Positions 1-64,000 of a stretch of 64,000 nucleotides of DNA are shown here, one piece after another. How positions within the stretch are numbered: position 1 is the first letter of the stretch; every line of letters begins with the position of its first letter. The notes below the pieces were generated by a model. The model worked only from the letters and a program-made list of their open reading frames with translations, ran no database searches and was not told the DNA's origin. This DNA comes from a virus: IMG/VR virus record IMGVR_UViG_3300037258_000147, positions 40,681 through 104,680 of that record; one strand, written 5' to 3'. The position numbers were made by a program, and so were the translations under genes.

Positions 1-432
1 AACCCACTGGTAGGTGTCTACGTGGTCCGAGAAACTTTTAGCTCCTCCACGCGGCCAAAGCAAGACTCTGGTTTTTACGGGACTAAGTTTCTCAATAGAG
101 ACAGCGGGGTCTTTCTTGACATATAGGTCCCAAATGGAGTCGTATTGCGGGTCTAAAAATATGTTTTTCTCTATCGGTAGAATTCCACCGTCAGAAGCCG
201 GAATAGCGTCCCAGAGGAAATAATGAGCTAACCACCGAATGTCGAATACGCAGCGCCTACGAACTTCTTTCCCCAAAGACGAGGTAGGTACAGTATCTGA
301 TCCTAATTTAGAAAGATTCACTAAATCTTGTTTTATTTCCAGAAGAAAGGAGTATAGAATATCGTTTGGGATATTCTCTTTACTTCCATATTGATCCTGG
401 AGTGAGTCGAATCTATCTCGATTACCTGACAT
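1..432 (-). CDS. terL: Terminase large subunit, N-terminal part (runs off left edge)
   Basis: Only the first 144 codons are in the window; the frame is open to base 1. A Walker-A-like segment (LLWPRGGAKSF, about residues 124-134) is typical of the packaging ATPase that translocates DNA into the procapsid. The N-terminal 110 residues form the usual helical lead-in with WLAHYFLW. The ATG at 432 lies 10 nt from the stop of the upstream gene; the GTCC palindrome covers that junction. Assignment rests on the ATPase motif and on position at the head of the structural arm; nuclease domain not visible. Confidence 0.75.
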   Translation of the reverse strand, partial: MSGNRDRFDSLQDQYGSKENIPNDILYSFLLEIKQDLVNLSKLGSDTVPTSSLGKEVRRRCVFDIRWLAHYFLWDAIPASDGGILPIEKNIFLDPQYDSIWDLYVKKDPAVSIEKLSPVKTRVLLWPRGGAKSFSDHVDTYQWV

Positions 433-437
433 AAACC

Positions 438-452
438 GTCCATTAATTGGAC
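438..452. repeat. GTCC-N7-GGAC palindrome copy
   Basis: GTCCATTAATTGGAC. On the coding (minus) strand it supplies the TAA stop of the upstream gene (443-709) just before the terminase start. First of about 39 exact copies in the window; see findings. Confidence 0.85.
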
Positions 453-709
453 AAATCGTCCTTGTCTTCCGGAGACCAGTATCGGCAACAGCCTTTTATC
501 GGGTCTATAATCTTGAACCCGGTTTTCTTGTCCGAAGGAACTTGCTTGTCTTTTGCGACTATCTTCTGTCGGCAAAGATTTTTTCCTGTTAAATACTCGC
601 AAGTTCCGCAGTGAATTCTGAGAGGGGTCTCGATATATTCAGATACACGAGTTCCTTCTCCGTGGGGTTCGGATTTACCCATCGCGGTTTTGGCTCTTGA
701 GTCCGTCAT
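443..709 (-). CDS. Small cysteine-containing phage protein
   Basis: 88 residues with a C-x2-C pair (HCGTCEYL, about 34-41) and later Cys at about 46 and 74-75, suggesting metal binding. The N-terminus is basic and polar. Its ATG overlaps the stop of the upstream gene (TAATG) and its TAA lies inside the GTCC palindrome, so it sits in a tight operon with the terminase. Function not recognised. Confidence 0.65.
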   Translation of the reverse strand: MTDSRAKTAMGKSEPHGEGTRVSEYIETPLRIHCGTCEYLTGKNLCRQKIVAKDKQVPSDKKTGFKIIDPIKGCCRYWSPEDKDDLSN

Positions 710-879
710 TACTTTATTTTCTTTTCCAAAGCCAATCCGTGCATGTCAATTAGTGGAGATTCTTTTCCGTCTCCGTGAAAGCAGTGACCATACCCAGCCT
801 CGGTAAGTTTATCGTAAATCTCGTAGTAGGTTTCTTCGGAGACTGGCAGAGTTACGTAGGTGTAAGTGGAGGTAAGCAT
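709..879 (-). CDS. Small phage protein ending IDMHGLALEK
   Basis: 56 codons, MLTSTYTYVTLPVS...AGYGHCFH...IDMHGLAL. The layout (short beta-type N-terminus, 'LxxAGYxH.FH', then 'IDMHGIAL') resembles a conserved small phage protein I recall from structural arms, but no function is known to me. Start and stop both overlap neighbours by TAATG, indicating translational coupling. Confidence 0.6.
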   Translation of the reverse strand: MLTSTYTYVTLPVSEETYYEIYDKLTEAGYGHCFHGDGKESPLIDMHGLALEKKIK

Positions 880-1061
880 TACTTTTTTCGTTTCCGGGAC
901 TGGCCCGATTCGGACAGGGCGACTGCGATCGCCTGCTTGGGGTTTGTTACTTTCGGTCCTTTTTTAGAACCTGAATGTAGAGACCCGCTCTTAAACTCAT
1001 CCATTACCGTTTTTACGGCAGCGCGTTTTCCAGATTTTGTAGTAGGCTTTTTGTCAGGCAT
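879..1061 (-). CDS. DUF6496-like basic protein
   Basis: 60 residues, rich in Lys and Arg. The core KSGSLHSGSKKGPKVTNPKQ followed by AIAVALSE matches the family often annotated as DUF6496 in phages and bacteria, a small basic protein of unknown role. Its stop overlaps the downstream start by TAATG; its start overlaps the end of the upstream gene. Confidence 0.65.
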   Translation of the reverse strand: MPDKKPTTKSGKRAAVKTVMDEFKSGSLHSGSKKGPKVTNPKQAIAVALSESGQSRKRKK

Positions 1062-1224
1062 CTACCAACTCCTTAAGCAGTTGCTCACCATAAACAGCTT
1101 CGTTTTCTTTCTCGGATGCTATTGCAAGATAGCCGTTTAGACGAGAGTTGTTCGCCGACATTCTATCTTGGCGAATCTTTCCAGTCAGGTAAAATCGAAA
1201 CCGCTCGATAACGTCTGGTGTCAT
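1054..1224 (-). CDS. Hypothetical small protein (56 aa)
   Basis: Reading frame ATG at 1224 to TGA at 1054, MTPDVIERFRFYLTGKI...GEQLLKELVDA. Mixed charged helical sequence. Overlaps the DUF6496-like start by 8 nt. No family recognised. Confidence 0.55.
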   Translation of the reverse strand: MTPDVIERFRFYLTGKIRQDRMSANNSRLNGYLAIASEKENEAVYGEQLLKELVDA

Positions 1225-1231
1225 ATTTCCT

Positions 1232-1951
1232 TTAAAATATCGCGGCGGAAATTTTAGCTCCCGCTGCTAGAAACGGATTAGCTATATTCCACGTTCTTAC
1301 AAAAGGATTCTTACTAGGGTGCAAATAAGTATAGGTTGCTTTGGTTTCTACTTGATCTCCAGTTTGGAGCATATGCTCCCCAGTTCCGGATATGGCTACA
1401 AAGTTTTTGCTTAACGGGCCGAGGTTATCCACAAAATCCGAAACCGCTTGTTTCTTTAACAAAGTATTTACGTTTGTTCCAATTTCCGTGTACTGGCTGA
1501 CCATCGGATTTACTCTACCTAGCATCCCGTGAAAATCATCAAAAATTGTTTCTTCTTGGGAGTCTAATACGGACAGGTTTTTGTCTTCGTGATTAGCAGC
1601 AATTTCTAACTGTCCGGCAGTTAATCTAAAAGTCCCTAGAGTTTTATTTACATCAGCCAAAGTTCCGCAAGGGCCGGGTACGCAATTCCGATTAATGGAT
1701 TGTAATGTGGTGTTAATTCCAACTGAGGTGCCCCCAAGTTTTTCGGAAGCACTGGACAAGGACCGCGAGGTTTTGCTGACCGCTGTATCTAGGTTGTTTA
1801 AACTCTTGGTAGTCTGGACCAAAACCGTGGATGCTTGGTTCCCTAAATTCTTAATAGCCCGAGTCGTAGTCCATAAGAAATACGACCCGAATCCTAGAAA
1901 TATAACTAGAGACAAGCAACAAACGATTTTGGACCAGTACAGGAGTTTCAT
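1232..1951 (-). CDS. Membrane-anchored coiled protein
   Basis: 239 residues. One N-terminal transmembrane segment (about residues 7-30, KIVCCLSLVIFLGFGSYFLW) is followed by Ser/Thr/Asn-rich heptad-like stretches, then a tail with TYLHPSKNPFVRTWNIANPF. This layout resembles single-pass phage proteins that form long periplasmic or inner-tail rods, but no specific family is claimed. Confidence 0.65.
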   Translation of the reverse strand: MKLLYWSKIVCCLSLVIFLGFGSYFLWTTTRAIKNLGNQASTVLVQTTKSLNNLDTAVSKTSRSLSSASEKLGGTSVGINTTLQSINRNCVPGPCGTLADVNKTLGTFRLTAGQLEIAANHEDKNLSVLDSQEETIFDDFHGMLGRVNPMVSQYTEIGTNVNTLLKKQAVSDFVDNLGPLSKNFVAISGTGEHMLQTGDQVETKATYTYLHPSKNPFVRTWNIANPFLAAGAKISAAIF

Positions 1952-1960
1952 AGTTCCAAA

Positions 1961-2341
1961 CTACGAGATTTGTCCGGACAAGGCGTTCAGGAAGGATACG
2001 ATTCCGTTGGCTCCTGCTTGAATCTGAGCAGCAGTTGGAGTAGGGAGTTTATTCTGCTGTGCATACGCAAGTGCGGTTGGGGTGACTGCGGCGATTACTG
2101 CGGCCAGTTTCTGAGTTCCCGTGCCGTTCTGTTGTGCGGCTCCAGCAGCCAAAGCTTCCGTCTTTAGGGACTCGGTGATATAGGTGTTAGCAAGATTTAC
2201 AAGACCAGTGATTTCTGGGAACGCAGTTTCTGCCACACTTTCTCCTGCGGTAATAAGGGCCTGCCCTTGCGGGCTGCCGACATACGCGAATACTTTCTTC
2301 ACATCCGCGCCAATAGTTTCTAGTACGCTCTTAAAACTCAT
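1961..2341 (-). CDS. Hypothetical Ala-rich protein (126 aa)
   Basis: MSFKSVLETIGADVKKVFAYV, then alanine-rich helices and a C-terminal GIVSFLNALSGQIS. It has no clear transmembrane segment of holin strength. It lies in the string of small genes between fibres and terminase and overlaps the stop of the next gene (2338) by ATGA. Confidence 0.6.
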   Translation of the reverse strand: MSFKSVLETIGADVKKVFAYVGSPQGQALITAGESVAETAFPEITGLVNLANTYITESLKTEALAAGAAQQNGTGTQKLAAVIAAVTPTALAYAQQNKLPTPTAAQIQAGANGIVSFLNALSGQIS

Positions 2342-2601
2342 TTTGTTGCTCCTTGGGGTTGGGCCGGGGGTACCGGCAAAATAGGATTTGAATTATTCCT
2401 CGATATTGGAAGTGCTGTTTGAACCGAATCCCGAATCCAAGTCCATAATTCCTGCGGGGACTTAGGAATGCTAGGAGGCATATTTTTGGCTATAGACAAG
2501 CCTCCCGCGATGGCTCCAGTTCCGTATGCCTCGGAATGTCGAGTGACATGGCCTCCAATAGTGGACCAGAAGTCGCAAAAGAATTTCCAAAAACAGTCCA
2601 T
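2338..2601 (-). CDS. Hypothetical protein (87 aa)
   Basis: MDCFWKFFCDFWSTIGGH start, a small Gly/Ala-rich middle that could insert in membrane, then a Pro-rich tail. Ends at ATGA overlap with the next gene. Function unknown; lysis or virion role possible from context only. Confidence 0.55.
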   Translation of the reverse strand: MDCFWKFFCDFWSTIGGHVTRHSEAYGTGAIAGGLSIAKNMPPSIPKSPQELWTWIRDSVQTALPISRNNSNPILPVPPAQPQGATK

Positions 2602-2602
2602 T

Positions 2603-2884
2603 TTACATTCCTGCGGGAAGTGCTTGGGCTTGGGCAGGTTCTGGCGGAGCCGCTGCGGGTGCCGCGCCCTGATCTCCCATTGTTTGGTCTAGGTGATCGT
2701 GCAAACTGTTCATATCGGGGACTACATGCTGCTCTGTTTCGGGCATACTGCCGTCTTCTTCGGGGGAGAAGTGGTGGTGAGCAATGAATCCTCCCGATTT
2801 TCCGCGATGAATTTCTAGGTGATGCGGCTTTTTGCCGGATTTACTTTTCGACTTTTTTCCGCCCATGGCAGACTTGGCTCTCAT
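2603..2884 (-). CDS. Basic His/Lys-rich small protein (MGGKKSKSK type)
   Basis: 93 residues with a very basic N-terminus (GGKKSKSKSGKKPHHLEIHR), a GGFIAHHHF segment, then an acidic and Pro/Ala-rich tail. I recall similar short His-rich sequences in other phages but without a function. Start may be residue 7 (MGGKK) rather than 1. Confidence 0.6.
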   Translation of the reverse strand: MRAKSAMGGKKSKSKSGKKPHHLEIHRGKSGGFIAHHHFSPEEDGSMPETEQHVVPDMNSLHDHLDQTMGDQGAAPAAAPPEPAQAQALPAGM

Positions 2885-2895
2885 ATTTTTTCCTT

Positions 2896-2910
2896 GTCCA
2901 TTAAATGGAC
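2896..2910. repeat. GTCC-N7-GGAC palindrome copy
   Basis: GTCCATTAAATGGAC in the gap 2885-2986 upstream of the minus-strand small-gene run. The gap holds no other gene that I can support. Confidence 0.85.
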
Positions 2911-2986
2911 GATTAGATTGATTTTGTTAATTAACTGTCGCGCTCGCGAAGGTCGCGCCTTGTGCGTTGCTCACGGTTCCCCAAAC

Positions 2987-5230
2987 TCACTGTCCGGCGA
3001 GGAGCAACTGCGGCGGCGTGCTGCCCGTGCCACTCGTGGAGTCATTCTCAAACACCTTTTCGTCAAACTGCCGCACATCCGGCCAGAGCATCGTTCCAGT
3101 ACAAGAGCCCGGGTTTGAAGCAAGCGCATATTTGATCGTCGTCGTGGTCGAACCGGTCATAAACACTTCCGCTCCGGTAGCTGTCCCGGCTCCGCTGGTT
3201 GCGCAACTGCCTCCACTGATCTGGAGCGGGCCGATAATGTCGTTCGCATTGCCGGGGAGCCCGGAAACAGTCAGAGTCTCCGTTCCGCTGGTCCAGCTTG
3301 AGCCCGTGATGGTGTAGGAGTTCTGGTAGCTCGTGTCTACCGGTAGATGGTAGTAGGCCAGGGCCGCAGGGTTGTCATAGGCGAATCCATTGACGTGAGG
3401 GCCGCTAGTCACGTCAGGTCCAGCGGCGGGGAAAGGATTCGTCGTCGAACCGGAGCAAGAAGTCGGGAAAGTCGCCCAGCTTGTGCAAACCTTCCACCAC
3501 GAGAGGCCGGTCCCGCCGGAAGGATGGGCCGTAGCCGAGTTCATGAAGAACGATGCTGGAATGGTACCCGAACCTCCGCAGACCGCTGGTGTGGAGGGGA
3601 CCGAGTTTTCAAACGGCACCGCGTTCCCGCTCAAAGTTACGGGGACCTCGCTCGACTGGCACCGCACCGCATTGTTGACCGTATCGTAGTTGGCCCAGCG
3701 CATCAGGCTTGTGGGCGTCAACGTGTCGCCAGGACCATGATTCACGCGGAAGATTGCGCCGTCGGACGTGCCCTGATACACGGTGCATTGTTGCCCATTT
3801 GTATTGCCGAGCGCATTCGCAACGGCATTGTCGAAGCGGTGAAACGAGTCGAACGAAAGGCCGTCTCCGGTGATTCCTGCGCTATGGATAAACGGTGGAT
3901 CGGTGCAGGAATCGTAGTTCCTAAAGAAAGTGTTCAGGTCGCCGGTGCCCCAGGTATCGTCGTCGTCGATCCAATTCATCTCGTTGCCTTCGTTGAGGAG
4001 GAAGGAAACGCCGGAATTGAAATTGTCATGCTGGTAGTCGGTGGACTGTACGTAGTTCGCCGTGACGTTCTGCGCGAAGTTGTACGCGATCACGTCTCCG
4101 GTCGATGCTCCGTGGCCCTCAAGAAACAGACCGTTTTCAGCCAGATTGTTGATGATGAGGCTGTCGGAATCGTTCCACAGCACCACTTGGAATCCATTGC
4201 CGGACATCGTGGCCGGGGCCGCACCGAAGAAATAGCTATTGGCCAGGAGATTGTTTTTTCCTGCGGTATTGTTCCCAACGATGAGTGCGGTGCCGTTACC
4301 GCCAACGAACCGCACGCCTTTAATCCAGGAAGCGTAGCCAACAAGCGCGGTAGTGGGGCTGACGATGGTCAGGTCTTCAAGTCCGCTGCCAAATCCGCTG
4401 GTGCCGCTCGACCAGTAGAGGACGGCGGTGTTGGACGTTGACCAGTTGGGAAGATAGATTCCTGGCGCGAAGCCGAGAGTGTACGAGCCCCCGCCGTTAT
4501 TGGTGACGGAGGTTATGACCACGACTTGCTTTTGTGAGGTCTGTTGGCCGCTCCCCGAACCGCTGCCGGAGATATTGCAGACACTCGACCCTCCGCAGAC
4601 AAAGACCGCGCCGTTGTCCGTGATTGATCCTGTCGGGCAGGAATTGAAGCCGGAAGTGTTCTGCGCGCTTCCGCTGAATCCAGAGTCGCATTGGTTGAAC
4701 CACGCCAGCGCGTGAACCACCGGAGTTGCGCCGGAAGCACTGGTTACCGTGACTGAAGTGGCACCGGCGGATGGGCTGGCGTTCAACGTACCGCCTCCAA
4801 TTGATCCATTGCCTCCAACGCTTAGAGTTCCACCGGATTGCGTCAGAATGGTGCTCATCGGACCTGACCCGCGCAGCGTTGTGTAAGCAGCGTTGACGCT
4901 GAAATTGGAGCTCATGGAGAATGCCCCGGCGGCCAGCAGCAGGTACGATCCTGTCGGATTTGCGGAGGCGCAGGCCGATAGCGCAGTGGCAATCGTTGAT
5001 GTCGAAGTCCCTGCCGCAACCGGTACGGTGATTCCCGCCTGAGCGGAAGTACAGGCTGGACGTGTTGGCGGAGTCCAGGGGTTAGGCGGCATCTCACCGT
5101 CAGGCAGCGAAGCGGGGAGGCCCGCCGATCCCCAATCGATTGCGCGCGCGGGAGCGATGATGCCCGACCATGATTGTGCGGGAACAAGCGAACTAGAAAA
5201 CAACAGGGCCAGAAGCACAATCTTCTTCAT
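2987..5230 (-). CDS. Secreted tail-spike-like beta-helix protein
   Basis: 747 residues beginning with a Sec signal peptide (MKKIVLLALLFSSSLVPAQS). The body is Gly/Ser/Thr/Asn-rich with short repeated strands (YLLLAAGAF, TTLRGSGP, NNLLANSYFFG, DSLIINNLAENG, DVIAYNF) characteristic of a right-handed parallel beta-helix as in spikes or polysaccharide lyases. Base composition is clearly GC-richer than the surrounding phage genes, so it was probably acquired from a bacterium. Enzyme activity cannot be read. A signal peptide on a virion fibre is unusual; it could instead be a secreted surface protein. Confidence 0.6.
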   Translation of the reverse strand: MKKIVLLALLFSSSLVPAQSWSGIIAPARAIDWGSAGLPASLPDGEMPPNPWTPPTRPACTSAQAGITVPVAAGTSTSTIATALSACASANPTGSYLLLAAGAFSMSSNFSVNAAYTTLRGSGPMSTILTQSGGTLSVGGNGSIGGGTLNASPSAGATSVTVTSASGATPVVHALAWFNQCDSGFSGSAQNTSGFNSCPTGSITDNGAVFVCGGSSVCNISGSGSGSGQQTSQKQVVVITSVTNNGGGSYTLGFAPGIYLPNWSTSNTAVLYWSSGTSGFGSGLEDLTIVSPTTALVGYASWIKGVRFVGGNGTALIVGNNTAGKNNLLANSYFFGAAPATMSGNGFQVVLWNDSDSLIINNLAENGLFLEGHGASTGDVIAYNFAQNVTANYVQSTDYQHDNFNSGVSFLLNEGNEMNWIDDDDTWGTGDLNTFFRNYDSCTDPPFIHSAGITGDGLSFDSFHRFDNAVANALGNTNGQQCTVYQGTSDGAIFRVNHGPGDTLTPTSLMRWANYDTVNNAVRCQSSEVPVTLSGNAVPFENSVPSTPAVCGGSGTIPASFFMNSATAHPSGGTGLSWWKVCTSWATFPTSCSGSTTNPFPAAGPDVTSGPHVNGFAYDNPAALAYYHLPVDTSYQNSYTITGSSWTSGTETLTVSGLPGNANDIIGPLQISGGSCATSGAGTATGAEVFMTGSTTTTIKYALASNPGSCTGTMLWPDVRQFDEKVFENDSTSGTGSTPPQLLLAGQ

Positions 5231-5970
5231 TTGAACCCCGCCGCTGTTCCGGCAAATGATTGGAAGCCTGCGCCGATTTGACCGGTAATCGAAGTCTGCG
5301 TGCTGCTGAATATGAAATCCTCACAACCAGAATCGGTAGCTGTAGTCAGGGTTGCTCCAGAGACTCCTCGCAATGTCGCTGATGATGCGCCTATCGTGCC
5401 TGCCGTCCATGCGGCCCCTGATCCCGAAGCGCCTGCGCACACAATAACCAACTCCGCAGATGCGCCCGTGGAGAATGCTGGCGAGGTCCATTGCGAGGCT
5501 GCCGTGGCTTGGTAGCTTCCCGTTTGAACGTCGAAAGAGGGCGAGCCAGCGACGGTGTAGTGCAGCACGACCAGGCTTGAAAATGTTCCCGCGCCGGTCG
5601 CGCAACTAAAGGTTGTGCTGCCTGTTGAAGTCATCCTACTCCAGGCACCTTGCAACGTTCCCGGACCACCACCCGTAGCTTGCGGCGTTAACGTATTCCA
5701 TGTAGAGGACGGCGAACTGGTGAAGGTGAAGGAAGCGACAGCCCCAAAGGTTCGACAATACTGATATACGAAGTCTCCGGCGGTAACAGAAAGGGCCGGG
5801 CTGGTTATGGTGCCTCCGCCCGCCACTTCATCCACAAAAGTGTAGTTGACAAAAGTGTAGGTCGCACCGCCGCCGCCAGTCGCTTGGGGGACGAACGGGA
5901 ACGGCATCACCGGAGACTGTGCCGCGCACGATGCACAGAGGACGAGCAGAGCCAGCATCACTTTGCTCAT
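5227..5970 (-). CDS. Secreted Ser/Thr-rich protein (spike/fibre accessory)
   Basis: The start was set at the ATG (5970) that overlaps the TGA of the upstream gene. 247 residues with a signal peptide (MSKVMLALLVLCASCAAQ) and a beta-rich Ser/Thr/Gly body containing VVLHYTVAGSPSFDV, a jelly-roll-like pattern. Composition is GC-rich like the next gene, to which it is coupled by ATGA at 5230. Role unknown; it moves with the spike module. Confidence 0.6.
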   Translation of the reverse strand: MSKVMLALLVLCASCAAQSPVMPFPFVPQATGGGGATYTFVNYTFVDEVAGGGTITSPALSVTAGDFVYQYCRTFGAVASFTFTSSPSSTWNTLTPQATGGGPGTLQGAWSRMTSTGSTTFSCATGAGTFSSLVVLHYTVAGSPSFDVQTGSYQATAASQWTSPAFSTGASAELVIVCAGASGSGAAWTAGTIGASSATLRGVSGATLTTATDSGCEDFIFSSTQTSITGQIGAGFQSFAGTAAGFK

Positions 5971-8300
5971 CGCACCACTCTCCAGTTGAGTGTCAAGGCT
6001 CCGGGCGTGATCGATGCGGAAGTAGAATTGCAGACTTTGAAATTGACGTTGCCAGAAGTCGGATACGGATAGATACTCAAGACCGCACCCGTAGATGACG
6101 CGCCGTAGCCCGTCACTGCCGTGGGGTCGCCGTTGAAGCCCACTGTGATGGTATCCGTGGTCGCCACGCCGGTTGCCGAGACCGTGACTACTGTTTCGCA
6201 AGCTCCAGAGGCTACCGCGCCGGTGTTCATGGCGGCTGTCCCGCTGGCTATCAGCACGCCGAACGCGCCCGCCGTTCCTGTGTTAACGGCAAGCGCCGTA
6301 GCAACGCCAGTGCCGAGACCCGTAACCGCGCTCAGCGGAGCCGCCGCAACTGTCGTGGCGCACGAACCTGCGGAAGTGGTCACGTTGCCGGTAAGTGCGG
6401 GCTGTTGCGCGCACGGCACTGTGCCGCTGTTGATCTGTGCACCGGAAATGCTCTTGTTGGTCAGCGTCTGCGTGTCGCTCGTGCCGACAATCGCTCCCGA
6501 TGGTGCAGACTTCCCGGCGAGCGTGCTTGCATTGCCCCACGCCGCGTTAAAGTTGGTCCCGTCGGTCAGGATAGTGAAGCTGGCAGGACCGAGAACTGTT
6601 GAAGGTCCGTTGTACGTCACCGTCCCGCTAGTGACGGTCAGTGTGCTGCCGCTGGTAACCTGAAAACTCATGATCCCGCCTGTGCACACAGCAGAAGGCA
6701 GCGTCACCGTCACGCTTGCGGTCACGTAGTAGGAGTTCCCCGCGCAGGATGCGGAGAACGAAGTCCCTTCCGTAGTCTGGTTTGTGTTCGCAGCAGCCGC
6801 GCCCATGTCGCCGAGAGCCTGCGTGGGCGTGCGGTACTGAATCAGGTGGAGCGTCGAAGTCGATTCGGCAAACTCCGGGGTTGTAGTTGTGCCAGAGCCG
6901 TCGCTGACATTGCCGCTGCCGCTGGCGTTTGCCAGTACGAACGCATCGGTCGCCAACTTGGTCGTGTTGTCGCCCACGGTTTGCGTAGTCGCCGCCGTGC
7001 CGTTCGGCAGCGCGGGTGTGCCGCTCAAGTTCGAGGCAGTCCCGCCCACGTTGCACGATGTGCAAGTTCCCGTAAGATTAGTAATAACTCCAGATGTTGG
7101 GGTTCCGAGCAACGGGCTAACTAAAGTAGGCGAGGTTGCAAATACTGCCGCACCCGAACCGGTTTCATCAGTCAAGGCACTTGCTAAATTCGCGCTGGAA
7201 GGTGTTGCTAGGAAGGTAGCGACTCCAGTTCCTAATCCAGTAATTCCAGATACCGGAACACTAGTAGCTGCAATAGTTCCGCTTCCGGATACCCCAAGAG
7301 AAGCCCCAGTTCCAACCACCATCGCAGCGGTAGTATTAGTGCTGCTGGTAAGAGCAGAGAAAGCCGAAGAACCAGAACCGCAAGACCCCCAAGTTGGAGT
7401 AGCAGCAGGACCTGCTGAAAGAAAACAATTCCCTAATGTTCCAGCAGAACCGGCTACCTCTAAAGGAGAAGTAGTTCCAGAAAGATTTATCCCAGCAGAA
7501 TAAGTATTTAGTGCGCTGAATGTCTGGGCAATTCCCAAGCCTGCTACTGTAGCACTAGTAGCCGGGAACGTCATTGTAGTAGCGTCTGTTCCGGCAAAAG
7601 TAAGGCTGTTACTTATAGTAAGGGTCTTGGAAGTAGTTCCGCCAGCAACCGAAAACCCTGTTGCGCGCGCAGTGAAAGTCAAACCATTTACGGTAGACGG
7701 AGTAATCGCCCCGAGGGTGATAGTTAGATTAGGAGTCGTTCCTCCAGAAGAAGTACCAGACACTCCGTTTGCTGTGGCTACCCCAATTGCTGTTACTGTC
7801 CCGGTTCCCGGGGCTCCGCCGTCTGTCAACGTGCAAGTAGAACCAGATACTGTACAGGTAACGACGTGGCCGTTTGTCGGAACCGTAACGAAACCTAAAA
7901 TTGTGTTTGAAGTAGTAGCAGCACTTCCCCAAATCGTATGGGCTGCGGAACCCCCGTTAGCTGTCTGAAGAGTTCCCGCACTTGTTCCGTCGATTCCTAA
8001 AACTGGGGTAAATGTTAATGCTGGGGTTGCTCCGGCCATAATCTGACCAACAGAACCTGCAAGGTCTAGCGTAGTCGCGCCCGCACTTCCCCCAACCGCA
8101 ATAGTAGAATGGGGAGAAGTAATCGCATCTCCGCCGCCGCTGCTACTAAACGTAAAGGTCTGCCCCGATTGACTAACTCCCGTGCCGTTAAAGATATACG
8201 GGGGCGGAACTCCGTTGATCGTAGGAGATGGAGTCTGCGCACTCGTCCATTTTATGGACAAAAAAGCGAGCGCGATAAATAATAGATTTCTTGCTTTCAC
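5967..8300 (-). CDS. Large repetitive tail-fibre-like protein, mosaic
   Basis: 777 residues, with an N-terminal signal-like segment (MKARNLLFIALAFLSIKWTSA) whose SIKWT is encoded by an in-frame GTCC palindrome copy at 8245. The body is Thr/Ser/Gly-rich with repeats such as GTGVATFLATPSSANLASAL and TKLATDAFV, the style of phage receptor-binding fibres. The first ~410 codons (8300 to about 7070) have phage-like composition while the rest is GC-rich, indicating fusion of a phage shaft to an imported distal part. Confidence 0.65.
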   Translation of the reverse strand: MKARNLLFIALAFLSIKWTSAQTPSPTINGVPPPYIFNGTGVSQSGQTFTFSSSGGGDAITSPHSTIAVGGSAGATTLDLAGSVGQIMAGATPALTFTPVLGIDGTSAGTLQTANGGSAAHTIWGSAATTSNTILGFVTVPTNGHVVTCTVSGSTCTLTDGGAPGTGTVTAIGVATANGVSGTSSGGTTPNLTITLGAITPSTVNGLTFTARATGFSVAGGTTSKTLTISNSLTFAGTDATTMTFPATSATVAGLGIAQTFSALNTYSAGINLSGTTSPLEVAGSAGTLGNCFLSAGPAATPTWGSCGSGSSAFSALTSSTNTTAAMVVGTGASLGVSGSGTIAATSVPVSGITGLGTGVATFLATPSSANLASALTDETGSGAAVFATSPTLVSPLLGTPTSGVITNLTGTCTSCNVGGTASNLSGTPALPNGTAATTQTVGDNTTKLATDAFVLANASGSGNVSDGSGTTTTPEFAESTSTLHLIQYRTPTQALGDMGAAAANTNQTTEGTSFSASCAGNSYYVTASVTVTLPSAVCTGGIMSFQVTSGSTLTVTSGTVTYNGPSTVLGPASFTILTDGTNFNAAWGNASTLAGKSAPSGAIVGTSDTQTLTNKSISGAQINSGTVPCAQQPALTGNVTTSAGSCATTVAAAPLSAVTGLGTGVATALAVNTGTAGAFGVLIASGTAAMNTGAVASGACETVVTVSATGVATTDTITVGFNGDPTAVTGYGASSTGAVLSIYPYPTSGNVNFKVCNSTSASITPGALTLNWRVVR
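8245..8259. repeat. GTCC-N7-GGAC palindrome inside a signal peptide
   Basis: GTCCATTTTATGGAC, read on the minus strand as codons for SIKW(T). In-frame insertion inside the fibre gene. Confidence 0.8.
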
Positions 8301-8304
8301 TCAA

Positions 8305-8655
8305 TCACACTGTCCAGTAAAGATACAAAACGGTTCCAGTCGCAGTTAAACCTGTGACAGCGAAATCTCTCCAAGTAAAAGTTCCGAGCGGTTCTGTCGG
8401 TTCGTCCGAATATAAAATAGAGCGCGCGCCTACGGAGGCGGCCACGGGCAGCGGTGGGTACAAATTAATCGAATCGGATGGGGCCGTAATGGTTACAGTT
8501 CCAGCAGACGAGGCTCCGCCCGTCCCGACTACGAGAACTAATTTGTAGACACGAATTCCTGTGGTATACCCGGCATTTTTGACAGCCGTTATATTGCGCC
8601 ATGACGTGGTATCAGTATCCAGAGTCATGGGCTGGTTCAAAGGTTGGTTAGCCAA
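8305..8655 (-). CDS. Hypothetical virion-associated protein (116 aa)
   Basis: Beta-rich sequence MANQPLNQPMTLDTDTTSW...VYKLVLVVGTGG...GTFTWRDFAVTGL. Compact all-beta character and position between fibre genes suggest a fibre- or capsid-decorating protein. No family recognised. Confidence 0.55.
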   Translation of the reverse strand: MANQPLNQPMTLDTDTTSWRNITAVKNAGYTTGIRVYKLVLVVGTGGASSAGTVTITAPSDSINLYPPLPVAASVGARSILYSDEPTEPLGTFTWRDFAVTGLTATGTVLYLYWTV

Positions 8656-8664
8656 GGTTACCTC

Positions 8665-8874
8665 TTATAAATCAAAATGATGGCGGATAGCTTGCTTCAG
8701 TTTGGATATAACCGCCTGAAAGTGTACCTGAAGACGCGGCTCAGCCAAATCTCTGGCAACCAACAGATCGCCGAGCCAGTCTTTTAATTCTTGTTCTACG
8801 TCGGAGAGAATAAGGGTTCGGTCCCAAGCCCATAGACAGGCTAAAAGTGCTATGACTAAAAATACGAGCCACAT
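8665..8874 (-). CDS. Small membrane-anchored protein (69 aa)
   Basis: One N-terminal membrane segment (WLVFLVIALLACLWAW, residues 2-17) followed by a charged amphipathic helix. The size and topology fit an i-spanin-like or other lysis accessory protein, but no partner gene is identifiable, so this is only a structural description. Confidence 0.5.
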   Translation of the reverse strand: MWLVFLVIALLACLWAWDRTLILSDVEQELKDWLGDLLVARDLAEPRLQVHFQAVISKLKQAIRHHFDL

Positions 8875-8898
8875 ATTCCCTCCGACGGTTGGGTTTAA

Positions 8899-9552
8899 TT
8901 ACAGACGGTTGATAACAAATTCGGTCAATGTTAGGGAAGCCCCAATAGTAGTAGCCCAAGTAAACGTCGGGAAGAAGTTTAGGTCGGACGATCCTACGGA
9001 AGTAATGCTGGCAGTCGTAATTGCTCCGGTTCTTGTTGCCCCGATGGAATAGAACACGGGAAGATTGGCCGAATTCAATTGCTGCGAAGCCGAATCCCAG
9101 ATAAGCTGAGTCGTGAAACTGAAATTGGTGGAAACGGAGGTACTAACCGTAGTTGCCCCAGCCGAAGATACACCATTAATTCCAGTACCGCTTGGACCGT
9201 GAGTCAACAACTGAGCATATGTTGAAGACGTAACTCCGCTGGTAAGAACCGCATTGGACGCCTGATACAGCTTAACGGTTAGTGTGCTGGTTCCCGCTGG
9301 TCCGGTTACTTTACCGGCAATCTTAACTTCAAACGGGTGACCATCAAATTCTCCGCCCGCAATATCAGGAGAAACTCCCTGCCACAAGACTACGGGGTAG
9401 GTTGAAGTTCCTAGGGGGAGAGTAGGAGAAGGAAGTCCCGGGTAGTATCCGGAAGTGTTAGGAGCAAGCAGTGCTGTTTCTGTCAGTCCGGAGTATTGAG
9501 ACAGCGGAACTGGGTAACTGTAAATGCCGACTACGGTGTCTTGGCGTGCCAT
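8899..9552 (-). CDS. Virion structural protein, likely fibre or decoration
   Basis: Start chosen at ATG 9552, which is preceded by AAGGA at good spacing; the longer frame reaches into a structured non-coding gap. 217 residues, MARQDTVVGIYSYP..., beta-rich with many Thr/Ser and a conserved-looking end LTLTEFVINRL. Probably a virion surface protein; no named family. Confidence 0.6.
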   Translation of the reverse strand: MARQDTVVGIYSYPVPLSQYSGLTETALLAPNTSGYYPGLPSPTLPLGTSTYPVVLWQGVSPDIAGGEFDGHPFEVKIAGKVTGPAGTSTLTVKLYQASNAVLTSGVTSSTYAQLLTHGPSGTGINGVSSAGATTVSTSVSTNFSFTTQLIWDSASQQLNSANLPVFYSIGATRTGAITTASITSVGSSDLNFFPTFTWATTIGASLTLTEFVINRL

Positions 9553-9587
9553 TTTTATTATCCTTTGTGGGGTTTTTGACCGACTTG

Positions 9588-9622
9588 AAGAAGGGGCTCG
9601 GCCTGCCCCACGGTGGTGCAAA
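9588..9622 (-). other. GC hairpin in the gap between structural genes and the tRNA array
   Basis: GGGGC-AGGCCGA-GCCCC on the minus strand, followed by CTTCTTC. Could act as a weak terminator between the tRNA transcript and the virion gene. The remainder of the gap 9553-9715 holds a GTCC-type copy with an 8-nt spacer (9651-9666). Confidence 0.35.
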
Positions 9623-9715
9623 ACGCCCGCATACTGGGGGCTAATATTTTGTCCACAAAAATGGACAATGTTGTATTGCAAAACTCTAGTTTTAAGGGGG
9701 TTTTGTTATGGAAGA

Positions 9716-9790
9716 TGGAGCGAAGCAGGGGAATCCGACCCCTTTCTCTGGTTTGGAAGACCAGGGCAACAAGCAATATACCAGCTTCGC
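9716..9790 (-). tRNA. tRNA-Gly(TCC)
   Basis: Acceptor GCGAAGC/GCTTCGC, anticodon arm CTGGT-CTTCCAA-ACCAG, encoded CCA. The T-loop is TCGGATT (C55, G56) and the D-loop has GC rather than GG, so both tertiary pairs 18-55 and 19-56 look like G-C and C-G. Confidence 0.88.
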
Positions 9791-9794
9791 AAAT

Positions 9795-9873
9795 TGGTCC
9801 CCGAAGGGTGAATTGAACACCCGATCTTTCGATTATCGGTCGAATGCTTTAAGCCAACTAAGCTATTCGGGGA
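9795..9873 (-). tRNA. tRNA-Ile(GAT)
   Basis: Acceptor TCCCCGAA closed with TTCGGGGA, anticodon arm TTCGA-CCGATAA-TCGAA, T-loop TTCAATT, D-loop with GG. Position 33 is C, not the near-universal U. CCA encoded. Confidence 0.88.
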
Positions 9874-9951
9874 TGGTACCAGAGACTGGATTCGAACCAG
9901 TGAAATTTTCTTTGTAGGAGAAACGGTTTAGACCACTCACACCACTCTGGC
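9874..9951 (-). tRNA. tRNA-Val(TAC)
   Basis: Acceptor GCCAGAG/CTCTGGT, anticodon arm TTTCT-CCTACAA-AGAAA with C33, standard GG D-loop and TTCGAAT T-loop. CCA encoded; begins directly after the Ile gene. Confidence 0.88.
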
Positions 9952-9956
9952 AAATA

Positions 9957-10032
9957 TGGTGCTCTCGGCTAGGCTCGAACTAGCATATCCATTTACGGTA
10001 CTTACCTTCGGAGGGTAAGCCGATACGGGAGC
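9957..10032 (-). tRNA. tRNA-Arg(CCG)-like, no D-arm, new arm order
   Basis: Exactly 76 nt with normal acceptor (one C-A mismatch), normal T-arm at 49-65 and CCA, but the anticodon-type hairpin TTACC-CTCCGAA-GGTAA sits at 15-31 instead of 27-43. A 3-bp helix 11-13/35-37 (CGG/CCG) encloses it, and linker 38-48 reads TAAATGGATAT. The same layout occurs in the gene at 10134. Confidence 0.6.
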
Positions 10033-10041
10033 AAAATTTTT

Positions 10042-10129
10042 ACAGCGGGCCAATGCAATCCAGAACTCGTCAGTTCTTCGTGCCCCTAAGTCGTTAGACA
10101 TGGACCATTGAATTATGCGCCCCCGCTGT
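10042..10129 (-). ncRNA. Unresolved tRNA-like element X
   Basis: 88 nt closed by a perfect 8-bp helix ACAGCGGG/CCCGCTGT. It contains a D-arm-like hairpin with GG (CAT-AATTCAATGGTCC-ATG) and a second hairpin AGAAC-TGACGA-GTTCT, but no normal T-arm and no CCA. It lies between the two unusual Arg tRNAs. Could be a degenerate tRNA or a distinct RNA. Confidence 0.4.
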
Positions 10130-10133
10130 AACT

Positions 10134-10209
10134 TGGAACCGCTGGCCAGACTCGAACTGGCATCTCCTCTTACTCTGTCTCGTTTAGGAAACGAGTGAGA
10201 TACAGCGGC
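10134..10209 (-). tRNA. tRNA-Arg(CCT)-like, no D-arm, new arm order
   Basis: 76 nt. Acceptor GCCGCTG/CAGCGGT, T-arm GCCAG-TTCGAGT-CTGGC at 49-65, CCA. The anticodon-type hairpin CTCGT-TTCCTAA-ACGAG is at 15-31. Helix 11-13/35-37 is CTC/GAG, covarying with CGG/CCG in the gene at 9957. Linker 38-48 is TAAGAGGAGAT, sharing TAAnnGGAnAT. Confidence 0.6.
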
Positions 10210-10213
10210 AAAA

Positions 10214-10289
10214 TGGAGGCCCCGGAGAGATTCAAACTCCCGACCAATCGGGTAGAAACCGATGACTCTGTTCACTGAGTTACGAGGCC
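10214..10289 (-). tRNA. tRNA-Arg(TCT)
   Basis: Acceptor GGCCTCG/CGGGGCC, D-stem ACTC/GAGT, anticodon arm ATCGG-TTTCTAC-CCGAT. The T-loop TTTGAAT carries U56 and the D-loop AGTGAACA carries A19, giving an A19-U56 pair in place of G19-C56. Confidence 0.88.
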
Positions 10290-10293
10290 GAAA

Positions 10294-10806
10294 TTAATAA
10301 GTTCTAAGAAGTCTAATGATTTGGGCAGAGTCGGCGAACTTTATCCATTCCCCTTCAGCTAGGTGAACATCAAATCTTTCTAGTAGCCCCTTTTCTGCGG
10401 AGCGTCTATCCAAACAAAACTCGTAGTTCTTGATGTAAAAAGCCTTATGCGGATCGTAGGTTTGATACGAAGCAAGCCTATCCTCAGTGTCAACCGTCAT
10501 TCCAATCTTCAAATAATCTGGCCATGTCGGGTTGGCAATGATGTAGACTTGGCCTTCTTTGCAATCTTTCGGCTTGCATCCTCTGGAGAATTTCAATTTT
10601 AGTAAATTTAAGCCGTGTATCTTCCTAGCCAAATTATAATCAAATTTTTTATTTCCTCCGATGCTCAAAGTTCCGTAAACTTTAACAGACTCAGATATCA
10701 TCTCTTCTGTTATATCAAAAGCAGAATATGGAGGTATTATACCGCGTTCGGACAGAATTTCTATCGTCTTTAGGCTTTTTTCACTAGGATTGCTCAAAGG
10801 ACTCAT
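10294..10806 (-). CDS. GIY-YIG / T5orf172-like nuclease, tRNA-array insertion 1
   Basis: 170 residues. The central segment GQVYIIANPTWPDYLKIGMT followed by a DRLASYQTYDP motif is the T5orf172/Mug113 form of the GIY-YIG fold, a family rich in homing-type nucleases. A paralogue lies at 15371-15889 in the same array. SD AAAAGGG before ATG. Placement between tRNA genes fits a selfish or array-reshuffling nuclease; catalytic activity not proved from sequence. Confidence 0.7.
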   Translation of the reverse strand: MSPLSNPSEKSLKTIEILSERGIIPPYSAFDITEEMISESVKVYGTLSIGGNKKFDYNLARKIHGLNLLKLKFSRGCKPKDCKEGQVYIIANPTWPDYLKIGMTVDTEDRLASYQTYDPHKAFYIKNYEFCLDRRSAEKGLLERFDVHLAEGEWIKFADSAQIIRLLRTY

Positions 10807-10835
10807 CCCTTTTCTAAAGTTAAACCAACTAGAAT

Positions 10836-10909
10836 TGGTACCTCGCTAGAGAATCGAACTCTATCCAACCGGGGTAAAAACCCGATATGCACCATCACAC
10901 TCACGAGGC
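10836..10909 (-). tRNA. tRNA-Lys(TTT)
   Basis: Acceptor GCCTCGT/GCGAGGT, anticodon arm TCGGG-TTTTTAC-CCCGG, T-arm TAGAG-TTCGATT-CTCTA, GG in the D-loop, CCA encoded. Standard features. Confidence 0.88.
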
Positions 10910-10949
10910 GTCTTTTATCACTCTCGGATTTTGGTGTCATAACTGCTTC

Positions 10950-11174
10950 TCAGCCAACTAGGTAGTCCGTGGTTTTTAATCCCTGTTCGATACGGAACGC
11001 TTCATTCCGTTTCCACGTCTTGCTTATCGACCAACCTAATAGCCTAATCAAACAATATTGAAATTTTGAACCGGAGAAAGCTGTACCATCGTTTGTCCCA
11101 AACAAAATTACATGGGCCGGATCAGCCACAGACCCTCTCCAAAATATTCTTGCCTGCGTTGGTCCTGTGTACAT
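10950..11174 (-). CDS. Hypothetical protein in the tRNA array (74 aa)
   Basis: ATG 11174 follows TTAGGAG at good spacing. MYTGPTQARIFWRGSVADPAHVILFGTN... looks beta-rich and resembles a small virion or collar-type protein, but I do not recognise it. Lies between two tRNA-Lys genes. Confidence 0.5.
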   Translation of the reverse strand: MYTGPTQARIFWRGSVADPAHVILFGTNDGTAFSGSKFQYCLIRLLGWSISKTWKRNEAFRIEQGLKTTDYLVG

Positions 11175-11192
11175 TTTTAACTACTCCTAAAA

Positions 11193-11267
11193 TGGTGGGT
11201 TGCCAGATAATCGAAATCTGTTCTTCCGGGTAAGAACCGGATGCTTCGCCAGCAAAGCTTGCAACCC
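11193..11267 (-). tRNA. tRNA-Lys(CTT)
   Basis: Acceptor GGGTTGC/GCAACCC, D-stem GCTT/GAAGC with GG, anticodon arm TCCGG-TTCTTAC-CCGGA, T-arm CAGAT-TTCGATT-ATCTG, CCA encoded. Confidence 0.9.
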
Positions 11268-11273
11268 GTTAAC

Positions 11274-11714
11274 TTACGGTATTGTGGTTACGGTAACAGT
11301 AACTGTTGTAGTAGTTCCACTTGGGGTAGAAGGAACGCCTGGAGTTCCGGGGACTACTACGAAAGCTGGAGCAGAAGAACCGCTTACTGCCGATGCTTGT
11401 TGAGTTTGAACTACGTAACAATAACTCGTTCCTGATGTTACGGATGAATCGACATATGCGGTTGCCTGCGGAGCAGAAACCCCAACTGAAGAATAAGACG
11501 ACGCAGTTAGTGGGCAAGTTGTTCCGGTAACTGGGGTTTTAGAAACCAGAAAAGTACAAGGTGCCGAAGTGCTGCATCCGGACCAACCAGGGGAAGCAGC
11601 AGGAACTGTCCAACTCAAATTAACCTGAAAAGAAGTCTGAGTTATCTGAGACTCGGCAGAACTTCCAAACACCAGCAGTCCAGCAAAAACCACAAACAGG
11701 AATATCTTCTTCAC
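11274..11714 (-). CDS. Secreted fibronectin-III-like protein
   Basis: Start placed at GTG 11714 (AAAGG upstream) because it begins a clean signal peptide, (V)KKIFLFVVFAGLLVFGSSA; the longer frame reads into a tRNA. About 146 residues; SFQVNLSWTVP...TSYCYVVQTQ is the usual A- to G-strand pattern of an FnIII/Ig-like domain, followed by a Pro/Thr-rich tail. Secreted or virion-displayed adhesion domain is likely. Confidence 0.55.
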   Translation of the reverse strand: MKKIFLFVVFAGLLVFGSSAESQITQTSFQVNLSWTVPAASPGWSGCSTSAPCTFLVSKTPVTGTTCPLTASSYSSVGVSAPQATAYVDSSVTSGTSYCYVVQTQQASAVSGSSAPAFVVVPGTPGVPSTPSGTTTTVTVTVTTIP

Positions 11715-11757
11715 GTGTTTTAGCCTTTCATGTCGTTCAAAATTCTTGAATATCGAA

Positions 11758-11849
11758 TGGTGGGCGACGAGGGAATCGAACCCGTCTGGCATCTCTCATC
11801 TAGAGACTACAGGGTTTATAAGGCCCCGCCCCGTCCTACGGCATCGCCC
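11758..11849 (-). tRNA. Class II tRNA, anticodon tentatively TAT
   Basis: 92 nt with acceptor GGGCGAT/GTCGCCC and CCA. A long variable arm GTCTC-TAGATGA-GAGAT is present. The best anticodon arm is GGGGC-CTTATAA-ACCCT with a C31-A39 mismatch, reading TAT. The T-stem has two mismatches. Identity uncertain; an Ile AUA reader on a class II body would be unusual. Confidence 0.45.
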
Positions 11850-11855
11850 AAACTT

Positions 11856-11870
11856 GTCCATTTAATGGAC
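11856..11870. repeat. GTCC-N7-GGAC palindrome between tRNA genes
   Basis: GTCCATTTAATGGAC, abutting the 3' end of the tRNA-Met gene at 11871 with no spacing. Confidence 0.85.
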
Positions 11871-11941
11871 TGGTCCCGAAGCGTGGAATCAAACCACTCA
11901 CCTGGTCTTATGAGAACCAGTGCTGAATCATCAGCCTCGGG
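11871..11941 (-). tRNA. tRNA-Met(CAT), short D-loop
   Basis: 71 nt. Acceptor CCCGAGG/CTTCGGG, anticodon loop CTCATAA on stem TGGTT/GACCA. The D-arm is CTGA-TGAT-TCAG with only four loop bases. T-loop TTTGATT (U56) pairs with A19 of the D-loop. Could be elongator Met or a lysidine-type Ile. Confidence 0.8.
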
Positions 11942-11948
11942 TAAAACA

Positions 11949-12022
11949 TGGCAGGAGATGAAGGATTTGAACCCTCGAATCCCGGGTTGGAGCCGGGCGG
12001 TTTCCGTTAAGCCTAATCTCCC
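11949..12022 (-). tRNA. tRNA-Trp(CCA)
   Basis: Acceptor GGGAGAT/ATCTCCT, anticodon arm CCCGG-CTCCAAC-CCGGG, T-arm GAGGG-TTCAAAT-CCTTC, GG in the D-loop. Its 5' ten bases overlap the stop of the endonuclease gene next door. Confidence 0.9.
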
Positions 12023-12441
12023 AAAAGATACTCGGATGCATTTTTTAGTAGAGAAGGATCGTCCTTAAAATGACCAATCCCTAGATTGCAACTCCTGCAC
12101 AACAATCCTCTTACTTTTCCCGTAAGATGATCGTGATCAACATGCAAAGGTTTGTCGTCTTTCTTACCACAAATCTTACAAATCCCATTCTGCTGCGAAA
12201 ATAAGAATAGGTATTCCGCTCCCGTCATCCCATATCTATTTGCTATTTTATAGCTAGGATGTGCTTTGTTCCATTTGTTTGCTTTAGAAATATATTTTTC
12301 TATGTTTCTGAGATAATGTTCTCTACGATAGTCGGCCTGGCAATCTCGGCATTGTTTATGCCTTATCCCTCTCGCTTCATCTCTAAAAGCAAAATCTTGT
12401 TCTTCGTCTTTAGAAGTATGACATTTAGAACAAATACTCAT
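12013..12441 (-). CDS. Recombination endonuclease VII-like HNH nuclease
   Basis: 142 residues. Two N-terminal CxxC pairs (CSKC about 4-7; CRDC about 32-35) and a second zinc/HNH core (CKICG, LHVDHDHLTGKVRGLLC, CNLGIGHFKDD) match the endonuclease VII family that cleaves branched DNA or homes. It is embedded in the tRNA array and its stop lies inside tRNA-Trp. Confidence 0.8.
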   Translation of the reverse strand: MSICSKCHTSKDEEQDFAFRDEARGIRHKQCRDCQADYRREHYLRNIEKYISKANKWNKAHPSYKIANRYGMTGAEYLFLFSQQNGICKICGKKDDKPLHVDHDHLTGKVRGLLCRSCNLGIGHFKDDPSLLKNASEYLLGD

Positions 12442-12456
12442 TTTATTATCAAGAAG

Positions 12457-12533
12457 TGGTAGCCCTAGTAGGATTCGAACCTACACTATGACTCGTTCGT
12501 AGCGAGTATGACTTTCCAGTTGCCGATAGGGCC
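12457..12533 (-). tRNA. tRNA-Arg(ACG)
   Basis: Acceptor GGCCCTA/TAGGGCT, anticodon arm ACTCG-CTACGAA-CGAGT, T-arm GTAGG-TTCGAAT-CCTAC, GG in D-loop, CCA encoded. Standard architecture, unlike the other two Arg genes at 9957 and 10134. Confidence 0.9.
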
Positions 12534-12541
12534 GTAAAACT

Positions 12542-12616
12542 TGGTCTCCGAGCGGGGATTCAAACCCCGGACGCCGCGCCCCAAACGCGGAATGTTTTCA
12601 CTACACTACTCAGAGA
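12542..12616 (-). tRNA. tRNA-Pro(TGG)
   Basis: Acceptor TCTCTGA/TCGGAGA, anticodon arm CCGCG-TTTGGGG-CGCGG, T-arm CGGGG-TTTGAAT-CCCCG. U56 in the T-loop is matched by A19 in D-loop AGTGAAA. Confidence 0.88.
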
Positions 12617-12620
12617 TAAA

Positions 12621-12699
12621 TGGTGCGGGTGGCAGGATTTCAACCTGCGATCTCCTGTTCCCGAAACAGGCGCGTTAAGGCAAACTTCGCTACACCCAC
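12621..12699 (-). tRNA. tRNA-Pro(CGG)
   Basis: Acceptor GTGGGTG/CACCCGC, D-stem GCG/CGC, anticodon arm CCTGT-TTCGGGA-ACAGG, T-arm GCAGG-TTGAAAT-CCTGC. G56 is matched by C19 (TTTGCCTT in the D-loop). Confidence 0.88.
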
Positions 12700-12716
12700 T
12701 TAAACTTTTCGGCCAC

Positions 12717-12784
12717 GATAAAACTCTGTTCCCCCGCTTCCGACTAGGTTCGAACCTTCTGGGCGTTGGGTGTCTTGTTTTATC
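12717..12784 (-). ncRNA. Unresolved tRNA-like element Y
   Basis: 68 nt closed by perfect GATAAAAC/GTTTTATC. It contains a central palindrome AGGTTCGAACCT that could be a T-loop- or Ser(CGA)-like hairpin but has no normal D- or T-arm placement and no CCA. Nature unclear. Confidence 0.3.
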
Positions 12785-12814
12785 TTCGCTCTTTCGAACT
12801 AGGCCAAAACTTTA

Positions 12815-12889
12815 TGGTGGACTCGGGCGGACTTGAACCGCCATCGCGCAAGGCTTCAACATGCCGCTCTACATTGGAGCTACGAGTCC
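12815..12889 (-). tRNA. tRNA-Phe(GAA)
   Basis: Acceptor GGACTCG/CGAGTCC, D-arm GCTC-CAATGTA-GAGC lacking GG, anticodon arm GCATG-TTGAAGC-CTTGC with one T-T mismatch, T-arm GGCGG-TTCAAGT-CCGCC, CCA encoded. Confidence 0.87.
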
Positions 12890-13070
12890 GAATTTTGATA
12901 TACGACTTGAGGTCGCTGCGACTCCCGTAGGGGCCACTCTTTCTTGTGGTGTCAGCCAAAGCAACCCGATAGACATCTGACAATGCCCGTCAAATTACTC
13001 CCGTATAAACTTGGTGGACCTGTTGTCATCCCTCCGCGCTTTCGCTACGCGGCCCTATGAGGGTTTACGA
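12890..13070. other. Structured non-coding gap
   Basis: No gene supported. Holds short hairpins, for example CCGCG-CTTTCGCTA-CGCGG near 13031-13052, and a possible outer pairing TATACG (12899) with CGTATA (13002). Frames crossing it are tRNA shadows. Confidence 0.4.
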
Positions 13071-13146
13071 TGGTGGACCCGGAGGGATTGCAACCCTCAA
13101 AACTACATTGCAGGTGTAGTATGATCGCATGTTTCATCACGGGCCC
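13071..13146 (-). tRNA. tRNA-Ala(TGC)
   Basis: Acceptor GGGCCCG/CGGGTCC, anticodon arm CTACA-CCTGCAA-TGTAG with C33, T-arm GAGGG-TTGCAAT-CCCTC. G56 is matched by C19 in D-loop AACATGCGA. The 3' end of the adjacent HNH gene overlaps 44 bases of this tRNA. Confidence 0.87.
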
Positions 13147-13396
13147 GTTTAAATCCAGTATACATTCCATCTTTTGCTAGAAAATGTTCAAGATCGTGGC
13201 AATTAGGACACAAAATTTCCAAATTGGACGGATCATTATTTGCGTGACTACGATCCTTATGGTGAACCTTCAAAATTCCAACTTGTTCATCATATCCGCA
13301 TCGATTGCATTTCGAGGGATAGTTTCTTCTTGCAATTTCCCGATAAGTCCCCTCTGGGGGGGGGGGGGGCGACCACCGAAGCAAGATATCCACCAT
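13103..13396 (-). CDS. HNH endonuclease with homopolymer tract, tRNA-array insertion
   Basis: 97 residues; CNRCGYDEQ, HHKDRSHANNDPSNLEILC and CPNCH give a standard HNH core. Codons 10-14 (PPPPP) are encoded by a run of 14 C on the coding strand (13356-13369), so slippage would switch the frame right after the start. The last 14 codons overlap tRNA-Ala. Likely homing-type. Confidence 0.7.
   Translation of the reverse strand: MVDILLRWSPPPPPEGTYREIARRNYPSKCNRCGYDEQVGILKVHHKDRSHANNDPSNLEILCPNCHDLEHFLAKDGMYTGFKRARDETCDHTTPAM
13356..13369. repeat. Run of 14 G
   Basis: Mononucleotide tract within codons 10-14 of the HNH gene; candidate slippage site or sequencing-sensitive position. Confidence 0.8.
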
Positions 13397-13699
13397 CTGT
13401 AGAACTTCTACGCTACAGAACGTTCGTCACTCCAGAGTTTAGCATCCTCTGACACTTTCAAAAAGTCCCGCTGGTCCTCACCAATACCCGAGTCGAACGG
13501 GAAAGCGGGTTTGTCGCAGCCTACCATTAGAAGACGGTCCAAAGACCGGAGAGATTCGAACTCTCATTTACGACCCACATCAAGCCAGACATCCTATCCA
13601 CTAGACGACGCTCCGACTCGGGGACTGTTTACTCGTGTTTGCATCCACGTCAGTCCTTGCTCAGAACGGGATGATTCGAACATCCGTCCTCTGGCACCT
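13397..13699. other. Non-coding stretch with tRNA-like remnants
   Basis: No complete tRNA could be built. On the minus strand it has T-arm-like hairpins GAGAG-TTCGAAT-CTCTC (about 13547-13563), CCCG-TTCGACT-CGGG (about 13485-13500) and a long bulged hairpin around GGATG-TTCGAAT-CATCC (about 13667-13683), plus D-arm-like text with TAGTGGATAG and TAATGGTAG. Looks like degenerate or atypical tRNAs. Confidence 0.4.
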
Positions 13700-13775
13700 T
13701 GGAGGGAAGGGAGCGAGTCGAACGCTCTAAAGACATGATCCACAATCATGCGCCGCACCGTTTGGCTTCCAACCC
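13700..13775 (-). tRNA. tRNA-His(GTG)
   Basis: Anticodon arm CATGA-TTGTGGA-TCATG, D-stem GCC/GGC with GG, T-arm GAGCG-TTCGACT-CGCTC, CCA encoded. The acceptor GGGTTGG/CCTTCCC has two adjacent U-U mismatches, unusual for a working tRNA. Confidence 0.8.
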
Positions 13776-13994
13776 AATTTTTGTTGTCCATTTTATGGAC
13801 TAAATTTGAGGACCAGACCGTTGGACACCTCGTTGCTTATTGCGGTCGGCTTGATCTCTTTTATGCGGAAGCCGAGTGGTAATCTTCCGCAGAGCCAAAC
13901 TCACGGTGTAAATTTGTCGGTGCTCTCCCTGGTGTCACACCACTGGTTAGGCAAAAGGTATTAGCTCTGCTACCGGGCAAGGTGTCGCCCATTA
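13776..13994. other. Non-coding gap with palindrome copy and strong hairpin
   Basis: Contains a GTCC palindrome at 13786-13800 and an 8-bp hairpin TGCGGAAG/CTTCCGCA (about 13864-13891). No gene or complete tRNA seen. Confidence 0.4.
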
Positions 13995-14065
13995 TGGAGC
14001 CGATGTACGGAGTTCAACCGTCAGGAACTCTTTACAGGAGAGTGCCGCTTGCGAAGCACATCGGC
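13995..14065 (-). tRNA. tRNA-Thr(TGT)
   Basis: 71 nt. Acceptor GCCGATG/CATCGGC perfect; anticodon arm ACTCT-CCTGTAA-AGAGT with C33; T-arm GACGG-TTGAACT-CCGTA with G56, matched by GC in the short D-loop. An alternative loop CTGTAAA (Tyr) needs a 3-bp stem and is less likely because a good Tyr gene exists at 17806. Confidence 0.75.
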
Positions 14066-14355
14066 TAACTTTTCGGTGGTATCTTCCCTCAAACCCTGAT
14101 ACTAGGTCCCTCATCTGAGTCCTTGCAGACCCCAGCACCGATGAAATTCGAGTGATGACGAATCGGACTTGATACCGATTCCTACTTTCGCGGTTGCGCC
14201 GCTACCATGCCACTAGGGAATCTCTTAATGTACACTCAGTTCTACCCCGGTAGGAGAAGCCCTAACACCTTCAAAGCTGCACGTCCATCCGTGCGGATCG
14301 TCATCACCAAATACATTGTCTCACAACTCTAAAAACTTGTCAACCTAAATTTTGT
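14066..14355. other. Structured non-coding gap
   Basis: Holds inverted ends TCGGTG (14073) and CACCGA (14141), a 7-bp hairpin GAATCGG/CCGATTC near 14158-14180 and GCGG-CGCAA-CCGC near 14190-14203. No coding frame or complete tRNA could be supported. Confidence 0.35.
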
Positions 14356-14664
14356 CTAAATCGTATCGTTTTGTTCTAAAGACTCTAACAGCCACAAATC
14401 TACAGACAGTTGGGTCCGATCTTCTTGGTACCCGATCTCCTGTCCATTTTCTGGAAGCAGTTTTTCCGCCAAGATTAGAGTTGGTTCTATTAAAGAATCT
14501 AACCAAGGGTAGTCTGTTCTGGCCCGATCAAGTTCGGCCATATCCGCTAAAATCAGATTGCCGCTGTCCATTTGTGAAAATATATCAGGAAGAGGCGGCG
14601 CTGGTTTTTGCGCTTTGTGGTGATGGAAGCCGAGGATCACATATAACAAACCTACTGAAATCAT
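14356..14664 (-). CDS. Small protein with N-terminal hydrophobic segment
   Basis: Start placed at ATG 14664, preceded by AAGGAAG; the longer frame adds 18 residues. 102 residues: MISVGLLYVILGFHHH then a Pro-rich linker and an acidic helical C-terminus. Single-pass or signal-anchored topology, possibly lysis-related; not recognised. Confidence 0.5.
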   Translation of the reverse strand: MISVGLLYVILGFHHHKAQKPAPPLPDIFSQMDSGNLILADMAELDRARTDYPWLDSLIEPTLILAEKLLPENGQEIGYQEDRTQLSVDLWLLESLEQNDTI

Positions 14665-14758
14665 AGCTTCCTTTTCAAAGAGAGGTCGAAGTCGGAACTG
14701 CCCCGACACCGTATCCATACCAGGGATACATTCTTCTAGTTAAACTATTCGACCAAAT

Positions 14759-14834
14759 TGGAGCACCTGACCGGAGTCGAACCGGTGACTTCCTCTTTAC
14801 GGGAGAGGCGCTGTGCCGTCTGAGCCACAGGTGC
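14759..14834 (-). tRNA. tRNA-Thr(CGT)
   Basis: Acceptor GCACCTG/CAGGTGC, anticodon arm CCTCT-CCCGTAA-AGAGG with C33, T-arm ACCGG-TTCGACT-CCGGT, GG in the D-loop, CCA encoded. Confidence 0.88.
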
Positions 14835-14868
14835 AGTAAGGTATCATAAAAGTGACCTTAAGTAGGTT

Positions 14869-14890
14869 AAGGTGTCATATATGACACCTT
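14869..14890. terminator. Perfect 22-bp palindrome
   Basis: AAGGTGTCATA mirrored exactly by TATGACACCTT, next to a GTCC palindrome at 14892-14906. No U-tract, so it could be an operator or a processing hairpin instead of a terminator. Confidence 0.4.
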
Positions 14891-14891
14891 A

Positions 14892-14906
14892 GTCCATTAT
14901 ATGGAC
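14892..14906. repeat. GTCC-N7-GGAC palindrome copy
   Basis: GTCCATTATATGGAC between tRNA-Thr(CGT) and a non-coding stretch to 15048 where I see no gene. Confidence 0.85.
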
Positions 14907-15048
14907 TGAAATTTATGCCAACTCGGTGGACGAAAGTTCGAGGGGGGTGTCTAATCGTCTACCTCTGGTCGCGACTAGTTCTAGGCCGCTGGCTGGAGCT
15001 TCTTCGCCTTATCACAGACCCTTATCCGCAAAAAGGTTGAATAGAAAT

Positions 15049-15122
15049 GGAGCGGGCGACGGGTCTTGCCCCCGCAACCTTTGCATTGGCAACGCAATGT
15101 TCTGCAATTGAACTACGCCCGC
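15049..15122 (-). tRNA. tRNA-Gly(GCC)
   Basis: Acceptor GCGGGCG/CGCCCGC, anticodon arm TTGCG-TTGCCAA-TGCAA, CCA encoded. The T-loop is GGCAAGA, so the invariant U54-U55 are replaced by GG; the D-loop AATTGCA lacks GG. Confidence 0.83.
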
Positions 15123-15126
15123 GAAA

Positions 15127-15202
15127 TGGCAGGGAGTACAGGAATCGAACCTGTCTGGGTGGGTCCAAAGGCCACCGCCTGAAACCAATCGGCCAACTCC
15201 CT
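15127..15202 (-). tRNA. tRNA-Gln(TTG)
   Basis: Acceptor AGGGAGT/ACTCCCT, anticodon loop CTTTGGA on GTGG/CCAC with a C31-C39 mismatch, T-arm ACAGG-TTCGATT-CCTGT, GG in the D-loop. Confidence 0.85.
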
Positions 15203-15210
15203 GTAAAACT

Positions 15211-15284
15211 TGGCACCCCGTCGTGGATTCGAACCACGATACTCTGCTTCAGAAACAGAAGTCCTGCCGTTGAACGAACGGGGT
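15211..15284 (-). tRNA. tRNA-Gln(CTG)
   Basis: Acceptor ACCCCGT/ACGGGGT, anticodon arm TCTGT-TTCTGAA-GCAGA, T-arm CGTGG-TTCGAAT-CCACG, GG in D-loop, CCA encoded. Confidence 0.88.
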
Positions 15285-15289
15285 AAATT

Positions 15290-15364
15290 TGGCTCCTCCC
15301 CTCCGACTCGAACGGAGACCTTTTTGGTTAACTGCCAAAAGCAATGCCATTATGCTAGAGAGGA
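15290..15364 (-). tRNA. tRNA-Asn(GTT)
   Basis: Acceptor TCCTCTC/GGGAGGA, anticodon arm TTTGG-CAGTTAA-CCAAA with A at position 33, T-arm CTCCG-TTCGAGT-CGGAG, GG in the D-loop, CCA encoded. Confidence 0.86.
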
Positions 15365-15370
15365 ATAAAA

Positions 15371-15889
15371 TCAAAAAGTGCGAAGAGTTCTGATGATTTC
15401 CAGGGAATTAGAATGCTTAATCCATTCTCCCTCTTCGAGGTGAAAACCAAAATCATCCAACAACTTCTTTTCTGCTTCTCTTCTATCAAGAACGAATTCG
15501 TAATTCTTGATGTAAAAAGCCTTGAAAGGATCATACGTCTGATACGAATCCAGTCTCGCTTCCGAATCTACAGACATGCCTATCTTGATGTGATCCGGCC
15601 AGGCTGGGTTACCGATCAAGTAGATTTGTCCTTCTTTACAATCCTTCGGTTTGGCTCCTCGATGAAACTTCAATCTTAAGAGTTCTAGGCCCGCTAATTT
15701 TCTGGCGTACCTATATTGGAATTTTCCATTACTTTTCGGGGCAAGACTACCATAGATTCGGATGTACTCGGAAAGCATTTCTTCTGTAATATCGAAGGTT
15801 GTGTACGGAGGGACAATATCTGCATCCGAGAGAAGTCTTACAGTTTCTGCAATTCTTTCTGTTCTTCCTATTTCTTTAGGGTTGCTCAA
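15371..15889 (-). CDS. GIY-YIG / T5orf172-like nuclease, tRNA-array insertion 2
   Basis: 172 residues, starting at TTG 15889 after AAGGGGAG. Close paralogue of the gene at 10294: shares FDITEEMxSE, KPKDCKEGQ(I/V)YxI and KIGM(T/S)VD and SYQTYDPxKAFYIKNYEF. The duplication within one array suggests spread by homing or unequal recombination. Confidence 0.7.
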   Translation of the reverse strand: MSNPKEIGRTERIAETVRLLSDADIVPPYTTFDITEEMLSEYIRIYGSLAPKSNGKFQYRYARKLAGLELLRLKFHRGAKPKDCKEGQIYLIGNPAWPDHIKIGMSVDSEARLDSYQTYDPFKAFYIKNYEFVLDRREAEKKLLDDFGFHLEEGEWIKHSNSLEIIRTLRTF

Positions 15890-15912
15890 CGGCTCTCCCC
15901 TTTTGAATTTTA

Positions 15913-15989
15913 TGGTAGGGATGGTGAGGCTCTAACTCACTAGGACGTGGGTGAAGGCCACGGCACTCGAACACTTTGTATTCATCCCC
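15913..15989 (-). tRNA. tRNA-Glu(TTC)
   Basis: Acceptor GGGGATG/CATCCCT, anticodon arm CGTGG-CCTTCAC-CCACG with C33, T-arm GTGAG-TTAGAGC-CTCAC. A56 is matched by U19 (AAAGTGTTCGA in the D-loop). CCA encoded. Confidence 0.83.
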
Positions 15990-15994
15990 ATAAA

Positions 15995-16129
15995 TTTGTG
16001 CGACTTACTCGGTGATCGAGTCGAACGATCCCCCGCTACTTTTGCATTCACGGGTGACAACCAGGGTTCCGTCCTCAGCATCAGATTTGCTGTCTTCCGC
16101 CTTGTAGTCCTAATGGACAGCCGCACAAA
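15995..16129 (-). ncRNA. Unresolved tRNA-like RNA W
   Basis: 135 nt closed by perfect TTTGTGCG/CGCACAAA. Includes a good T-arm-like hairpin GATCG-TTCGACT-CGATC, a GTCC-TAAT-GGAC hairpin near the 5' end and CAGC-AAATCTGAT-GCTG. No CCA. Its size and T-loop recall RNAs at 20017 and 35394. Confidence 0.4.
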
Positions 16130-16142
16130 CTATTTTAAAACT

Positions 16143-16823
16143 TTAAAACGCTACATCACTCCAGGTCAGTTGAATATTTTTGTACAAAGTATTCAATCCT
16201 CCAGGTACTAAAGTTTCTGTTTGCAACTGAATAGCCGCGACTGAAGACCAGTTTGAGGTTTGACTAGGTAGTTCTTGCAAATTACTCGGGACTGAAAATT
16301 CTGTGGCTCCCCAAGTAGTAGACAGCATACTGAACTTGTTGTTCGGTACGTCTATGAAATATCTGAAACTTATTGGCGTCCAAGTGTCAGGAGCCAGAGT
16401 TGGTTTAAACCCAGTGTCTATCCAGCCCGGAGGGGATGTGTCGATCTGCCAGCTTCCGGTAGACAAATTCAACTGTGAACTAAAGTTGAAGACATTAGGA
16501 ATCTGTGTACTTGCGTTGGGGGCTGATTGCGAAACTACTTTTACGTCAATCTCCAGCCGTCCCAAAACAGGAAGATCAAAAGACGAAACGTAAACTTGTA
16601 AATCCAATCCCAGATATGGTAAAAAAATTCCGGGGATACTAGGGACCGGGCGCTTATTGGTTACTAACGCCCCACCAAAAGCTGAGGTACTTACGTTGGT
16701 TACCTTCAGAGCCCCAGACGGAAGTAACGTCGGGATAAAAGCTGAAGAAGGAATAGGATTTACGCTTGCTCCGGTTTGTACTACCCACGTGCCTTTTTCC
16801 AGTCCATCATCAATTACCCGCAT
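16143..16823 (-). CDS. Lectin-like virion protein (226 aa)
   Basis: ATG 16823 is preceded by AGGAGACT. Beta-rich sequence with NFSSQLNLSTGSWQIDTSPP, DTWTPISFRYFIDV and LYKNIQLTWSDVAF, the rhythm of a concanavalin/laminin-G-type sandwich. Likely a virion carbohydrate-binding or fibre-tip protein inserted among tRNAs. Family assignment is by appearance only. Confidence 0.55.
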   Translation of the reverse strand: MRVIDDGLEKGTWVVQTGASVNPIPSSAFIPTLLPSGALKVTNVSTSAFGGALVTNKRPVPSIPGIFLPYLGLDLQVYVSSFDLPVLGRLEIDVKVVSQSAPNASTQIPNVFNFSSQLNLSTGSWQIDTSPPGWIDTGFKPTLAPDTWTPISFRYFIDVPNNKFSMLSTTWGATEFSVPSNLQELPSQTSNWSSVAAIQLQTETLVPGGLNTLYKNIQLTWSDVAF

Positions 16824-16834
16824 TAGTCTCCTAT

Positions 16835-16909
16835 TGGTAGCCTACCAGAGAATCAAACTCTGTTCTCGATCTTGAGAAAATCGCATCCTAATCAGTAGAA
16901 GAGTAGGCC
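16835..16909 (-). tRNA. tRNA-Glu(CTC)
   Basis: Acceptor GGCCTAC/GTAGGCT, D-stem TTCT/AGGA, anticodon arm CGATT-TTCTCAA-GATCG, T-arm CAGAG-TTTGATT-CTCTG. U56 is matched by A19 in D-loop ACTGATT. Confidence 0.87.
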
Positions 16910-16955
16910 GTTTTATATTCCACGCCAACGAATTACTGTCATGGTTACTCCTAAA

Positions 16956-17030
16956 TGGCGGGACCGACGAGAATCAAACTCGCATCTTTCTCCTCGACAG
17001 GGAGACATCTTATCATTAGACTACGGTCCC
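16956..17030 (-). tRNA. tRNA-Asp(GTC)
   Basis: Acceptor GGGACCG/CGGTCCC, anticodon arm TCTCC-CTGTCGA-GGAGA, T-arm GCGAG-TTTGATT-CTCGT. U56 is matched by A19 in D-loop TAATGATAA. Confidence 0.9.
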
Positions 17031-17033
17031 AAT

Positions 17034-17111
17034 TGGTTGCGGCTCTCGGGAGTTGAACCCGGTATCCCAAGGGTATGAGTCTTGGATGGTCATCCGTTCC
17101 ACTCAGCCGCA
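17034..17111 (-). tRNA. tRNA-Met/Ile(CAT), second CAT gene
   Basis: Acceptor TGCGGCT/AGCCGCA, D-arm GTGG-AACGGATGA-CCAT, anticodon loop CTCATAC with an A31-C39 mismatch, T-loop TTCAACT with one extra base on the 3' side of the stem. CCA encoded. Abuts the HNH gene stop at 17112. Confidence 0.78.
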
Positions 17112-17726
17112 TCAAAATTTAAAAATTCCTGCATCATATTCCCAATGATGATTTGGACACAAGGGTAGGAGGTTATCAATATCATTGATCTCTCTTATCA
17201 AAGTGTCAGTAGAAAAAGAGGAAACTGATCTAATATGAGCAACGTCAACGTGATTCGAATACCCGCAAACACAGCATTTCTTCTCTTTACCCCCGTCTAG
17301 GTATGTCTGTCTGGCATGTCGTTGAATCGAACTTCTAGCAGATTGATACCCGCCTCTTCGACCAAACAACTCGCCTTTCGTCCACCCCGAAAGTTTCCCA
17401 GTTCTAGTTTTCTTTAAGCCTCGAACTTTCTTGCACTCTTCAGAACAAGTAAACTTTCTTTTAGGAACAGGAGCCCCACAGACCCGACATCTACGAGAAA
17501 TATTCTTGTTTCGTTTCCTTTTCTTAGGAAATTTTGCATTGTTAAAACTCGCAGAACAAGTTCTGTTACAGAACTTCTTTTGTCGAATTTCAGATACTTT
17601 CCTTTTTGGATCAATAGTAATCATTGACAAACAATGCTTACAAAAATTAGGGTTTGCTAAGTACCTTTCCTCCGCTCTCTGCCTTTGCAGTAAAGCGGAG
17701 ACTATCGAACCACTTGATTTTGCCAT
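17112..17726 (-). CDS. Zinc-ribbon HNH endonuclease, tRNA-array insertion
   Basis: 204 residues. Three Cys-rich modules (CKHC, CRVCG, CSEECKK) lead to an HNH core with KKCCVCGYSNHVDVAHI, INDIDNLLPLCPNHH. Ends exactly at the 5' end of a tRNA gene. Likely a homing-type nuclease recognising tRNA-array DNA; inference from family and position. Confidence 0.75.
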   Translation of the reverse strand: MAKSSGSIVSALLQRQRAEERYLANPNFCKHCLSMITIDPKRKVSEIRQKKFCNRTCSASFNNAKFPKKRKRNKNISRRCRVCGAPVPKRKFTCSEECKKVRGLKKTRTGKLSGWTKGELFGRRGGYQSARSSIQRHARQTYLDGGKEKKCCVCGYSNHVDVAHIRSVSSFSTDTLIREINDIDNLLPLCPNHHWEYDAGIFKF

Positions 17727-17805
17727 ACCTAAACGTAAGTTTCCTTTCTCGTATGTTTTATCATACCACAGAAGTCCAGATAATGGAAATCTTTTCTGTG
17801 AAAAA

Positions 17806-17892
17806 TGGTGGGTTGTGTAGGGCTTTAACCTACCATGCTCGAAGGAGCGCCACTTTTACAGAGTGGGAGCCGTACGCCCGGCAATACAACCC
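17806..17892 (-). tRNA. tRNA-Tyr(GTA)
   Basis: Class II. Acceptor GGGTTGT/ACAACCC, anticodon arm CCACT-CTGTAAA-AGTGG, long variable arm CGCTCCTTCGAGCATG, T-arm GTAGG-TTAAAGC-CCTAC. A56 is matched by U19 in the D-loop (GGCGTA). Confidence 0.9.
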
Positions 17893-17897
17893 AAAAA

Positions 17898-17982
17898 TGG
17901 AGGAGAGCAGCCGAATCGAACGGCCATCCCGAAGGAGCCCCGGTTTTCAAGACCGGATGTATCACCATCAACAGTGCTCTCC
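17898..17982 (-). tRNA. tRNA-Ser(TGA)
   Basis: Class II. Acceptor GGAGAGC/GCTCTCC, anticodon arm CCGGT-CTTGAAA-ACCGG, variable arm GGCTCCTTCGGGATG, T-loop TTCGATT, GG in the D-loop. Confidence 0.9.
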
Positions 17983-18065
17983 GAATATAACATGACAAGT
18001 TATAAAAAGTCAAGGTCCTATATATGGGTCGTTAATCCACTATACGACCTATATATGAACCAAAA

Positions 18066-18153
18066 TGGCGGAAGATGAAGTAATCGAAACCTTGTCCATT
18101 TAATGGACAGCATCGGGTTCGAGCCGATTTGACCGCCTTGGTCGCCATCTTCC
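18066..18153 (-). tRNA. tRNA-Ser(CGA) with palindrome as variable arm
   Basis: Acceptor GGAAGAT/ATCTTCC, anticodon arm ATCGG-CTCGAAC-CCGAT, T-loop TTCGATT, CCA encoded. The variable arm is GTCCATTAAATGGAC (18094-18108), a copy of the genome-wide palindrome. Confidence 0.88.
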
Positions 18154-18161
18154 GTTAACTT

Positions 18162-18183
18162 GGCCATGTTAATTATCATGGCC
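18162..18183. other. Hairpin between Ser tRNA genes
   Basis: GGCCATG-TTAATTAT-CATGGCC, 7-bp stem with no U-tract. Possible processing element or weak terminator. Confidence 0.35.
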
Positions 18184-18189
18184 GTGATA

Positions 18190-18277
18190 TGGCGGATGGG
18201 ACAGGACTCGAACCTGCACATGCTTTCACATGAGCCGACTTTCCAAGCCGGTGCGATACCGTTCCGCTCACCCATCC
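18190..18277 (-). tRNA. tRNA-Ser(GGA)
   Basis: Class II. Acceptor GGATGGG/CCCATCC, anticodon arm CCGGC-TTGGAAA-GTCGG, variable arm CTCATGTGAAAGCATGT, T-arm GCAGG-TTCGAGT-CCTGT, GG in the D-loop. Confidence 0.9.
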
Positions 18278-18299
18278 AATTTTTACTGTACAGCAAATA

Positions 18300-18392
18300 T
18301 GGCGGAGAGTGAGGGCTTCGATCCCCCGTGTCCAAATAATGGACAGCCTCTGTTTAGCAAACAGGCACAATACCGGGCTCTGTCAACTCTCC
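18300..18392 (-). tRNA. tRNA-Ser(GCT) with palindrome as variable arm
   Basis: Acceptor GGAGAGT/ACTCTCC, anticodon loop TTGCTAA on CTGT/ACAG, T-loop ATCGAAG, CCA encoded. The variable arm is GTCCATTATTTGGAC (18330-18344), a second independent use of the genome-wide palindrome in a tRNA. Confidence 0.86.
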
Positions 18393-18398
18393 AAAAAT

Positions 18399-18578
18399 TT
18401 AAACTTTCATTCTCCGGTAGTCTGTCCAAGCTTCTTTTCTTGTACTTCCTATTCCCAGAACTTGTTCCCAACGATCACGGCCTCCTATGGAATAGGGTTT
18501 GGGAGGCAAAAAACCACCAAAGCATACTACGAATCCACTGTTGTCTTCTAAACTACGGCAATAAACTTTGTCAGACAT
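18399..18578 (-). CDS. Hypothetical protein in the tRNA array (59 aa)
   Basis: Start at ATG 18578 with GGAG 6-7 nt upstream; the longer frame is a read-through of the neighbouring tRNA-like element. MSDKVYCRSLEDNSGFVVCFGGFLPPKPYS...RKEAWTDYRRMKV. Looks like a small folded domain; unknown. Confidence 0.5.
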   Translation of the reverse strand: MSDKVYCRSLEDNSGFVVCFGGFLPPKPYSIGGRDRWEQVLGIGSTRKEAWTDYRRMKV

Positions 18579-18591
18579 TGTTTCTCCAGCT

Positions 18592-18685
18592 TGGTGCGGC
18601 TTCGAGCCGTCAGCGCCAACGGTTGACTCTCCGTAAAACTTTCTTAGTCTAGACTTTGAGTCTAGCAATCTGGACCTTTCGCCGC
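18592..18685 (-). tRNA. Atypical tRNA-Leu(CAA)-like element
   Basis: Ends CCA; acceptor GCGGCGA/AAGCCGC has five good pairs. A perfect hairpin CTAGA-CTCAAAG-TCTAG would read CAA, but it sits at 21-37 with only 13 nt before it, so no normal D-arm. The long 3' part contains ACGG-AGAGTCAA-CCGT and no standard T-arm. Confidence 0.4.
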
Positions 18686-18810
18686 CGGTCGCCCAGTGGG
18701 GGTTTAGCGCCCAGATAACGCCCCTATCTCGTAACCGTGATTGGCCGCTCCACAATCCTTCGGACTCGGTTATTTGATAATCTATGTGTCAAACACAGTG
18801 CTAAGAAACT

Positions 18811-18886
18811 TGGTCCCCGCGCCCAGATTCGAACTGGGAAAATTACTGGGTTTGAGCCAGTCGCTCTGCCGTTTCGCTACGCGGGG
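18811..18886 (-). tRNA. tRNA-Leu(CAA) on a class I body
   Basis: Acceptor CCCCGCG/CGCGGGG, anticodon arm ACTGG-CTCAAAC-CCAGT, short variable loop, T-arm CCCAG-TTCGAAT-CTGGG, CCA. Bacterial Leu tRNAs normally have a long variable arm, so this is unusual. Confidence 0.82.
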
Positions 18887-18892
18887 GTGATA

Positions 18893-18978
18893 TGGTGGGC
18901 ACGGCGAGACTCGAACTCGCAATCGGTTTTACCCTTCCGGTTTCTAAGACCGGCGCTTTGCCATTTTGCTACGCGCCC
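18893..18978 (-). tRNA. tRNA-Leu(TAG)
   Basis: Normal class II. Acceptor GGGCGCG/CGTGCCC, anticodon arm CCGGT-CTTAGAA-ACCGG, variable arm AAGGGTAAAACCGATT, T-arm GCGAG-TTCGAGT-CTCGC, GG in the D-loop. Confidence 0.9.
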
Positions 18979-18986
18979 GTAAAATA

Positions 18987-19062
18987 TGGAGGTCCAGATC
19001 GGACTCGAACCGACGATTAAGAGTTTTGCAGACTCTCGCATTTGCCGCTTTGCTACTGGACC
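18987..19062 (-). tRNA. tRNA-Cys(GCA)
   Basis: Acceptor GGTCCAG/CTGGACC, anticodon arm AGAGT-CTGCAAA-ACTCT, T-arm GTCGG-TTCGAGT-CCGAT, GG in D-loop, CCA encoded. Confidence 0.9.
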
Positions 19063-19063
19063 A

Positions 19064-19138
19064 TGGTGCGATAGGAGGGACTCGAACCCTCAGACGCTGG
19101 GTTTTAAATCCAGATGATTTGCCATTCTCTACTATCGC
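19064..19138 (-). tRNA. tRNA-Leu(TAA) on a class I body
   Basis: Acceptor GCGATAG/CTATCGC, anticodon loop TTTAAAA on CTGGA/CCCAG (A-C mismatch at the loop), five-base variable loop CGTCT, T-arm GAGGG-TTCGAGT-CCCTC. First tRNA of the array in transcription order; also short-armed for a Leu tRNA. Confidence 0.85.
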
Positions 19139-19410
19139 GTGTCCATTATTTGGACTAAATTTAACGTCAAACGTCGGAAAAGAAAACCGACAGGACAATA
19201 TTCGAAGTCCGATAAGCGAAGTCCAAAGTGCAGAAATGCTCCATACTTCCCGCGTCAATATGCAGTCGATTCTAAGAATCTAATATTAGCGGGCGTCACA
19301 AAGCGTCAATGCTGGCGGAGTGTTAACTCCAAGCGATCCTATTTTTTAGGTAGGGTCAGCCGGTTGTCCTTCTCTTCGGTTTGACGGGGATGGCCGAGGC
19401 CGTCCCAAGC
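19139..19410. other. Leader region of the tRNA array
   Basis: No coding sequence supported. Contains a GTCC palindrome (19141-19155) directly upstream of the first tRNA, the promoter-like site at 19281-19309 and the hairpin GGGACGGCC-TC-GGCCATCCC (about 19387-19406) below the next gene. Confidence 0.5.
19281..19309 (-). promoter_or_regulatory. Promoter candidate for the tRNA array with adjacent palindrome
   Basis: Minus strand: TTGACG (plus 19304-19309) then an AT-rich -10 region CTAATATTAG (19280-19289) at 15-18 nt spacing. A 13-bp palindrome GATTCTAAGAATC (19268-19280) abuts the -10 and would be near the start point, as for an operator. Confidence 0.5.
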
Positions 19411-19980
19411 TTAGATGAGATCGTATTTCTTGAGGACAGTTTCTTCCTCTTCAGATAGTTCGATCTCATGTCTGATGTTCAAATCAAGTAGCTTGTCGCT
19501 TAGACTTTGCTTGCGCTTGCGGAGATCAGACACTTCCTTAAGATACGTCGGAATCCATCCTTGCGGAATAGCCCCCGTTGTGAAAGAGTTGGACCGAGGG
19601 GAATAGGAATTAACCGGTTGTTCCTTCTTCAGATCGGCGTGTGCTTCGAATAGCACGTTCTCGTCCGGAGCGAAAGACGAGACGGAAGCAAGAGGCTTCA
19701 AAACTGCGGCCAGTTTGTCAATATGGGCGACTTCGGAAAGAATCGCCGATACCCCCGCTTCGTGGCTCTCGTTCGAAACCTTCTGCCGGATCGAGTACAA
19801 TACCGCTAGCAAATATCGGGTCTTATCCAAAGCCGCTTGGAAAATACTCGCCGCGTGGATAATTGCCAGCTTGGGATCATCGTACTTCCCAATCGATACT
19901 TGGGTCGAAATCGAAGTTGACCCGATGCTCTCGTTGATCAACAATTGAAGTGCATTTGCTTTTCTCAGCGTTAGTTTCAT
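19411..19980 (-). CDS. Hypothetical helical protein (189 aa)
   Basis: Strong SD (GGAG) before ATG 19980. Mostly alpha-helical, with a coiled C-terminus (SDLRKRKQSLSDKLLDLNIR...ELSEEEETVLKKYDLI). No family recognised. Ends before a GC hairpin that may terminate it. Confidence 0.6.
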   Translation of the reverse strand: MKLTLRKANALQLLINESIGSTSISTQVSIGKYDDPKLAIIHAASIFQAALDKTRYLLAVLYSIRQKVSNESHEAGVSAILSEVAHIDKLAAVLKPLASVSSFAPDENVLFEAHADLKKEQPVNSYSPRSNSFTTGAIPQGWIPTYLKEVSDLRKRKQSLSDKLLDLNIRHEIELSEEEETVLKKYDLI

Positions 19981-20016
19981 GACATTCTCCAGCTTTCGCT
20001 CGGGGTTTTAAAATTT

Positions 20017-20128
20017 AGTGGTTGGTCAGGCGACTCCGTCTGATGTCGTTTCGGGGAATCCACTCGACTGGCTCGAACAGGTAACTGACCTCGTCCCTTG
20101 AGTTTCATACATCCGCGCTGCAACCACT
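20017..20128 (-). ncRNA. Novel small RNA V with its own promoter
   Basis: 112 nt closed by AGTGGTTG/CAACCACT. Its first base is the seventh nucleotide after a minus-strand TATAAT (20140-20135). Inner text AAGGGACGAGG...CTGTTCGAGCCAG resembles the plus-strand RNA at 35394 (GGAACGAGG...GGGTTCGATTCCCC); both begin GTGGTTGC at the helix. An inner helix GGTCAG/CTGACC is also possible. Not a tRNA: no CCA, no cloverleaf. Confidence 0.6.
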
Positions 20129-20134
20129 AAAGAC

Positions 20135-20145
20135 ATTATACCACA
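20135..20145 (-). promoter_or_regulatory. TGTGGTATAAT promoter of RNA V
   Basis: Extended -10 type, TGTGG-TATAAT on the minus strand, with no clear -35. Same 11-mer occurs at 20733, 39199, 56352 and 57986. Confidence 0.65.
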
Positions 20146-20164
20146 GATTTTTGTTTTGTGCGGA

Positions 20165-20707
20165 TCAGCAGAAAAGATATTTTTTCCACCGTTGGTCCTC
20201 ATCAAGTCCCACAAGTCTTAATAACATACGCGACGTGTGGATCGTTAGCCTACCTGGGATATGCAGCAACGGCATGTCTGCTTCTTCGGGGGTTCGATCC
20301 CCTTTCTTCAAATTACAAAATTTGCAGGCAGACGCTAGGTTATCCCAAAAAAATCCGCCGCCGCGAGACTCCGGAAGAATGTGATCTAGCGTCAAAACCA
20401 CTTTGGTGGGTTTACCATTTATGATTTTGATGGACCCCTCCTTTGCCCCGCAATACAAACACAAGTAGTGATCTCGTGCATATATGTTTGGCCGAGTCAA
20501 GAGCGAAATCCGAATAGGAATTTTTTTATAATTCCGGAGCCTGATAACGCAGGGCAAGGGGATTCCGGGGTAGACTTCAACTCCGTAGTCTTCTTCTGCT
20601 ACTGCCGCTCCTTTAACCAATAGCTTTAAAGCGTTCTTGGCCCGAGTGATTGAAACGGGCTCAAAACTCGCGTTCAAAACTAAAACAGCTTTATTAACCA
20701 GTGACAA
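20165..20707 (-). CDS. HNH endonuclease (IscB/5-methylcytosine-nuclease type)
   Basis: 180 residues, TTG start with AAGGA upstream. The N-terminus VLVLNASFEPVSITRAKNAL and the core CLYCGAKEG...LTLDHILPESRGG...NLASACKFCNLKKGDRTPEEA are the standard layout of bacterial/phage HNH nucleases of about 180 residues. Has its own TGTGGTATAAT promoter. Could nick phage or host DNA during packaging or act as defence. Confidence 0.8.
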   Translation of the reverse strand: MSLVNKAVLVLNASFEPVSITRAKNALKLLVKGAAVAEEDYGVEVYPGIPLPCVIRLRNYKKIPIRISLLTRPNIYARDHYLCLYCGAKEGSIKIINGKPTKVVLTLDHILPESRGGGFFWDNLASACKFCNLKKGDRTPEEADMPLLHIPGRLTIHTSRMLLRLVGLDEDQRWKKYLFC

Positions 20708-20732
20708 TTGGTTTCCTTCTTAAACTGAAACC

Positions 20733-20743
20733 ATTATACCACA
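20733..20743 (-). promoter_or_regulatory. TGTGGTATAAT promoter of the HNH gene
   Basis: Minus strand TGTGG-TATAAT ending at 20733, 25 nt upstream of the TTG start codon. Confidence 0.6.
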
Positions 20744-20796
20744 GAATTCCGAAATGTCAAAATCATTCCATCATGGAACTAAAGAACCCAGTCTTT

Positions 20797-20811
20797 GTCC
20801 ATTTTATGGAC
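20797..20811. repeat. GTCC-N7-GGAC palindrome copy
   Basis: GTCCATTTTATGGAC in the gap 20744-20976; the rest of that gap holds no supported gene. Confidence 0.85.
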
Positions 20812-20976
20812 TAAACTTTGTGAATGAGAAGCCCGTTCTCTACTCGTTCTGCTACTAACTTATACGAGCGAAAGGTACAGTAGACTTTATCTAATCCAGT
20901 GTGTTCAAGGAGTCCAACCATACTCTGAAAGTTTCAAGTTTAATAGGACGTGGTTTTCTTTCAAGTTTTTTAGCCA

Positions 20977-21198
20977 TTACGCCTCCAAAAAATATCCGCG
21001 CCTCAGCAACTCCCCGTACGCAAGTTGTCTAATGGCTTTGTCTGCTAGGTTAACATCATCTTGGTCGTTGCTTATCAACAATTTAAGGAGAATAACGTCG
21101 GAAGGTTCTTTGCACCGGAGAGCGGCTCGAACTTCGTCAGTCTTTCGAATTACCTTTTTGTGTCCAGCGACAAAGATTTTTCTTCTGTCGAATTTCAT
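20977..21198 (-). CDS. Hypothetical basic protein (73 aa)
   Basis: MKFDRRKIFVAGHKKVIRKTDEVRAALRCKEPSDVILLKLLIS..., start chosen at the ATG with AGGA upstream. Helical, basic N-terminus; possibly DNA-binding by charge only. Overlaps the stop of the SprT-like gene. Confidence 0.5.
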   Translation of the reverse strand: MKFDRRKIFVAGHKKVIRKTDEVRAALRCKEPSDVILLKLLISNDQDDVNLADKAIRQLAYGELLRRGYFLEA

Positions 21199-21548
21199 TA
21201 CCAAATAGTCCTAAAAGCTCCGACTATAGCCAGACGCTTCATTTCTTTTTGCCACAAAAATCCGTGACCCGCGAAAACTCGGGTTGATTTTCCTTGCACT
21301 CTTAAATGTAGATGACACATCTCATGAAGCAGGGACTGGAGGGCACGACATTCGGCTCCCAATTTCTTCATCATAGGGTTTAAACAAATCTCTGTATCTT
21401 CCAGAGTATGAGTCCAAACTAAGAGTTGCGCGGCTCTTTTATGAGTAGTTTTGGAACTCCAGATTACAGCGGCATCTACAGGTAATTTATTCCCAAAGTA
21501 CCTTTTGTTGAAAATATCGTACTGCAACTTCAACCAACGATTAGTCAT
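21198..21548 (-). CDS. SprT-like zinc metallopeptidase
   Basis: 116 residues. LHEMCHLHL supplies HExxH (about residues 75-79) and GHGFLWQKEMKRL the downstream SprT-type helix; WLKLQYDIFNKRYFGNKLP is the typical SprT start. SprT/Spartan proteins cleave proteins crosslinked to DNA. A phage use in protecting its genome or in host takeover is inferred. Coupled to the next gene by overlap. Confidence 0.8.
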   Translation of the reverse strand: MTNRWLKLQYDIFNKRYFGNKLPVDAAVIWSSKTTHKRAAQLLVWTHTLEDTEICLNPMMKKLGAECRALQSLLHEMCHLHLRVQGKSTRVFAGHGFLWQKEMKRLAIVGAFRTIW

Positions 21549-21859
21549 TGGGTAAGATACTCAACTAAACTTGGATTCTCTTGCAAGACCTGAAGCAGGA
21601 CCGGGGCCGTTGCAGTCACAAAATTTTCTTCATCAAACACATTACCAGGGACTTCTGAAATATCTCCGCAGGCGTGTAACAATTCGTGAACTAATATTTC
21701 CTGCGCTTTAGACCGTTTGAGTCTTTGAATTATCCATATTTCCAGGGAATTAGAATCTACGTGCCCGTTGTCATTTGGCATCGTACCTGCGGGCTTCCTT
21801 AAAATCGAGTAGGTGTGTGGACCTACTTTAACTGAAGCGGGCATGGGTTTGGGCTTCAT
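21545..21859 (-). CDS. Second HExxH protein, phage metallopeptidase
   Basis: Start chosen at ATG 21859 (MKPKPMPASVKVG); the longer GTG frame reads through a GTCC-type site. 104 residues with ILVHELLHACGDIS, an HExxH helix, and an acidic N-terminal beta region (VKVGPHTYSIL...). Short single-domain zincin found in phages; substrate unknown. Confidence 0.65.
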   Translation of the reverse strand: MKPKPMPASVKVGPHTYSILRKPAGTMPNDNGHVDSNSLEIWIIQRLKRSKAQEILVHELLHACGDISEVPGNVFDEENFVTATAPVLLQVLQENPSLVEYLTQ

Positions 21860-21938
21860 TGTCCGTCCAGAAAATGGAATTCTTTTTAAAGGCCAGAGAA
21901 TTACTCGGCCCCGCACAGATTTGTTTATTTTGTCAAAC

Positions 21939-22490
21939 TCAAACCACGAACACGTCTTTATGCGCGTTATAAGTCTGGATTACGGACAAGCTTCTTTTGG
22001 GATCAGTAGACCATCTGCTAGTATTAAACTGCCAGGAACCTGAGGGGAACGTCACTACCGGGTGGGATATAGTATCATTTAGGGTCCCCTGCTTAACCCA
22101 AGACGCCGAAACCAAACGGACAAAATCTTCGCCGGTAGTAGCTTCAAGAGCTTCTGAATAATAATTAGGCAGAGATTTTAAAACTCTGATCCGGGCAGAA
22201 AAGCAGTCCGCGTAAGATTCGAAGACCGGCCACTTCGCCGAGACCATTACTGAGACGCCGTGTAAAACCTCTCTGGTCTGGATTTCGTCTACTTGCCCAG
22301 TCCACCAGCCTGGTTGCTTTAAACCGAACACGTCTTTGTCCCTATAGGCCAACCCAGACTGTCCATTAACGGAGGAGTATGACGCAGATTCCAGAAAGGC
22401 TTCTGCCGCAGCGTATCCAGGAAACGGGTGGTCAGAAGTCTTGGCTTCTGAAACCATCAGGCGCGCGAATTCTAGTTCTGGTTCAGTCAT
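21939..22490 (-). CDS. Glucosaminidase-like endolysin
   Basis: Start at ATG 22490, overlapping the TGA of the gene upstream. 183 residues. ELEFARLMVSEAK, AAAEAFLESASYSS, SGLAYRDKDVFGLK and a repeated SYADCFSARIRVL match the GH73/Mannosyl-glycoprotein endo-beta-N-acetylglucosaminidase domain, with the catalytic Glu in AEAFLESA. It would cut peptidoglycan at lysis or entry. Ends with a short tail suited to binding. Confidence 0.75.
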   Translation of the reverse strand: MTEPELEFARLMVSEAKTSDHPFPGYAAAEAFLESASYSSVNGQSGLAYRDKDVFGLKQPGWWTGQVDEIQTREVLHGVSVMVSAKWPVFESYADCFSARIRVLKSLPNYYSEALEATTGEDFVRLVSASWVKQGTLNDTISHPVVTFPSGSWQFNTSRWSTDPKRSLSVIQTYNAHKDVFVV

Positions 22491-22590
22491 ACAAAATCCG
22501 AACAACTCATGTAGTAATTACAAACCGGACAGACTAGCTTGCATTTGAATTCGGTTAACGTACTGGAACAGTTGGGGCAAATCAGGCAAC
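22487..22590 (-). CDS. Tiny zinc-ribbon protein, start uncertain
   Basis: CLICPNCSSTLTEFKCKLVC PVC pattern: two CxxC pairs (CPNC, CPVC) in about 32 residues, ending ATGA over the endolysin start. No ATG/GTG/TTG in frame downstream of the release-factor stop, so a CTG or ATT start or coupling is needed. Could be a non-functional frame. Confidence 0.35.
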
Positions 22591-22923
22591 ATGCTCTAAT
22601 TCTATTTTTTCTATTTTTAGATTCTCGGGGGCCATCATCCGGTCTACCAGTTCGTCTATGTTCTTCCACCTCCCCAAACGCTTCAGGGACTCTAATCTGT
22701 GCCATGCTTTGAAAGTAGGAGACTCTACACATTTAAGAAAAGCCGCTTCCTTGTTCTTGCGTTGATCTCGACCGTCTCTGTGCTCGGCCCGGGCTCCGGA
22801 TTCGGGATGGATACATCGGACTCCGTTCTGCTTGGCGTTTCGGTGCTGACCGCCGTTACCTCCAGTGCAGAAGGTCTGAAACTCGAAGTTTTTTGCGGTC
22901 AAAGAAAATAATAGAGTTTTCAT
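22582..22923 (-). CDS. GGQ release-factor-like protein
   Basis: 113 residues. TGGNGGQHRNAKQNGVRCIHP carries the GGQ tripeptide of class I release factors and ArfB/ICT1 with the usual following residues, then a basic RDQRKNKEAAF helix. No codon-recognition domains, so it resembles a GGQ-only rescue factor hydrolysing peptidyl-tRNA on ribosomes. Fits a phage that manages its own translation. Confidence 0.75.
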   Translation of the reverse strand: MKTLLFSLTAKNFEFQTFCTGGNGGQHRNAKQNGVRCIHPESGARAEHRDGRDQRKNKEAAFLKCVESPTFKAWHRLESLKRLGRWKNIDELVDRMMAPENLKIEKIELEHVA

Positions 22924-23507
22924 TTTCAGGTTCTTGTGTTAACTACTTAAATAACATTTGAATTCATTGTTATTTATTTAATTACTAATTTTTATTTTAA
23001 GTTGTTTGTTATCAGCGAGTCGATGATTAGGGGTTATTTAAATTTGGTGTTTACTATTTAAATAACATTGTTGTATTTCTGATTGGGGATTTCAAAAGTG
23101 TTTTCCCGAGTTTTTGGAGACTTTTTAAACTTTTTTGTTTATAACAAAGAAGTTAGGATGTGTTTATCAATTAGTTACTAGGGTCCACTGAGATGAAAGA
23201 GAGGTTGCTAGGTCACTGGTAGCCGCTCGGCACTCCTCAAGGGGGTTAGGCCGCCCGTACCTGGCTTCTCAATCTAGGGTCCCCTAAGTCTTTTGTACTG
23301 AGCAACTTAAAACCTTGTCGAGTGTACTACTAGACATACTCTCTGTCTATACCTCGACCTAGTTCCGTCACACTTTCGTCTCAATCGTGCGTATATCATT
23401 GATATAAAAGGCCGATTGATAACGAACGTTGTAGATGGCCGATTGGGCCGTCTGTCCGATACCCTAGTTGCTCTAGGCTATTCTGTAGAAAATATAGTCA
23501 TGTAACC
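22924..23507. other. AT-rich divergent intergenic region, origin candidate
   Basis: About 580 bases with no gene. 22935-23160 is strongly A+T rich with repeated TTAAATAACATT (near 22947 and 23062) and poly-T runs; 23170-23507 is mixed and structured. Transcription diverges across it (minus arm left, plus arm right from 23913), the usual place for replication origin or early control sites. Confidence 0.5.
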
Positions 23508-23828
23508 CTATCCCCGCGTCCCCAGGACATTAGGTCTATCCCCTGCTACCGTCTTAATGCGTGCTAATCGCGGTTTACGGTAGGCTTTAACCCGTTTGAT
23601 GGCGGACAGTTGACGTGTAGCGTCTAGTATCTGCTCTGTTGAGGACGTCATATCCTCTATTATCCTAATCAGAGCTAGTTCCATTCTTTGGGTTAGGGTT
23701 TTAGGCATTATGGGCGCTATAGGGTGCGTGCGGTAACGGGCTGGTAGAGCCATTGCGGTTCGGCGCGGGAGTGGTCCCTGAATGTACGATAGTACGCGCG
23801 ATTGCCAGCCCGAGCTTAAGGTTGTCAT
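23508..23828 (-). CDS. Hypothetical basic protein (up to 106 aa)
   Basis: Frame MPKTLTQRMELALIRIIEDM...SSTEQILDATRQLSAIKRVKAYRKPRLARIKT is helical then strongly basic, like a small DNA binder. Start unclear (23828, 23753 or 23708; none has a good SD). Lies in the strand-switch region opposite the early promoter. Confidence 0.4.
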   Translation of the reverse strand: MTTLSSGWQSRVLSYIQGPLPRRTAMALPARYRTHPIAPIMPKTLTQRMELALIRIIEDMTSSTEQILDATRQLSAIKRVKAYRKPRLARIKTVAGDRPNVLGTRG

Positions 23829-23880
23829 ATACTTATACGGTAATAGCGCGCGGATTTTTCACTATTCCGGTAGTTTTCCA

Positions 23881-23902
23881 CAAACTATTTTCAAACTATT
23901 TT
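23881..23902. repeat. Tandem 11-mer upstream of the early promoter
   Basis: CAAACTATTTT twice in direct succession, 11 nt upstream of the -35 box. Could be an UP element or regulator site. Confidence 0.7.
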
Positions 23903-23912
23903 CAGAATTCGC

Positions 23913-23941
23913 TTGACACGTGGCTTGGACTAGCCTATATT
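23913..23941 (+). promoter_or_regulatory. Strong early promoter
   Basis: TTGACA, 17-nt spacer, TATATT on the plus strand. First promoter of the plus arm, reading into the run of tiny early genes. Confidence 0.8.
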
Positions 23942-23966
23942 CGCTCTTGTCAGGCGCAGTTATGGC

Positions 23967-24191
23967 TTGCAGGGAATAGGAGTAAGAAGGGCACAAGCAA
24001 AGTCTTTCGACCCGTACGATTACGCGGTCGAGTTGGGAGCAACGGAATTCCGTGGGGGAATCAATTGGACTTGGGTAACCTTCACGGAAGAGGATACACG
24101 GCAGAAATTCGATGCCGAATGCAGGCGGAATGGTTATCGGGTCCGGGATTACGGCGAGTGTAAGACGCAATACCATCATTATCAAGACTAG
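23967..24191 (+). CDS. Hypothetical early protein (74 aa)
   Basis: TTG start only 26 nt from the promoter -10. Contains ELGATEFRGGINWTWVTFTEEDTRQKFDAECRRNGYRVRDYGECKT..., an alpha/beta small domain. Start uncertain. First gene of the early run. Confidence 0.5.
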   Translation: MQGIGVRRAQAKSFDPYDYAVELGATEFRGGINWTWVTFTEEDTRQKFDAECRRNGYRVRDYGECKTQYHHYQD

Positions 24192-24199
24192 GATGAAAC

Positions 24200-24272
24200 C
24201 GGCCTAGTGCCGTAACGCGCCTATGTCCAGTCTCCAGTCTGGAATGAGAGAAAGCGGAGAGCGGAGGAAAAC
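24200..24272 (+). promoter_or_regulatory. Structured leader A
   Basis: CGGC-CTAGT-GCCG hairpin, TAACGC, hairpin TCCAG-TCTCCAGT-CTGGA, ATGAGA, then SD GGAGG before the ATG at 24273. The same order with different stems occurs at 25297-25367, so stems covary. Confidence 0.5.
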
Positions 24273-24458
24273 ATGAAATTAGTAATCGAGATCGACTTTG
24301 GCAATGACGCTATGCAGCGGTATTCACAAGCGCGCGCCGTTATCCAAGACGCGGTAGGCACGTCCGGGTACCGCGCGAAACCGCATATAGGCGATTCCGG
24401 ATCATTGCGGGACGTGAACGGGAATCGGGTAGGATTCTGGGAAGTAGAGGAAAACTAA
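24273..24458 (+). CDS. Hypothetical early protein (61 aa)
   Basis: MKLVIEIDFGNDAMQRYSQARAVIQDAV... ; alpha/beta, GGAGGAAAAC SD. Similar short proteins with this DFGNDAM start occur in other phages and some bacteria; function unknown. Confidence 0.65.
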   Translation: MKLVIEIDFGNDAMQRYSQARAVIQDAVGTSGYRAKPHIGDSGSLRDVNGNRVGFWEVEEN

Positions 24459-24459
24459 C

Positions 24460-24666
24460 ATGCAGCGCTTTGAATATGTGATATGGGGTTTGCCGAAAGA
24501 TTCGACAGACCCGATTGACGAAAAGGTGCTATACACTCAAGCTAAGAATGAGGCGGATATTGAACGGGTTAAAGAGCGTGCGGCGCAGATACGGCTGGCA
24601 CTCCTTTCGTATCCAGATTCTGGATTTGAAAGATATTCCCGATTTTTCAGACCCAAAGCTCATTAG
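24460..24666 (+). CDS. Hypothetical early protein (68 aa)
   Basis: MQRFEYVIWGLPKDSTDPIDEKVLYTQAKNEADIERV..., one nucleotide after the previous stop region, so translationally coupled. No family recognised. Confidence 0.6.
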   Translation: MQRFEYVIWGLPKDSTDPIDEKVLYTQAKNEADIERVKERAAQIRLALLSYPDSGFERYSRFFRPKAH

Positions 24667-24681
24667 CTAACGGAGGAAAAC

Positions 24682-24897
24682 ATGCAAGCAACTTACCACG
24701 ATATGACTCCGGCCATCGGGCAGAAGGTAGTGGTCCGATTTGAAGAGATCGGTGTTAGCTGCCAAGTAGTCAATGTCAAGTCATCCTACGGTCGTATCCG
24801 GTTACTCGTTTCCCCGGAGCTTGGAAATGGGGAGCAATGGGTGGAATTATCCCGGGTCAGGCCACGATCTAACGAAACGGCTATTGTAGCCCGCTAA
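24682..24897 (+). CDS. Hypothetical early protein, beta-rich (71 aa)
   Basis: MQATYHDMTPAIGQKVVVRFEEIGVSCQVVNVKSSYGRIRLLV... reads as a small beta barrel (SH3- or OB-like rhythm). GGAGG SD. Followed by a GTCC palindrome at 24901. Confidence 0.6.
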   Translation: MQATYHDMTPAIGQKVVVRFEEIGVSCQVVNVKSSYGRIRLLVSPELGNGEQWVELSRVRPRSNETAIVAR

Positions 24898-24900
24898 CCC

Positions 24901-24915
24901 GTCCATTTTGTGGAC
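24901..24915. repeat. GTCC-N7-GGAC palindrome copy
   Basis: GTCCATTTTGTGGAC between two early genes. Confidence 0.85.
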
Positions 24916-24944
24916 AAAATCGAGGAAACAAAGGAGTTACGGAG

Positions 24945-25295
24945 ATGAACGGAATGAATCCAAAGGAAATGGGGTATTCGGATGCGGCAAACTCTGTCGC
25001 ACCGAATTCCAATCAAGCCCTGTTTAACCGTCAAGAGTATATCGACGGGTACGCACAAGGCAGTATAGATAGAGATGCCGACAATTCCATTCTGTACGAG
25101 GTAATCATTGGAAACATCGGCACAGTGTACAGCGGAAAGGATGGGTTTGAGGCATTCAAGCGGTTTCAAATCTATTCAGGACAATCTAAGGGTAATTATG
25201 GGCGTGCAACGGGCGAAGACGTTACGCTCATGAAAAATGGGGAAATACGCAAGGAATTTATCGGATCAACGTCACGCGAACAGACGGAGGATTAA
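24945..25295 (+). CDS. Hypothetical early protein (116 aa)
   Basis: MNGMNPKEMGYSDAANSVAPNSNQALFNRQEYIDGYAQGSIDRD... Hydrophilic; the YIDGYAQG segment resembles short phage proteins of unknown role. Confidence 0.6.
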   Translation: MNGMNPKEMGYSDAANSVAPNSNQALFNRQEYIDGYAQGSIDRDADNSILYEVIIGNIGTVYSGKDGFEAFKRFQIYSGQSKGNYGRATGEDVTLMKNGEIRKEFIGSTSREQTED

Positions 25296-25296
25296 C

Positions 25297-25367
25297 CGGG
25301 CCTTGCCCGTAACGCACCATTGCCCGATTCCAAGCTCGGGATGAGAAAGACGGAGGACGGAGGAAAT
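25297..25367 (+). promoter_or_regulatory. Structured leader B
   Basis: CGGGC-CTT-GCCCG hairpin, TAACGC, CCCGA-TTCCAAGC-TCGGG hairpin, ATGAGA, AGGAGG-type SD, then ATG 25368. Same modular order as leader A. Confidence 0.5.
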
Positions 25368-25637
25368 ATGGATTACTTGGACACTAATCGAGTAGTGAAG
25401 CGGGTCATCTCGGAGGTGGGAGGAACAATCGCCACTAACGGGATACAGGAATTGTCGCGCGAGGAGCGTGGCGGAATCAGCACGTTTGGGTACGTCCGCA
25501 CATGCCTCTATGCCACGGCATACAACGCGGTTAGGGCAATGCCTGGGTTTGATATGTCCTATAACGAGTTTTGCATGGCGGTCGATCAGGAAACGAAATT
25601 AAGTCTGAGTTTTTATCCGGCAAACGCTAGACGATAA
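25368..25637 (+). CDS. Hypothetical early protein (89 aa)
   Basis: Start at ATG 25368 after GGAGGAAAT. MDYLDTNRVVKRVISEVGGTIATNGIQELSREERGG..., alpha-helical. Expressed behind structured leader B. Confidence 0.6.
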   Translation: MDYLDTNRVVKRVISEVGGTIATNGIQELSREERGGISTFGYVRTCLYATAYNAVRAMPGFDMSYNEFCMAVDQETKLSLSFYPANARR

Positions 25638-25638
25638 C

Positions 25639-25722
25639 ATGAAATCTCCCCTATTAGCAATCTCAGCTTTTATCCTTGCGCGCATATTGTTTGTTTTGAT
25701 GACGCGTAAACGTAAACTCTAA
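25639..25722 (+). CDS. Tiny membrane protein 1 (27 aa)
   Basis: MKSPLLAISAFILARILFVLMTRKRKL. One transmembrane helix and a basic tail. First of three consecutive tiny membrane genes, each followed by a GTCC-type site. Confidence 0.5.
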   Translation: MKSPLLAISAFILARILFVLMTRKRKL

Positions 25723-25727
25723 ACCTT

Positions 25728-25742
25728 GTCCAGAAAATGGAC
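25728..25742. repeat. GTCC-N7-GGAC palindrome copy
   Basis: GTCCAGAAAATGGAC between tiny membrane genes 1 and 2. Confidence 0.85.
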
Positions 25743-25761
25743 GGCGCGCGCCGGAGAAACC

Positions 25762-25866
25762 TTGACACTCTCAGTAGACTCTCTAGCATTTATTGGAATC
25801 CTTACCTGTTTGGGATTCTTGGCGGCCATCGGCTTGGGTAAGCTGTATGGCTGGATTTTTAACTAG
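25762..25866 (+). CDS. Tiny membrane protein 2 (34 aa)
   Basis: TTG start with GGAG 6 nt upstream: (M)TLSVDSLAFIGILTCLGFLA AIGLGKLYGWIFN. Single hydrophobic helix. The TTGACA here is the start codon region, not a -35 box. Confidence 0.5.
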   Translation: MTLSVDSLAFIGILTCLGFLAAIGLGKLYGWIFN

Positions 25867-25885
25867 TCCAGAAAAGCGAGTAACC

Positions 25886-25987
25886 ATGCCTAAGCTCCTA
25901 CGCGGCGTCTTCTACGCTCTAACCTTCGAGCTATCGGCAGCCGGTTTCCTGTATGCTGTCTACCGGTTTTTCCTAAGTCTGAATTAG
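25886..25987 (+). CDS. Tiny membrane protein 3 (33 aa)
   Basis: MPKLLRGVFYALTFELSAAG FLYAVYRFFLSLN; GAG-type SD. Followed directly by GTCCGAAAAATGGAC at 25987-26001. Confidence 0.5.
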   Translation: MPKLLRGVFYALTFELSAAGFLYAVYRFFLSLN

Positions 25988-26049
25988 TCCGAAAAATGGA
26001 CTGATTCCTAACAAGAGAATGTCTCACGGCGCAATGAAAGGACCATCAA

Positions 26050-26262
26050 ATGATAGCACGTAATAGGTTTATGGCTGCATCGAAAGAACAAGCACTAGAG
26101 CGGATGGAATATCAGTCTGTAATGTGCTTGGACCAAGTAGCAGCGGTAAACGAATGGCCGTGGATATACACAAACGCGCAGGTACTCGCCGAAGCTTGTG
26201 CGCATTGGGCTTTTGCGGCATATCCCGAATTGCGAGTGAATGACGATTTTTGGCAAAATTAA
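26050..26262 (+). CDS. Hypothetical early protein (70 aa)
   Basis: MIARNRFMAASKEQALERMEYQSVMCLDQVAAVNEWPWIYTN..., helical, AAAGGA SD. Unknown. Confidence 0.6.
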   Translation: MIARNRFMAASKEQALERMEYQSVMCLDQVAAVNEWPWIYTNAQVLAEACAHWAFAAYPELRVNDDFWQN

Positions 26263-26293
26263 TTCACCTTACGGCGAAAGAGAGAGAGACTGT

Positions 26294-26485
26294 ATGCGTC
26301 TGACAATTCAAGTTTTTCAAAATGGGGAAGCGGTCGGGGAATATGTAGCCAATTTTCCGAAGGAAACAGAGACGGAAGCCGTTGACTTGTTTCTGCAACA
26401 TGCACGCATCGATCTACGGTATCGCTTTCTAGGGGAATACGGATTCGTCCAACCGTCGGAAAAGTATTATCTGGTGCTGGCATGA
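26294..26485 (+). CDS. Hypothetical early protein (63 aa)
   Basis: Start at ATG 26294 after GAGAGAGAC. MRLTIQVFQNGEAVGEYVANFPKE...; alpha/beta. Overlaps the next start by ATGA. Confidence 0.55.
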   Translation: MRLTIQVFQNGEAVGEYVANFPKETETEAVDLFLQHARIDLRYRFLGEYGFVQPSEKYYLVLA

Positions 26486-26745
26486 AACCACCGAAGAAAT
26501 GCAATTGCTACGTCCACGCAACGGCAGATTACACTAAGCATTCGCGGGATGCGGTTTTAATCCGTAGGGTTCGACGCGCTGGGCTAGAGCAAGCAAGAAA
26601 GTGCCGAATCAGAGCACAAAGCGAGAGTGACCAGAAAGAGAAAAACTATTTGGAAACCGTTGCTATCTGTGCCGAATGGGAGGCTTGGGTCTGCTTAGTT
26701 CATCTCCGAGACATCAAGGCAAACCGGGCATACGAGAAAAGTTAG
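26482..26745 (+). CDS. Hypothetical early protein (87 aa)
   Basis: MKPPKKCNCYVHATADYTKHSRDAVLIRRVRRAGLEQARKC..., basic helical protein with scattered Cys. Followed by a one-mismatch GTCC palindrome at 26745. Confidence 0.55.
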   Translation: MKPPKKCNCYVHATADYTKHSRDAVLIRRVRRAGLEQARKCRIRAQSESDQKEKNYLETVAICAEWEAWVCLVHLRDIKANRAYEKS

Positions 26746-26865
26746 TCCATTTAATGGAAAACCTGGAGTTTTATGGGTCATTCCGCGCGCAGCATATTGC
26801 CTGACCGCCACCGGGCGTTAACCCGGTACACTACCGCAGAGGCAATCAGCCTCATGGAGACGGAC

Positions 26866-27042
26866 ATGACATACACGCTGATCATGATCAACGAGCAGGG
26901 CGCATCGGAAGAAACCCGCTACCTTATCAGCAAGGCTGATGTGCGCCGCCAAATTCGCACATGGGACGCCAAAGGCATGACAGCCCGCGTTTACACGAGC
27001 GATGGTGAGTGCGTATATGACGGCTCAGCGCTCTCGTTTTAA
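26866..27042 (+). CDS. Hypothetical early protein (58 aa)
   Basis: Start at ATG 26866 with GGAGACGGAC. MTYTLIMINEQGASEETRYLISKADVRRQIRTW...; small alpha/beta. Preceded by two hairpins (CCGGG/CCCGG, GAGGC/GCCTC) that echo leaders A and B. Confidence 0.55.
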   Translation: MTYTLIMINEQGASEETRYLISKADVRRQIRTWDAKGMTARVYTSDGECVYDGSALSF

Positions 27043-27107
27043 CCTTCGCCGCGCGGTATCCACCGTAAGCGGAGCGTCCGCCGTGGTAGGCGGGGCCGGT
27101 AAATTTA

Positions 27108-27122
27108 GTCCATTTTTCGGAC
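27108..27122. repeat. GTCC-N7-GGAC palindrome next to a promoter
   Basis: GTCCATTTTTCGGAC ending 8 nt upstream of the TTGACA at 27131. Confidence 0.85.
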
Positions 27123-27130
27123 AAAACTCG

Positions 27131-27159
27131 TTGACAAGTCTATTTACCCATGATAGGGT
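27131..27159 (+). promoter_or_regulatory. Promoter candidate
   Basis: TTGACA, 17-nt spacer, TAGGGT (weak -10). The GTCC palindrome sits just upstream. Confidence 0.5.
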
Positions 27160-27183
27160 GTAACCAAACGAAAAGGGGAAACC

Positions 27184-27279
27184 ATGTTCCTGCTTCTAGT
27201 TGTACTGTTAACCTTCGGCGGTATGCACGGGCCGGTAACTCACCCGAAAACCCCGCCGCTTACCTTTCGCTGGAAATAG
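27184..27279 (+). CDS. Tiny exported peptide (31 aa)
   Basis: MFLLLVVLLTFGGMHGPVTH PKTPPLTFRWK behind AAGGGGAAACC. Hydrophobic lead then Pro-rich tail; signal-peptide-like. Unknown. Confidence 0.45.
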   Translation: MFLLLVVLLTFGGMHGPVTHPKTPPLTFRWK

Positions 27280-27366
27280 ACCGTTGCCGGATCGTAACCG
27301 GCTCTCAATGCAGCCGCCTTACGGCGAGAGTCACAAGCCTCTATAAATGCAGAGTGGGGAGGAAAT

Positions 27367-27780
27367 ATGGAAACGGAGAAGGATTTTCAAACGGAAGCTA
27401 ACGAGGCAGGCGAAAGGTTTGTTGAGGCGGCCCGTGTGCTGCTCGAAACGCTACGCAAGGCTGAAGAAAAAGAGGACGAAGAGGTCCAAGACGATATTAC
27501 CCAAGAAATTGAGGAGTATCCGCTTTCTGTCTTGGTACGGTCTGGATGGTACGTTCCCGGCCAAAACACCGAAGACAACAAGCCAGAAGAATACGAGATT
27601 TTGCTTGGGACGGGCGGCCCAGCTTCTCGGATCGTGGGCCGGTTGGATGAATATCTACAGCCCGGGACAGCAACCTTCGAATACCAAGACTGGTTCAAGC
27701 CTTGGACGGCGGCGAAATTGAGCGGGGAGCAGAAAGGCATATTGCTTGAGTTCGCCTCTCATTTCTGGTTCGGCGAGTAA
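27367..27780 (+). CDS. Acidic early protein (137 aa)
   Basis: GGGGAGGAAAT SD. Acidic helical first half (FVEAARVLLETLRKAEEKED), then ILLGTGGPASRIVGRL and GSHFWFGE-type end. I recall similar phage proteins of unknown function with LLGTGGP; no role assigned. Confidence 0.6.
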   Translation: METEKDFQTEANEAGERFVEAARVLLETLRKAEEKEDEEVQDDITQEIEEYPLSVLVRSGWYVPGQNTEDNKPEEYEILLGTGGPASRIVGRLDEYLQPGTATFEYQDWFKPWTAAKLSGEQKGILLEFASHFWFGE

Positions 27781-27789
27781 CCCAACTTT

Positions 27790-27804
27790 GTCCACAAAAT
27801 GGAC
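27790..27804. repeat. GTCC-N7-GGAC palindrome copy
   Basis: GTCCACAAAATGGAC between 27780 and the pentapeptide gene. Confidence 0.85.
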
Positions 27805-27821
27805 GGAAAAGAGGAATGAAA

Positions 27822-28499
27822 ATGGATATCAAGAATCTAGAGGATGTGGTTATTTACACATCCGCACTGCTCACAATCAAAGACGCTCTAGTAGAGGCTG
27901 TGTTAAAACGCGCGAACCTGTGCGGCGCGAACCTGTACGGCGCGAACCTGTGCGACGCGAACCTGTGCGACGCGAACCTGTGCGGCGCGAACCTGTACGG
28001 CGCGAACCTGTACGGCGCGAACCTGTGCGGCGCGAACCTGTACGGCGCGAACCTGTACGGCGCGAACCTGTGCGGCGCGGACCTGCGCGGCGCGAACCTG
28101 CGCGGCGCGAACCTGTACGGCGCGGACCTGTACGGCGCGTACCTGAGCGGGACTAAAAATTCAGACATTGCTTTATCTCGGATTCAATTCATCCCGGAAA
28201 CGGGAAGTTTTGAAGCGTGGAAGAAATGCGCGGACGGGGTTATTGTGAAGCTGCTCATCCCCGAAGATGCGGAACGTTCCCACGGAGCAGAACGGAAGTG
28301 CAGAGCCTCCAAAATTGTCGTATTGGATGTATTCGGAGCGGACTACGGCGTATCTGGCGGTGAATATGGAAAGATTGAATACCGCAAAGGGCAAACGGTG
28401 GAGCCAAAAAACGGATGGAACGAGGACCGTTGGACAGTCTGCGGGGCTGGTATCCATTTCTTTCTCACTCGGGCGGAGGCCGAAAACTACGAGTTTTGA
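27822..28499 (+). CDS. Pentapeptide-repeat protein with DUF5758-like C-terminus
   Basis: Start chosen at the second ATG (27822), correctly spaced from GAGGA. After a 25-residue helix come about 16 A(N/D)LxG pentapeptides, which fold as a square beta-helix that can mimic DNA (as in gyrase-protecting Qnr/MfpA). The C-terminus FIPETGSFEAWKKC...VIVKLLIPEDAERSHG...CRASKIVVL resembles the DUF5758 domain often fused to such repeats. The repeats are nearly identical at DNA level. Confidence 0.75.
   Translation: MDIKNLEDVVIYTSALLTIKDALVEAVLKRANLCGANLYGANLCDANLCDANLCGANLYGANLYGANLCGANLYGANLYGANLCGADLRGANLRGANLYGADLYGAYLSGTKNSDIALSRIQFIPETGSFEAWKKCADGVIVKLLIPEDAERSHGAERKCRASKIVVLDVFGADYGVSGGEYGKIEYRKGQTVEPKNGWNEDRWTVCGAGIHFFLTRAEAENYEF
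27907..28146 (+). repeat. Tandem 15-bp coding repeat
   Basis: About 16 units of GCGAACCTGTRCGGC with few substitutions; each encodes one pentapeptide. Near-identity implies recent expansion and length instability. Confidence 0.85.
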
Positions 28500-28605
28500 T
28501 CTACCCCGCTGCGGCGGGTATGCTCCCAATAACCAGCGTCCGGCCTAGAACGTCACGCGGGGGCGGGCAACACTAACGTTAGTGGCTAATGGTTCGAGGT
28601 GAGGA

Positions 28606-28812
28606 ATGAAACTCGTTTCAAACGCAACTACAATCGCAGAGTTCCGCGCAGATGTTCTCCAATACATCGAACTTCGCGCCGAGCAAAACCGAGCGGCTGA
28701 AAGGTCGGTCACCGGAAAGAACATCAAGAAGATGTATATTCATGCCGCGTCTGAGATTCAGTCTATCGCCGATGATCTGCGCTATATGGACTCTGGGAAT
28801 AAGGTAGCGTAA
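28606..28812 (+). CDS. Hypothetical early protein (68 aa)
   Basis: GAGGTGAGGA SD. MKLVSNATTIAEFRADVLQYIELRAEQNRAAERSVTGKN..., all-helical. Ends overlapping the next ATG. Confidence 0.6.
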   Translation: MKLVSNATTIAEFRADVLQYIELRAEQNRAAERSVTGKNIKKMYIHAASEIQSIADDLRYMDSGNKVA

Positions 28813-29018
28813 TGCGTATTTTCCGGTCTCCAATATCCCGGATCAGTTGGAGGAGCGGGAATTTTCTTACATCCCAGGCGCGATCCTTGTCTGAGGTAAT
28901 CAAGGGTCCGGCTAGACACCTTACGGCAAAGCCGGATTTTGTCTGCGCTGCCTGTACAAAGAATATGCACTACGCATGTGTTAGTAAAAGGTGCGAGTGC
29001 GGAAAGAAGCATTTATGA
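28812..29018 (+). CDS. Small Cys-rich early protein (68 aa)
   Basis: Basic N-terminus then CAACTKNMHYACVSKRCECGKKHL, a compact set of Cys/His likely to bind zinc. TAATG overlap with the gene before. Confidence 0.5.
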   Translation: MRIFRSPISRISWRSGNFLTSQARSLSEVIKGPARHLTAKPDFVCAACTKNMHYACVSKRCECGKKHL

Positions 29019-29032
29019 CCCAAAATTTTTCC

Positions 29033-29061
29033 TTGACAGACCAACTAGGGTTGGCTATAAT
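29033..29061 (+). promoter_or_regulatory. Consensus promoter with operator in the spacer
   Basis: TTGACA, 17 nt, TATAAT: perfect consensus. The spacer contains CCAAC-TAGG-GTTGG, a palindrome suited to a repressor. A GTCC palindrome follows at 29108-29122. Confidence 0.8.
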
Positions 29062-29134
29062 CATTGTAGCAATTTTGGAGTTGTGGTTTTTGTGGTAACT
29101 GGAATCTGTCCGAAAAATGGACAAAAGAGGGGTT

Positions 29135-29281
29135 ATGGAAATCAAAACCAGCACACTAGGGCCGTCTTGGGACGACTTTGAAACCGCAAGAATGAAAAGG
29201 GAAGACGAAAACGTAGCGCGGCGGGTAGCAGACTACCAGCGGCGCGGCGGATGGTTCGACCAAACCGAAGAGGAATTGTGA
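29135..29281 (+). CDS. Hypothetical early protein (48 aa)
   Basis: MEIKTSTLGPSWDDFETARMKREDENVARRVADYQRRGGW FDQTEEEL; GAGGGG SD. First gene after the consensus promoter; overlaps the next start (GTGA). Confidence 0.5.
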   Translation: MEIKTSTLGPSWDDFETARMKREDENVARRVADYQRRGGWFDQTEEEL

Positions 29282-29502
29282 TAGTCCCTCTGCAATACTG
29301 CTGTGACGCGCCCGGATGTACGCAGGTTCGGACGGATACGAACCGATGGTGGGTCGTCTACACGGGATACCCCAGCCATATCGGAGTGTATACGTGGGAT
29401 CACGCCGAGGCGGATCACAAACTGGACAGCACGGACTCCCGCCACTTCTGCGGCCAAACTCACGCTCTGCAATTCGTATCATCTGAGATGGGGGTAAAAT
29501 GA
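29278..29502 (+). CDS. Small Cys/His protein (74 aa)
   Basis: GTG start with GAGGAATT upstream. LQYCCDAPGCTQVRTDTNRW...HAEADHKL...HFCGQTHALQF: Cys and His spacing suggests a zinc finger. Overlaps both neighbours. Confidence 0.55.
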   Translation: MIVPLQYCCDAPGCTQVRTDTNRWWVVYTGYPSHIGVYTWDHAEADHKLDSTDSRHFCGQTHALQFVSSEMGVK

Positions 29503-29717
29503 AACTCTCCTTCGAGGATTTTGTCTACTACTCGGAATGGCTTGAGATAGTTCGGATGGGGAATTTTGTCGGCGAGTATGAATTACGAAAAATTATTCTC
29601 AAGAAAATCCGAGAATTCAGACGAGGCCGCCCACTTTTTGCCGGACCCTACGGGGATAAATCCGCGTGGGCTGGAATGGTCCGCAATTGGTACAAGGCAT
29701 ATGTGGAGGAAGCATGA
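29499..29717 (+). CDS. Hypothetical early protein (72 aa)
   Basis: MKLSFEDFVYYSEWLEIVRMGNFVGEYELRKIILKKIREF..., helical and aromatic-rich. ATGA overlaps on both sides. Confidence 0.55.
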   Translation: MKLSFEDFVYYSEWLEIVRMGNFVGEYELRKIILKKIREFRRGRPLFAGPYGDKSAWAGMVRNWYKAYVEEA

Positions 29718-29929
29718 AACACACGGAGATATTTTATTCTCTCTGCGAGGCCCACACTATTCTGTGTCTAGCCTGCGATAGGGCCGGAAACGCGGCGGAT
29801 GTTTGGTGGATTCCCTTTTTCGGGCGGAACCGCTGGCGAGCCTACCGCACTGCACTCCATGCTATGGAGTACCTGCAAAAACAGGTAGGCGAAGAATACT
29901 CGCTGGCTGTTGAGGAGCTTTGCCAATGA
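29714..29929 (+). CDS. Hypothetical early protein (71 aa)
   Basis: MKHTEIFYSLCEAHTILCLACDRAGNAADVWWIPFFGRNRW...; AGGA SD; coupled to neighbours by ATGA. Confidence 0.55.
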   Translation: MKHTEIFYSLCEAHTILCLACDRAGNAADVWWIPFFGRNRWRAYRTALHAMEYLQKQVGEEYSLAVEELCQ

Positions 29930-30165
29930 CCAATCTTTCAACCAGAAAGTCAAAGTGTATTGTCCAGTTTTCGGACACGATTCGGGAGCGGGGCCGGTTA
30001 CGTGAAGTCATTATGGAGTTCTCACCCTACGGTATTAAAGTCCGACTCAAGGGCATGAGAAGTTCATACGATATTTCCCCGGCCTCTATCTACAACTCTG
30101 CTGTGCTTAAGTTTGTGGCAGCACAAAAATCTGAGAAGAAGGCCAAGAAAGCGGGGAGGAAATGA
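29926..30165 (+). CDS. Hypothetical early protein, beta then basic tail (79 aa)
   Basis: MTNLSTRKSKCIVQFSDTIRERGRLREVIMEFSPYGIKVRLKGM...KSEKKAKKAGRK. A CIVQFSDTIRERGRLREV-type core like small phage proteins; Lys-rich end could bind nucleic acid. Confidence 0.55.
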   Translation: MTNLSTRKSKCIVQFSDTIRERGRLREVIMEFSPYGIKVRLKGMRSSYDISPASIYNSAVLKFVAAQKSEKKAKKAGRK

Positions 30166-30431
30166 GGCAAGTGCGAAATAAATTATGGCTGCATAGTGGC
30201 TACCGGATCGGAGAAAACGGATTCATATTTAACCGTCCAGCCTGTCGGTTGTGTAAATTGTTCGACGCCCGAGTTTGCGAAAATAAGTATTGCGTTTTTT
30301 GCTTTGTCGGACTCTTGGAGATTCGGGGGATATGGGGATCGAGACGACGGCGGACTACGGGGGCTATCGTGCGCAGGACTCGAAAGATTTACAGGAACTC
30401 AGTTAGTCCGAAAAATGGACAACCTGAATGA
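30162..30431 (+). CDS. Hypothetical early protein (89 aa)
   Basis: Contains CRLCKLFDARVCENKYCVFCFV, two CxxC-type pairs, then a basic tail. Its C-terminal SPKNGQPE is encoded by the GTCC palindrome at 30406. Confidence 0.45.
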   Translation: MRQVRNKLWLHSGYRIGENGFIFNRPACRLCKLFDARVCENKYCVFCFVGLLEIRGIWGSRRRRTTGAIVRRTRKIYRNSVSPKNGQPE

Positions 30432-30586
30432 CCAATCAGCTAGGCGATCTAACAGCCCGACAAGAAGCCTTACGGCATCTACGTTCCAGATGGATGAAAT
30501 TATTCTTGACTAAGCCCTGGACTTCGGATAACGTAAGGGAGAGAGCTTTGATTTGTGAGAAGATTGTTAAGTGGGGTGCAAAGTGA
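30428..30586 (+). CDS. Hypothetical early protein (52 aa)
   Basis: MTNQLGDLTARQEALRHLRSRWMKLFLTKPWTSDNVRERA LICEKIVKWGAK; helical and basic, ATGA overlap at its start and GTGA at its end. Confidence 0.5.
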   Translation: MTNQLGDLTARQEALRHLRSRWMKLFLTKPWTSDNVRERALICEKIVKWGAK

Positions 30587-30789
30587 AAACCTACGAAGTA
30601 AAAGTACCGATTGCCGGACACGCTTATGTTTATGTCGAGGCTGACTCGGAAGAAGAGGCTATCACAACGGCTGTGAGTGCGGCTGAGTTGCAGGATTTAG
30701 GCGGCTGGGAAGCCCTGCGGAAATTCAACATGGGCAACGTCTGTTACTGCCCGCAACCTTGGGAAGCAGAAGCTGCGGAAATGGAATAA
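30583..30789 (+). CDS. Hypothetical early protein (68 aa)
   Basis: GTG start (alternative 30571). KTYEVKVPIAGHAYVYVEADSEEEAITTAV is the typical small beta-alpha-beta phage fold seen beside integrases and early regulators; no function known. Confidence 0.55.
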   Translation: MKTYEVKVPIAGHAYVYVEADSEEEAITTAVSAAELQDLGGWEALRKFNMGNVCYCPQPWEAEAAEME

Positions 30790-30791
30790 CC

Positions 30792-31865
30792 GTGACTACC
30801 AAGCGCCGAGCAACATACCAATATGACGGAACCGTAGGCGGGAAACGTCTACGGTTTTCGCTCGGAACTACTGACTCAAAATCTGCCGCGAAGTTAGAGC
30901 AGCGGATTGGGTTTGCTATCGCAGAAGGCCCGAAACCCGAAGTCTGGGAGAGCCTGAAACCTTCATTACCTCTAAGGAGCTATCAAGTCTTGACCTCAGT
31001 TATCGGCCTTACGGCGTTACCAAATCTACGTGAATTTGAAGACACTTGGGAAAAACATTTAGACACGAGAAGGCGGCTTGGAGAAATTACCGAGTCTACT
31101 TACGACCTTTACGCTAAAGCGTCCAGGGATTTCTTCGCCCGAATGATCGAACTGAATGTCGGGAAAATGGACGAACTTACTCCAAGCGCCGTAGACGAGT
31201 ATCTGGTTTGGAGACTTGAAAGCATAAAGGCAAAGGGAGGGTCTGGCCGAGGAGTAGTTACCATATCCAAGATACTTGTCCAGATTTTTGAATTGGGTAT
31301 TAGGGACGGGCTGCTCAAAACGTCGCCACTTAAGCACAAGTATAGACCAGACACAGACCCGAAAGCTCCTGATCCGTTTACCGATTCCGAAGTCCAGAAA
31401 ATGGAAAATTCAGCGGATGGAATTGACCGGCTTGCTTTTCTTTTGTTGAAATGGACAGGACTAAGAAAGTCGGACGCGAGTTCGGTTACTTGGTCGGCCA
31501 TAAACTGGGAGAAAGAAACTCTGACGTGGGAAACTAAAAAGCGCCATAAACAAGTCATAGTACCTTTACATGCCTCGTTAATGGCCGAGTTGAAAAAATA
31601 TCGGGACGATTCAGATGTCCAAATTTTACCAATGGCCCAGAACCGGCTGTATCAACTCGTAGTAAATCTCGGAAAGAAATCTGGGGTCGAAAACTGTCAC
31701 CCTCACAGATTTCGGGCATGGTTTGTATGTCGTTTGCTGGCTAAAGGTGCGAGTTTATTTGACGTGTCCAAAATGATCGGAGACTCCCACCAGGTTGTGG
31801 AAAAATATTATTCTGCTATTACCGATGGACAACAAGAACGGGTCCGTGGTATACTAGCGGCGTAG
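30792..31865 (+). CDS. int: Tyrosine recombinase / phage integrase
   Basis: GTG start two bases after the previous stop. 357 residues: N-terminal AP2-like part, SAM-like core-binding domain (about 80-170), catalytic domain with LKWTGLRKSD (Arg about 224), CHPHRFRAWF (HxxR about 303-306) and VVEKYYSAI (Tyr about 338). It would insert the phage into the host chromosome, so a temperate life cycle is likely. No attachment site identified. Confidence 0.88.
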   Translation: MTTKRRATYQYDGTVGGKRLRFSLGTTDSKSAAKLEQRIGFAIAEGPKPEVWESLKPSLPLRSYQVLTSVIGLTALPNLREFEDTWEKHLDTRRRLGEITESTYDLYAKASRDFFARMIELNVGKMDELTPSAVDEYLVWRLESIKAKGGSGRGVVTISKILVQIFELGIRDGLLKTSPLKHKYRPDTDPKAPDPFTDSEVQKMENSADGIDRLAFLLLKWTGLRKSDASSVTWSAINWEKETLTWETKKRHKQVIVPLHASLMAELKKYRDDSDVQILPMAQNRLYQLVVNLGKKSGVENCHPHRFRAWFVCRLLAKGASLFDVSKMIGDSHQVVEKYYSAITDGQQERVRGILAA

Positions 31866-31888
31866 GGCGGATTTAGTCCACAAAATGG

Positions 31889-32035
31889 CCCGGAGGAAAG
31901 CATTGGTACGCTTCGGTCGGCGGAACCTCAGTTACTCGGCACGGAGAGTCCAAGTGGAGCAGCAAAGCCATGGCGGAACTCAATGCCGAAAAATGGGCAC
32001 AAGAAAACTGTGTGATAATCGAGCCCTCCATTTAA
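31889..32035 (+). CDS. Possible small gene with unclear start
   Basis: The open frame encodes KHWYASVGGTSVTRHGESKW SSKAMAELNAEKWAQENCVI and ends TAA inside a GTCC-type site (32026-32040). SD-like GGAGGAAAG precedes it but no ordinary start codon lies in frame, so status is doubtful. Confidence 0.3.
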   Translation, partial: PGGKHWYASVGGTSVTRHGESKWSSKAMAELNAEKWAQENCVIIEPSI

Positions 32036-32056
32036 TGGACTCAAGAAAGGACTGAA

Positions 32057-32594
32057 ATGGTAACTTGGATCAAAGACGCAAACGGCAATAAATGTTCTGT
32101 CGAGCATTGGGGGTCGGAAGAGGCGGCGCAGAAGGCGCTGGACTCCCTCCAGGACTGCAAAAACTGTATTAACTGCTCCTACTGCTCCGGCTGCTCCGGC
32201 TGCTCCGGCTGCTCCGGCTGCTCCGGCTGCTCCGATATCGCCTTTGAGCGATTCTTTATCGCTCAAAGGCGATCCGGAATCGAAGTGGGCCGGACCGCCT
32301 GCGGTGCCAAAAATAGAGAACATCCACAAGAAAATCTACGAGGCCGCTTCGATTCCGCCAAAAGCTTTAGATATGGGCAACTGGCATGCCTGCGGAACCA
32401 CTCATTGTCGCGGCGGATGGGCGGTGCATCTGGCCGGTGATGCTGGATACGCCTTGGAGCAGTTTCATGGGACGTTGCTGGCCGCGCAACTCATCTACCG
32501 CGAGAGTGGCTGCCCCATCAGCCCATGCCGGTTCTTCGACAGCAACGCCGACGCCTTAGCCGACATGAAGCGGCTGGCCGAACAGGATTCATAG
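32057..32594 (+). pseudogene. Cys-repeat protein interrupted by a +1 frameshift at a hairpin
   Basis: Reads MVTWIKDANGNKCSVEHWGS..., then CSGC repeats to CSDIAFER (32057-~32250); a second frame from TTG 32244 carries the rest, GDPESKWAGPPAVPKIENIH...WHACGTTHCRGGWAVHLAG...FDSNADALADMKRLAEQ, ending 32594. I recall intact proteins with both halves. The break lies in a perfect 13-bp hairpin (GCCTTTGAGCGAT/ATCGCTCAAAGGC, ~32239-32270). Either inactivating or programmed frameshift. Confidence 0.65.
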
Positions 32595-32611
32595 TGCAAG
32601 AAAGGACTGCA

Positions 32612-32947
32612 ATGACAAAGTACCAGGAGATCGCAGCGCAAGCGTGCACATGTTTGAAGGAAGGCAGCGCGCGTTGCAAGTTTCCGCATCCATGCCGCCG
32701 CTGCGGTGAGTATCATCCGGGCGTCTCCTGCTATTGGCACGCTCATGGAAAGACGGCGGAAGATAAACCGGCTGCTGGGCGCGTGTTCCAGCGCTCAGGT
32801 GGATCGCTGGGATGCGATGAGTGCTGCAACGGAGACCGCTGTGATGATCGAACACACAAAGATCGGGATAATTGCCCATTTTGCTTGGGAAGCGGTGAGC
32901 CGAGGGGAGAACATGCTGAGTGCAAAGTACCGGAAGATCGCAGATGA
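32612..32947 (+). CDS. Cys-rich zinc-binding protein (111 aa)
   Basis: Start at ATG 32612 behind AAAGGA. Pairs CTCL, CRRCGEYHPGVSC, CDECCNGDRCDD and CPFCLGSGEP suggest several zinc knuckles. GC-rich block shared with the next three genes; origin outside the phage core is likely. Confidence 0.5.
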   Translation: MTKYQEIAAQACTCLKEGSARCKFPHPCRRCGEYHPGVSCYWHAHGKTAEDKPAAGRVFQRSGGSLGCDECCNGDRCDDRTHKDRDNCPFCLGSGEPRGEHAECKVPEDRR

Positions 32948-33563
32948 AGCGTATGAGGACGACGCAAGGTTCGATCTTTACGCCGCCTGCGAAGCCGTAG
33001 GCGCGGCCATGCTGGCGGACGCGACGGAGCCGGGAGCGCCGATGAGCGAGGCGGACACGGAGTCGGTGAGCTACGCTCTTGCGCAGATGGAGCGGTGCTA
33101 CACCTTCCTGCCTTCTCACGGCAGCATTGGCGAGGAAGGTAAGGACAATTACGCATGGGGAATGCGCCGCTTAAAGGAAATCCTCGCCAAGCGCAGGCAG
33201 CCACCCGCGCAGGGGGATGCGCCACCGGAGCGCGGGCTGGTATCGCTGGATGCAGTGGAGAAGGCCATACGGGATCAGGGCAACACTTCTGGCGGCTGGA
33301 ATGCATTTATCGCTGGCGTCCGCGCGCGCCTCGCCCCGCCTGCGAAGAAGACGGCGGAGGAACGGGTGACCATACGCGGACGGTCACCGCGCTCGCGTGT
33401 GTCGGAATACTGGGAAGTCCTCCTTGACGGCGCGCCTGTGTACAGGTTCGACCAGCGCGAGTGCGCAGAAATCTACCGCGCTGGCCTGATCGCCAAGTTG
33501 GAGAAGGAGGCGGGCAAAGATGAAGGTCAGTGGGATCGAAGTCAATTTCGCAAGGCCGGTTGA
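32913..33563 (+). CDS. Hypothetical protein (216 aa) in GC-rich block
   Basis: Start placed at ATG 32913 with GAGGGGAG. Helical MLSAKYRKIADEAYEDDARFDLYAACEAVG, then SLDAVEKAIRDQGNTSGGWN and a C-terminal beta part (EYWEVLLDGAPVYRFDQRECAEIYRAGLIAKLE). Composition differs from the core phage genes. No function known. Confidence 0.5.
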   Translation: MLSAKYRKIADEAYEDDARFDLYAACEAVGAAMLADATEPGAPMSEADTESVSYALAQMERCYTFLPSHGSIGEEGKDNYAWGMRRLKEILAKRRQPPAQGDAPPERGLVSLDAVEKAIRDQGNTSGGWNAFIAGVRARLAPPAKKTAEERVTIRGRSPRSRVSEYWEVLLDGAPVYRFDQRECAEIYRAGLIAKLEKEAGKDEGQWDRSQFRKAG

Positions 33564-33990
33564 ATTGACAGACAACCAGCGGCGCTCCATCCACGCTGTA
33601 GTAGGAGAAGCCGCGCGCAAGACTGAAACATTTGAGTTCGTTCATTGGGCTGCGGGAACTGGCTGCAAGCCCAATTGGTCAAAAACCGATTGCGCCATTT
33701 TGGGTATGACGCTGACAGCAGATTCTCCCGAGAGGGGAGAGCCCGCATGGGATGATTCTGTGTTCTACATCGAAACCGCAACGCGAGAGCGCTACGCTTC
33801 AGAACCGTTTAAGCCGTACGCGAGAGCAAAGACCAATGCGGATAGATTCTGCGAACTGTTAGAGACCATCGATCAGCGTTGCACATCTGTCGATGGTCCT
33901 GTGACGCCGACGCTTACAGAAGCCACAGCAGATGAATTACGCAAACTGTATTTGTTTGCCGACAGGATCAGGAAGGAGGGGCAGCAGTGA
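33520..33990 (+). CDS. Hypothetical protein (156 aa) in GC-rich block
   Basis: Overlaps the previous gene by 44 nt in another frame; ATG after GGAGGCGGGCAAAG. MKVSGIEVNFARPVELTDNQ...GCKPNWSKTDCAILGMTL... alpha/beta domain. Unknown. Confidence 0.5.
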   Translation: MKVSGIEVNFARPVELTDNQRRSIHAVVGEAARKTETFEFVHWAAGTGCKPNWSKTDCAILGMTLTADSPERGEPAWDDSVFYIETATRERYASEPFKPYARAKTNADRFCELLETIDQRCTSVDGPVTPTLTEATADELRKLYLFADRIRKEGQQ

Positions 33991-34352
33991 GTATCACGTC
34001 TGAAATAAGAGGCCGTACGGTTACGGCGGCGGAGGCGCGTGAATCTGTGCGACGCCTTGTCAACTCCCACTTCCATAACCCAGACAGCGCGCGCGTTAGC
34101 ATCCCAGCAGATGTGCGCGACGATGATCTGATTGCGTCTGACTACGTGGAAGAATCTGCGGCCCTGTCCGAGTCCCACAGAGAACTCAGGGAGGCCGCGA
34201 AAAAAGCTGAAAGGTGCCTCACCGAGTTGTACCCATCGGACCCGACAGCGGTTGAACACGAAGCTGAATACTACGCCGTGAACAAAGTATTGAACGAATT
34301 ACGCGCTGCTCTCTCGCGTGCATCTCTGGCTCTGGCACTGGAGGTTGACTAG
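33987..34352 (+). CDS. Hypothetical helical protein (121 aa)
   Basis: GTG start overlapping the previous stop. Helical with RELREAAKKAERCLTELY and LNELRAALSRASLALALE. Last gene of the GC-rich block; a GTCC palindrome follows at 34357. Confidence 0.5.
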   Translation: MSITSEIRGRTVTAAEARESVRRLVNSHFHNPDSARVSIPADVRDDDLIASDYVEESAALSESHRELREAAKKAERCLTELYPSDPTAVEHEAEYYAVNKVLNELRAALSRASLALALEVD

Positions 34353-34356
34353 GTTT

Positions 34357-34371
34357 GTCCATAAAATGGAC
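34357..34371. repeat. GTCC-N7-GGAC palindrome at the block boundary
   Basis: GTCCATAAAATGGAC marks the right edge of the GC-rich block. Confidence 0.85.
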
Positions 34372-34501
34372 GGTTTGCTGTGTCAACAACCTAGTTCACA
34401 CGACTAAACAGCAAGTCCATTTTCCGACTTTTTTGGGCAACCTTGGGCGGCCTTGGTTCATCTTACTAACTAACCTCCCCCGAGGAGGAGAAGGAGATGA
34501 C

Positions 34502-35161
34502 ATGAGGACTAAACAGATTTCAGATGCTCCCCCCGAAATGTTCCAAGGGTGGGAAAAGTTGGAACCCAACGAGCAAACCAAGATTACGGTCGAAACCCAT
34601 GCTCTCGAAAAGGCGGCTAACACTCTCGAAATGTCCAATTTGGAAATCGGAGAGCATCTGGACAACATCAGTCTGGTCTTAGCCCCCAAACGCCAGTTCA
34701 ACAAGTGGCTGCTGTGGTGGCTGGACAGCCGGAAGAGGGCCAAGAGCCGGTCATGGGCCTATCAAGCTCTGGCCGAGTATCAGGCTATTAAAAACCATAT
34801 CCCCAAACCAGTTCTTGAGGTAGCCAAGGAGCGGGGAGTCAAATTAAGCCCCTTGGTGTTGGCCCAAAACCCTCCGCCCAAGACCCAGGACAAGGGGAAG
34901 ATTCTGGAGTATGTCAACAACCTGAAGCCCTCACGAGTCGAAATTGCCAAGTCCCCAGAGACCTTGTTAAAGGAGTGCGTGAACTTTGTTGGCACCAGAT
35001 GGGCGCAACTGCCCAACAACCACAAAACCAGAACAGCCTTTATGAGATCGCTGCTGGGAATGCTTCTGGGCAAATTTGGGGTGGCGTCTGAGCAGAGTTT
35101 TGCTCCAATGGCGATCCCGGACAACTTCAAGGTACAGAGGGGGCGTCCCAAAGCAGCATGA
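34502..35161 (+). CDS. DUF3102-like host-interaction or regulatory protein (219 aa)
   Basis: Start at ATG 34502 after a long GGAGGAGAAGGAG. EIGEHLDNISLVLAPKRQFNKWL...AYQALAEYQAIKNHIPKPVL resembles DUF3102-type proteins that often sit near partition or replication genes. C-terminal RGRPKAA tail. A second member of this general type is at 62965. Function unknown. Confidence 0.55.
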   Translation: MRTKQISDAPPEMFQGWEKLEPNEQTKITVETHALEKAANTLEMSNLEIGEHLDNISLVLAPKRQFNKWLLWWLDSRKRAKSRSWAYQALAEYQAIKNHIPKPVLEVAKERGVKLSPLVLAQNPPPKTQDKGKILEYVNNLKPSRVEIAKSPETLLKECVNFVGTRWAQLPNNHKTRTAFMRSLLGMLLGKFGVASEQSFAPMAIPDNFKVQRGRPKAA

Positions 35162-35352
35162 GCACTTTGCTTATCAGCTTCCGAGACGGTAATCGGTTTT
35201 TGTCTTGTGAATCCTGCGGAGGGGCTGGAACAAAAACAAATGCAAGGTGTCCTGACTGCGGGCTGAGGTTCCTCAGGATTCGAGTCAAAAACGAAGACGG
35301 AAAAATTATCCACCATGAGGGGTCTGAGAAATCGGACCCCCTTATTTTTTAA
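35158..35352 (+). CDS. Zinc-ribbon small protein (64 aa)
   Basis: CESCGGAGTKTNARCPDCG is a four-cysteine ribbon. ATGA overlap at its start; its last codons overlap the terminator hairpin. Confidence 0.55.
   Translation: MSTLLISFRDGNRFLSCESCGGAGTKTNARCPDCGLRFLRIRVKNEDGKIIHHEGSEKSDPLIF
35318..35350 (+). terminator. Rho-independent terminator
   Basis: AGGGGTC-TGAGAAATCG-GACCCCCT followed by TTATTTTTT. Clean stem and U-tract; separates the early operon from the RNA gene downstream. Confidence 0.8.
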
Positions 35353-35360
35353 TTATTGTG

Positions 35361-35387
35361 TTGACAAAACCAAAATCATGCTATAAT
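35361..35387 (+). promoter_or_regulatory. Promoter of small RNA U
   Basis: TTGACA, 15-nt spacer, TATAAT; the RNA helix begins 6 nt after the -10 box. Confidence 0.75.
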
Positions 35388-35393
35388 AAACGT

Positions 35394-35536
35394 GGTTGCG
35401 ATGGCGTGTTCAACACGCACCTATTCTCGGTGGTAGCCGAATCGTATGTCGGGTAGGAACGAGGGTAGCGACGGGGTTCGATTCCCCTAGTAGAGCGCGG
35501 GCGGCTCACGCTGCTGCGGGTCTGGTGCTCGCAACC
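35394..35536 (+). ncRNA. Novel small RNA U with tRNA-like T-loop
   Basis: 143 nt between a terminator and a new promoter, no coding frame. Closed by perfect GGTTGCGA/TCGCAACC, then AAAATTTTT. Contains GCGTGT-TCA-ACACGC, TCGG-TGGTAG-CCGA and a textbook T-arm GGGG-TTCGATT-CCCC. Shares GTGGTTGC at the 5' end and GG(G/A)ACGAGG...GTTCGA with RNA V (20017). Stands as its own transcription unit. Confidence 0.7.
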
Positions 35537-35546
35537 AAAATTTTTA

Positions 35547-35561
35547 GTCCGTTTTCTGGAC
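35547..35561. repeat. GTCC-N7-GGAC palindrome over a promoter
   Basis: GTCCGTTTTCTGGAC spans the -35/spacer region of the promoter at 35571, as an operator would. Confidence 0.85.
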
Positions 35562-35565
35562 AAAA

Positions 35566-35576
35566 CATGGTATAAT
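35566..35576 (+). promoter_or_regulatory. Extended -10 promoter, leaderless
   Basis: ACATGG-TATAAT, then GCGCTC and the ATG at 35583. Start point would fall on or beside the ATG. Confidence 0.65.
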
Positions 35577-35582
35577 GCGCTC

Positions 35583-35762
35583 ATGGAACCTGACCAAACA
35601 CAACTTGCCTGTATCGAGGAATATGCCCAGAAAACCGGACGCGGCGCTGCCGACTGTTTATTCGAAGCTATTGACGACTGGATTAAAGTAGTCGCCCTTA
35701 CTGTTTCTCAACCAGAGAAGTTCAATGTAATACAATTTCCGTTGCAGGTAAGCGTGAATTAG
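35583..35762 (+). CDS. Hypothetical protein, probably leaderless (59 aa)
   Basis: MEPDQTQLACIEEYAQKTGRGAADCLFEAIDDWI...; acidic helical, no SD, ATG 6 nt after the -10. Its TAG overlaps the GTCC palindrome at 35762-35776. Confidence 0.55.
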   Translation: MEPDQTQLACIEEYAQKTGRGAADCLFEAIDDWIKVVALTVSQPEKFNVIQFPLQVSVN

Positions 35763-35787
35763 TCCATAAAATGGACGGAGAGGTGCG

Positions 35788-36030
35788 ATGAAAATCACGG
35801 TAACTCAGACGCACATTAAGAACGCCAAGAGGATGAATTTAGGCAAATGCCCTATCGCTCTGGCGTTGCATAATTACGGGTGGAAGAAGCCTTTGGTACG
35901 CTACAATACGGTCTCGGAAGGTCCCTGCGGACTACCCCACCGTCTGCCCCCCAGAGCATCCGCTTTCATCTGCCGTTTTGACCGAGGCAAGCCTGTTAAG
36001 CCTTTTACTTTCGAACTGGACACTGACTAA
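35788..36030 (+). CDS. CPIALAL paralogue family member 1 (80 aa)
   Basis: MKITVTQTHIKNAKRMNLGKCPIALALHNYGWKKPL...; ends FICRFDRGKPVKPFTFELD. Same frame of I-x-x-G/A-K, CP(I/V)ALAL, LP...F, FD-G-x-V-x-PF-x-FE as genes at 36741, 40370 and 46826. Unknown function; four copies in one genome suggest a phage-specific role. Confidence 0.65.
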   Translation: MKITVTQTHIKNAKRMNLGKCPIALALHNYGWKKPLVRYNTVSEGPCGLPHRLPPRASAFICRFDRGKPVKPFTFELDTD

Positions 36031-36209
36031 TGACCCAAGACGAACTATTCGTATCCTTGTTTTGTGACCAACTATCTAATATAGCCAAGGGTATAAGACA
36101 AATGAGAAGTTGGTATGTTTTTTCGGACAAACGTCTGGGGGGTTTGGAAGATATTTTCAGGAAAGACGCGGCGGATTTTTCCGAGTACCAGAAAATGTTT
36201 CAAGTTTAG
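36030..36209 (+). CDS. Hypothetical protein (59 aa)
   Basis: MTQDELFVSLFCDQLSNIAKGIRQMRSWYVFSDKRLGGLE...; TAATG overlap with the previous gene. Unknown. Confidence 0.5.
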   Translation: MTQDELFVSLFCDQLSNIAKGIRQMRSWYVFSDKRLGGLEDIFRKDAADFSEYQKMFQV

Positions 36210-36218
36210 GAGGATTTT

Positions 36219-36431
36219 ATGACCAAACGATATTCCGCAGGGGCTATAGCGGACTATTATGATTACACAAACCTCGAATCTTCAGAAGACGGCAAGTTTG
36301 TCCTTTTTTCGGACTACGAAATCCTTCTGACGGCAATTCGTGAGGCCCTTATTGCCATTAGAGAAGGATACACCTATAATGCCCAAGCCCAATTGGAATG
36401 TGGGCTGAAAAATGTAGGGGAGAAAATATGA
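36219..36431 (+). CDS. Hypothetical protein (70 aa)
   Basis: AGGAGG SD. Carries an in-frame GTCC palindrome at 36300-36314 coding FVLFSDY. Helical second half. Unknown. Confidence 0.55.
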   Translation: MTKRYSAGAIADYYDYTNLESSEDGKFVLFSDYEILLTAIREALIAIREGYTYNAQAQLECGLKNVGEKI

Positions 36432-36583
36432 CCCAAATGTCCAAACAAGAGTATCATGATACCTGTTTCCAGCAGACCAAACCAGAGCCTGAGGTAGACA
36501 CAAGTGTGCCCTTGTGGGTGTGGTTTATTGGTCTTGGCTTAGTAGCTCTGGTCTGGATGATTTTTTCTCAAGGAGTTCACTAA
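36428..36583 (+). CDS. Small membrane protein (51 aa)
   Basis: MTQMSKQEYHDTCFQQTKPE..., then PLWVWFIGLGLVALVWMIFS, one transmembrane helix. ATGA overlap with the gene before. Confidence 0.55.
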   Translation: MTQMSKQEYHDTCFQQTKPEPEVDTSVPLWVWFIGLGLVALVWMIFSQGVH

Positions 36584-36744
36584 TGCACAAAACTTTCTGG
36601 ACGTTACTCCACGATCCGGCTCATCGGGAATTTGAAATTTTCCTGATGGTAGTATTTGGCGGAGTAGTAGGCGCGGCTTTGTGGCCTTGGATTAAGAAAC
36701 ACTGGGGCCATCATGTTTCTAGGGATAAAAAGGAGGGGGTATGA
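36583..36744 (+). CDS. Small membrane protein (53 aa)
   Basis: MHKTFWTLLHDPAHREFEIF LMVVFGGVVGAALWPWIKKH: one transmembrane helix with a basic/His tail. AGGAG SD; overlaps neighbours. Confidence 0.55.
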   Translation: MHKTFWTLLHDPAHREFEIFLMVVFGGVVGAALWPWIKKHWGHHVSRDKKEGV

Positions 36745-36980
36745 AGGTTGTAGTTACTCGGCAGCATATTTTGGATGGAAAGAAAGTCCGCACCCGGGCG
36801 TGTCCAGTCGCCTTGGCTCTCAGAGACTCTGGATGGAAAGAACCGGTTGTGGGGGTTTCTATTTGCTGGGAGGACGGAGTGGGGAAGCCTTTTGTTCTTC
36901 CTCTAAAAGTGCAGAGTTTTACAAACAGATTTGACAACGGACTTCCAGTCGAACCTTTTGAATTCGAGTTGTCCGATTAA
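36741..36980 (+). CDS. CPIALAL paralogue family member 2 (79 aa)
   Basis: MKVVVTRQHILDGKKVRTRACPVALALRDSGWKEPVV..., FDNGLPVEPFEFELSD. Its last codons (SD-stop) and the polymerase ATG are both supplied by the GTCC palindrome at 36971-36985 (TAATGG). Confidence 0.65.
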   Translation: MKVVVTRQHILDGKKVRTRACPVALALRDSGWKEPVVGVSICWEDGVGKPFVLPLKVQSFTNRFDNGLPVEPFEFELSD

Positions 36981-39169
36981 TGGACAAAGTGTGGTTGGAC
37001 TACGAAAGCCGAAGTACGGTTTCTCTAGAAGAAAAAGGATTGGATAATTACGTCAAGGGGCCTACTCAGGTCCTGCTTGCGGCCTACGCCTTTAATGACT
37101 TGGCTCCTAAGCTGTGGCAACCACACCTTAGCCCAGAGATGCCTAAGGACCTGAAAGACGCCCTACTCGACCCCTTCATGCAAGTCTGGAGTTGGAACAC
37201 GAGTTTCGAACGACAGGTAACCAAGCACGTTTTAGGCATTGACAAGCCGATTGAAGAATGGCGGGACCCGATGTGCAATGCTCGGTATCTGGGACTTCCT
37301 GGATATCTGGAAGACGCCGGAAAAATCCTCGGGCTCAAAGACTCCCAAGCCAAAATCAAAGATGGTAGCCGACTAATAAAGTTGTTTTGCGAGCCTGTTG
37401 ATTCGGGTGGCCGAGAAACTCTGTTTGGAATCTCAGAGCCGACATTCAATAGCTGGCACACCCACCCAAAGGATTGGGAATTGTTCTGTAAGTATTGCAA
37501 ACAAGATGTGGTTGCGGAAAGAGTGCTTGCCCAAAAAATGTCGAAGTTTCCTCTTCCTCAGGAGGAACTAGAGACTTGGTTCTTGGATCAGCATATTAAT
37601 GCACGGGGATGGCCGGTAGATTTACCCACGGTCGAAGGTGCTCGGAAAATTGTCGAATTAGAATTGAAACCCTTAGTAGCCCGTCTGAAAGAACTAAGTG
37701 GATTGGACAATGTAAATTCTAGAAACCAAATCCTGGAATGGGTTTCGGAGCGCGGATACGTCTTCTCAAGTCTTGGTAAAGATTTTGTTGCGCGCGCGCT
37801 TGCTGGGGAATGTAATCTAACCCCAGAGTGCCGAGAGGTTCTCGAAATCCGAGGACAAACCGCAAAATCTAGTGTGTCTAAGTACACAGCTTTAGCCGAT
37901 ATGACCTCCTCAGACGCTAGGATACGTCACCAGTACACCTATTACGGGGCACATACAGGCCGATGGGCCGCGCACGGCGTAAACATGGGTAATTTGTTTA
38001 AGCCGACAAAAGAAGTTGAAAATAAACTGGGCTTGGCCGTTAATCTTGTCCGAAAAATGGACTTTGAGGCAATACGAAAAGAATTTAGCAAGCCTATGGA
38101 AGTCGCTGCTTCGGTCCAGCGGTCGGCCTTTCGAGCCCCTGAGGGTTTTAAATTCGTGTGGGCGGACCTCGCGGGCATCGAAAACCGGGGGCTAATGTAT
38201 CTCTCTCATTGCGAGGCCCTAAAGAAGGTCTACGAAGGAAAATTTACCTACTACGGACCCGACTGTCCAGAAAAAGAAATATTAAACGGACAAGAGTTCG
38301 CGCTAGACCCGTACCTAATGTTTGCTGTTCGCATGTTTAATATGAGCTACCGCGATTTATGGATAGAGTGGAAAATCAAGGGGGACAAGACCAAGAGAGA
38401 TTTGTGCAAAGCTCCTGTACTGGGCGGAGGATACGCTCTCGGAGCCGGAGAAGAAGAGATAGATAAAAAAACTGGACTACCATACTGGACCGGTTTGATG
38501 GGCTACGGAAGAAAAATGGGAATCGAAATCCCCCACGACTTAGCCGAGCAATCTATCAAGGTTCTCCGCGAAGAATGGAACGAAGTTGTCTGGCTCTGGA
38601 AAGACATGGAAAAAGCCTTCGCATTTGCTGTCCGGCATCCTGGTCATTTAACCGGGGTTGGGTTGCCTCATACCAAGCGAGAGGAGGAATATTTCGAGGA
38701 AAAGGGCCGGAAAATTTATGAGCCGATAATCTCGTTTCTGTGTCATGGTGCCAAAATCCTTGAAATGATTCTGCCGTCTGGACGGTCTTTATTTTACTTT
38801 GACCCCCGAGTAGCGTTTGAAGAAAAAGAATGGAAGGGAAGAAAATACCAGCAAGACACGCTGTACTACAAATCCAAGGACCCGAAGACCAAACAATGGG
38901 TGGAAATGGATACGTTTGGGGGCCACTTGGTTGAAAATGGGGATCAGGCTATATGCCGAGATGTGCTGGTCCATGGGATGAAAAAAGCGGATAAAATGGG
39001 ATTTGAAATATGCGGGTCTACATATGACGAGGTGATTACCTTAGTTCCTTTAAACAGTCCTCTTGGGGTAAAAGAACTTTGCGAGTGCCTTACCGACCCG
39101 CCTCTGTTTTGTGGACTAGATTTGCCGTTAGCCGCCGAAGGAATTGAGGATTTCATCTACCATAAATAA
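36980..39169 (+). CDS. Family A DNA polymerase
   Basis: 729 residues. Exonuclease motif with D7 and E9 (WLDYES), Exo region ending CKYCKQDVVAE; polymerase motif A FVWADLAGIENR (about 393-404), motif B region DLCKAPVLGGGYALG (about 473-487), motif C GSTYDEV (about 679-685), and GRWAAHGVNMGNL. It is the replicative polymerase, with proofreading. An in-frame GTCC palindrome at 38048 codes VRKMD between the domains. Starts on the TAATG junction. Confidence 0.9.
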   Translation: MDKVWLDYESRSTVSLEEKGLDNYVKGPTQVLLAAYAFNDLAPKLWQPHLSPEMPKDLKDALLDPFMQVWSWNTSFERQVTKHVLGIDKPIEEWRDPMCNARYLGLPGYLEDAGKILGLKDSQAKIKDGSRLIKLFCEPVDSGGRETLFGISEPTFNSWHTHPKDWELFCKYCKQDVVAERVLAQKMSKFPLPQEELETWFLDQHINARGWPVDLPTVEGARKIVELELKPLVARLKELSGLDNVNSRNQILEWVSERGYVFSSLGKDFVARALAGECNLTPECREVLEIRGQTAKSSVSKYTALADMTSSDARIRHQYTYYGAHTGRWAAHGVNMGNLFKPTKEVENKLGLAVNLVRKMDFEAIRKEFSKPMEVAASVQRSAFRAPEGFKFVWADLAGIENRGLMYLSHCEALKKVYEGKFTYYGPDCPEKEILNGQEFALDPYLMFAVRMFNMSYRDLWIEWKIKGDKTKRDLCKAPVLGGGYALGAGEEEIDKKTGLPYWTGLMGYGRKMGIEIPHDLAEQSIKVLREEWNEVVWLWKDMEKAFAFAVRHPGHLTGVGLPHTKREEEYFEEKGRKIYEPIISFLCHGAKILEMILPSGRSLFYFDPRVAFEEKEWKGRKYQQDTLYYKSKDPKTKQWVEMDTFGGHLVENGDQAICRDVLVHGMKKADKMGFEICGSTYDEVITLVPLNSPLGVKELCECLTDPPLFCGLDLPLAAEGIEDFIYHK

Positions 39170-39182
39170 TCCAGATCGCGGA

Positions 39183-39209
39183 TTGACAACTCGAAACATG
39201 TGGTATAAT
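39183..39209 (+). promoter_or_regulatory. Promoter of the RNA ligase gene
   Basis: TTGACA, 15-nt spacer, TATAAT with TGTGG in front (TGTGGTATAAT). Start would be about 39216, just before AAAGGAG. Confidence 0.7.
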
Positions 39210-39227
39210 GCGAACAAAGGAGAAAAA

Positions 39228-40190
39228 GTGGAACATATCCCTTTCCCCGAAATTCATCAATTTCGGAACACGATTAGAACTGTGCGAGAACGAGCAGAAT
39301 GCGACGGAGTTCCTCTTCCAATCATTACTTTTGTGGGATCGGTGAAATTGCACGGAACTAACGCTTCGATTGTGTTTCCCGAATCGGGAGGGTACTATTG
39401 TCAGTCTCGCTCTCACGTAATCACACCAGGACAAGACAACGCTGGATTTGCTCGTTGGGTCGAAAACAACAAAGAATTGTTCGAGCGTCTAGAGAAGTCC
39501 GGAGTGATTCTATATGGAGAGTGGTGCGGGCAAGGAATTCAAAAGGGCGTGGCCATATCACATATGCCGAAGAAATTCATCGTGTTTTCTGTCCGAAAAC
39601 TGGACAATTTGTCTTGGTTTTCCAAACTGGGGGTCTGCGTCCTGCTGGAAGGGTTACTTTGTATCTATGATTATCCAAATTGGACCTTGGATATTGACTT
39701 TTCTCGTTCCGAGGACTCTCAGAATCGCTTGGTAGAATTGACCACTGCTGTCGAAACCGAGTGCCCTGTAGGAAAGGCTTTCGGGGTTTCTGGAGTAGGA
39801 GAAGGCGTAGTTTGGTGGCCTGAATCTCATCCGACATTCAACACCGAGGGGTTGGCCTTCAAGGTAAAGGGAGAAAAACATTCCGAATCCAAAGTAAAGA
39901 GTCTAGCTTCCGTGGATGTGGAAAAATTGGAAACCGTCAAGGAATTGGTAAACACAATCATAACCGATCACCGTTTGGAAAAGAAACTAGATTCTCTCCA
40001 AGAGCGAGGCATTTCTTTTGACATCAAAAATACTGGGCAGTTTCTAAAGCTGATAGGGGCCGACGTTTGGAAGGAAGAATCTGACACCATTCTGGCCTCT
40101 GGATTCAAAGAAAGCGAGATCATGGGAGCCGTCCAGAAACGGGCGAAACAGTGGTGGATGGAGCAACTAGCGAATGTGGCCGTGGTCTAA
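39228..40190 (+). CDS. RNA ligase (Rnl2-like)
   Basis: GTG start behind AAAGGAG. 320 residues. VKLHGTNASIV holds the ligase lysine (about residue 40) in KLHGTN; later FWEGWCGQG-like GEWCGQGIQKG and GLAFKVKGE with Lys supply the other nucleotidyltransferase motifs. Rnl2-type enzymes seal nicked RNA and repair cleaved tRNAs. Its own promoter and the tRNA array make tRNA repair the likely role. Confidence 0.82.
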   Translation: MEHIPFPEIHQFRNTIRTVRERAECDGVPLPIITFVGSVKLHGTNASIVFPESGGYYCQSRSHVITPGQDNAGFARWVENNKELFERLEKSGVILYGEWCGQGIQKGVAISHMPKKFIVFSVRKLDNLSWFSKLGVCVLLEGLLCIYDYPNWTLDIDFSRSEDSQNRLVELTTAVETECPVGKAFGVSGVGEGVVWWPESHPTFNTEGLAFKVKGEKHSESKVKSLASVDVEKLETVKELVNTIITDHRLEKKLDSLQERGISFDIKNTGQFLKLIGADVWKEESDTILASGFKESEIMGAVQKRAKQWWMEQLANVAVV

Positions 40191-40407
40191 AATCCAGAAA
40201 CTCGAAAAAGATATCGAGGTACTATGCCAGACTCAGAATAATCTGGTGGATTATATCGACCGGTTAACCGGAATTCGGCATGTTGTTATGGGCCGAACTT
40301 TGTACAAGATATCTCATGGCGGCTTGTTTGAAGTCAAATTTAAACACAAGTTCAGAATTAGGAGCGAACATGGCGGCGAAGAAACTGAAAATTCGAGTAT
40401 TGGCTAG
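40174..40407 (+). CDS. Hypothetical coiled-coil protein (77 aa)
   Basis: Overlaps the ligase end. MWPWSKIQKLEKDIEVLCQTQNNLVDYIDRLTGIRHVVMG RTLYKISHGGLFEVKF; coiled first half. Second half overlaps the start of the next gene, so translation could be coupled. Moderate confidence. Confidence 0.5.
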   Translation: MWPWSKIQKLEKDIEVLCQTQNNLVDYIDRLTGIRHVVMGRTLYKISHGGLFEVKFKHKFRIRSEHGGEETENSSIG

Positions 40408-40624
40408 ACACATCGAACACGGGAAAAGAGGCAGCGAAAGTTGCCCCATTGCGTTAGCCTTACGGGAAAACGGGTTTAAAAGAGCTTGGGTATCTTCCGA
40501 CTCTTGGTCCAAAACGAGCAACGGTCAGGAACGATCTTTACCCAAAGAAGCGCACAAGTTTATCAACGGATATGACTCTGGCAAGAAGGTCTTGCCCTTC
40601 ACCTTCGAAATTGACCCCAATTAG
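40370..40624 (+). CDS. CPIALAL paralogue family member 3 (84 aa)
   Basis: Start at ATG 40370 after AGGAGCGAAC. ARHIEHGKRGSESCPIALALRENGFKRAWV..., SLPKEAHKFINGYDSGKKVLPFTFEID. Shares the family pattern of the genes at 35788, 36741 and 46826. Confidence 0.65.
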   Translation: MAAKKLKIRVLARHIEHGKRGSESCPIALALRENGFKRAWVSSDSWSKTSNGQERSLPKEAHKFINGYDSGKKVLPFTFEIDPN

Positions 40625-40632
40625 GAGAAAAA

Positions 40633-41016
40633 ATGGACTATACAATGAACCGGCTGGCGAATTGCACAAACCGGTACCAAGGAAAGTATAAGCGGGTTTT
40701 GTGCGTGTGCTCCGCCGGGCTTTTGCGGTCGCCTACTATGGCTTGGGTCTTGTCTCAAGAACCATACAACTTTAATACTAGGGCCGCTGGATTATCCAAA
40801 GAATTCGCCCTGATTCCAGTAGATCAAGTCCTGTTGACGTGGGCAGATGAAATCGTGTGTGCGTCTCCGGACCAAGCAGAAAAAATCCGGGAAATGATGG
40901 AGGAGGACCGGCCTATTGTGGTTTTGAATATCGAAGACAACTACCGGTATCGGGACCCGAATTTGGTAGAGGCTATCAAAGCGGCGTACCCAGACCCTAA
41001 CGAATTGTCCAGTTAA
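40633..41016 (+). CDS. Low-molecular-weight tyrosine-phosphatase-like protein
   Basis: 127 residues. VLCVCSAGLLRSPTMAW supplies the C-x5-R-S P-loop (Cys about 25, Arg about 31); WADEIVC and a later acidic region fit small LMW-PTP proteins of phages. Catalytic activity is plausible. Its end falls on a GTCC palindrome (41007-41021). Confidence 0.72.
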   Translation: MDYTMNRLANCTNRYQGKYKRVLCVCSAGLLRSPTMAWVLSQEPYNFNTRAAGLSKEFALIPVDQVLLTWADEIVCASPDQAEKIREMMEEDRPIVVLNIEDNYRYRDPNLVEAIKAAYPDPNELSS

Positions 41017-41031
41017 TGGACCAGGAGGAGC

Positions 41032-41310
41032 ATGTCAGACCCCAGAGAAGTAGCCGCCGAAATTATCGACTTGATTTTCCACCAACCGCACGTTGACGCA
41101 GACACCCCGCTTGAAGAAGTCCATTTATTGGAATCAGTAGCCGATATTTTGGAAGAAGCGTTTGGGGAAGTAGAATCCGATCTTAACGAGGCTTTAGCAG
41201 ACGAACGGGTGACAGAACTCGAACGTGAGACAGACCTTCTGCGGGACGATGCAGATAAATTAAGGGAAGAACTTGAGGAAGCAAACAGAAAGCTGGAAAT
41301 CTTGGTATGA
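41032..41310 (+). CDS. Acidic coiled-coil protein (92 aa)
   Basis: GGAGGAGC SD. Long C-terminal heptads (ELERETDLLRDDADKLREEL) after an acidic helix. Scaffold or regulator; unknown. Confidence 0.6.
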   Translation: MSDPREVAAEIIDLIFHQPHVDADTPLEEVHLLESVADILEEAFGEVESDLNEALADERVTELERETDLLRDDADKLREELEEANRKLEILV

Positions 41311-41504
41311 CTAAAAACGAATATAGAATTTACGGAGCCGTCTGTACCATATTCTGCCTGATATTTGCTTGTTTTTCAGACACTAGTGACGTGGCTGCCG
41401 GGGTGTCTATAGCAATTGGAATTCTTGGAATCTTGTCATGGGGGCGGTACATGTGGCTGGATTATACGGACAACGAACCGCCGGGACCTTTGGGGATGGC
41501 ATGA
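41307..41504 (+). CDS. Small membrane protein (65 aa)
   Basis: Two hydrophobic segments (YGAVCTIFCLIFACFS and AAGVSIAIGILGILSW). ATGA overlaps on both sides. Unknown membrane role. Confidence 0.6.
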   Translation: MTKNEYRIYGAVCTIFCLIFACFSDTSDVAAGVSIAIGILGILSWGRYMWLDYTDNEPPGPLGMA

Positions 41505-41737
41505 CAGACTCAGAACTTATTTTAAAACAGCAGAAAACCATAGACAAGCTCGAACGTAAACTAGCTCGGTTGGAAAAACGTTTGATGGCTAAACAGAAAT
41601 ACGAAACCGCGCTACTGATTAATACCGGGGCTACTCCGAGATATGTAGCAGAAATTCATGAGAAGGATCGGGTTGCTTTGTCCGATGAGGAGAGAGAAAA
41701 ATGTCTGGATTTAAAGCGAAAACTATCAAAACGATAA
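41501..41737 (+). CDS. Basic coiled-coil protein (78 aa)
   Basis: Start at ATG 41501. MTDSELILKQQKTIDKLERKLARLEKRLMAKQ..., Lys/Arg-rich helix. Overlaps the nucleotidyltransferase start by 37 nt. Confidence 0.55.
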   Translation: MTDSELILKQQKTIDKLERKLARLEKRLMAKQKYETALLINTGATPRYVAEIHEKDRVALSDEEREKCLDLKRKLSKR

Positions 41738-42642
41738 TTTCTAAAAAGATTAACAAGTGGATCGAAACTATTGAGGACGAATCTCTGCGCGAAAAGGTGC
41801 GAGAGAACGTCATCGTAACAGGAGGTAGCATTGTTTCCATGCTTCTCGGAGAGCCGGTCAATGATTTCGATGTGTATTTCCGAGATCACGATACTACCTC
41901 GGCTATAGCAAATTACTACGTGGACCGCTTCCCCGATAAGAAAGGTAATACCGATTTTAAATTGGTGGTGACCGACGACGGAGAAAGAGTCAAGGTTCAC
42001 GCGAAGTCCGCAGGAGTTGTCAGCGAAACTACTCCCGCAGGGGAGTACAGATATTTTGAGGGATTCCCCGACTCGCAGGGGTCCGATTATGTTGCCAAAG
42101 TCTTGGATAACCCCGAGGAAATCGAAGACACGCATGAAGACACGCAAATCGAGGTCTCCAAAAACCCCCTGGAGGGGAAATTTCGACCTGTCTTTTTGAG
42201 CAGCAACGCCATTACTCTAAGCGATAAAATTCAAATCGTTTTGAGATTCTACGGAGAACCGGACAAGATTCACGAGAATTACGATTTTGTCCACTGTACG
42301 TCTTATTGGCAAAGTTGGGATGGGAAATTGGTCTTGCGCCCAGAGGCTCTGGAAAGTTGCTTGTCCAAAGAACTAAAGTACGTGGGAAGCAAGTATCCTA
42401 TCTGCTCGGTAGTCCGACTGCGAAAATTTATTTCTCGCGGATGGAGAATAAACGCGGGACAGATTCTGAAAATGTGCTTGCAAATCAGCGAACTAGACCT
42501 TACTGATGTGTCTGTTTTGGAAGATCAATTGACTGGGGTGGATACAGCGTATTTCTTACAGGTAATAGACCGACTTAAGGAAAAGGACCCGGAGAAAGTC
42601 AATACTGCGTATTTGGTTGAAATTTTAGATCGGATGTTTTAA
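41701..42642 (+). CDS. Nucleotidyltransferase-fold protein
   Basis: 313 residues. VIVTGGSIVSMLLGEPVNDFDVYFRD shows the GGS and DxD of the pol-beta nucleotidyltransferase fold (about residues 39-62), as in CCA-adding enzymes. The rest is helical. With a phage tRNA array, RNA ligase and phosphoesterases, a role in tRNA end processing or repair is attractive but unproven; toxin-type or other NTases are possible. Confidence 0.65.
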   Translation: MSGFKAKTIKTIISKKINKWIETIEDESLREKVRENVIVTGGSIVSMLLGEPVNDFDVYFRDHDTTSAIANYYVDRFPDKKGNTDFKLVVTDDGERVKVHAKSAGVVSETTPAGEYRYFEGFPDSQGSDYVAKVLDNPEEIEDTHEDTQIEVSKNPLEGKFRPVFLSSNAITLSDKIQIVLRFYGEPDKIHENYDFVHCTSYWQSWDGKLVLRPEALESCLSKELKYVGSKYPICSVVRLRKFISRGWRINAGQILKMCLQISELDLTDVSVLEDQLTGVDTAYFLQVIDRLKEKDPEKVNTAYLVEILDRMF

Positions 42643-42650
42643 GGAGGTAT

Positions 42651-42827
42651 ATGAACATAATCGAAGCCGCAAAATTGTTGAAGAAAGGCGAACTCCTGAT
42701 GCGTGAATTGGGGTTCGTTGCTACGATTGGCTGGGATGGAATGCTCGTAAACGTAGAATCCGGCGAAGAGCCTTTCGGGTTCTTCATAGAGGAACTTTTG
42801 TCCGAAAAATGGACGGTGGTTCAATGA
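42651..42827 (+). CDS. Small conserved phage protein (58 aa)
   Basis: AAGGAGGTAT SD. MNIIEAAKLLKKGELLMRELGFVATIGWDGMLVNVESGEE...; its end SEKWT is encoded by the GTCC palindrome (42800-42814). Resembles small phage DUF2829-type proteins; unknown. Confidence 0.55.
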   Translation: MNIIEAAKLLKKGELLMRELGFVATIGWDGMLVNVESGEEPFGFFIEELLSEKWTVVQ

Positions 42828-43756
42828 GTAACCTCGCCCTAGAACTCCGGCCTCAAAAACTCGAAGACGTGTTGGGAAATGAAAACACCAAAAAAGCCAT
42901 CAAGTCTTTCATAGAGAAAGATAATCTCCCGAACGTGTTTCTGTTTTCGGGACCTCCTGGTACTGGAAAAACTACGTTAGCCGAGATTGTTGCTAAATCC
43001 ACGGGAGGAGATGAGTCCTCGATTCATAAGATTAACGGGTCCGTCCGAAACAAGGTAGAAGACGCCAGAGAAATTTCGGAGATGGCTAATAGTAGTCCAT
43101 TAAATGGACGACGACGTGTGTTCATTATCGACGAATTTCATCGATGGACTGACAGCGCACAGGACGCCATTAAAGACACCATGGAAAAAACTCCGTGTTT
43201 GTGGCTTCTGACTACGGACCAGCCCGAAAAAATTTCTTCTGCCGTCTTGTCTAGAGCTTCTGCGGCTACTTTTAAGCTGAAATCTCTGAATCGTGGAGAA
43301 ATCTCCAAATTGATTCTATCAGCCGCCCCCAGTCTCGCCTCTGGTACTGGAGTTGGAATAGGAGACTTTCTGGACAGCAAGGGCGTGACCTCTCCCCGAG
43401 AAATCCTAGGCGTCCTAGACCAGGTGCTTGCTGGGGTGCCTATTGAAGAGGCTATCCATGGGGCCGAACACGAGCCTTTATACAAAGACATTGGCGGGGC
43501 TGTATTAAGAGGCGATTGGGCTAAGACCTCCTCTCTCTTATCTCAAGTAAAAACTGCTGATTCCCGTGGCATGATTTCGGTAGTGTCCGCGTTTTTACGA
43601 TCTGAGATTTTAAAAAATCCTATTGGGGGAAGAGCAGATGCTCTAGCTACGTGCTTAGTTGGGGTTGATTCTTTAGGATTTGCGGATGGTACGGCTTATG
43701 GGGCTGTTACTGGACTTTTGTATAAAACATGCAAGGCTCTTGGAGGGGCGAAATGA
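42824..43756 (+). CDS. Clamp-loader AAA+ ATPase
   Basis: Start at the ATG overlapping the previous stop; 310 residues. VFLFSGPPGTGKTTLAEIV (Walker A about 42-49), RRVFIIDEFHRW (Walker B about 98-106), LSRASAATFKL sensor region. Equivalent to the RFC/DnaX small-subunit type that loads the phage sliding clamp (61910). An in-frame GTCC palindrome at 43095 codes SSPLNGR. Confidence 0.85.
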   Translation: MSNLALELRPQKLEDVLGNENTKKAIKSFIEKDNLPNVFLFSGPPGTGKTTLAEIVAKSTGGDESSIHKINGSVRNKVEDAREISEMANSSPLNGRRRVFIIDEFHRWTDSAQDAIKDTMEKTPCLWLLTTDQPEKISSAVLSRASAATFKLKSLNRGEISKLILSAAPSLASGTGVGIGDFLDSKGVTSPREILGVLDQVLAGVPIEEAIHGAEHEPLYKDIGGAVLRGDWAKTSSLLSQVKTADSRGMISVVSAFLRSEILKNPIGGRADALATCLVGVDSLGFADGTAYGAVTGLLYKTCKALGGAK

Positions 43757-43953
43757 GTAATTTCGTAGAAGTAGAACAAGCCGACTATAAGGCTTTTGTA
43801 AACGCAGACCACGTAGCCCTGATTACTCCGACCAAATTAATCGGAGAAACTGGACTGATTTTGATTAACGGAGTTAGCCTGCAAATTAAAGGCACGATGC
43901 ACGAATTCCTGGAAAAATCCAAAGGAAATACGGGCCGATTCTTGGAATTGTGA
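43753..43953 (+). CDS. Hypothetical protein (66 aa)
   Basis: Start at ATG 43753 by ATGA overlap. VALITPTKLIGETGLILINGVSLQIKGTMHEFLEK: small beta domain. Unknown. Confidence 0.55.
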   Translation: MSNFVEVEQADYKAFVNADHVALITPTKLIGETGLILINGVSLQIKGTMHEFLEKSKGNTGRFLEL

Positions 43954-43959
43954 TATAAT
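43949..43959 (+). promoter_or_regulatory. Extended -10 promoter variant
   Basis: TTGTGA-TATAAT, close to the TGTGGTATAAT type; no clear -35. Would start near 43966, upstream of the structured stretch at 44001. Confidence 0.5.
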
Positions 43960-43965
43960 GAGTTT

Positions 43966-44052
43966 GATGCTGGACATTAGTTACTGGTCGCAGCAGGGAC
44001 GGCGTACCGTGCTTAGAGGCACAACCCGGGAATCCGGATCAGGAGGTACGCC
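43966..44052 (+). ncRNA. Structured RNA or leader R
   Basis: Non-coding stretch with GGCGTACC/GGTACGCC (44001-44052) enclosing GTGC-TTAGAG-GCAC and CCCGG-GAAT-CCGG, a three-way junction. A promoter-like -10 lies just upstream and a GTCC palindrome just downstream. Could be a small RNA or the 5' leader of the next gene. Confidence 0.45.
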
Positions 44053-44060
44053 GCTATTTT

Positions 44061-44075
44061 GTCCATAAAATGGAC
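44061..44075. repeat. GTCC-N7-GGAC palindrome copy
   Basis: GTCCATAAAATGGAC, 10 nt before the next gene. Confidence 0.85.
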
Positions 44076-44085
44076 TAGGAGAAAA

Positions 44086-44310
44086 ATGCTGATTTTAATC
44101 GTACTCTCCAGTATTTTCTGGGTTGTCTCCGGAATCTGGGGATTTATCTATTGGTGGACGCCCGAATATGATCTTAGGCTGAAAGACCTCGAATTGTTTT
44201 TGGTATCCGGCCTCCTCGGACCATTTTCTTGGTGGGCTGGATATGATATTCACGGAAAACATAAACACGAACCCGCAGTATTAATTAAAAAAGAGAGTGA
44301 AGTAAAATGA
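44086..44310 (+). CDS. Small membrane protein (74 aa)
   Basis: Start at ATG 44086 after AGGAG. Two hydrophobic stretches (MLILIVLSSIFWVVSGIWGF and LVSGLLGPFSWWAGY), then a basic tail. Overlaps the recombinase start by ATGA. Confidence 0.55.
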   Translation: MLILIVLSSIFWVVSGIWGFIYWWTPEYDLRLKDLELFLVSGLLGPFSWWAGYDIHGKHKHEPAVLIKKESEVK

Positions 44311-45605
44311 AATTTACTGAAGAAGAACTGAAAGCGTTTCGCGCAGAATATGCTAAGGGCGCTACAGACAGCCAGTTTTCGTTGTTCATTGCTGAGTGCG
44401 AGGCTAGGAATCTACGACCTGGACCTCATCTCGTATTTCAATTGAGAAACGCCAAGGAATGGGATGCTACTGTCGGAGCCAAGGTTTTTGTAAAGAAACC
44501 TTATTGGATTACTACCGTGTCGGCCCTGCGGCTAATTGCCCAAAGAACTGGCGAATACCTCGGGCAGGGTCCGGGGGAGTTTATTTATCTGGACAAGGAC
44601 GGGAATCCGTCGGTCACCTCAGAAATTCCTCTGCCCGACCCAGAAGACAAACGGTATCCCAGAGTTCCGTGGGTAGTCCGGACCAAGGTTTACCGTAAAG
44701 GTTTTGCCGAACCAATGATTGGATTGGCTAGATTCGACGCCTATGCCGGTACCATGACCGTAAACAACGAAACCGTGTTGACTGACATGTGGTCTAAGCG
44801 TGGACCAGAGCAACTGCAAAAATGTTCGGAGGCGCTTGCCCTGCGCAAAGCCTTTAGCGAGGAATTAGGATCGCTTTATCTGGCCGAGGAAATTAAAGAC
44901 GAGGAGACTAATCTGACTCCCTCCGAAGTAACCCCGGCTAGTTCAATTCCTCTCCCTCCCCCAGCGCCAGCAGTCAACCAAGTTCCCGCAGTTGGTACCG
45001 AAACCCCAAGACCGAACGAACCCGTAAAAGTCGAATATCACACTGATAAAGTTCCGGCGACTTTGCCCGAACATAGTGGAACTAGTTTGGTTGTTGCGGC
45101 GGACTCGGCAGCGACTCAAATTCCGGCGGTTTCCGAGTCAAAACCAAGTTCGACAAAAGAGAAAAAGAAACCAGGGCGCAAGCCGAAAGATAAAGAAAGT
45201 CCGGAAAATGGACAAGACCCCGCGCTTATGGTAACTGACGCGGATTTTGAGCCGAGTACTTCCCCGGCACCGGTTTTTGATTCGTCTGCTAACCAGAAAG
45301 AGGCTAAGGAATTCGTAGAAGCAGTATCGTCATTTACTGCGGACGATGCTGTCTCCCGAGGCTTACCAGTTCCAGAAGACCCGTTACCCGATGAAATTCA
45401 GAAAAAGGATTTCGCTAATCGAGCAAGACAGTATGCTAAGGAGGCTGGAGTTGACAGTTCAATTCTAGGGGCGTATGCTCTTAAGTTGTCCGACAAAACT
45501 TCTTCGAAATACATGACTGTTGGGAATTGGAATCTAGTGTTTTCCAACCTCGAAAAGTCCAAGACCGAAGGAAATCTCAAGGAACTTCTGAAAGGCGGCG
45601 CATGA
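44307..45605 (+). CDS. RecT/Bet-like single-strand annealing protein
   Basis: 432 residues. The N-terminal half (TEEELKAFRAEYAKGATDSQFSLFIAECEARNL...VSALRLIAQRTGEY...WSKRGPEQLQKCSEALALRKAF) matches the Bet/RecT recombinase domain. Residues ~205-300 form a Pro/Ser/Lys linker that carries an in-frame GTCC palindrome (45199) coding SPENGQ; the C-terminal domain is extra. It anneals complementary ssDNA in recombination with the nuclease at 51360 and SSB. Confidence 0.85.
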   Translation: MKFTEEELKAFRAEYAKGATDSQFSLFIAECEARNLRPGPHLVFQLRNAKEWDATVGAKVFVKKPYWITTVSALRLIAQRTGEYLGQGPGEFIYLDKDGNPSVTSEIPLPDPEDKRYPRVPWVVRTKVYRKGFAEPMIGLARFDAYAGTMTVNNETVLTDMWSKRGPEQLQKCSEALALRKAFSEELGSLYLAEEIKDEETNLTPSEVTPASSIPLPPPAPAVNQVPAVGTETPRPNEPVKVEYHTDKVPATLPEHSGTSLVVAADSAATQIPAVSESKPSSTKEKKKPGRKPKDKESPENGQDPALMVTDADFEPSTSPAPVFDSSANQKEAKEFVEAVSSFTADDAVSRGLPVPEDPLPDEIQKKDFANRARQYAKEAGVDSSILGAYALKLSDKTSSKYMTVGNWNLVFSNLEKSKTEGNLKELLKGGA

Positions 45606-45787
45606 ACCACTTTGAAGTCTATCTGAAATCTACCAGCACTCCGGTTCCGGTAGAAGCCGAAAACTACTTTTGTGAAAAAGACAGCCAGACAGTGTTCTAT
45701 ACCGGCGGTGACGAAGTAGCCCGATTTGGATCGGAAAATGTACGAAATATCGAGAGGCTAGTTCCTCTTGTCTACCCGAAAACTTAA
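45602..45787 (+). CDS. Hypothetical protein (61 aa)
   Basis: ATGA overlap. MNHFEVYLKSTSTPVPVEAENYFCEKDSQTVFYTGGDEVA RFGSENVRNIERL; beta-rich. Followed by GTCC palindrome 45797. Confidence 0.55.
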   Translation: MNHFEVYLKSTSTPVPVEAENYFCEKDSQTVFYTGGDEVARFGSENVRNIERLVPLVYPKT

Positions 45788-45796
45788 ATTTAATTT

Positions 45797-45811
45797 GTCC
45801 ATAAAATGGAC
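45797..45811. repeat. GTCC-N7-GGAC palindrome copy
   Basis: GTCCATAAAATGGAC, 11 nt before the gene at 45823. Confidence 0.85.
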
Positions 45812-45822
45812 GGGAGAATTGA

Positions 45823-46383
45823 ATGCCAATTTACTATGTAAAATCAGCCACTTATTCCGGCGACCAAGGTCCTCAGTCCCGGGTCATTGCAATCGAAGCG
45901 GATTATTACGTTACCTCAGAACACGGTGACTACGAATTTATCAAGCGTGGCGTAGGTTCTCAAGACAACCGAACCGTGGCCACAGTCCAAGGTCGAGATG
46001 TATTTGCGGTATTTGAAGAAGGCGCGCGTCGAAGCGAGTTTTTGGAAGACCTTGCTGTAGAAGACGTTGAAGACTCCGACGACGTTTGTCTAGATTGTAG
46101 ATTTTCAGAACTTCTAGAGTCCGAGGAGTTCTTTGATGCGGTTTGCAAAGCATATGACGTTATCCAACAAGCCGACGCAGAGTCCGAGGAGCTTCCTACT
46201 ATCCACAAGCGTAAGTATCGGGGCGACGAATATTGGGGCTTTCTAAACGACGACGGGAATTTTGTCCCTTTTTTCAGCAGGTTGGACGCCGAAGACGGGT
46301 GGAAAGTCCGTCCGGAGTTAAAGACCCGTTGGTCTACCCTTCCCATCCACGAAACCGAACTTGTTAAGGAGACCGTCCAGTGA
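45823..46383 (+). CDS. Hypothetical acidic protein (186 aa)
   Basis: GGAGAATTG SD. MPIYYVKSATYSGDQGPQSR..., strongly acidic centre (LAVEDVEDSDDVCLDC), beta ends. Coupled to SSB by GTGA overlap. Unknown; could be an SSB- or repair-linked partner. Confidence 0.55.
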   Translation: MPIYYVKSATYSGDQGPQSRVIAIEADYYVTSEHGDYEFIKRGVGSQDNRTVATVQGRDVFAVFEEGARRSEFLEDLAVEDVEDSDDVCLDCRFSELLESEEFFDAVCKAYDVIQQADAESEELPTIHKRKYRGDEYWGFLNDDGNFVPFFSRLDAEDGWKVRPELKTRWSTLPIHETELVKETVQ

Positions 46384-46823
46384 GCGGATATTGCAATGTG
46401 ACAGTAGTAGGGGGTCTGGGCAAGGACCCTGAGGTCCGGGCCACGCCCAACGGTAAAAAAGTAGCTAATTTTTCAGTAGCTGTGGACCAAGGATTTGGAG
46501 ACAATAAGAAAACCGAATGGGTTAACGTAGTAGTTTTTGACAAACTCGCTGAACTTGCTGAGAAGTATCTCAAAAAGGGTAAGCAAGTAGCCTTGTCCGG
46601 GACCCTCCGAACCACTTCCTGGGACGACAAGCAATCTGGACAGAAGCGGTACAAAACCGAGGTTGTGGCCAGGGACTTGACTTTTATGGACACTCGTTCC
46701 GGCTCGACTGAAAACCGGGCGTCAGCCGCGCCTCCAGCCCGCCAACAAACCGCTCCCCCGGTCAGGGGTGCCCAAGACCCGTTCGCGGATACAGAAATCT
46801 CGGATGACGATATACCCTTTTAG
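46380..46823 (+). CDS. ssb: Single-stranded DNA-binding protein
   Basis: GTG start. 147 residues: OB-fold GYCNVTVVGGLGKDPEVR... KKTEWVNVVVFDKLAELAEKYLKKGK...GTLRTTSWDDKQSGQKRYKTEVVA, Pro/Gln linker, acidic tip SDDDIPF that recruits partner proteins. Covers ssDNA in replication and recombination. Confidence 0.92.
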   Translation: MSGYCNVTVVGGLGKDPEVRATPNGKKVANFSVAVDQGFGDNKKTEWVNVVVFDKLAELAEKYLKKGKQVALSGTLRTTSWDDKQSGQKRYKTEVVARDLTFMDTRSGSTENRASAAPPARQQTAPPVRGAQDPFADTEISDDDIPF

Positions 46824-46825
46824 CC

Positions 46826-47071
46826 ATGAAAATCCAAGTTATTGAAAAACATATTACCGACGGCAAGCGGGGGTCGTGTACGCACGATCCTGTTGCCTTG
46901 TCCCTATTAGATGCCGGATTCCAAAAACCCTGGGTCAGCCCCGGATACCTTGCCTGGAGGTTTGAAAACAAAGATTACTTTCAGGCTATACCAGAAAACG
47001 TGCTAGAATTTATGAAACAATTTGATAACGGGCAGTTGGTATACCCGTTCGATTTTGAGGTGGATGGATGA
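46826..47071 (+). CDS. CPIALAL paralogue family member 4 (81 aa)
   Basis: MKIQVIEKHITDGKRGSCTHDPVALSLLDAGFQKPWVSPGYLAWRF..., FDNGQLVYPFDFEVDG. Lacks the Cys-Pro of the other three (HDPVALSL) but keeps all the remaining pattern. Confidence 0.65.
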   Translation: MKIQVIEKHITDGKRGSCTHDPVALSLLDAGFQKPWVSPGYLAWRFENKDYFQAIPENVLEFMKQFDNGQLVYPFDFEVDG

Positions 47072-47334
47072 AACTTCTATGTAAAATATTCGGGTGCTGC
47101 CTGGAAGAAAACGGTCCTGCGTGCCGCCGATGCGGTGTTTGGCTATACGATTGGAGATTCGTTGACCGAGAAATGTCGTGGCTAGGTCCTTGGTATTCTA
47201 CTACTTGGTGGGTTTCTTGCAATCGAAATTGGATTTCTCACGCTTGCGGAAACACAGACTGCGGGAAGAGATTATTTTTCACTTCAAAAGCGTGTTGCTC
47301 AGATAAATGTTATGATAGTTGGATACCATTCTGA
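47068..47334 (+). CDS. Cys-rich small protein (88 aa)
   Basis: CKIFGCCLEENGPACRRCGVWLYDW, then CNRNWISHACGNTDCGKRLFFTSKACCSDKC: eight or more Cys in pairs, probably zinc. ATGA overlap. Confidence 0.55.
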   Translation: MKLLCKIFGCCLEENGPACRRCGVWLYDWRFVDREMSWLGPWYSTTWWVSCNRNWISHACGNTDCGKRLFFTSKACCSDKCYDSWIPF

Positions 47335-47397
47335 TTAGCCGATCCCAATAACCACAGCTGTGGCTGAAATTCAAGAAGAATTGGTTAAAAAATCCAC

Positions 47398-48426
47398 ATG
47401 GTAAAAGCTAACAAAAAGATACCCTCAAAACCAATATCCCTGAATGACGAGCAACAGGCCGTGGTGTCGGCCCGATCCGGGGTTTTCCAAGTCCAGGCAG
47501 GCCCGGGAAGTGGAAAGACTTTTGCTTGTACCCAGCGTATGGCCGGAATCCTGAAAGAAGGGGTTTCGCCAGACGATTTACTTTCTTTGTCCTTTACCTC
47601 AACCGGGGCGAAAAACCTAAAGACTAAAATCGAGGAAATTACCGGGGCCTTGTCCATTAATCGGACAGCCGGTACAATGACTTTTCACGGAATGGGGTTG
47701 AGATTTGCCCAAGAAGAAAGAGATGCGTTTAATTTTAAGGTTGCTGAATTCCCTCTTGCTACGGAGCCCGTGGCGTGCAAGCTGTCTGCCGAGGCCGCAA
47801 GACGATATGAAATTGATCCCCGCCTACTCCGGTCCCAGACAAGCCTATATAAGCGGAACCGGATTTCTCCTGCTGAGGCTGTCAAGAGAAGTGAGGCTTC
47901 ACTCAAACCCCAGGAACTGAAACTCGCTTTAGCCTATAAGAACTACGACGCCAAAATGAAGGAAAACGGGGTTTTGGATTTCGACTCTCTAATGTACGAA
48001 ATGGTGGAACTTCTAGAGAAACCAGATGTCCGGAAAAGATGGCAGTATAAATACGTAATTTGCGACGAGGCCCAAGACTGTTGTATTACGGACTGGCAGT
48101 TACTGAAGCTCATTACTGAGAAACACGGAAACTTAATGTGCGTAGGGGACCCCGGCCAGTCGGTTTTCGGATTTCGAGGAGCTTCCCCAGACTTGTTTTT
48201 GAATATGGAAAAAATGTTCCCCGCAGTTCGGAAATTGTTTTTGGCCGCGAACTACCGAAGCACCCCAGAGTTAGTGTCTTTCTTGAAAGAAATCGGACCA
48301 GTTCCTGAGTTGGCTGAAAAATTTCATACGTTAAACAGTTCAGGACCTGCGCCCGAAATAAAAGGTTTTGGAAACCAACAAGACGAAATAAACTGGATAG
48401 TTGGCAAGATCAAGGAGTCCATTTAA
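47398..48426 (+). CDS. UvrD-type helicase, N-terminal half
   Basis: 342 residues with motif I QAGPGSGKT (about 33-41), Ia, motif II VICDEAQD (about 219-226), III GDPGQSVFGFRGA, IV NYRSTPELV. Stops at TAA inside the GTCC palindrome at 48417-48431. Motifs V and VI are in the next gene, so helicase action needs both parts. An in-frame palindrome at 47652 codes LSINRTA. Confidence 0.88.
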   Translation: MVKANKKIPSKPISLNDEQQAVVSARSGVFQVQAGPGSGKTFACTQRMAGILKEGVSPDDLLSLSFTSTGAKNLKTKIEEITGALSINRTAGTMTFHGMGLRFAQEERDAFNFKVAEFPLATEPVACKLSAEAARRYEIDPRLLRSQTSLYKRNRISPAEAVKRSEASLKPQELKLALAYKNYDAKMKENGVLDFDSLMYEMVELLEKPDVRKRWQYKYVICDEAQDCCITDWQLLKLITEKHGNLMCVGDPGQSVFGFRGASPDLFLNMEKMFPAVRKLFLAANYRSTPELVSFLKEIGPVPELAEKFHTLNSSGPAPEIKGFGNQQDEINWIVGKIKESI

Positions 48427-48431
48427 TGGAC
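48417..48431. repeat. GTCC-N7-GGAC palindrome splitting the helicase
   Basis: GTCCATTTAATGGAC provides both the TAA stop and the overlapping ATG start between the two helicase halves. Confidence 0.9.
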
Positions 48432-49241
48432 AAGTCTGTCGCTATTTTAAACCGAACAAATCGGGGACTCCGGCCCTTTGAAGACGCTTTGTCCGAGGCT
48501 GGAGTGAAATACTACCTCGTAGGCCGAAGTGGTTTCTGGAGCCAGCCTGAGATTCGGGCAGTCGTTTCAATCCTGGGCTGTGTTTTGTACCCGGCAGACC
48601 ACTATCTCATGGGGGCTGTTTCCTCTCCGTTCTGGCCAACAAAATTTCTGCCAAAAACGAAAATTTTATCCAGACTAAAAGAAATTAGAGGAGAGCAACC
48701 TAAGGAATCTGCAATATCTCACTGGCAGATGCTTACCACAAGACCGGAATCGGTAGTAGAATCGAAAAACCTAGGGGCACTTCGAGAGTTTACTCAGTTC
48801 GTACACTCGCTCTCCCGATACCGGGATTTAAGAGCAGTAGACGGACTAAAGTCTGTTATGGCGACTCTAAAAGTCGGGGATTATTTTTCTGAAATAGAGG
48901 AAACCCCAGACTCAAGTCCTCTCGACAATCTCCAGGAACTCTTAAGGTTGTCCGAAAAATGGACAAATATCCGGGAGTTTATGGATTACACTAGGCGAGC
49001 TTCGGCGGCTAGTAAGGGTCGTAAAGGAGTGGCTTTAAGTACGATCCACGGATTCAAAGGCATGGAGTCTGATATTGTGTTCCTGGTAGGGTGTCAGGAA
49101 GGCCAAATGCCTCACTCTAAATCAACGGACTTACCTGAAGAAAGAAATCTGTTTTTCGTCGGGTGCTCTCGCCCGAAACAGGGACTTTACATTACTTACA
49201 CTGGGGTCCCTTCACAATTTTTGAAAAAGGAACCCTCATGA
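48426..49241 (+). CDS. UvrD-type helicase, C-terminal half
   Basis: 271 residues. YYLVGRSGFWSQPEIRAVVS, motif V GVALSTIHGFKGMESDIVFLVGCQEG, motif VI EERNLFFVGCSRPKQGLYI. Starts by TAATG overlap with the first half, so the two are made together. Carries another in-frame palindrome at 48950 (LSEKWTN). Confidence 0.88.
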   Translation: MDKSVAILNRTNRGLRPFEDALSEAGVKYYLVGRSGFWSQPEIRAVVSILGCVLYPADHYLMGAVSSPFWPTKFLPKTKILSRLKEIRGEQPKESAISHWQMLTTRPESVVESKNLGALREFTQFVHSLSRYRDLRAVDGLKSVMATLKVGDYFSEIEETPDSSPLDNLQELLRLSEKWTNIREFMDYTRRASAASKGRKGVALSTIHGFKGMESDIVFLVGCQEGQMPHSKSTDLPEERNLFFVGCSRPKQGLYITYTGVPSQFLKKEPS

Positions 49242-49666
49242 CCAAAAATCTCGCAGATACCACCCCCGAAATTCACAAACGTTGGTTTGCGGGCAAGAAA
49301 TTGATTGATGTCGTCGGCTTCGAGCCGTACATCCGCTATGTGTTCGAGGGCGGCGGATATTTCGAGCAATACCGGCGTCTCGGCGAATTAAACTGGGTCA
49401 AGGTTGAAAACGGACTGCCTCCTAATAGCCCCGTAGGTCCAGAAACCGATCTGGTTCTTGTCCACACGAATCGAGAGTATCTTCCCAATATCACTACTGC
49501 TTCGGGAGAATACACAGAAGATGGATTTCAGTGGACCTTAGATAATAAAAGGGTCCTTGAGCCAGTATGGGGAGGACGCGACCCCCTTAAAGTAACCGAG
49601 TGGGCCGCTATTAGCTTACCAATAAATCATGAAGGAAAGGTTTCCGAATGCACAAAAAACACATAA
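49238..49666 (+). CDS. Hypothetical protein (142 aa)
   Basis: ATGA overlap with the helicase. MTKNLADTTPEIHKRWFAGKKLIDVVGFEPYIRYVFEGGG YFEQYRRLGELNWVKVENGL..., alpha/beta. Unknown. Confidence 0.55.
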   Translation: MTKNLADTTPEIHKRWFAGKKLIDVVGFEPYIRYVFEGGGYFEQYRRLGELNWVKVENGLPPNSPVGPETDLVLVHTNREYLPNITTASGEYTEDGFQWTLDNKRVLEPVWGGRDPLKVTEWAAISLPINHEGKVSECTKNT

Positions 49667-49896
49667 CTTATGATCTGACTTGTGATCGATGCGAGCACCC
49701 TGTAGATCGTTTGAGTCAGTTGTATCTTAAGACTCCGCTGGTCGTTCGGGAGCACGGCTACGAAAATTCTCGGGATGAGACTATCTCTGAACTTTGTGAC
49801 GACTGCTGGGATACATTGATGGCGTTCTTGGGTAAAGAAACTAATTGGTGGAGAAAACTTTTCCATTTTCAAAAGAAGGAGATACCATGTCCCTGA
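49648..49896 (+). CDS. Zinc-binding small protein (82 aa)
   Basis: CDRCEHPVDR and ELCDDCWD make two CxxC pairs; similar small phage zinc proteins exist. Unknown. Confidence 0.55.
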   Translation: MHKKHITYDLTCDRCEHPVDRLSQLYLKTPLVVREHGYENSRDETISELCDDCWDTLMAFLGKETNWWRKLFHFQKKEIPCP

Positions 49897-50201
49897 TGTC
49901 TCGTTTATCTGAAATAATGCCCAAGAAATCAGAATCTCTGTTTGCTGGTAAACTACGTATTAAACAATATCCTATTCGACACTCTGCGGATGCCTTTCTA
50001 GGTTGGCTTGGGGACGACTTACCAAAAACCAGAGAAGAAGTACACGCGAGTCTTTGGGTATTTGGAGAAATGCTTTGCGGAGATATGGAAAAACAGGTCA
50101 ACCATTCCATGAAACTGGTTGAGGACGTTATATCCAAGCATGTAAACCCAATATATGTAATAAAGAAGGAGAAAAATGAAACCAGTATCACCAGTTATTA
50201 A
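49887..50201 (+). CDS. Hypothetical protein (104 aa)
   Basis: AGGAGATACC SD. MSLMSRLSEIMPKKSESLFAGKLRIKQYPIRHSADAFLGW...; helical. Unknown. Confidence 0.5.
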   Translation: MSLMSRLSEIMPKKSESLFAGKLRIKQYPIRHSADAFLGWLGDDLPKTREEVHASLWVFGEMLCGDMEKQVNHSMKLVEDVISKHVNPIYVIKKEKNETSITSY

Positions 50202-50433
50202 GGGTTTTGAGGAACATGAATTTCTCTTAGCCAAAGACCAAAAACAATACCTCCCAATCCCAACTTTGGTTGCCGAGGGAGATGAAAAGAGTTTCATAAG
50301 TCGCTGGGAATTTACTCCAGAGGAAAAGGAGTTGATAGCAGCGGGAGGAACTCTGCTCTACCACCAACTTACTTTTGGAAACGATTTTCAGCCGATTTGT
50401 TTTGAAATCGTCGGTCCTAAGGAGAAGTTATGA
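50176..50433 (+). CDS. Hypothetical protein (85 aa)
   Basis: Overlaps the previous gene by 26 nt. FEEHEFLLAKDQKQYLPIPTLVAEGDEKSFISRWEFTPEE...; beta strands. Resembles short phage proteins with SRWEFTPEE; unknown. Confidence 0.5.
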   Translation: MKPVSPVIKGFEEHEFLLAKDQKQYLPIPTLVAEGDEKSFISRWEFTPEEKELIAAGGTLLYHQLTFGNDFQPICFEIVGPKEKL

Positions 50434-50906
50434 CTTGGTGGAATAAAGTGGCATTAAAAGAACCAGAAATACTTGGGTACAGCAGGCTTGGGGAGATGAT
50501 TCCTTGCTCCAATCCCGAAAATGTTGTACTGATTCCCGTAGCCCCACCTCCCGATCTATCCACCAAACCCGAAGATAAAATCGGGTATTGTTTTGGATAT
50601 GTCTGTCCAAAAAAGCATGTCAACGAGACTTTTGACAGCATTACTATAGATGGATACAAGGAACGCAGAGCTTGTCAGACGTGCGGGGGTGTTGCGAAAC
50701 CGGCTGTGGTGAAGAGGATTAGCGAAGCTCGGTGGGTAAATCACGACCGATCCTCTTCTTATGGTCTCAAACCAGACCCCGATTGGAGGTGGAGGCATGA
50801 AGTTTTCGCAGGTAGGTTCTCCGACGCGAATTGGATGATTCAGTGGACCCGACGTGAATTCTTACATTATCTGGACTCTCCAAGGTCCGCTAGGAAGAAG
50901 AAATGA
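50430..50906 (+). CDS. Zinc-containing protein (158 aa)
   Basis: ATGA overlap. GYVCPKKHVNETFDSITIDGYKERRACQTCGGVAKPAVV: a zinc ribbon with KERRACQTCG and a downstream basic region. Unknown nucleic-acid role possible. Confidence 0.55.
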   Translation: MTWWNKVALKEPEILGYSRLGEMIPCSNPENVVLIPVAPPPDLSTKPEDKIGYCFGYVCPKKHVNETFDSITIDGYKERRACQTCGGVAKPAVVKRISEARWVNHDRSSSYGLKPDPDWRWRHEVFAGRFSDANWMIQWTRREFLHYLDSPRSARKKK

Positions 50907-51169
50907 AGCAAAAGCAAAAGACCGAAGTTCTTCAGGAAATCAAGCACCCAATTACCGGTAGGGAGCCTTTTCTAGCATTCAACCAGCCTAAATTGATTAT
51001 AAATATTCACGATTATTCCGGGCGGTCTCATAATTTCTTGGACGGATGGTGTGCCTCGTTTCACCCTTTCCGGAGAGGAGATACTCTAAAGTTCCAACTA
51101 TGCCGAGAATATCAGGTCGAACTAACTTGGTGGGAGCAATTGTTGGCTTGGTTTAGAGAGGTAAAATGA
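50903..51169 (+). CDS. Hypothetical protein (88 aa)
   Basis: ATGA overlap. IKHPITGREPFLAFNQPKLIINIHDYSGRSHNFLDGWCASFHP...; beta-rich, Trp/Phe-rich. Unknown. Confidence 0.5.
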   Translation: MKQKQKTEVLQEIKHPITGREPFLAFNQPKLIINIHDYSGRSHNFLDGWCASFHPFRRGDTLKFQLCREYQVELTWWEQLLAWFREVK

Positions 51170-51363
51170 ACGCTATCGGCGTCCCTTTGAGCTCTCCAAA
51201 CTGGTGGAAGAATTGTGTAGACCAAGACGGAAACCCTGTCCACATCCTTACCATGAAAGATTTGGAGGAGATGATTCCTAAAGAGATTATAGACAGGCTG
51301 GCTGCGGAACTCGGCAAAAGACTGAATGAGACGATAACTAAGATAGGGAGAAATATGCTATGA
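51166..51363 (+). CDS. Hypothetical protein (65 aa)
   Basis: ATGA overlap. MNAIGVPLSSPNWWKNCVDQDGNPVHILTMKDLEEMIPKE...; helical C-terminus. Overlaps the nuclease start. Confidence 0.5.
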   Translation: MNAIGVPLSSPNWWKNCVDQDGNPVHILTMKDLEEMIPKEIIDRLAAELGKRLNETITKIGRNML

Positions 51364-52523
51364 GTTTGTACACTAGTGCTTCGGGGAGGGCCGTCAATCA
51401 CGCTTCAAGTTCCAGTTTGGATACCTACAGGCTGTGCCGACGGAAATTCAAGCTGTCCCGCATCGATGGCTGGCGGCAGAAATCCAGGAAAGCTAGTCTA
51501 GAAATTGGCAAGTGCCTTGAGACCGCTTTACAGTATTATTACGAAAATGGCTGTAAGCCTGATGATTTTTCGGACGAGTGGAAACGCTTGTGGCTGAAAT
51601 TCGAGTCGATTGAACTCGTCTATACAGACCAGGAACAAGACTGGAAAACCGTTTACCAGTTAGGTACCGAGTGGGCGAAATTATTCCACGTAATCCGCGA
51701 TACTCTGCCCATCCGAAATCCTAAGTGGCAACTCCAGTTTTTGAAGGAACTGTGGCCGGGTGACTTGAATCTTGGCGGCATCAACTTCATGGGATATGTG
51801 GATATCCTTTCGATTTTAGCAGACGGGACTCGGTTAATTATCGATGTAAAAACTGCGAAGTCTAGTTTACCCATAACCTCGGGAATGATGGCCCTTGACG
51901 GGCAGCTTCGTAAATACGCTTGGCTTTCCGGAATCCGAGAAGTCGGGTTTTTGAACTTCGTTAAGTGCGACCCAAATTCTTTCCGTAAAGGAGTTGGGGT
52001 AACACTACTAGAAGATACTAGAGACTGGAAAGCCGGTCAGGTTCTGGTAGTCGCTAAATATTCGGCGGCAAAAGAAGATTCTGCGGAGTTATTTTACTTA
52101 GGTACCGAAGAAACCGTCCATAAAATGGACGAAGAACTTGACGCGATTTCTGGAAAAGGGGCTAAAGAAAAAACAGAGGCTGTTTTCTCCGGATATCTGG
52201 CAGACGGGAGACTTTGCGTAATAACAAGATCGGCGCTCACCAAAGTTAAAATCCAGTTTGTTCGTGGTACAATACCCGAAGAAGACCTGCCCGAAATTGG
52301 CCAGCAACTAGGTACAGATACCTATGCTATATTTCAGGCGCAGAAAACCGGATATCCGGCAGATGGGGGAGTAAGATTTCCAAACGCGATCTGTGGATGG
52401 TGTGAGATGCGTGGAATTTGCCTAAAGGACAACAGGCTGCGGGACGAACTTCTCGTCCAAATAGGCCCCAAAGTTGAAGAGGATGACTGGCTAAAGGAAC
52501 TGGAAACAGAGGAGACGGAATGA
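51360..52523 (+). CDS. PD-(D/E)XK exonuclease (RecB/Cas4-like)
   Basis: 387 residues. SSLDTYRLCRRKFKLSRIDGW start, GYVDILSILADGTRLIIDVKTAK core (D about 146, D about 161, K about 163) and C-terminal ICGWCEMRGIC cysteines that could hold an iron-sulphur cluster as in Cas4/AddB. Likely supplies ssDNA for the RecT-like protein. In-frame GTCC palindrome at 52116 codes VHKMD. Confidence 0.8.
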   Translation: MSLYTSASGRAVNHASSSSLDTYRLCRRKFKLSRIDGWRQKSRKASLEIGKCLETALQYYYENGCKPDDFSDEWKRLWLKFESIELVYTDQEQDWKTVYQLGTEWAKLFHVIRDTLPIRNPKWQLQFLKELWPGDLNLGGINFMGYVDILSILADGTRLIIDVKTAKSSLPITSGMMALDGQLRKYAWLSGIREVGFLNFVKCDPNSFRKGVGVTLLEDTRDWKAGQVLVVAKYSAAKEDSAELFYLGTEETVHKMDEELDAISGKGAKEKTEAVFSGYLADGRLCVITRSALTKVKIQFVRGTIPEEDLPEIGQQLGTDTYAIFQAQKTGYPADGGVRFPNAICGWCEMRGICLKDNRLRDELLVQIGPKVEEDDWLKELETEETE

Positions 52524-52726
52524 TCGACAAACCCTATGACGAATACTCGGGCAAGGTCATAAAAAACCTGCTGACTTGGCAACAGGTCGGTTACATAAAC
52601 AGAAAAGTTGTGTTCTCAGAATCCTGTGTTGGCAATTTGTCCGTCCGAGAGCTTCGTGGTTTGCTCGCCGACGCTTGGTTAGCCGGACTCGCGTACAGCT
52701 TGAATCTGATTGAAGGGGAGATGTGA
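52520..52726 (+). CDS. Hypothetical protein (68 aa)
   Basis: ATGA overlap. MIDKPYDEYSGKVIKNLLTWQQVGYINRKVVFSESCVGNL...; alpha/beta. Unknown. Confidence 0.5.
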   Translation: MIDKPYDEYSGKVIKNLLTWQQVGYINRKVVFSESCVGNLSVRELRGLLADAWLAGLAYSLNLIEGEM

Positions 52727-52968
52727 TGTTCACTCGGCTTAAAAGAGTTTGGAAGGTCCTGCGCGGGAAGGAATATGGCTATCCCCCGTCAGAAGTCATC
52801 TACGTGAAATCCGGAAAAGCAGAAAATCAGTTTGTCCAGCTTCTCGCTTGGCGGGATACAGTTCTCGCTCTGGATGCGCAGGGTAAGATTTGGGAACTTC
52901 GAGAGCAGGCAGGATATCCCTATGGATTTGTAAACCAACTTGTTCAGGAAAGTCCGAGGAGCTACTGA
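52726..52968 (+). CDS. Hypothetical protein (80 aa)
   Basis: Start ATG 52726 overlapping TGA. FTRLKRVWKVLRGKEYGYPP..., basic lead then beta-rich VLALDAQGKIWELREQ. Unknown. Confidence 0.5.
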   Translation: MFTRLKRVWKVLRGKEYGYPPSEVIYVKSGKAENQFVQLLAWRDTVLALDAQGKIWELREQAGYPYGFVNQLVQESPRSY

Positions 52969-53186
52969 TGAAAGAAGAATACAAAGCATCTTGGAATGAA
53001 GAAATTACTGACTGCTGTGAGGTTAGTCCTCAGTACGGAGGAGGATATCCGGAATATTACAAGAAGTGTCCACAATGTGGGGACGGCTCTCTATTTTGGC
53101 CCACAAAAACCCATTACGTCTATCATCCTAGCAGCTACGAGAAGAATTTGGAAGATAGGATCAAAAGTTTGGAGCAAGAGGCATGA
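52968..53186 (+). CDS. Zinc-containing protein (72 aa)
   Basis: TGATG overlap. CCEVSPQYGG...KKCPQCGDGSLF: a CxxC pair, plus C-terminal helix. Unknown. Confidence 0.5.
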   Translation: MKEEYKASWNEEITDCCEVSPQYGGGYPEYYKKCPQCGDGSLFWPTKTHYVYHPSSYEKNLEDRIKSLEQEA

Positions 53187-53437
53187 GTCTATCCAGACGT
53201 GGTTTCTTTGGTATGCTGGCTGGTCTGGCGGCTTGTCCATTATTCGGACTAAAAAGCCTATACGCTGGTCCTATTCCCGGGCATAATTACGTCTTCCACT
53301 ATAAGAATTTTATCTGCGACGACGTAGTCTCCCCCAAAAATAGTATTGACCCCAAAAATTACGATGACTACTGCCGAGTATTTACGTGGAAACATGAACC
53401 CGGAATTCTTTGGTGGTCTAAGGAGAGTCATGACTAA
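53183..53437 (+). CDS. Small protein with Tat-type signal (84 aa)
   Basis: MSLSRRGFFGMLAGLAACPLFG is a twin-arginine motif (SRRGFF) with a short hydrophobic core, then a 60-residue polar part. Export of a folded small protein by a phage would be unusual. An in-frame GTCC palindrome at 53235 codes CPLFG in the signal region. Confidence 0.5.
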   Translation: MSLSRRGFFGMLAGLAACPLFGLKSLYAGPIPGHNYVFHYKNFICDDVVSPKNSIDPKNYDDYCRVFTWKHEPGILWWSKESHD

Positions 53438-54062
53438 ACTCGTACTAATTTCTGACACCCACGGTAAGCACAGACAGTTTGATGTTCCAGACGGAGATAT
53501 TTTGATCCACGCCGGGGATATTATGACCTCTGGCTGGGACGTATCGGAAGTCATAGATTTCGATGTCTGGTTAGGGTCTCTACCCCATCCGTTTAAAATC
53601 GTAATCGCTGGTAACCACGACTGGATTTTCGAGAAGTATTACGCTACTAGACAGCATATCACCAACGCTTTGTACCTAGAAGATTCTGGCATCGAAATGA
53701 TGGGTCTGAAATTTTGGGGATCGCCAGTCCAGCCGGAATTCAATAATTGGGCCTTCAACCGAAAACGCGGCGAAGATATTCAGAAACACTGGGACAAAAT
53801 CCCGGACGACACGGACGTTTTAATCACCCACGGACCTCCTAGTGGGATTTTAGACTGGACCAAACCTGGACGGGAAAGTTTAGGCTGCCGAAATCTACGT
53901 AAAACTATAGATCAAATCAAACCAAAACTTCACGTGTTCGGGCATATTCATGGGGGTTACGGGGTGAGTAGAGTAGAAGATACCACTTTTGTAAACGCCT
54001 CTTTGCTAGACGAAGCCTATAGACCTGCTAATGAACCGGTTGTCGTGGAGTTGTCCGATTAA
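53430..54062 (+). CDS. Calcineurin-like metallophosphoesterase 1
   Basis: Start at ATG 53430. 210 residues with the full set LISDTHGKH, LIHAGDI, AGNHDW, LITHGPPSG and FGHIHGG. Family hydrolyses phosphodiesters, including nucleotide 2',3'-cyclic phosphates. With RNA ligase it could clean RNA ends. Its final TAATGG junction is a one-mismatch GTCC copy (54053). Confidence 0.85.
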   Translation: MTKLVLISDTHGKHRQFDVPDGDILIHAGDIMTSGWDVSEVIDFDVWLGSLPHPFKIVIAGNHDWIFEKYYATRQHITNALYLEDSGIEMMGLKFWGSPVQPEFNNWAFNRKRGEDIQKHWDKIPDDTDVLITHGPPSGILDWTKPGRESLGCRNLRKTIDQIKPKLHVFGHIHGGYGVSRVEDTTFVNASLLDEAYRPANEPVVVELSD

Positions 54063-54562
54063 TGGAATTATATAGGGAAGCAGTAGTCAGTGACGACCAG
54101 AAATACCGCTATACTCTTTACCGGGAATGGCGGGAGGATATTTTCGACCCGCTGAAAATTCTGAACTTCGTCATGTTGAATCCTTCCAAGGCAGACGGGC
54201 TGGTAGACGACCCGACTATCCGAAAATGTATTGGTTACGCAAAAATCGGCGATTTCAACGCAATTCGCGTAGTTAATTTATTCGCTCTGCGCTCTACTGA
54301 CCCTAAACAGTTACAATACGAGTACGTTAACGGAGGTGATACAATAGGCCCGTTGAACGATTCCTATGTCCGAGAACTGCCTTCGGAAGAAACTGTTTGT
54401 GTGGCTTGGGGTTCTACCTTCCAAAACAAACCTTGGGTCCAAAACAGAATTGCTAAAACTTTCCAGTTTCTAAACAGGAAACTATACTGTCTCAAAAAGA
54501 CCAAAGACGGCCATCCGTGCCATCCAGTGATGCTCGGATACGGACCTTTAATCGAATTTTAG
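54062..54562 (+). CDS. DUF1643 protein
   Basis: 166 residues. ILNFVMLNPSKAD...DDPTIRKCIGYAK...VNLFALRSTDPK and C-terminal GHPCHPVML are the DUF1643 signature. Common in phages and mobile elements near replication genes; biochemical role unknown. Confidence 0.85.
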   Translation: MELYREAVVSDDQKYRYTLYREWREDIFDPLKILNFVMLNPSKADGLVDDPTIRKCIGYAKIGDFNAIRVVNLFALRSTDPKQLQYEYVNGGDTIGPLNDSYVRELPSEETVCVAWGSTFQNKPWVQNRIAKTFQFLNRKLYCLKKTKDGHPCHPVMLGYGPLIEF

Positions 54563-54576
54563 TCCGAAAAATGGAC
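54562..54576. repeat. GTCC-N7-GGAC palindrome copy
   Basis: GTCCGAAAAATGGAC overlapping the TAG of DUF1643 and just before the HNH gene. Confidence 0.85.
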
Positions 54577-54584
54577 GGAAACAC

Positions 54585-55151
54585 ATGAGCTTATCAAAGA
54601 AAACCAGATTCGAAATATTCAAGAGAGATGGGTTCACTTGCCAGTATTGCGGGCAGCGGCCTCCTGAAGTCGTGCTTGAAGTAGACCATATTCACCCCTC
54701 TTCCAAGGGTGGTTCTGACGACGAAATCAACCTCATAACTTCTTGTTTCGACTGCAATCGTGGGAAATCTGATAAGAAGATTGGGGACATCCATCCACGC
54801 CCGGACGCAGACATAAGGTATCTTGAGACTCAGCAGGAAATCGGAGAAGCAAAGAGATATCTCACATCCCAAGAACAACTTGCCGTAGTCCAAAAACAGA
54901 TTAAAGAGCGCCTCAAGGATTTGTGGACTGAGTATTTGACCCCAACCTACGCACCTTCAGATAAACAGTTCGGGGCTTGGTTAGCGTGGCATAGTCCAGA
55001 AGACTTAGACTTTGCAATTCGTAGGGCTTCAGGAAAATACCAAAGCGGGTCCCTTCAAAGAGGAAACGAAAAGTACTCCTGCGAAAGCTGTATCCGATAT
55101 GTCAGCGGCATCATGAAGAGCGTAGCACAAGAACGAGAAGCCAATGGATGA
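54585..55151 (+). CDS. HNH endonuclease
   Basis: 188 residues. FTCQYCGQRPPEVVLEVDHIHPSSKGG...NLITSCFDCNRGKSDK is a full HNH core (H about 32, N about 48, H-equivalent in the zinc pair). Helical C-terminus. Overlaps the initiator-like gene by 8 nt, so it is part of the replication operon, not an obvious insertion. Confidence 0.85.
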   Translation: MSLSKKTRFEIFKRDGFTCQYCGQRPPEVVLEVDHIHPSSKGGSDDEINLITSCFDCNRGKSDKKIGDIHPRPDADIRYLETQQEIGEAKRYLTSQEQLAVVQKQIKERLKDLWTEYLTPTYAPSDKQFGAWLAWHSPEDLDFAIRRASGKYQSGSLQRGNEKYSCESCIRYVSGIMKSVAQEREANG

Positions 55152-56361
55152 AGAAAAAACGCCGTATAAAAACCCACTGGCTGGTCTTGACTTGCGAGGA
55201 GTCCAAGCTCTCTTGAAAGAGCGGCTCTCTGTATTGGCGCATGGGTACAAATTACCCTACATGCAGTGGTATGAAGACGATTTCAAGAGTTCGGAGGGCG
55301 TCGAGGAGATGGCCCCGCTGTCCCGTCTGATGTATCGCCAGCTTCTGGCAAAGGCTTGGGTGTCGCGGGACGCTCCCTATCTCCCTGCGGACAAGGAAAG
55401 GCTCTTTCGGTTGGCTGATTGCCCGAACGAAGAGTTGTGGGAGAAACATAGTGGTCAGGTTCTGGCGATGTTTGAGAAGACAAAAGACAAGAAAAGGTTG
55501 TTCCATTCGCGGCAACTTTTGGATTATGTCACACAAATCGTGAAAATTTCTGCTAATACAATTAACGGAAGAAAAGGTGGTCGTCCTCCCAAATCAAAGA
55601 AAATAAAAGACATACCAGAAACCCAAATGAAACCCGATCCAAACCCAACGGAAACGCAATCAGAACTAGAACTAGAATCAAAACTAGAATCAAAATCACA
55701 AGCAGAAATATACGATTCCAGCGAACAAGGGGAAGCTATGAAAACCGAGAGACAGATCGACATCCTGACACAGCAGTTCTTCGGAAAGAAAGCTTATCTG
55801 CGAGGACGTAACGGGGGAGAACTAAAAACCCTTATCTTGCTGCACAAGGGATCGTCCGTAGAACGGGCTTACATCGAGTGGTGCCAGTCCAACCAAGGCA
55901 ACCCTGATATCCACGATCCCGTGGCCGTCTTTCTTGAAGCCGCGAACGAGTGTCTTGGCGCAGAAACCCCCCTCCAAGCCGTTTTGAAAGACCCAGAGGT
56001 AGTTTCCCTTGCCCGAGAGCTTTCCTACCTCGCCTCGGGTCAAATAGCGTTCTTAGACAAGCAACGTGTGAGGCTAGCGGAAGTCCTGAAAGAGTTTTCG
56101 GCTCCTGAAATCATTTCGGTGTTCGGAGTCTGGCTCGGAGAACAAGACTTGTCTGACCCCAAAAACGTGCCTTACCTCCCGGGAAAGTTTGTCCAGATTG
56201 TGGACGGATTAGCGTACGCGGCCCGAAAAAAGTCGATAGAATCCGAGAAAACCCGTTTAACTCGGGAAGAAACCGCCAAGAAACTCCAAAAGCAAGCGGA
56301 AGACGAGCGGGCAAAAAAACCAGTGGAATCTGACTTCGATCCGCTGGCAGATGTGGTATAA
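55144..56361 (+). CDS. Replication-initiator-like protein (DUF1376 type)
   Basis: 405 residues. LPYMQWYEDDFKSSEGVEEMAPLSRLMYRQLLAKAW...ADCPNEELW resembles the DUF1376 winged-helix domain of phage replication initiators; then a KGGRPPKSK linker with ELELESKLESKSQ repeats, a C-terminal helical domain and a charged tail. Could recruit the helicase at the origin. Confidence 0.65.
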   Translation: MDEEKTPYKNPLAGLDLRGVQALLKERLSVLAHGYKLPYMQWYEDDFKSSEGVEEMAPLSRLMYRQLLAKAWVSRDAPYLPADKERLFRLADCPNEELWEKHSGQVLAMFEKTKDKKRLFHSRQLLDYVTQIVKISANTINGRKGGRPPKSKKIKDIPETQMKPDPNPTETQSELELESKLESKSQAEIYDSSEQGEAMKTERQIDILTQQFFGKKAYLRGRNGGELKTLILLHKGSSVERAYIEWCQSNQGNPDIHDPVAVFLEAANECLGAETPLQAVLKDPEVVSLARELSYLASGQIAFLDKQRVRLAEVLKEFSAPEIISVFGVWLGEQDLSDPKNVPYLPGKFVQIVDGLAYAARKKSIESEKTRLTREETAKKLQKQAEDERAKKPVESDFDPLADVV

Positions 56362-56362
56362 T
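56352..56362 (+). promoter_or_regulatory. TGTGGTATAAT promoter, leaderless
   Basis: The -10 ends 7 nt before ATG 56370; the promoter lies in the end of the upstream gene (its TAA is inside TATAAT). Confidence 0.7.
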
Positions 56363-56369
56363 ACAAGAA

Positions 56370-56900
56370 ATGGCAAATTTGTTTGTAATCTCGGACACCC
56401 ATTTTGGGCACGCTAATATCCTGAATTTTCAACGGGAAGACGGGTCACCGCTCCGAGATTTTTCTTGTGCGGAAGAAATGGACCAGCACATCGTGGATAA
56501 ATGGAATTCTACGGTTCGCCCCCAAGACCATGTTTATCACCTAGGGGATGTGGCTATGAGAAAAGAACATCTTTCCACGGTAAAACGGTGTAACGGACAC
56601 AAGAGGCTGGTTCGGGGGAACCATGATATTTTCCGGACCAAGGACTACTTGGAATATTTTGACGAAATCTACGCAAGCCGAGTTCTTGACGGACTGATTT
56701 TTACACATATTCCTATTCATATCAATAGTTTGGGGAGATTTACAGCCAACGTACACGGGCACACTCACACTATGCCACAAGGAACTTTCGGCCCGAATTA
56801 TTATAATGTTTCCGTGGAAATGATGAATTATACTCCAGTTTCTCTCGAAGATTTGAAGATTCTGGTTCACGACTTTCAACACCCGATTGAGGAATTATGA
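56370..56900 (+). CDS. Calcineurin-like metallophosphoesterase 2
   Basis: 176 residues, no SD, ATG at the predicted start point. ISDTHFGHANI, HLGDVAMR, GNHDIFR, FTHIPIH, VHGHTHTM give all metal ligands. Similar small phage enzymes act on nucleotides or RNA ends. Substrate unknown. Confidence 0.85.
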   Translation: MANLFVISDTHFGHANILNFQREDGSPLRDFSCAEEMDQHIVDKWNSTVRPQDHVYHLGDVAMRKEHLSTVKRCNGHKRLVRGNHDIFRTKDYLEYFDEIYASRVLDGLIFTHIPIHINSLGRFTANVHGHTHTMPQGTFGPNYYNVSVEMMNYTPVSLEDLKILVHDFQHPIEEL

Positions 56901-57067
56901 AACCGGAAAGAATTTACACGGACGCGGAGTTGCTGGACCTCCAAAATTCTACTGTCAGAGCATTAGCCTCGGACCTGTGGAATACTAGGAATTATCCGCA
57001 AGTAGAAATTAAGATAACCCAACCTGTCCATTTTGGTTTTACAACGGAACAACCGCTTCCGGAGTAG
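56897..57067 (+). CDS. Hypothetical protein (56 aa)
   Basis: ATGA overlap. MKPERIYTDAELLDLQNSTVRALASDLWNTRNYPQVEIKI...; helical. Region 57068-57125 has no gene. Confidence 0.45.
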   Translation: MKPERIYTDAELLDLQNSTVRALASDLWNTRNYPQVEIKITQPVHFGFTTEQPLPE

Positions 57068-57125
57068 ATTGGATTTGTGAAAGATGCGGAAAAGACCAGT
57101 ATTTTGAGCACGAGGTGTACGAATA

Positions 57126-57995
57126 ATGAACTTTTCTTACATTAGTGTTTGCAGTGGTATAGAAGCCACCACCGTCGCTTGGGAAGATTTGGGTTGGAAA
57201 GCCAAAGCCTTCGCGGAGATTGAGAAATTTCCGAACCAAGTTCTTTCTCATCATTACCCCAACATCCCAAACGTAGGGGATTTTACCAAGATTCAAGGAG
57301 ATGAATATGGCAGCGTTGACCTGCTTGTTGGAGGAACCCCATGCCAAGATTTTAGCGTTGCCGGACTCAGAGCGGGTCTGGATGGACAGCGTGGTCAACT
57401 CGCAATTGAATTCGCACGACTTGCTGCGAGACTACGGTCCAGATGGCTTGTTTGGGAAAATGTTCCCGGAGTTTTGTCTATTGAAGGAGGACGAGCGTTT
57501 GGAACCTTCCTCGCCACGTTGGGGAAATTCGGGTATGGGTTTGCTTACAGAATTCTCGACGCTCAATACTTCGGAGTACCCCAAAGACGCCGTCGTGTTT
57601 TCGTTGTCGGATATCTTGGAGACTGGAGACCCGCCGCAGCGGTACTTCTTGAAAGAGAAGCATTTGCAAACCACACTAAAGGAAGCAATAATAAAAGGAG
57701 GAGCTTTCCTGTTCTCAGTTGCAGAAACGCGGGAAATGCAAACGCAAGAGGTCTTGTCCTTTATCAAAACGGAAACTTTCGAGCGTGTACCCCAGAAGAA
57801 GAAGAGGCGCGTCAAGGATTTCCAAAAGGATATACCAGAGTAAATAAATCTTCTGATACTCAGAGGTACAAAGCGCTCGGGAACTCAATGGCGGTTCCTG
57901 TAATGCTATGGATAGGACAGAGGATCGAGTTGGTCGAAACAATGATCCGAGAAGAACACGATTGGCTCACAGAACTCGAAGAGTCTGTGGTATAA
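57126..57995 (+). CDS. DNA (cytosine-5) methyltransferase
   Basis: 289 residues. Motif I SVCSGIEATTVAWEDLGW, motif IV GGTPCQDFSVAG (Cys about 73), motif VI WENVPGVLS, motif VIII QRRRRVFVVG, motif X RYKALGNSM. Methylates C5 of cytosine in a short DNA target; no restriction partner nearby, so it may protect phage DNA. The final codons lie on a TGTGGTATAAT promoter (57986). A second gene overlaps it in another frame. Confidence 0.92.
   Translation: MNFSYISVCSGIEATTVAWEDLGWKAKAFAEIEKFPNQVLSHHYPNIPNVGDFTKIQGDEYGSVDLLVGGTPCQDFSVAGLRAGLDGQRGQLAIEFARLAARLRSRWLVWENVPGVLSIEGGRAFGTFLATLGKFGYGFAYRILDAQYFGVPQRRRRVFVVGYLGDWRPAAAVLLEREAFANHTKGSNNKRRSFPVLSCRNAGNANARGLVLYQNGNFRACTPEEEEARQGFPKGYTRVNKSSDTQRYKALGNSMAVPVMLWIGQRIELVETMIREEHDWLTELEESVV
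57301..57843 (+). CDS. Overlapping-frame protein inside the methyltransferase gene
   Basis: 180 residues in a different frame from the methyltransferase, with AAGGAG ahead of ATG. VWMDSVVNSQLNSHDLLRDYGPDGLFGKMFPEFC...RWGNSGMGLLTEFSTLNTSEYPKDAVVFSLSDILETGDPPQRYFL. I recall the same overlapping frame with these phrases in other phage Dcm-type genes, so it is probably a real overprinted protein and not a chance frame. Function unknown. Confidence 0.55.
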   Translation: MNMAALTCLLEEPHAKILALPDSERVWMDSVVNSQLNSHDLLRDYGPDGLFGKMFPEFCLLKEDERLEPSSPRWGNSGMGLLTEFSTLNTSEYPKDAVVFSLSDILETGDPPQRYFLKEKHLQTTLKEAIIKGGAFLFSVAETREMQTQEVLSFIKTETFERVPQKKKRRVKDFQKDIPE

Positions 57996-57996
57996 T
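57986..57996 (+). promoter_or_regulatory. TGTGGTATAAT promoter
   Basis: Overlaps the end of the methyltransferase gene. A one-mismatch GTCC copy (58007-58021) lies just past the start point. Confidence 0.65.
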
Positions 57997-58033
57997 AGGG
58001 TTTTAATTCCGAATAATGGACACGAGGTGGTAA

Positions 58034-58210
58034 TTGAATATCAATCAGAGACTGCGGAACAACTTTGAGGAAGAGGTGCTGGTTCCGGCGTTTAACATCC
58101 TTGACGACGTTATTGAGTGGCTCGCGGACAATGTCGCCCCAGAAGACGTAGTTGCAGACGTCCAACTAGAAACTTGGGCCTACGATAATGGATTTAAGAA
58201 ATTTGAATAG
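58034..58210 (+). CDS. Hypothetical acidic protein (58 aa)
   Basis: TTG start with GAGGTGG. (M)NINQRLRNNFEEEVLVPAF NILDDVIEWLADNVAPEDVVADVQLETWA; helical acidic. Overlaps the DHH frame only in its longest form. Confidence 0.5.
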   Translation: MNINQRLRNNFEEEVLVPAFNILDDVIEWLADNVAPEDVVADVQLETWAYDNGFKKFE

Positions 58211-58217
58211 GGGGAAC

Positions 58218-59075
58218 ATGGGAGGAAAAGTGAAGCCTTTAGTCATATACCACGGTAACTGTCAGGACGGGTTTACCGCCGCTTGGGCCTGCTGGTCTAA
58301 GCATCCTGATTGGGATTTTTACCCAGCCAAGCACGGAGAACCGCCGCCCGAGGTGCTTTATCGAGACGTGTACATGCTGGACTTCTCTTACAAGCGGCCT
58401 GTAATTGAAAAGATGTTGGGAGAGGTTCGGAGTTTGACAATTCTGGACCACCACAAGACAGCAGAAGCGGATTTAAAGTTTCCGTTTGACTCGGACCCGC
58501 ATAATATGGTGGATGTTAAAATCATCTTCGACATGGACAAGTCCGGGGCGCGGTTAGCCTGGGAGTGTTTTCATCCTAACGAACCAATTCCAGTCCTCGT
58601 TACGCGGGTTGAAGATCGGGATTTATGGAGATTCCGCTATCCAGATACCGAGGGAATCTCATCATACCTCTTCAGTTGTAACTATGATTTTAAGGAGTGG
58701 GGTTGGTTGGCTCACTTAGCCGAAGACCCCCACGATTTGGAAGAAATGGAAGGATATGGAAATGTCATTCTAAGGAAACAGAAGAAAGACACAGACGAAC
58801 TCCTCCAAAACAAATTCAAGATGATAATCGGCGAACACGAGGTTTGGGCTTGTAACCTGCCCTATACTTTTTCATCAGACGCCGGAAATATTTTGGCTCA
58901 AGGACAACCGTTCGGAGCGACATTTTACGTAGACGAAAACTCTGCTTATTTCAGCCTTAGGTCCACTGAAGAAGGAATAGACGTGTCTGATATCGCAAAA
59001 TCTTACGGAGGCGGAGGACACAAGCACGCTGCGGGATTTAAAGTTCCTCTTGCGACTCCTGTATTTCAAATATGA
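58218..59075 (+). CDS. DHH-family phosphoesterase
   Basis: Start at ATG 58218 (GGGG SD); 285 residues. YHGNCQDGFTAAWA, LTILDHHKTA (DHH motif) and SYGGGGHKHAAGF (DHHA1) are diagnostic. Relatives include RecJ, nanoRNases and cyclic-dinucleotide phosphodiesterases. Could clear oligonucleotides or signalling nucleotides of host CBASS-type defence; not decidable by sight. Confidence 0.82.
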   Translation: MGGKVKPLVIYHGNCQDGFTAAWACWSKHPDWDFYPAKHGEPPPEVLYRDVYMLDFSYKRPVIEKMLGEVRSLTILDHHKTAEADLKFPFDSDPHNMVDVKIIFDMDKSGARLAWECFHPNEPIPVLVTRVEDRDLWRFRYPDTEGISSYLFSCNYDFKEWGWLAHLAEDPHDLEEMEGYGNVILRKQKKDTDELLQNKFKMIIGEHEVWACNLPYTFSSDAGNILAQGQPFGATFYVDENSAYFSLRSTEEGIDVSDIAKSYGGGGHKHAAGFKVPLATPVFQI

Positions 59076-59302
59076 AAATCCGAGAATGGGCTACTACTCA
59101 ATCCGAGCACTTTATTGTCTCTGAAGTCATAGACGCGGGTGAAATTCTCGAACATTACGGAGAGGTCTTAGGACAGAATTTCAATGTAGGAAATGCTATA
59201 GACAGGGCCGCTGAAATGCTTTGTGTATTCTTCGATGAAGAAGAAAACTGGGAAGACCGGATTAAGAAAATAAAGGAAATTGGGTATTCGGATTGGACAT
59301 GA
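59072..59302 (+). CDS. Hypothetical acidic protein (76 aa)
   Basis: ATGA overlap with the DHH gene. MKIREWATTQSEHFIVSEVIDAGEILEHYGEVL...EENWEDRIKKIKEIGYSD; helical. Overlaps the methyltransferase start. Confidence 0.5.
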   Translation: MKIREWATTQSEHFIVSEVIDAGEILEHYGEVLGQNFNVGNAIDRAAEMLCVFFDEEENWEDRIKKIKEIGYSDWT

Positions 59303-60059
59303 TGGAAGACAAGATTAAGTTATATCAAGGCGACTGTCTGGAAATTATGAAGCAAATTCCGGATAAGTCGGTGGACTTTATTCTTTGCGACTTCCCTTAT
59401 GGAACTACTCAGAATAAATGGGATTCGATTATCTCTCTCTCTCCGAATTGTGGAGGCATTATAACAGAATCTCTTCGGGACCGGTGGTGCTAACAGCCCA
59501 ATCTCCGTTTGACAAAATATTAGGGGCGTCGAACATATCTTTATACAAGTATGAATGGATATGGAACAAATCAAGAGCTACCGGACACCTGAACGCCAAT
59601 CGTCAGCCACTAAAAAATCACGAAAATGTTTTGGTATTTTACGACCGGCAATGCCCGTACAATCCGCAAGGGCTTTCTCGGAAGATAATACCCACCGTCA
59701 GACGCGGAAGGGATAACGGAAGCAATTATGGAAAGTCAGATAAAGACGCGGTGCAGGAATTCGAAAACTACCCCCGAAGCGTTCTTAATTTTCCCAGCGA
59801 GGCAAAGCCCGTACATCCAACCCAAAAACCAGTCCAATTAATGGAATATATGATTAACACTTATACAAATAGAGAAATGACCGTCCTAGACAATTGCATG
59901 GGTTCAGGAACAACTGGAGTAGCTTGCGTAAACACGGGACGAAAATTCATCGGGATTGAAAAAGATCCCGTGTATTTTGAACTAGCTAAGAAAAGAATTG
60001 AGGAAGCACAGAACTCTCGTTTAGAAACGGATTGGCTCGCCGAATTGGAGACTGATTAG
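59299..60059 (+). pseudogene. Adenine-type DNA methyltransferase, frameshifted at a CT repeat
   Basis: First frame gives MMEDKIKLYQGDCLEIMKQI...LCDFPYGTTQNKWDSIIS with the catalytic DFPYG (like DPPY); after a CTCTCTCTCT tract (about 59434-59443) the rest is in another frame, SELWRHYNRISSGPVVLTAQSPF...VHPTQKP...DNCMGSGTTGVACVNTGRKFIGIE, ending 60059. One CT unit less would join them. Either inactivated or phase-variable. Confidence 0.8.
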
Positions 60060-61903
60060 TGGATGATCTCGACAAAATTAAATCGGACCCGGCGGTACTA
60101 AGAGTCTACAATCAATACGTCCAGCTAAAAAAGAACGGGGATAAGTATCAAGGGTGCTGCCCAATTCATCAGGAAAAAACTCCGTCGTTTACAGTATTTC
60201 CGGATATGCGCGCGTGTTGCTTCGGCTGCGGAACAAATCTCAATATTTTTCAACTTGTCCAGAAAATGGATAACTGCGATTTTCAGACAGCGGTACAAAA
60301 AGTGAAAAAAGAAATTGGGGGCTGGGAGTCTACAAAACAAAAAGTAGAATCTATATTTAAGCCGGTCGCCGAGCAAAAAGTTTACAAAACAATTCCACTT
60401 TCTTCTTGGCCTAGGGTAGAATCTGCCCTAAAGAGCAGCAAAGAAGCGATAACCTACCTTCAAGAGCAGAGAGGAATCGGAGTAGAGACTGCCCAGAAAT
60501 TAAGGCTTGGATTTGTCCAGAATATCGGGATACTAGCAGGCGAACAAGGCGCGGACATTGCCGACAAGGGCTGGTTAGCCTTTCCGTGTATTGAAGGCGA
60601 CAAAATTGTCTCGGTTAAGTACCGTTCAATTGTTAGGAAAAAGCCCGGAGGATTTGCCCGCCAGCCTGGAATGGCTACCGCTCTCTGGAATACCGAGACT
60701 ATAGACCCGTTTGAGCCGCTGTACGTTACCGAAGGAGAATTTGATGCGACATGCCTAGAGGCTGCTGGTTTTCGAGCCGTAAGTGTTCCCTCAGCCGGTA
60801 CAAAACTGACTCCGGAGATGAAGGACCAGTTGATGACCGCCTCCTGCGTTATATTATCAGGAGATTCGGATACTACGGGCGCGGGATATATGAACAAGCT
60901 TTGGAGAGAATTATCCGAACGGGTATATCTTTTGACATGGCCGTCTGGTTTGAAGGATGCAAATGATGTTTACTTGTCGAACCCTCAGCACTTCCGCAAA
61001 ACTGTAGAGGAATTGACACAAAAAGCTAAGTCCCAGCCGGTCCCAGACGTTTATAGTATCCAGGAAGTCCTGTCAAACGGAGAGGATAAGAGTTTGTCAG
61101 ATCGAGAAGACCGGCTTAGGTTTCCCTGGACGGAAGTAGACCAAGGAGCTATACTTTTACCCGGGTCTTTGCTTGGAGTGATGGCTACAAATACGGGACA
61201 AGGAAAGACAGCTTTTACTCTTCAATACAGCCTGTACGGGGCGCGGAAATATAACGAAACTGTAGTAAACTGGCAGTGCGAGCTATCCCCATCCGAGATT
61301 GCGGTTATGGTAGCTGCGCAAGTCTTGAGAAAAAATAGGAATTTTCTCACAAAAGACGATCTAAAACTGGCCGCAAACGAGCTAGAAGGTATACAATATT
61401 ATATAGGAAATAATCCTTCTGTAACGAATATCATGGACGTGTTTGACCTGATTGAAGCGGCTGTCCGTAGAATAGGGGCAACACACTGGGTTCTCGACAA
61501 CCTGCATTTTTATACCACGGGAATCGACGATGAAGTTCGAGTACAAGCCGCCGCCATGAAACGAGGCAAACAAATATGTGTTACTTACGGGTGTAAGGGA
61601 ACCATAGTTTTTCAACCACGTAAAGCCACGAGTCAGTCGAAGGGAAAAAAGACCCACATCTCCGATGTAAAAGGATCGGCATCCGCCGGAGACACTTCAG
61701 ACGCTGTGGTAGCTATTCACCGAGAACTGTCCAAAGAAGACGGAAAAAACGATATTTATGAGGAAAAAACTTTGGTGGAATGGTTAAAAACCCGTTCTAA
61801 AGGAATTGGAAAAGCGTCTTCGTTCTTGCATTTCTTCGGAGAATTTGCCTGCTTCGAGTCGTTGGAATCGAACTACGGAAGTCCAGAAAATGGACAAAAC
61901 TGA
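60059..61903 (+). CDS. Primase-helicase (T7 gp4-like)
   Basis: 614 residues, GTG start. Zinc-binding CCPIHQEKTPSF with CCFGCG (about 33-60), TOPRIM YVTEGEFDATCLEAAG and LSGDSDTTG, then a RecA-type helicase with Walker A TNTGQGKTAFT (about 378-388) and Walker B THWVLDNLHF. Makes primers and unwinds at the fork. GTCC-type copies at 60257 (QKMDN) and 61881 (SPENGQN, the C-terminus). Confidence 0.9.
   Translation: MDDLDKIKSDPAVLRVYNQYVQLKKNGDKYQGCCPIHQEKTPSFTVFPDMRACCFGCGTNLNIFQLVQKMDNCDFQTAVQKVKKEIGGWESTKQKVESIFKPVAEQKVYKTIPLSSWPRVESALKSSKEAITYLQEQRGIGVETAQKLRLGFVQNIGILAGEQGADIADKGWLAFPCIEGDKIVSVKYRSIVRKKPGGFARQPGMATALWNTETIDPFEPLYVTEGEFDATCLEAAGFRAVSVPSAGTKLTPEMKDQLMTASCVILSGDSDTTGAGYMNKLWRELSERVYLLTWPSGLKDANDVYLSNPQHFRKTVEELTQKAKSQPVPDVYSIQEVLSNGEDKSLSDREDRLRFPWTEVDQGAILLPGSLLGVMATNTGQGKTAFTLQYSLYGARKYNETVVNWQCELSPSEIAVMVAAQVLRKNRNFLTKDDLKLAANELEGIQYYIGNNPSVTNIMDVFDLIEAAVRRIGATHWVLDNLHFYTTGIDDEVRVQAAAMKRGKQICVTYGCKGTIVFQPRKATSQSKGKKTHISDVKGSASAGDTSDAVVAIHRELSKEDGKNDIYEEKTLVEWLKTRSKGIGKASSFLHFFGEFACFESLESNYGSPENGQN
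61881..61895. repeat. GTCC-N7-GGAC palindrome at a gene end
   Basis: GTCCAGAAAATGGAC forms the last codons of the primase-helicase. Confidence 0.85.
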
Positions 61904-61909
61904 GGTACA

Positions 61910-62968
61910 ATGAACATCTCCGCACCAATCTTAAAAGCCGCTCTCAAGAAACTTGGGCCTGTAAAGACCGAGGTTTATACGGTCTCAGACAGATATATCC
62001 TGGGCCGGGATACGGACGTACTAGTTCTAGAATCCTGTTCCCTCGGCCTAGGTGAATTCAATATCAACGGAAAAAAGTTCTCGCAAGTAATCAACAGAAT
62101 GTCCGGAAATATTGAGATTACTCGGGACGACAAAAAACTGGTAATAAAGTCGGCCAAGGCAAAAATTGAACTTGAGATTTTCCAGATCAAGACCCCAGTT
62201 CTTCCTGAAATTCCCGCCAAGACTTTTAGGTTGGATGCGGAAAAATTCAAGTCCGCGCTGGCCTCCGCGTCAGCCTACGCCTCGCCAGCAAAATCCGCTG
62301 CGTTTGGAGACGTGGTTTTGATTCAAAGTCTGCCGTTGGGCATTGAAGAAACTTCTCCATCAGGATATAGAATTGTCGGGACGGACAGTATTATCGAGGG
62401 AATTGCTGAGGTAGAATACCCCCTGCCTAGTGAGTTCAAAATCTTACTTAATTTAACAGCGGCCTCGGCTGTCCGCTTAATGGACTCGGATAAAATTAGC
62501 TTTGGGGAAACAAATACCGCGCTGTATTTTGAAAGTCCTGATACCAAGGTTTTTGCGGCTAAGCCCCTGAAGACTTTTCCAGACCACGATAAACTCTTGG
62601 CGCTTCCAACTGTCGTGAAATACGGATTCGACCCAGAGGAACTCCTGTCTGCTCTAAAAACTATAGAACCTTTAATCGACGAATCCGTAGATGATGGGGC
62701 AATTTCTTTACATTTTCGGGATAATGTGGTAGAATGTTCTTCAGTCGGAGTTGGAAGCACTGCATTAGATCAAGCTGGCTGCGAGCAGATAGACCCCGAT
62801 CCTATATTCGATCCAAGGGAAATCAAGATTAAAATGCTGCATAAACGCTTGTCAGGATTTTTGAGCAAGACTAAAGGGCAGGCAAGCCTAGGATTAACTT
62901 CTCACCCAGTTAGGCTGGAATCAAACGGAGTTGTTGTTCTTACTATGCCGGTGAAGGACCGTAAATGA
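61910..62968 (+). CDS. dnaN: Sliding clamp (beta-clamp-like)
   Basis: 352 residues. Three similar beta-alpha-beta units (for example FSQVINRMSGNIEITRDDKKLVI, GYRIVGTDSIIEGIAEVEYPLP, LHFRDNVVECSSVGVGS) in the layout of bacterial DnaN. Tethers the polymerase; matched to the clamp-loader ATPase at 42824. In-frame palindrome at 62471 (VRLMDSD). No close motif proves it, so assignment is by layout and context. Confidence 0.68.
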   Translation: MNISAPILKAALKKLGPVKTEVYTVSDRYILGRDTDVLVLESCSLGLGEFNINGKKFSQVINRMSGNIEITRDDKKLVIKSAKAKIELEIFQIKTPVLPEIPAKTFRLDAEKFKSALASASAYASPAKSAAFGDVVLIQSLPLGIEETSPSGYRIVGTDSIIEGIAEVEYPLPSEFKILLNLTAASAVRLMDSDKISFGETNTALYFESPDTKVFAAKPLKTFPDHDKLLALPTVVKYGFDPEELLSALKTIEPLIDESVDDGAISLHFRDNVVECSSVGVGSTALDQAGCEQIDPDPIFDPREIKIKMLHKRLSGFLSKTKGQASLGLTSHPVRLESNGVVVLTMPVKDRK

Positions 62969-63657
62969 CCGAAGCCATTATTTTAGCGCCGATAAACCAA
63001 GAAGCCGCCCTGAAAATTGGGGAGGAAATTGACGTACTACTAAGTCATATATCCACCAACGAACTTAAGCTGTCGAAATCCTACGCCCGTTTAGGCAGTA
63101 AGTTGAAAGAAGTCAAGGTAAACCAGTATTGGATATCGCTTGGATACGAAAAATTCACAGGTTATTTAGAACACGTTCGAGCTAAATTAGGAAAAGAGAG
63201 GTCGCATTTGTACGCTATTTTGTCCGTAGCCGAGAGTCTACTTCCTCATATCTCCGAAGAAAAACTTGAGCAGATCGGAATAAGCAAAGCTCACGAACTA
63301 AGGCGGCTGATACAGCAAGGCGGAAGCGTAGAAACAGACGTAGACTCCGGCGACTCGGATCAACCTGTCCATTTATTGGACTATGCCTCGGACCCCAAGA
63401 CTACAGCAAAAGCTCTTAGGGTAAAGGTAAATGAAGCCCTTCATATTTTCGAGCAGCCTAAAGGAAACTGGTTTGACATCCAAGGATTTTACGCAACCCC
63501 AGACGAGAGAAAGGAAATTGAAGAGTTCTGGGAGATTGGTAGGAAGGTTTTGCAAATTGAGGCGGAGCAGGAGCACGAAGTCCGCAAGCAAGTTTTCTTA
63601 GCTTCAGTCCGAGAATCTACAAGTAGCTGGGTCGTGGAGGTGGAAAATGGACGGTGA
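62965..63657 (+). CDS. Helical DNA-binding-like protein (230 aa)
   Basis: ATGA overlap. NELKLSKSYARLGSKLKEVKVNQYWISLGYEKFTGYLEHVR..., HLYAILSVAESLLPHISEEKLEQIGISKAHEL resembles the helix-turn-helix/DUF3102-type layout seen at 34502. In-frame GTCC palindrome at 63367 (VHLLDY). Possible regulator; unproven. Confidence 0.55.
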   Translation: MTEAIILAPINQEAALKIGEEIDVLLSHISTNELKLSKSYARLGSKLKEVKVNQYWISLGYEKFTGYLEHVRAKLGKERSHLYAILSVAESLLPHISEEKLEQIGISKAHELRRLIQQGGSVETDVDSGDSDQPVHLLDYASDPKTTAKALRVKVNEALHIFEQPKGNWFDIQGFYATPDERKEIEEFWEIGRKVLQIEAEQEHEVRKQVFLASVRESTSSWVVEVENGR

Positions 63658-63844
63658 TTACGACTTGATTAATGTCTGTGACGAGTGTTTTCAGGCTTCT
63701 TGCTGGGCCGGTAAATTTTACTGTGACGGGTATAAAACCGCTGGGATTGCAACAATCCCAAAGTGGGTAGCTCGAAGGCTTGGATTAGAGCACGAGGACT
63801 ACATAAACCTCCCCGAGGTCCAGGTCAGTAATGTCAAAATCTAA
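63647..63844 (+). CDS. Zinc-containing small protein (65 aa)
   Basis: VCDECFQASCWAGKFYCDGYKTAGI: Cys cluster, then KWVARRLGLEHEDYINLPEV. The frame overlaps both neighbours. Unknown. Confidence 0.5.
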   Translation: MDGDYDLINVCDECFQASCWAGKFYCDGYKTAGIATIPKWVARRLGLEHEDYINLPEVQVSNVKI

Positions 63845-64000
63845 AAAGCCCAAGATTGTCCACGTACTAATAGGTCCAGAAGGCAAGCCAACTAGGATTT
63901 TCCGAACAAAAGACTGGCTGGATTTTCCGACAAATCAGGTTGTTTTAATGGACAGGGGTTTGGCAGTTCGGCGAATTCGGGAACAGGTTTTTGACAGAAC
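63831..64000 (+). CDS. Hypothetical protein, runs off right edge
   Basis: MSKSKKPKIVHVLIGPEGKP TRIFRTKDWLDFPTNQVVLM and onward; open to base 64000. Basic start, alpha/beta. Partial, unknown. Confidence 0.45.
   Translation, partial: MSKSKKPKIVHVLIGPEGKPTRIFRTKDWLDFPTNQVVLMDRGLAVRRIREQVFDR

What the first reader, a model, noticed from the sequence alone, without database searches (positions are those of the whole stretch)
9716..17892. The 19-56 tertiary pair occurs in all four Watson-Crick forms
The D-loop/T-loop pair G19-C56 is nearly invariant in tRNAs. Here C56 is replaced in about 11 tRNAs and the D-loop partner changes with it. C19-G56: Gly(TCC), Ala(TGC), Pro(CGG), Thr(TGT). A19-U56: Arg(TCT), Met(11871), Pro(TGG), Glu(CTC), Asp. 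U19-A56: Glu(TTC), Tyr. The rest mostly keep G-C. This looks like real co-evolution, not decay, and might hide the tRNA elbow from host nucleases or modification enzymes.
Basis: partly seen in the sequence, partly recalled or inferred. Interest (0 to 1): 0.88.

Follow-up and report, generated by a model that had tools for sequence, protein, structure and literature searches.

The report
Phage tRNA elbow pair swaps freely
A group of soil viruses of bacteria carries dozens of tRNA genes in which a base pair that is nearly identical in tRNAs across life (G19-C56, at the bend of the L-shape) is replaced again and again by A-U, C-G or U-A, with both partners changing together, showing that evolution here keeps the pairing but has let go of the letters.

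Summary
With a rule for position 19 that never looks at 56, four related phage records give 41 of 41 non-C56 tRNAs paired (5,000 shuffles: mean 15, maximum 26). Sixteen related records give 65 of 67; the other two are ambiguous. Neighbouring positions give chance values. About 37% of tRNAs in the four core records lack C56, against 2.6% in a sample of other viral tRNAs, whose rarer swaps are also nearly all compensated. Between clear orthologs (76-87% identical elsewhere) the pair changes on both sides (C-G/U-A, G-C/A-U, A-U/U-A). Within the lineage the pair changes as often as an ordinary stem pair. Candidatus Saccharibacteria carry A-U or U-A elbows in a few cellular tRNAs. Best reading: the pair is held by shape (a flat Watson-Crick platform that RNase P and the ribosome stack on), while the G-C identity constraint is released in this lineage. 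Evasion of host factors remains possible but unshown. I found no report of natural 19-56 covariation, in a limited library.

The parts
9716..9790 (-). tRNA-Gly(TCC), C19 (9773) - G56 (9736); T-loop TCGGATT (also C55)
10214..10289 (-). tRNA-Arg(TCT), A19 (10272) - U56 (10234)
11871..11941 (-). tRNA-Met(CAT) with mini D-loop CTGA-TGAT-TCAG, A19 (11928) - U56 (11891)
   Evidence: custom scan; missed by ARAGORN
12542..12615 (-). tRNA-Pro(TGG), A19 (12598) - U56 (12562)
12621..12699 (-). tRNA-Pro(CGG), C19 (12680) - G56 (12641)
13071..13146 (-). tRNA-Ala(TGC), C19 (13127) - G56 (13091); base 57 is C
13995..14065 (-). tRNA-Thr(TGT) with mini D-loop, C19 (14051) - G56 (14015)
   Evidence: custom scan
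15913..15989 (-). tRNA-Glu(TTC), U19 (15971) - A56 (15933)
16835..16909 (-). tRNA-Glu(CTC), A19 (16892) - U56 (16855)
16956..17030 (-). tRNA-Asp(GTC), A19 (17013) - U56 (16976)
17806..17892 (-). tRNA-Tyr(GTA), U19 (17874) - A56 (17826)
9716..19138 (-). whole tRNA array (about 35-40 tRNA genes) with homing-endonuclease-like ORFs between them; unswapped members keep G19-C56

Best explanation
The tRNAs are functional phage tRNAs whose D and T loops dock in the normal way, with G18 constant and base 19 pairing with base 56 at the outer corner of the L. In this lineage selection acts on the shape of that pair, a planar Watson-Crick platform closing the elbow, and no longer on which letters make it. 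Each tRNA gene therefore moves between G-C, A-U, C-G and U-A by compensated double changes, at the pace of an ordinary stem pair. SHOWN by sequence: pairing, four states, repeated switching between orthologs, near-absence of wobble, intact cloverleafs, about 37% against 2.6%. INFERRED: that the tRNAs are made and used; that RNase P, the L1 stalk and the A-site finger accept any Watson-Crick pair because they stack on it; that what normally fixes G19-C56 (base-specific contacts such as L1 Arg130 to G19 N2, or T-loop modification enzymes) is unimportant for these tRNAs in their unknown host.
For: Blind-rule pairing 41/41 in four records and 65/67 in sixteen. Slid positions give chance. 0/103 G.U at 19-56. 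27 of 34 isoacceptors present in two or more records show more than one form. Change rate 0.59 (both sides 0.49), as for acceptor pairs 4-7 (0.52-0.60) and T51-63 (0.50), against 0.20 for T53-61. Ortholog pairs with different states at 76-87% identity elsewhere. Mini D-loops of 3-5 bases also keep a matching GN. Other viral tRNAs show rarer swaps, almost all compensated: 42/44 not selected for, 17/18 in the sample left open at 56. Literature: E. coli tRNA-Leu G19C/C56G keeps aminoacylation while breaking the pair abolishes it (PMC3602588, citing Du and Wang 2003). RNase P, L1 stalk and T-box read the elbow mainly by stacking (PMC4810234).
Against: No expression or function data, and the host is unknown. 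A purely neutral path G-C to G.U to A-U would predict A-U in excess and some wobble intermediates. Here C-G is as common as A-U (25 each) and wobble is absent in the core records (two ambiguous cases in the wider set), so strong selection against intermediates or some directional force is needed. Neutral release does not explain why this lineage is about 15 times above other viruses.
Confidence: 0.6

Rival explanations
1. Arms race: a host factor (tRNA-targeting defence nuclease or T-loop modification enzyme) reads G19 or C56, and the phage lineage keeps changing the letters while keeping the fold, so that its tRNAs are not recognised.
For: Very high swap rate in this lineage. Both transversion forms common and wobble absent. 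40/65 swaps are A56/G56, outside the TruB/Pus4 motif GUUYRANYC (PMC7912444), against 13/42 in other viruses (p = 0.003). Phage tRNAs are known to evade anticodon nucleases by sequence change (PMC10264068).
Against: No elbow-specific defence nuclease found in the papers searched. Switching is no faster than at ordinary stem pairs. About 60% of tRNAs keep G-C, and several isoacceptors (Lys-CTT, Gln-CTG, Asn, Ser-GGA, Ser-GCT) never change in the four core records. Saccharibacteria, the group with swapped cellular tRNAs, keep TruB (58/61).
Confidence: 0.2
2. Host likeness: the phage infects bacteria whose own tRNAs and ribosomes or RNase P tolerate swapped elbows, so the phage tRNAs simply follow the host.
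For: Candidatus Saccharibacteria carry A19-U56 or U19-A56 in tRNA-Ala and tRNA-Gly (W19/W56 pattern 17/17 compensated), so swapped elbows work in some cells.
Against: In one single-contig Saccharibacteria genome only 2 of 39 tRNAs found are swapped, none C-G. The nearest cultured relative by capsid gene is a phage of Tunturiibacter, an acidobacterium (MCP 42%, portal 32% identity), and the host of the window phage is unknown.
Confidence: 0.15
3. Decaying tRNA pseudogenes whose loops drift, with pairing appearing by chance or misalignment.
For: Some neighbours in the array are odd (D-armless Arg, tRNA-like fragments between 12.7 and 14.3 kb).
Against: 41/41 and 65/67 pairing against shuffle maxima of 26 and 38; intact stems; CCA encoded; compensated changes between orthologs.
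Confidence: 0.02
4. Few ancestral swaps spread by tRNA gene duplication and anticodon change, so that the many cases are one or two events.
For: Among 65 swapped tRNAs the nearest relative has the same state in 22, and in 12 of 23 at 75% identity or more, so some cases share ancestry.
Against: The same isoacceptor differs between records in 27 of 34 cases, including orthologs 76-87% identical; other viruses and Saccharibacteria show separate cases.
Confidence: 0.03

Closest known systems
Canonical tRNA elbow (G18-U55, G19-C56, U54-A58)
   Same: Same fold inferred: G18 kept, U55, R57 and A58 mostly kept, D- and T-loop of normal size in most genes, Watson-Crick pair between 19 and 56.
   Different: Letters of 19-56 take all four Watson-Crick forms instead of G-C; 53-61 and U33 are also somewhat looser.
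E. coli tRNA-Leu G19C/C56G double mutant (Du and Wang 2003, cited in PMC3602588)
   Same: Laboratory evidence that a C-G elbow pair keeps aminoacylation while breaking the pair abolishes it.
   Different: Engineered single case; here the swap is natural, repeated and in many isoacceptors.
Suppressor tRNAs selected with altered D/T loops (Zagryadskaya 2004; Kotlova 2007; from memory and titles only)
   Same: D-T contacts can be rebuilt with other sequences and still work in E. coli.
   Different: Laboratory selections, not natural variation; text not available here.
Metazoan mitochondrial tRNAs without D-T contacts (PMC7609411)
   Same: Depart from the G18G19/T-psi-C rule.
   Different: They lose the contact; these keep it with new letters.
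Phage tRNAs with anticodon-loop changes that evade nucleases (PMC10264068)
   Same: Phage-encoded tRNAs departing from host sequence.
   Different: That work concerns the anticodon loop; elbow, T-loop and D-loop are not mentioned in it.
Swapped elbows in Candidatus Saccharibacteria tRNA-Ala, tRNA-Gly and tRNA-Pro (found here)
   Same: Compensated A-U and U-A pairs at 19-56.
   Different: Only a few isoacceptors per genome, no C-G seen in the genome examined, and shared by many genomes of the group.

Membership tests
Functional cloverleaf tRNA | Acceptor, anticodon and T stems paired, 7-base T-loop, 3' CCA | tested here: met
   No acceptor-stem mispairs in 103 tRNAs, T stems nearly complete; 139 of 144 non-C56 viral tRNAs encode CCA. 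Stem thresholds were part of the scan, so this is partly by selection.
Functional cloverleaf tRNA | G18 with U55 | tested here: met
   G at 18 in 102/102 and U55 in 97/102 of the four core records by ARAGORN; exceptions include A18/G55 and C55 types.
Canonical elbow | 19-56 is G-C | tested here: not met
   38/102 core tRNAs lack C56; 11 in the window.
Canonical elbow | 19 and 56 form a Watson-Crick pair | tested here: met
   41/41 and 65/67 of non-C56 tRNAs.
Decayed tRNA pseudogenes | Unpaired stems and uncorrelated loop changes | tested here: not met
Elbow-less mitochondrial-type tRNA | No D-T loop contact possible | tested here: not met
   Pairing conserved in essentially all.
Substrates of TruB/Pus4 | Motif 53-GUUYRANYC-61 | tested here: inconclusive
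   U56 members fit at position 56; G56 and A56 members (40 of 65 swapped) do not; enzyme activity not testable.
Phage tRNAs that evade tRNA-targeting defence | Resistance to a host nuclease that cuts the host isoacceptor | not testable with these tools
   Host unknown; no elbow-reading nuclease found in papers.

The most novel reading that the evidence does not exclude
A phage lineage has turned the universal tRNA elbow pair into a variable signature: each tRNA keeps the fold but rotates the letters of 19-56, because a host factor (a defence nuclease or a T-loop modification enzyme) reads G19 or C56. The elbow would then be a second front, beside the anticodon loop, in the phage-host conflict over tRNAs.
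Probability: 0.2. Interest if true: 0.92.

Novelty: new variant of a known kind. Interest (0 to 1): 0.74.

Why it matters
G19-C56 is treated as invariant in tRNA biology and is exposed to the ribosome, RNase P, T-box RNAs and many enzymes. A natural series with all four Watson-Crick forms, switching between orthologs, separates what the pair must do (pair and stack) from what its letters may do, and supplies ready-made substrates to test which machines read the letters. It also suggests that tRNA finders and consensus models built on G-C at 19-56 undervalue phage tRNAs, and that a few cellular tRNAs in Saccharibacteria made the same move.

Tried and rejected
Rfam tRNA model alignment for assigning position 19: the model has no D-T pair and put G18/G19 wrongly in Pro-CGG, so I used a positional rule blind to 56 instead. 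DNA-level search for relatives among named phages: none. Prophage in GTDB genomes by DNA polymerase: none, so no host. A link to loss of TruB in Saccharibacteria: rejected, 58 of 61 keep TruB. A link to the RNA ligase after the DNA polymerase gene: not found in the other three core records, one of which is cut there. Nearest cultured relative Tunturi_3 as a model for the array: it has only two tRNA calls, one of them of undefined type. No tRNA-modification or aminoacyl-tRNA synthetase gene was found among the window ORFs scanned; not all ORFs were scanned. Fourteen tRNAs of the wider set have C56 but no G at 19 by the rule: most fit A18/G55 types or plain rule errors; Phe-GAA of the window and Thr-TGT of G091 (loop CAATGTA, C56) and Ile-GAT of G003 and G088 remain as possible true mismatches or U18/G19 types.
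Full report
WHAT THE WINDOW IS. The window is part (40681-104680) of a 104,680-base virus record: a tailed phage with portal, major capsid and terminase genes, a DNA polymerase, primase-helicase, RecT-like protein, RNA ligase and integrase. No near DNA relative is held among named phages. By DNA polymerase three other virus records are close (G001, 62% by best segment; G002, 49%; G003, 62%). By major capsid protein 80 loci are related. The nearest cultured relative is Tunturiibacter phage Tunturi_3 (capsid 42%, portal 32% identity), which has only two ARAGORN tRNA calls. The host is unknown.

CHECKING THE OBSERVATION. ARAGORN finds 28 tRNAs at strict and 35 at relaxed settings. A scan for acceptor, anticodon and T stems plus NCCA adds Met 11871, Thr-TGT 13995, Glu-TTC 15913 and others. 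All 11 swaps in the finding are present as described. To avoid reading position 19 with 56 in mind, I took as 18 the first G at or after the fourth base of the D-loop and as 19 the base after it. In the window and the three close relatives this gives 103 standard tRNAs. Of the 41 without C56, all 41 have the Watson-Crick partner at 19. Shuffling 56 among them gives mean 14.9 and maximum 26 in 5,000. Using 17, 20 or 21 instead of 19, or 55, 57 or 60 instead of 56, gives values near or below the shuffle means. Adding twelve further relatives: 207 tRNAs, 67 without C56, 65 paired, maximum 38 in 10,000 shuffles. The two exceptions are Arg-TCT with a run of G before A, where 19 may be the A. Forms: G-C 126, A-U 25, C-G 25, U-A 15. 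tRNAs with very short D-loops (3-5 bases) also carry a GN that matches 56 when read by eye.

HOW UNUSUAL IT IS. The core records lack C56 in 38 of 102 ARAGORN tRNAs. A sample of viral tRNAs taken with a pattern open at 56 lacks it in 18 of 697 (Fisher p about 4e-24). That sample is tied to one T-stem sequence in each locus and its tRNAs are not independent. In other viruses the rare swaps are also compensated: 42 of 44 in tRNAs not selected for. In 61 genomes of that class a pattern allowing A or T at both places matched 17 times, all compensated. In one single-contig genome only 2 of 39 tRNAs found are swapped. The same class keeps TruB in 58 of 61 genomes, so loss of that enzyme is not what allows swapping there.

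EVOLUTION OF THE PAIR. Of 34 isoacceptors present in two or more of the four core records, 27 show more than one form (a few entries are rule errors). Same-anticodon comparisons differ at 19-56 in 59% and on both sides in 49%, like acceptor pairs 4-7 (52-60%) and T51-63 (50%), and unlike T53-61 (20%). There is no G.U at 19-56 in 103 tRNAs. Clear orthologs differ at the elbow by compensated change: Thr-TGT C-G against U-A (87% identity elsewhere), Arg-CCG G-C against A-U (87%), Arg-ACG U-A against C-G (86%), Trp G-C against U-A (83%), Ile-GAT A-U against U-A (81%). Some cases share ancestry (nearest relative has the same state in 22 of 65), so counts are not events.

HOW IT MOST LIKELY WORKS. 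Published structures say that the outer face of pair 19-56 is a flat platform on which RNase P, the L1 stalk and T-box RNAs stack (PMC4810234). Breaking the pair abolishes aminoacylation while G19C/C56G does not (PMC3602588). The sequence pattern here is what one expects if only that platform is under selection: pairing strict, wobble excluded, letters free. Base-specific readers exist (L1 Arg130 contacts N2 of G19, PMC3602588; TruB/Pus4 accepts GUUYRANYC, PMC7912444), and the lineage is shifted towards A56 and G56, which break that motif (40/65 against 13/42, p = 0.003). Either these readers do not matter for phage tRNAs, or avoiding one is the point. I give 0.6 to the first and 0.2 to the second.

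FURTHER ELBOW VARIATION. Across 1,833 distinct viral tRNAs position 55 is G in 63, and 58 of these have A18G19 instead of G18G19. When 55 is T and 56 is C, 1,511 of 1,563 have GG. Thus 18-55 also covaries (G.U to A.G), and 54-58 does too (U-A 1,729, A-U 49). A second oddity is a set of tRNA-Arg genes without a D arm, in which bases 11-13 pair with the variable region and a D-loop-like UAARNGG lies before the T stem. They occur in the window, in G002 and in at least three other contigs. One has U56 with GA in the displaced loop, as the pairing rule predicts.

LIMITS. The paper library is partial and holds mostly open-access work. Ten searches found no report of natural 19-56 covariation, but the classical suppressor-tRNA papers are known to me only by title and memory. 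tRNA detection favours regular genes. Function, processing and host are untested.

Noticed in passing
L257, L039, L148, L153, L105 and others; window 14682-14754 (Thr-GGT): Second elbow covariation in viral tRNAs: when base 55 is G the D-loop has A18G19 (58 of 63), otherwise G18G19 (1,511 of 1,563 with T55 and C56). G18.U55 appears to be replaced by A18.G55.
   Followed up: partly
viral tRNAs at large; in the core records e.g. G001 31599-31674 (Gly-GCC, loop ATCGTTG): The T-loop pair 54-58 also occurs swapped, A54-U58 instead of U54-A58, in 49 of 1,833 distinct viral tRNAs.
   Followed up: partly
window 9957-10032 and 10134-10209 (minus strand); L016 964-1122; L062, L140, L516: tRNA-Arg genes without a D arm: bases 11-13 pair with the variable region (CTC:GAG, CGG:CCG) and a D-loop-like UAARNGG(A) sits just before the T stem, as if the D arm were permuted. 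All examples are Arg (CCT, CCG, TCT); L016 Arg-CCG has GA with U56.
   Followed up: partly
window 11871-11941, 13995-14065; G001 32521-32592; G003 22247-22319, 23043-23112: tRNAs with D-loops of only 3-5 bases that still hold G18N19 matching base 56.
   Followed up: partly
window tRNAs Val-TAC 9874-9951, Ile-GAT 9795-9872, Ala-TGC, Thr-TGT, Glu-TTC: C33 instead of the usual U33 in 17 of 102 core tRNAs, against 22 of 697 in other viral tRNAs. ARAGORN misnames Val-TAC as Cys.
   Followed up: no
window 11758-11849; G001 33431-33525, L016 578-671, G003 23200-23292: tRNA-Ile with anticodon TAT, short D arm and a long variable region, present in most records of the lineage; would read AUA without the usual lysidine route.
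   Followed up: no
window 10294-10806, 12013-12441, 15371-15889, 17112-17726: T5orf172/MUG113-type, endonuclease VII and HNH genes lie between the tRNA genes, like homing endonucleases in an array.
   Followed up: no
window about 12705-14300, minus strand: Stretch of tRNA-like pieces and hairpins that fit no standard tRNA, including a 7-bp stem with loop TATCAAGT (TCA anticodon-like) near 14160.
   Followed up: no
window spacers and variable arms of Ser tRNAs, e.g. 11857-11871, 18080-18100, 18320-18340: A palindrome TGTCCATTNNATGGACA recurs in spacers and inside the variable arms of two tRNA-Ser genes.
   Followed up: no
L018 12186-13938 and many of L452-L493: The major capsid gene looks split in several relatives, with an HNH endonuclease gene next to it in this phage; possible intron or inserted homing gene.
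   Followed up: no
L275-L392 (mostly Candidatus Saccharibacteria), G009: Cellular tRNA-Ala, tRNA-Gly and tRNA-Pro with compensated A-U or U-A at 19-56, while TruB is kept.
   Followed up: partly

What the first reader, a model, noticed from the sequence alone, without database searches (positions are those of the whole stretch)
47398..49241. UvrD-type helicase split in two exactly at a palindrome copy
Motifs I-IV and V-VI lie in two genes joined by GTCCATTTAATGGAC, which creates both the TAA stop and the overlapping ATG. The split falls between motif IV and V, so two chains could assemble into one helicase. It shows the repeat reshaping a core gene.
Basis: partly seen in the sequence, partly recalled or inferred. 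Interest (0 to 1): 0.62.

Follow-up and report, generated by a model that had tools for sequence, protein, structure and literature searches.

The report
Conserved two-piece UvrD-like phage helicase
In a family of uncultured phages a DNA helicase is encoded as two separate genes, cut at the same point and inherited independently of each other; the repeated palindrome at the joint is a common gene-start signal in these phages and probably not what broke the gene.

Summary
UvrD motifs I-IV (47398-48426) and V-VI (48426-49241) are two genes that meet in GTCCATTTAATGGAC (48417-48431), which supplies the TAA stop and the overlapping ATG. The palindrome is real: 35 copies in the 104.7-kb virus record, none of the reversed control.

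Twelve related virus records carry the same split at the same residue; three further lineages keep one 593-603-aa protein. In all twelve the halves lie 0.38-2.3 kb apart with small phage genes between them, in two cases a homing-endonuclease-type gene. Genome-wide, the palindrome sits just before, or on, gene starts. In this phage the halves abut most likely because intervening genes were lost at a shared AAGGAG(TCC) ribosome-site sequence.

The two halves have different phylogenies (AU p 3e-5 and 7e-6), so they reassort between phages. All helicase motifs are conserved, and the cut falls in a loop of a PcrA-like fold. A two-chain helicase is the best reading. New variant of a known kind (split phage enzymes).

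The parts
47398..48426 (+). N-half gene of UvrD/PcrA-like helicase (342 aa): motifs I, Ia, II, III, IV
   Evidence: Pfam PF00580 E 6.4e-50; alignment with invariant motifs
48426..49241 (+). C-half gene (271 aa): AIL.RTN segment, motifs V and VI
   Evidence: Pfam PF13361 E 1.3e-24; alignment of C halves
48417..48431 (.). Palindrome GTCCATTTAATGGAC; contains TAA stop of N (48424-48426) and ATG of C (48426-48428)
   Evidence: exact match; one of 35 in the record; start-codon-inside class
48412..48417 (+). AAGGAG ribosome-binding sequence for the C gene, encoded in the last codons of N (..K-E-S-I*), last G shared with the palindrome
   Evidence: sequence; ATCAAGGAG also at the N end of G046, G076, G085 and AAGGAGTCCA before C in G048, G075, G078
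47652..47666 (.). Degenerate palindrome copy inside the N gene; an exact copy lies within the N part of the unsplit gene of G020
   Evidence: 2-mismatch hit; G020 palindrome within its helicase gene
49238..49666 (+). Gene after C whose relatives lie between N and C in G060, G075 and G077 (family F14)
   Evidence: DNA matches 75-79%, family table
46380..46823 (+). SSB gene; left edge of the variable block that holds the helicase halves
   Evidence: Pfam SSB E 8.7e-32; same order in relatives
51360..52523 (+). PD-(D/E)XK nuclease gene; right edge of the variable block
   Evidence: Pfam PDDEXK_1 E 1.3e-13; same order in relatives

Best explanation
A PcrA/UvrD-like replication or recombination helicase gene of this phage lineage was split once, long ago, in a loop between the 1A core and the first strand of domain 2A. 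It has since been maintained as two genes whose products assemble into one helicase. Shown: the conserved split point, intact motifs, purifying selection on both halves, intact single-chain relatives, different phylogenies of the halves. Inferred: that the two chains assemble and work. The palindrome is one of about 35 start-associated, probably protein-recognised sites in the genome and was not the cause of the split. In this phage the halves abut most likely because the genes between them were lost by recombination at the AAGGAG(TCC) sequence present both at the 3' end of N and in front of C (inferred). The C gene is now positioned for coupled translation across TAATG from the ribosome site that serves the next gene in relatives. 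The original split may have come from a homing-endonuclease or gene-cassette insertion.
For: Same split residue in 12 related records; single ORFs of 593, 595 and 603 aa in three other lineages. Split clade monophyletic in the N tree, 90/94. dN well below dS in both halves, e.g. C of G048/G079 0.077 against 0.721. The unsplit relative models well (pLDDT 90), matches PcrA (TM 0.79; profile E 3.6e-89 to 1pjr), and the split maps to the loop 325-329 between a helix and a strand. Gap family F7 directly follows N in G048, N-tree sister of the window, and in other relatives, so a gap looks ancestral. N ends with ATCAAGGAG in relatives and C is preceded by AAGGAGTCCA in relatives. Palindrome centres lie 15-25 bp upstream of a start in 47 of 177 (3.3 expected) or have the ATG inside in 10 of 177 (0.3 expected). 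Palindromes at matching coding positions keep the arms but change the core to the phage's own type.
Against: No biochemistry; a two-chain complex could not be modelled here. The G000 arrangement (N ending in KES + palindrome + MD) could also be the ancestral state with genes inserted later: the N ends of several relatives carry a KES-like tail. Split-clade support is weak in the C tree (57/68). Gene calls for the palindrome statistics come from a simple home-made caller.
Confidence: 0.72

Rival explanations
1. One reading: the palindrome, with its ribosome site and stop-start overlap, arose in or was inserted into the helicase gene and split it. The window keeps the original state, and relatives gained genes at this junction later.
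For: AAGGAGTCCRRTAATGGAC (KES*/MD) is a recurrent junction in split-clade phages and was not seen in G020, G047 or the G082/G085 stretches. N ends of G075 and G085 read ..IKES.. and 12 of 14 C genes start ATGGAC or GTGGAC.
Against: Seven split relatives have no palindrome at the C start. Gap family F7 occurs next to N on both sides of the first fork of the N tree. Palindromes normally sit at existing gene starts without breaking genes.
Confidence: 0.15
2. Origin by a free-standing homing endonuclease that inserted into the helicase gene, as for Aeh1 nrdA/mobE and T4 topoisomerase 60/mobA. The endonuclease was later lost in most lineages, and its cutting drives exchange of the flanking halves. 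Compatible with the best explanation as the origin of the split.
For: GIY-YIG gene in the gap of G077, its end overlapping the C start; HNH gene in the gap of G079; GIY-YIG gene directly upstream of N in G081. Precedents of split phage enzymes (PMC2988022) and nuclease genes at exchange boundaries (PMC10448857).
Against: Most split relatives, and this phage, have no recognisable endonuclease gene in the gap. The endonucleases differ in type and position and could be later arrivals. No Rfam intron hit in seven relative loci.
Confidence: 0.35
3. The halves act separately: N as a stand-alone ATPase/DNA-binding protein, C as a separate regulator or remnant.
For: The halves are unlinked in their evolution (Mantel r 0.14, p 0.21), as if not tightly co-adapted.
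Against: Motif V and the arginine of motif VI, needed for ATP hydrolysis in SF1 helicases (general knowledge), are only in C and are conserved. All 12 relatives keep both halves in the same order and on the same strand.
Confidence: 0.07
4. Pseudogene, sequencing error or frameshift-fused product.
For: A one-base overlap is what a single indel in one gene could look like.
Against: Same split in 12 other records with whole genes in between; ribosome site and start codon in place; both halves conserved; no slippery sequence seen at the junction.
Confidence: 0.02

Closest known systems
PcrA/UvrD/Rep superfamily 1A helicases
   Same: All signature motifs; PcrA-like predicted fold of the unsplit relative
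   Different: Encoded as two genes, cut near the start of domain 2A; about 610 aa in total
Split phage enzymes: Aeh1 NrdA (mobE), T4 topoisomerase (mobA in gene 60), phage 25 DNA polymerase 43A/43B (PMC2988022)
   Same: One conserved enzyme encoded as two chains relative to related phages; endonuclease genes in the gap in some members
   Different: Another enzyme; most members, including this one, have no endonuclease in the gap; the halves reassort between phages
Palindromic 17-bp repeats of Cluster O mycobacteriophages (PMC4351075)
   Same: 34 invariant-arm palindromes in Corndog with variable core, in and between genes; recombination between copies explains gene gain or loss there
   Different: Other sequence; not closely tied to start codons in Cluster O, whereas here strongly start-associated
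Start Associated Sequences of Cluster K mycobacteriophages (PMC3203893)
   Same: Repeats located at translation starts, tied to the ribosome site
   Different: SAS is asymmetric (GGGATAGGAGCCC); here a palindrome beside or over the ribosome site, also found inside genes
Stoperators of Cluster A mycobacteriophages (PMC6550527)
   Same: 20-30 dispersed sites whose sequence differs by phage
   Different: Stoperators are asymmetric and oriented with transcription; no binding protein identified here

Membership tests
UvrD/Rep (SF1A) helicase | Motifs I-VI | tested here: met
   Motifs I-IV in N, V-VI in C, conserved in relatives
UvrD/Rep (SF1A) helicase | PcrA/UvrD-like fold | tested here: met
   Tested on the unsplit relative G020: AF2 pLDDT 90, Foldseek 1pjr TM 0.79
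UvrD/Rep (SF1A) helicase | Single polypeptide | tested here: not met
   Two genes in the window and 12 relatives. It works like a UvrD helicase if the chains assemble
UvrD/Rep (SF1A) helicase | 3'-5' ATP-dependent unwinding | not testable with these tools
   needs protein
Split phage enzymes created by homing endonucleases | Gene continuous in related phages | tested here: met
   G020, G047/G051 and G082 single ORFs
Split phage enzymes created by homing endonucleases | Endonuclease gene between the halves | tested here: inconclusive
   Present in G077 and G079, absent in the window and most relatives
Split phage enzymes created by homing endonucleases | Chains assemble to an active enzyme | not testable with these tools
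   no complex modelling or assay available
Cluster A stoperators | Asymmetric site oriented with transcription | tested here: not met
   Site is a palindrome; core orientation mixed (46 to 29 near starts)
Cluster A stoperators | Bound by the phage repressor | not testable with these tools
   no binding protein identified
Cluster O type dispersed palindrome | Tens of copies, invariant arms, variable core, genome-wide | tested here: met
   23-37 copies in five large split-clade records, cores specific to each phage; arms fixed by the search pattern itself
Start Associated Sequence | Located at translation starts | tested here: met
   57 of 177 within 25 bp upstream of or over a start, 3.6 expected
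Start Associated Sequence | Asymmetric GGGATAGGAGCCC sequence | tested here: not met
   Sequence is GTCCAN5TGGAC

The most novel reading that the evidence does not exclude
Splitting turned one helicase into two freely exchangeable subunits: N and C genes from lineages about 50-60% identical pair up in new combinations. Conserved ribosome-site/palindrome/stop-start junctions (AAGGAGTCCRRTAATGGAC) act as joints that let genes, including enzyme halves, be shuffled without breaking reading frames.
Probability: 0.25. Interest if true: 0.72.

Novelty: new variant of a known kind. Interest (0 to 1): 0.5.

Why it matters
Few phage enzymes are known to have become two-gene enzymes; the literature found here gave ribonucleotide reductase, topoisomerase and DNA polymerase, and no UvrD-like helicase. 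A conserved split whose halves have different phylogenies offers a direct test of how tightly helicase domains must co-adapt, and a natural set of possibly interchangeable halves. It also shows how a start-associated repeat can be mistaken for the cause of a gene split.

Tried and rejected
Direct single-sequence scans of viral contigs with either half found nothing; relatives came through the palindrome pattern and then through alignments. A genome scan found only distant chromosomal helicases at about 25-42% identity, so no host or prophage was identified. Searches of 50,697 phage records gave only hits under 60% identity with mostly single-chain annotations; SPO1-type phages have an intein-containing UvrD-like helicase. 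Intron idea: no Rfam hit in seven loci. Frameshift fusion: no slippery site seen, and relatives have genes in between. A palindrome mRNA hairpin over the AUG is possible, but the 55-nt stretches fold only modestly better than shuffles (z -1.9, -1.0, -2.4, -0.3). No obvious repressor gene was seen among proteins near the integrase (by eye). Literature searches for split UvrD helicases and gene fission in phage helicases gave nothing relevant.

Full report
What is there. The window is bases 40681-104680 of a 104,680-base IMG/VR virus record. At 47398-48426 and 48426-49241 two genes on the + strand share one base, TAATG. The first encodes the N-terminal part of a UvrD/Rep helicase (PF00580, E 6.4e-50), the second the C-terminal part (PF13361, E 1.3e-24). 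Both hit consecutive parts of the same phage helicase profile. The overlap lies inside the palindrome GTCCATTTAATGGAC (48417-48431), and AAGGAG (48412-48417) is in place as ribosome site for the second gene. The palindrome is not a chance event: 35 GTCCAN5TGGAC copies in the record and 0 of the reversed control; 49 both-strand matches with up to 2 mismatches in the window against 0.11 expected.

Relatives. Scans with single proteins failed, but scanning for the palindrome led to a family of virus records, and alignment searches added more. Twelve related records carry both halves as separate genes (the start of N in G077 is cut off by the contig edge; G060 shows only C). Three lineages have one uninterrupted gene: G020 (593 aa), G047 = G051 (595 aa) and G082 (603 aa). 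In the alignment the N halves end at the same place (typically ..I-K-E-x) and nearly all C halves begin with M-D and then A-I-L-x-R-T-N, with nothing missing relative to the unsplit proteins. Motifs I-IV are in N and V-VI in C in all of them.

The halves are usually not adjacent. In the twelve split relatives they are about 0.38-2.3 kb apart, with one to seven small genes between them. The window is the only case found where they abut. One gap gene family (F7) directly follows N in G048, the closest relative by N half, and in several others, so a gap was probably present in the common ancestor. The gene after C in the window (49238-49666) has its relatives in the gap in G060, G075 and G077.

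Why they abut here. Relatives end N with ATCAAGGAG (G046, G076, G085; G085 has ATCAAGGAGTCC), placed as ribosome site of the next gene. C is preceded by AAGGAGTCCA in G048, G075 and G078. The window junction ATCAAGGAGTCCATTTAATGGAC is what recombination at AAGGAG(TCC) between these two places would give. This step is inferred. The reverse history, with the abutting state ancestral and genes inserted later, is not excluded.

The palindrome does not explain the split. An exact palindrome lies on the C start in G000, G048, G075, G078 and G081, a one-base variant in G080, and none in G046, G065, G076, G077, G079, G084 or G085. Genome-wide, over six records, 47 of 177 palindromes are centred 15-25 bp upstream of a called start (3.3 expected), just before the ribosome site, and 10 have the ATG inside (0.3 expected). 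The joint AAGGAGTCCRRTAATGGAC (KES*/MD) recurs between unrelated small genes of the split-clade phages and was not seen in G020, G047 or the G082/G085 stretches. The core is specific to each phage. Palindromes inside genes at matching positions keep the arms and take the local core type, which points to sites recognised in trans rather than to insertions. The nearest published parallels are the 17-bp palindromes of Cluster O mycobacteriophages, where recombination between copies was inferred to cause gene gain or loss (PMC4351075), the start-associated sequences of Cluster K (PMC3203893) and stoperators (PMC6550527). What binds it is unknown.

Function of the split protein. dN is far below dS in both halves (dS is saturated in most pairs), so both are under purifying selection. 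An AlphaFold2 model of the unsplit relative, built with an alignment that contains the halves, has mean pLDDT 90 and matches PcrA (1pjr TM 0.79; profile E 3.6e-89). The split falls in the loop 325-329 between helix 314-324 and strand 330-334, so a chain break there is structurally plausible. PDB entries also exist in which PcrA is deposited as several chains (1qhh, 2pjr). Phage precedents of working split enzymes are Aeh1 NrdA and phage 25 DNA polymerase (PMC2988022). Assembly of N and C here is inferred, not shown.

Reassortment. The N and C trees disagree. G000 and G048 are sisters by N (92/93), while G048 and G079 are sisters by C (98/95) with 89% identity against 58% for N. AU tests reject G048+G079 in the N tree (p 2.8e-5) and G000+G048 in the C tree (p 7e-6). 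These groups were chosen after seeing the trees, which weakens the p values. N and C distances are uncorrelated (r 0.14, p 0.21), whereas the two parts of C correlate (r 0.55, p 0.0002) and the two parts of N more weakly (r 0.39, p 0.04), so some recombination probably also occurs within N. Ends of shared DNA stretches often coincide with the ribosome site/palindrome or the ATGGAC start.

Origin. A GIY-YIG endonuclease gene lies in the gap of G077 and overlaps the start of C; an HNH gene lies in the gap of G079; a GIY-YIG gene lies directly before N in G081. Such genes are scattered elsewhere in these genomes too, so their link to the split is suggestive only.

Verdict. Observation confirmed. 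The two-chain helicase reading is supported by conservation. The claim that the repeat reshaped the gene is not supported. The unexpected part is the independent inheritance of the two halves.

Noticed in passing
G046, G048, G078, G079, G000 (L284-L303, window): Palindromes at matching codon positions inside genes of 37-65% identical proteins keep GTCCA/TGGAC but swap the 5-bp core to the type of the phage (e.g. GATAG, GGTAG, GATTG), hinting at a trans-acting binder with phage-specific sites.
   Followed up: partly
window 54585-55151 (HNH match 54639-54776): HNH endonuclease-type gene about 5.3 kb downstream of the split helicase; the record holds four HNH matches in all.
   Followed up: no
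window 27822-28499: Protein with a long run of A-N-L-(Y/C)-G pentapeptide repeats.
   Followed up: no
L231:1754-2776 (G077): GIY-YIG endonuclease gene with helix-turn-helix repeats whose 3' end overlaps the start of the C-half helicase gene, which there lacks the usual MD start.
   Followed up: partly
L232:4914 (G048) and L239:3986 (G079), 3' ends of N: The last residues of N (CIQE-QNV) and the following gap gene are similar in G048 and G079 although N overall is only 58% identical, suggesting an exchange breakpoint within the N gene.
   Followed up: partly
window 46826-47071, 35788-36030, 36741-36980: Small paralogous proteins starting K-(I/V)-x-V-T/E-x-x-H-I recur several times around the replication genes of one genome.
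   Followed up: no
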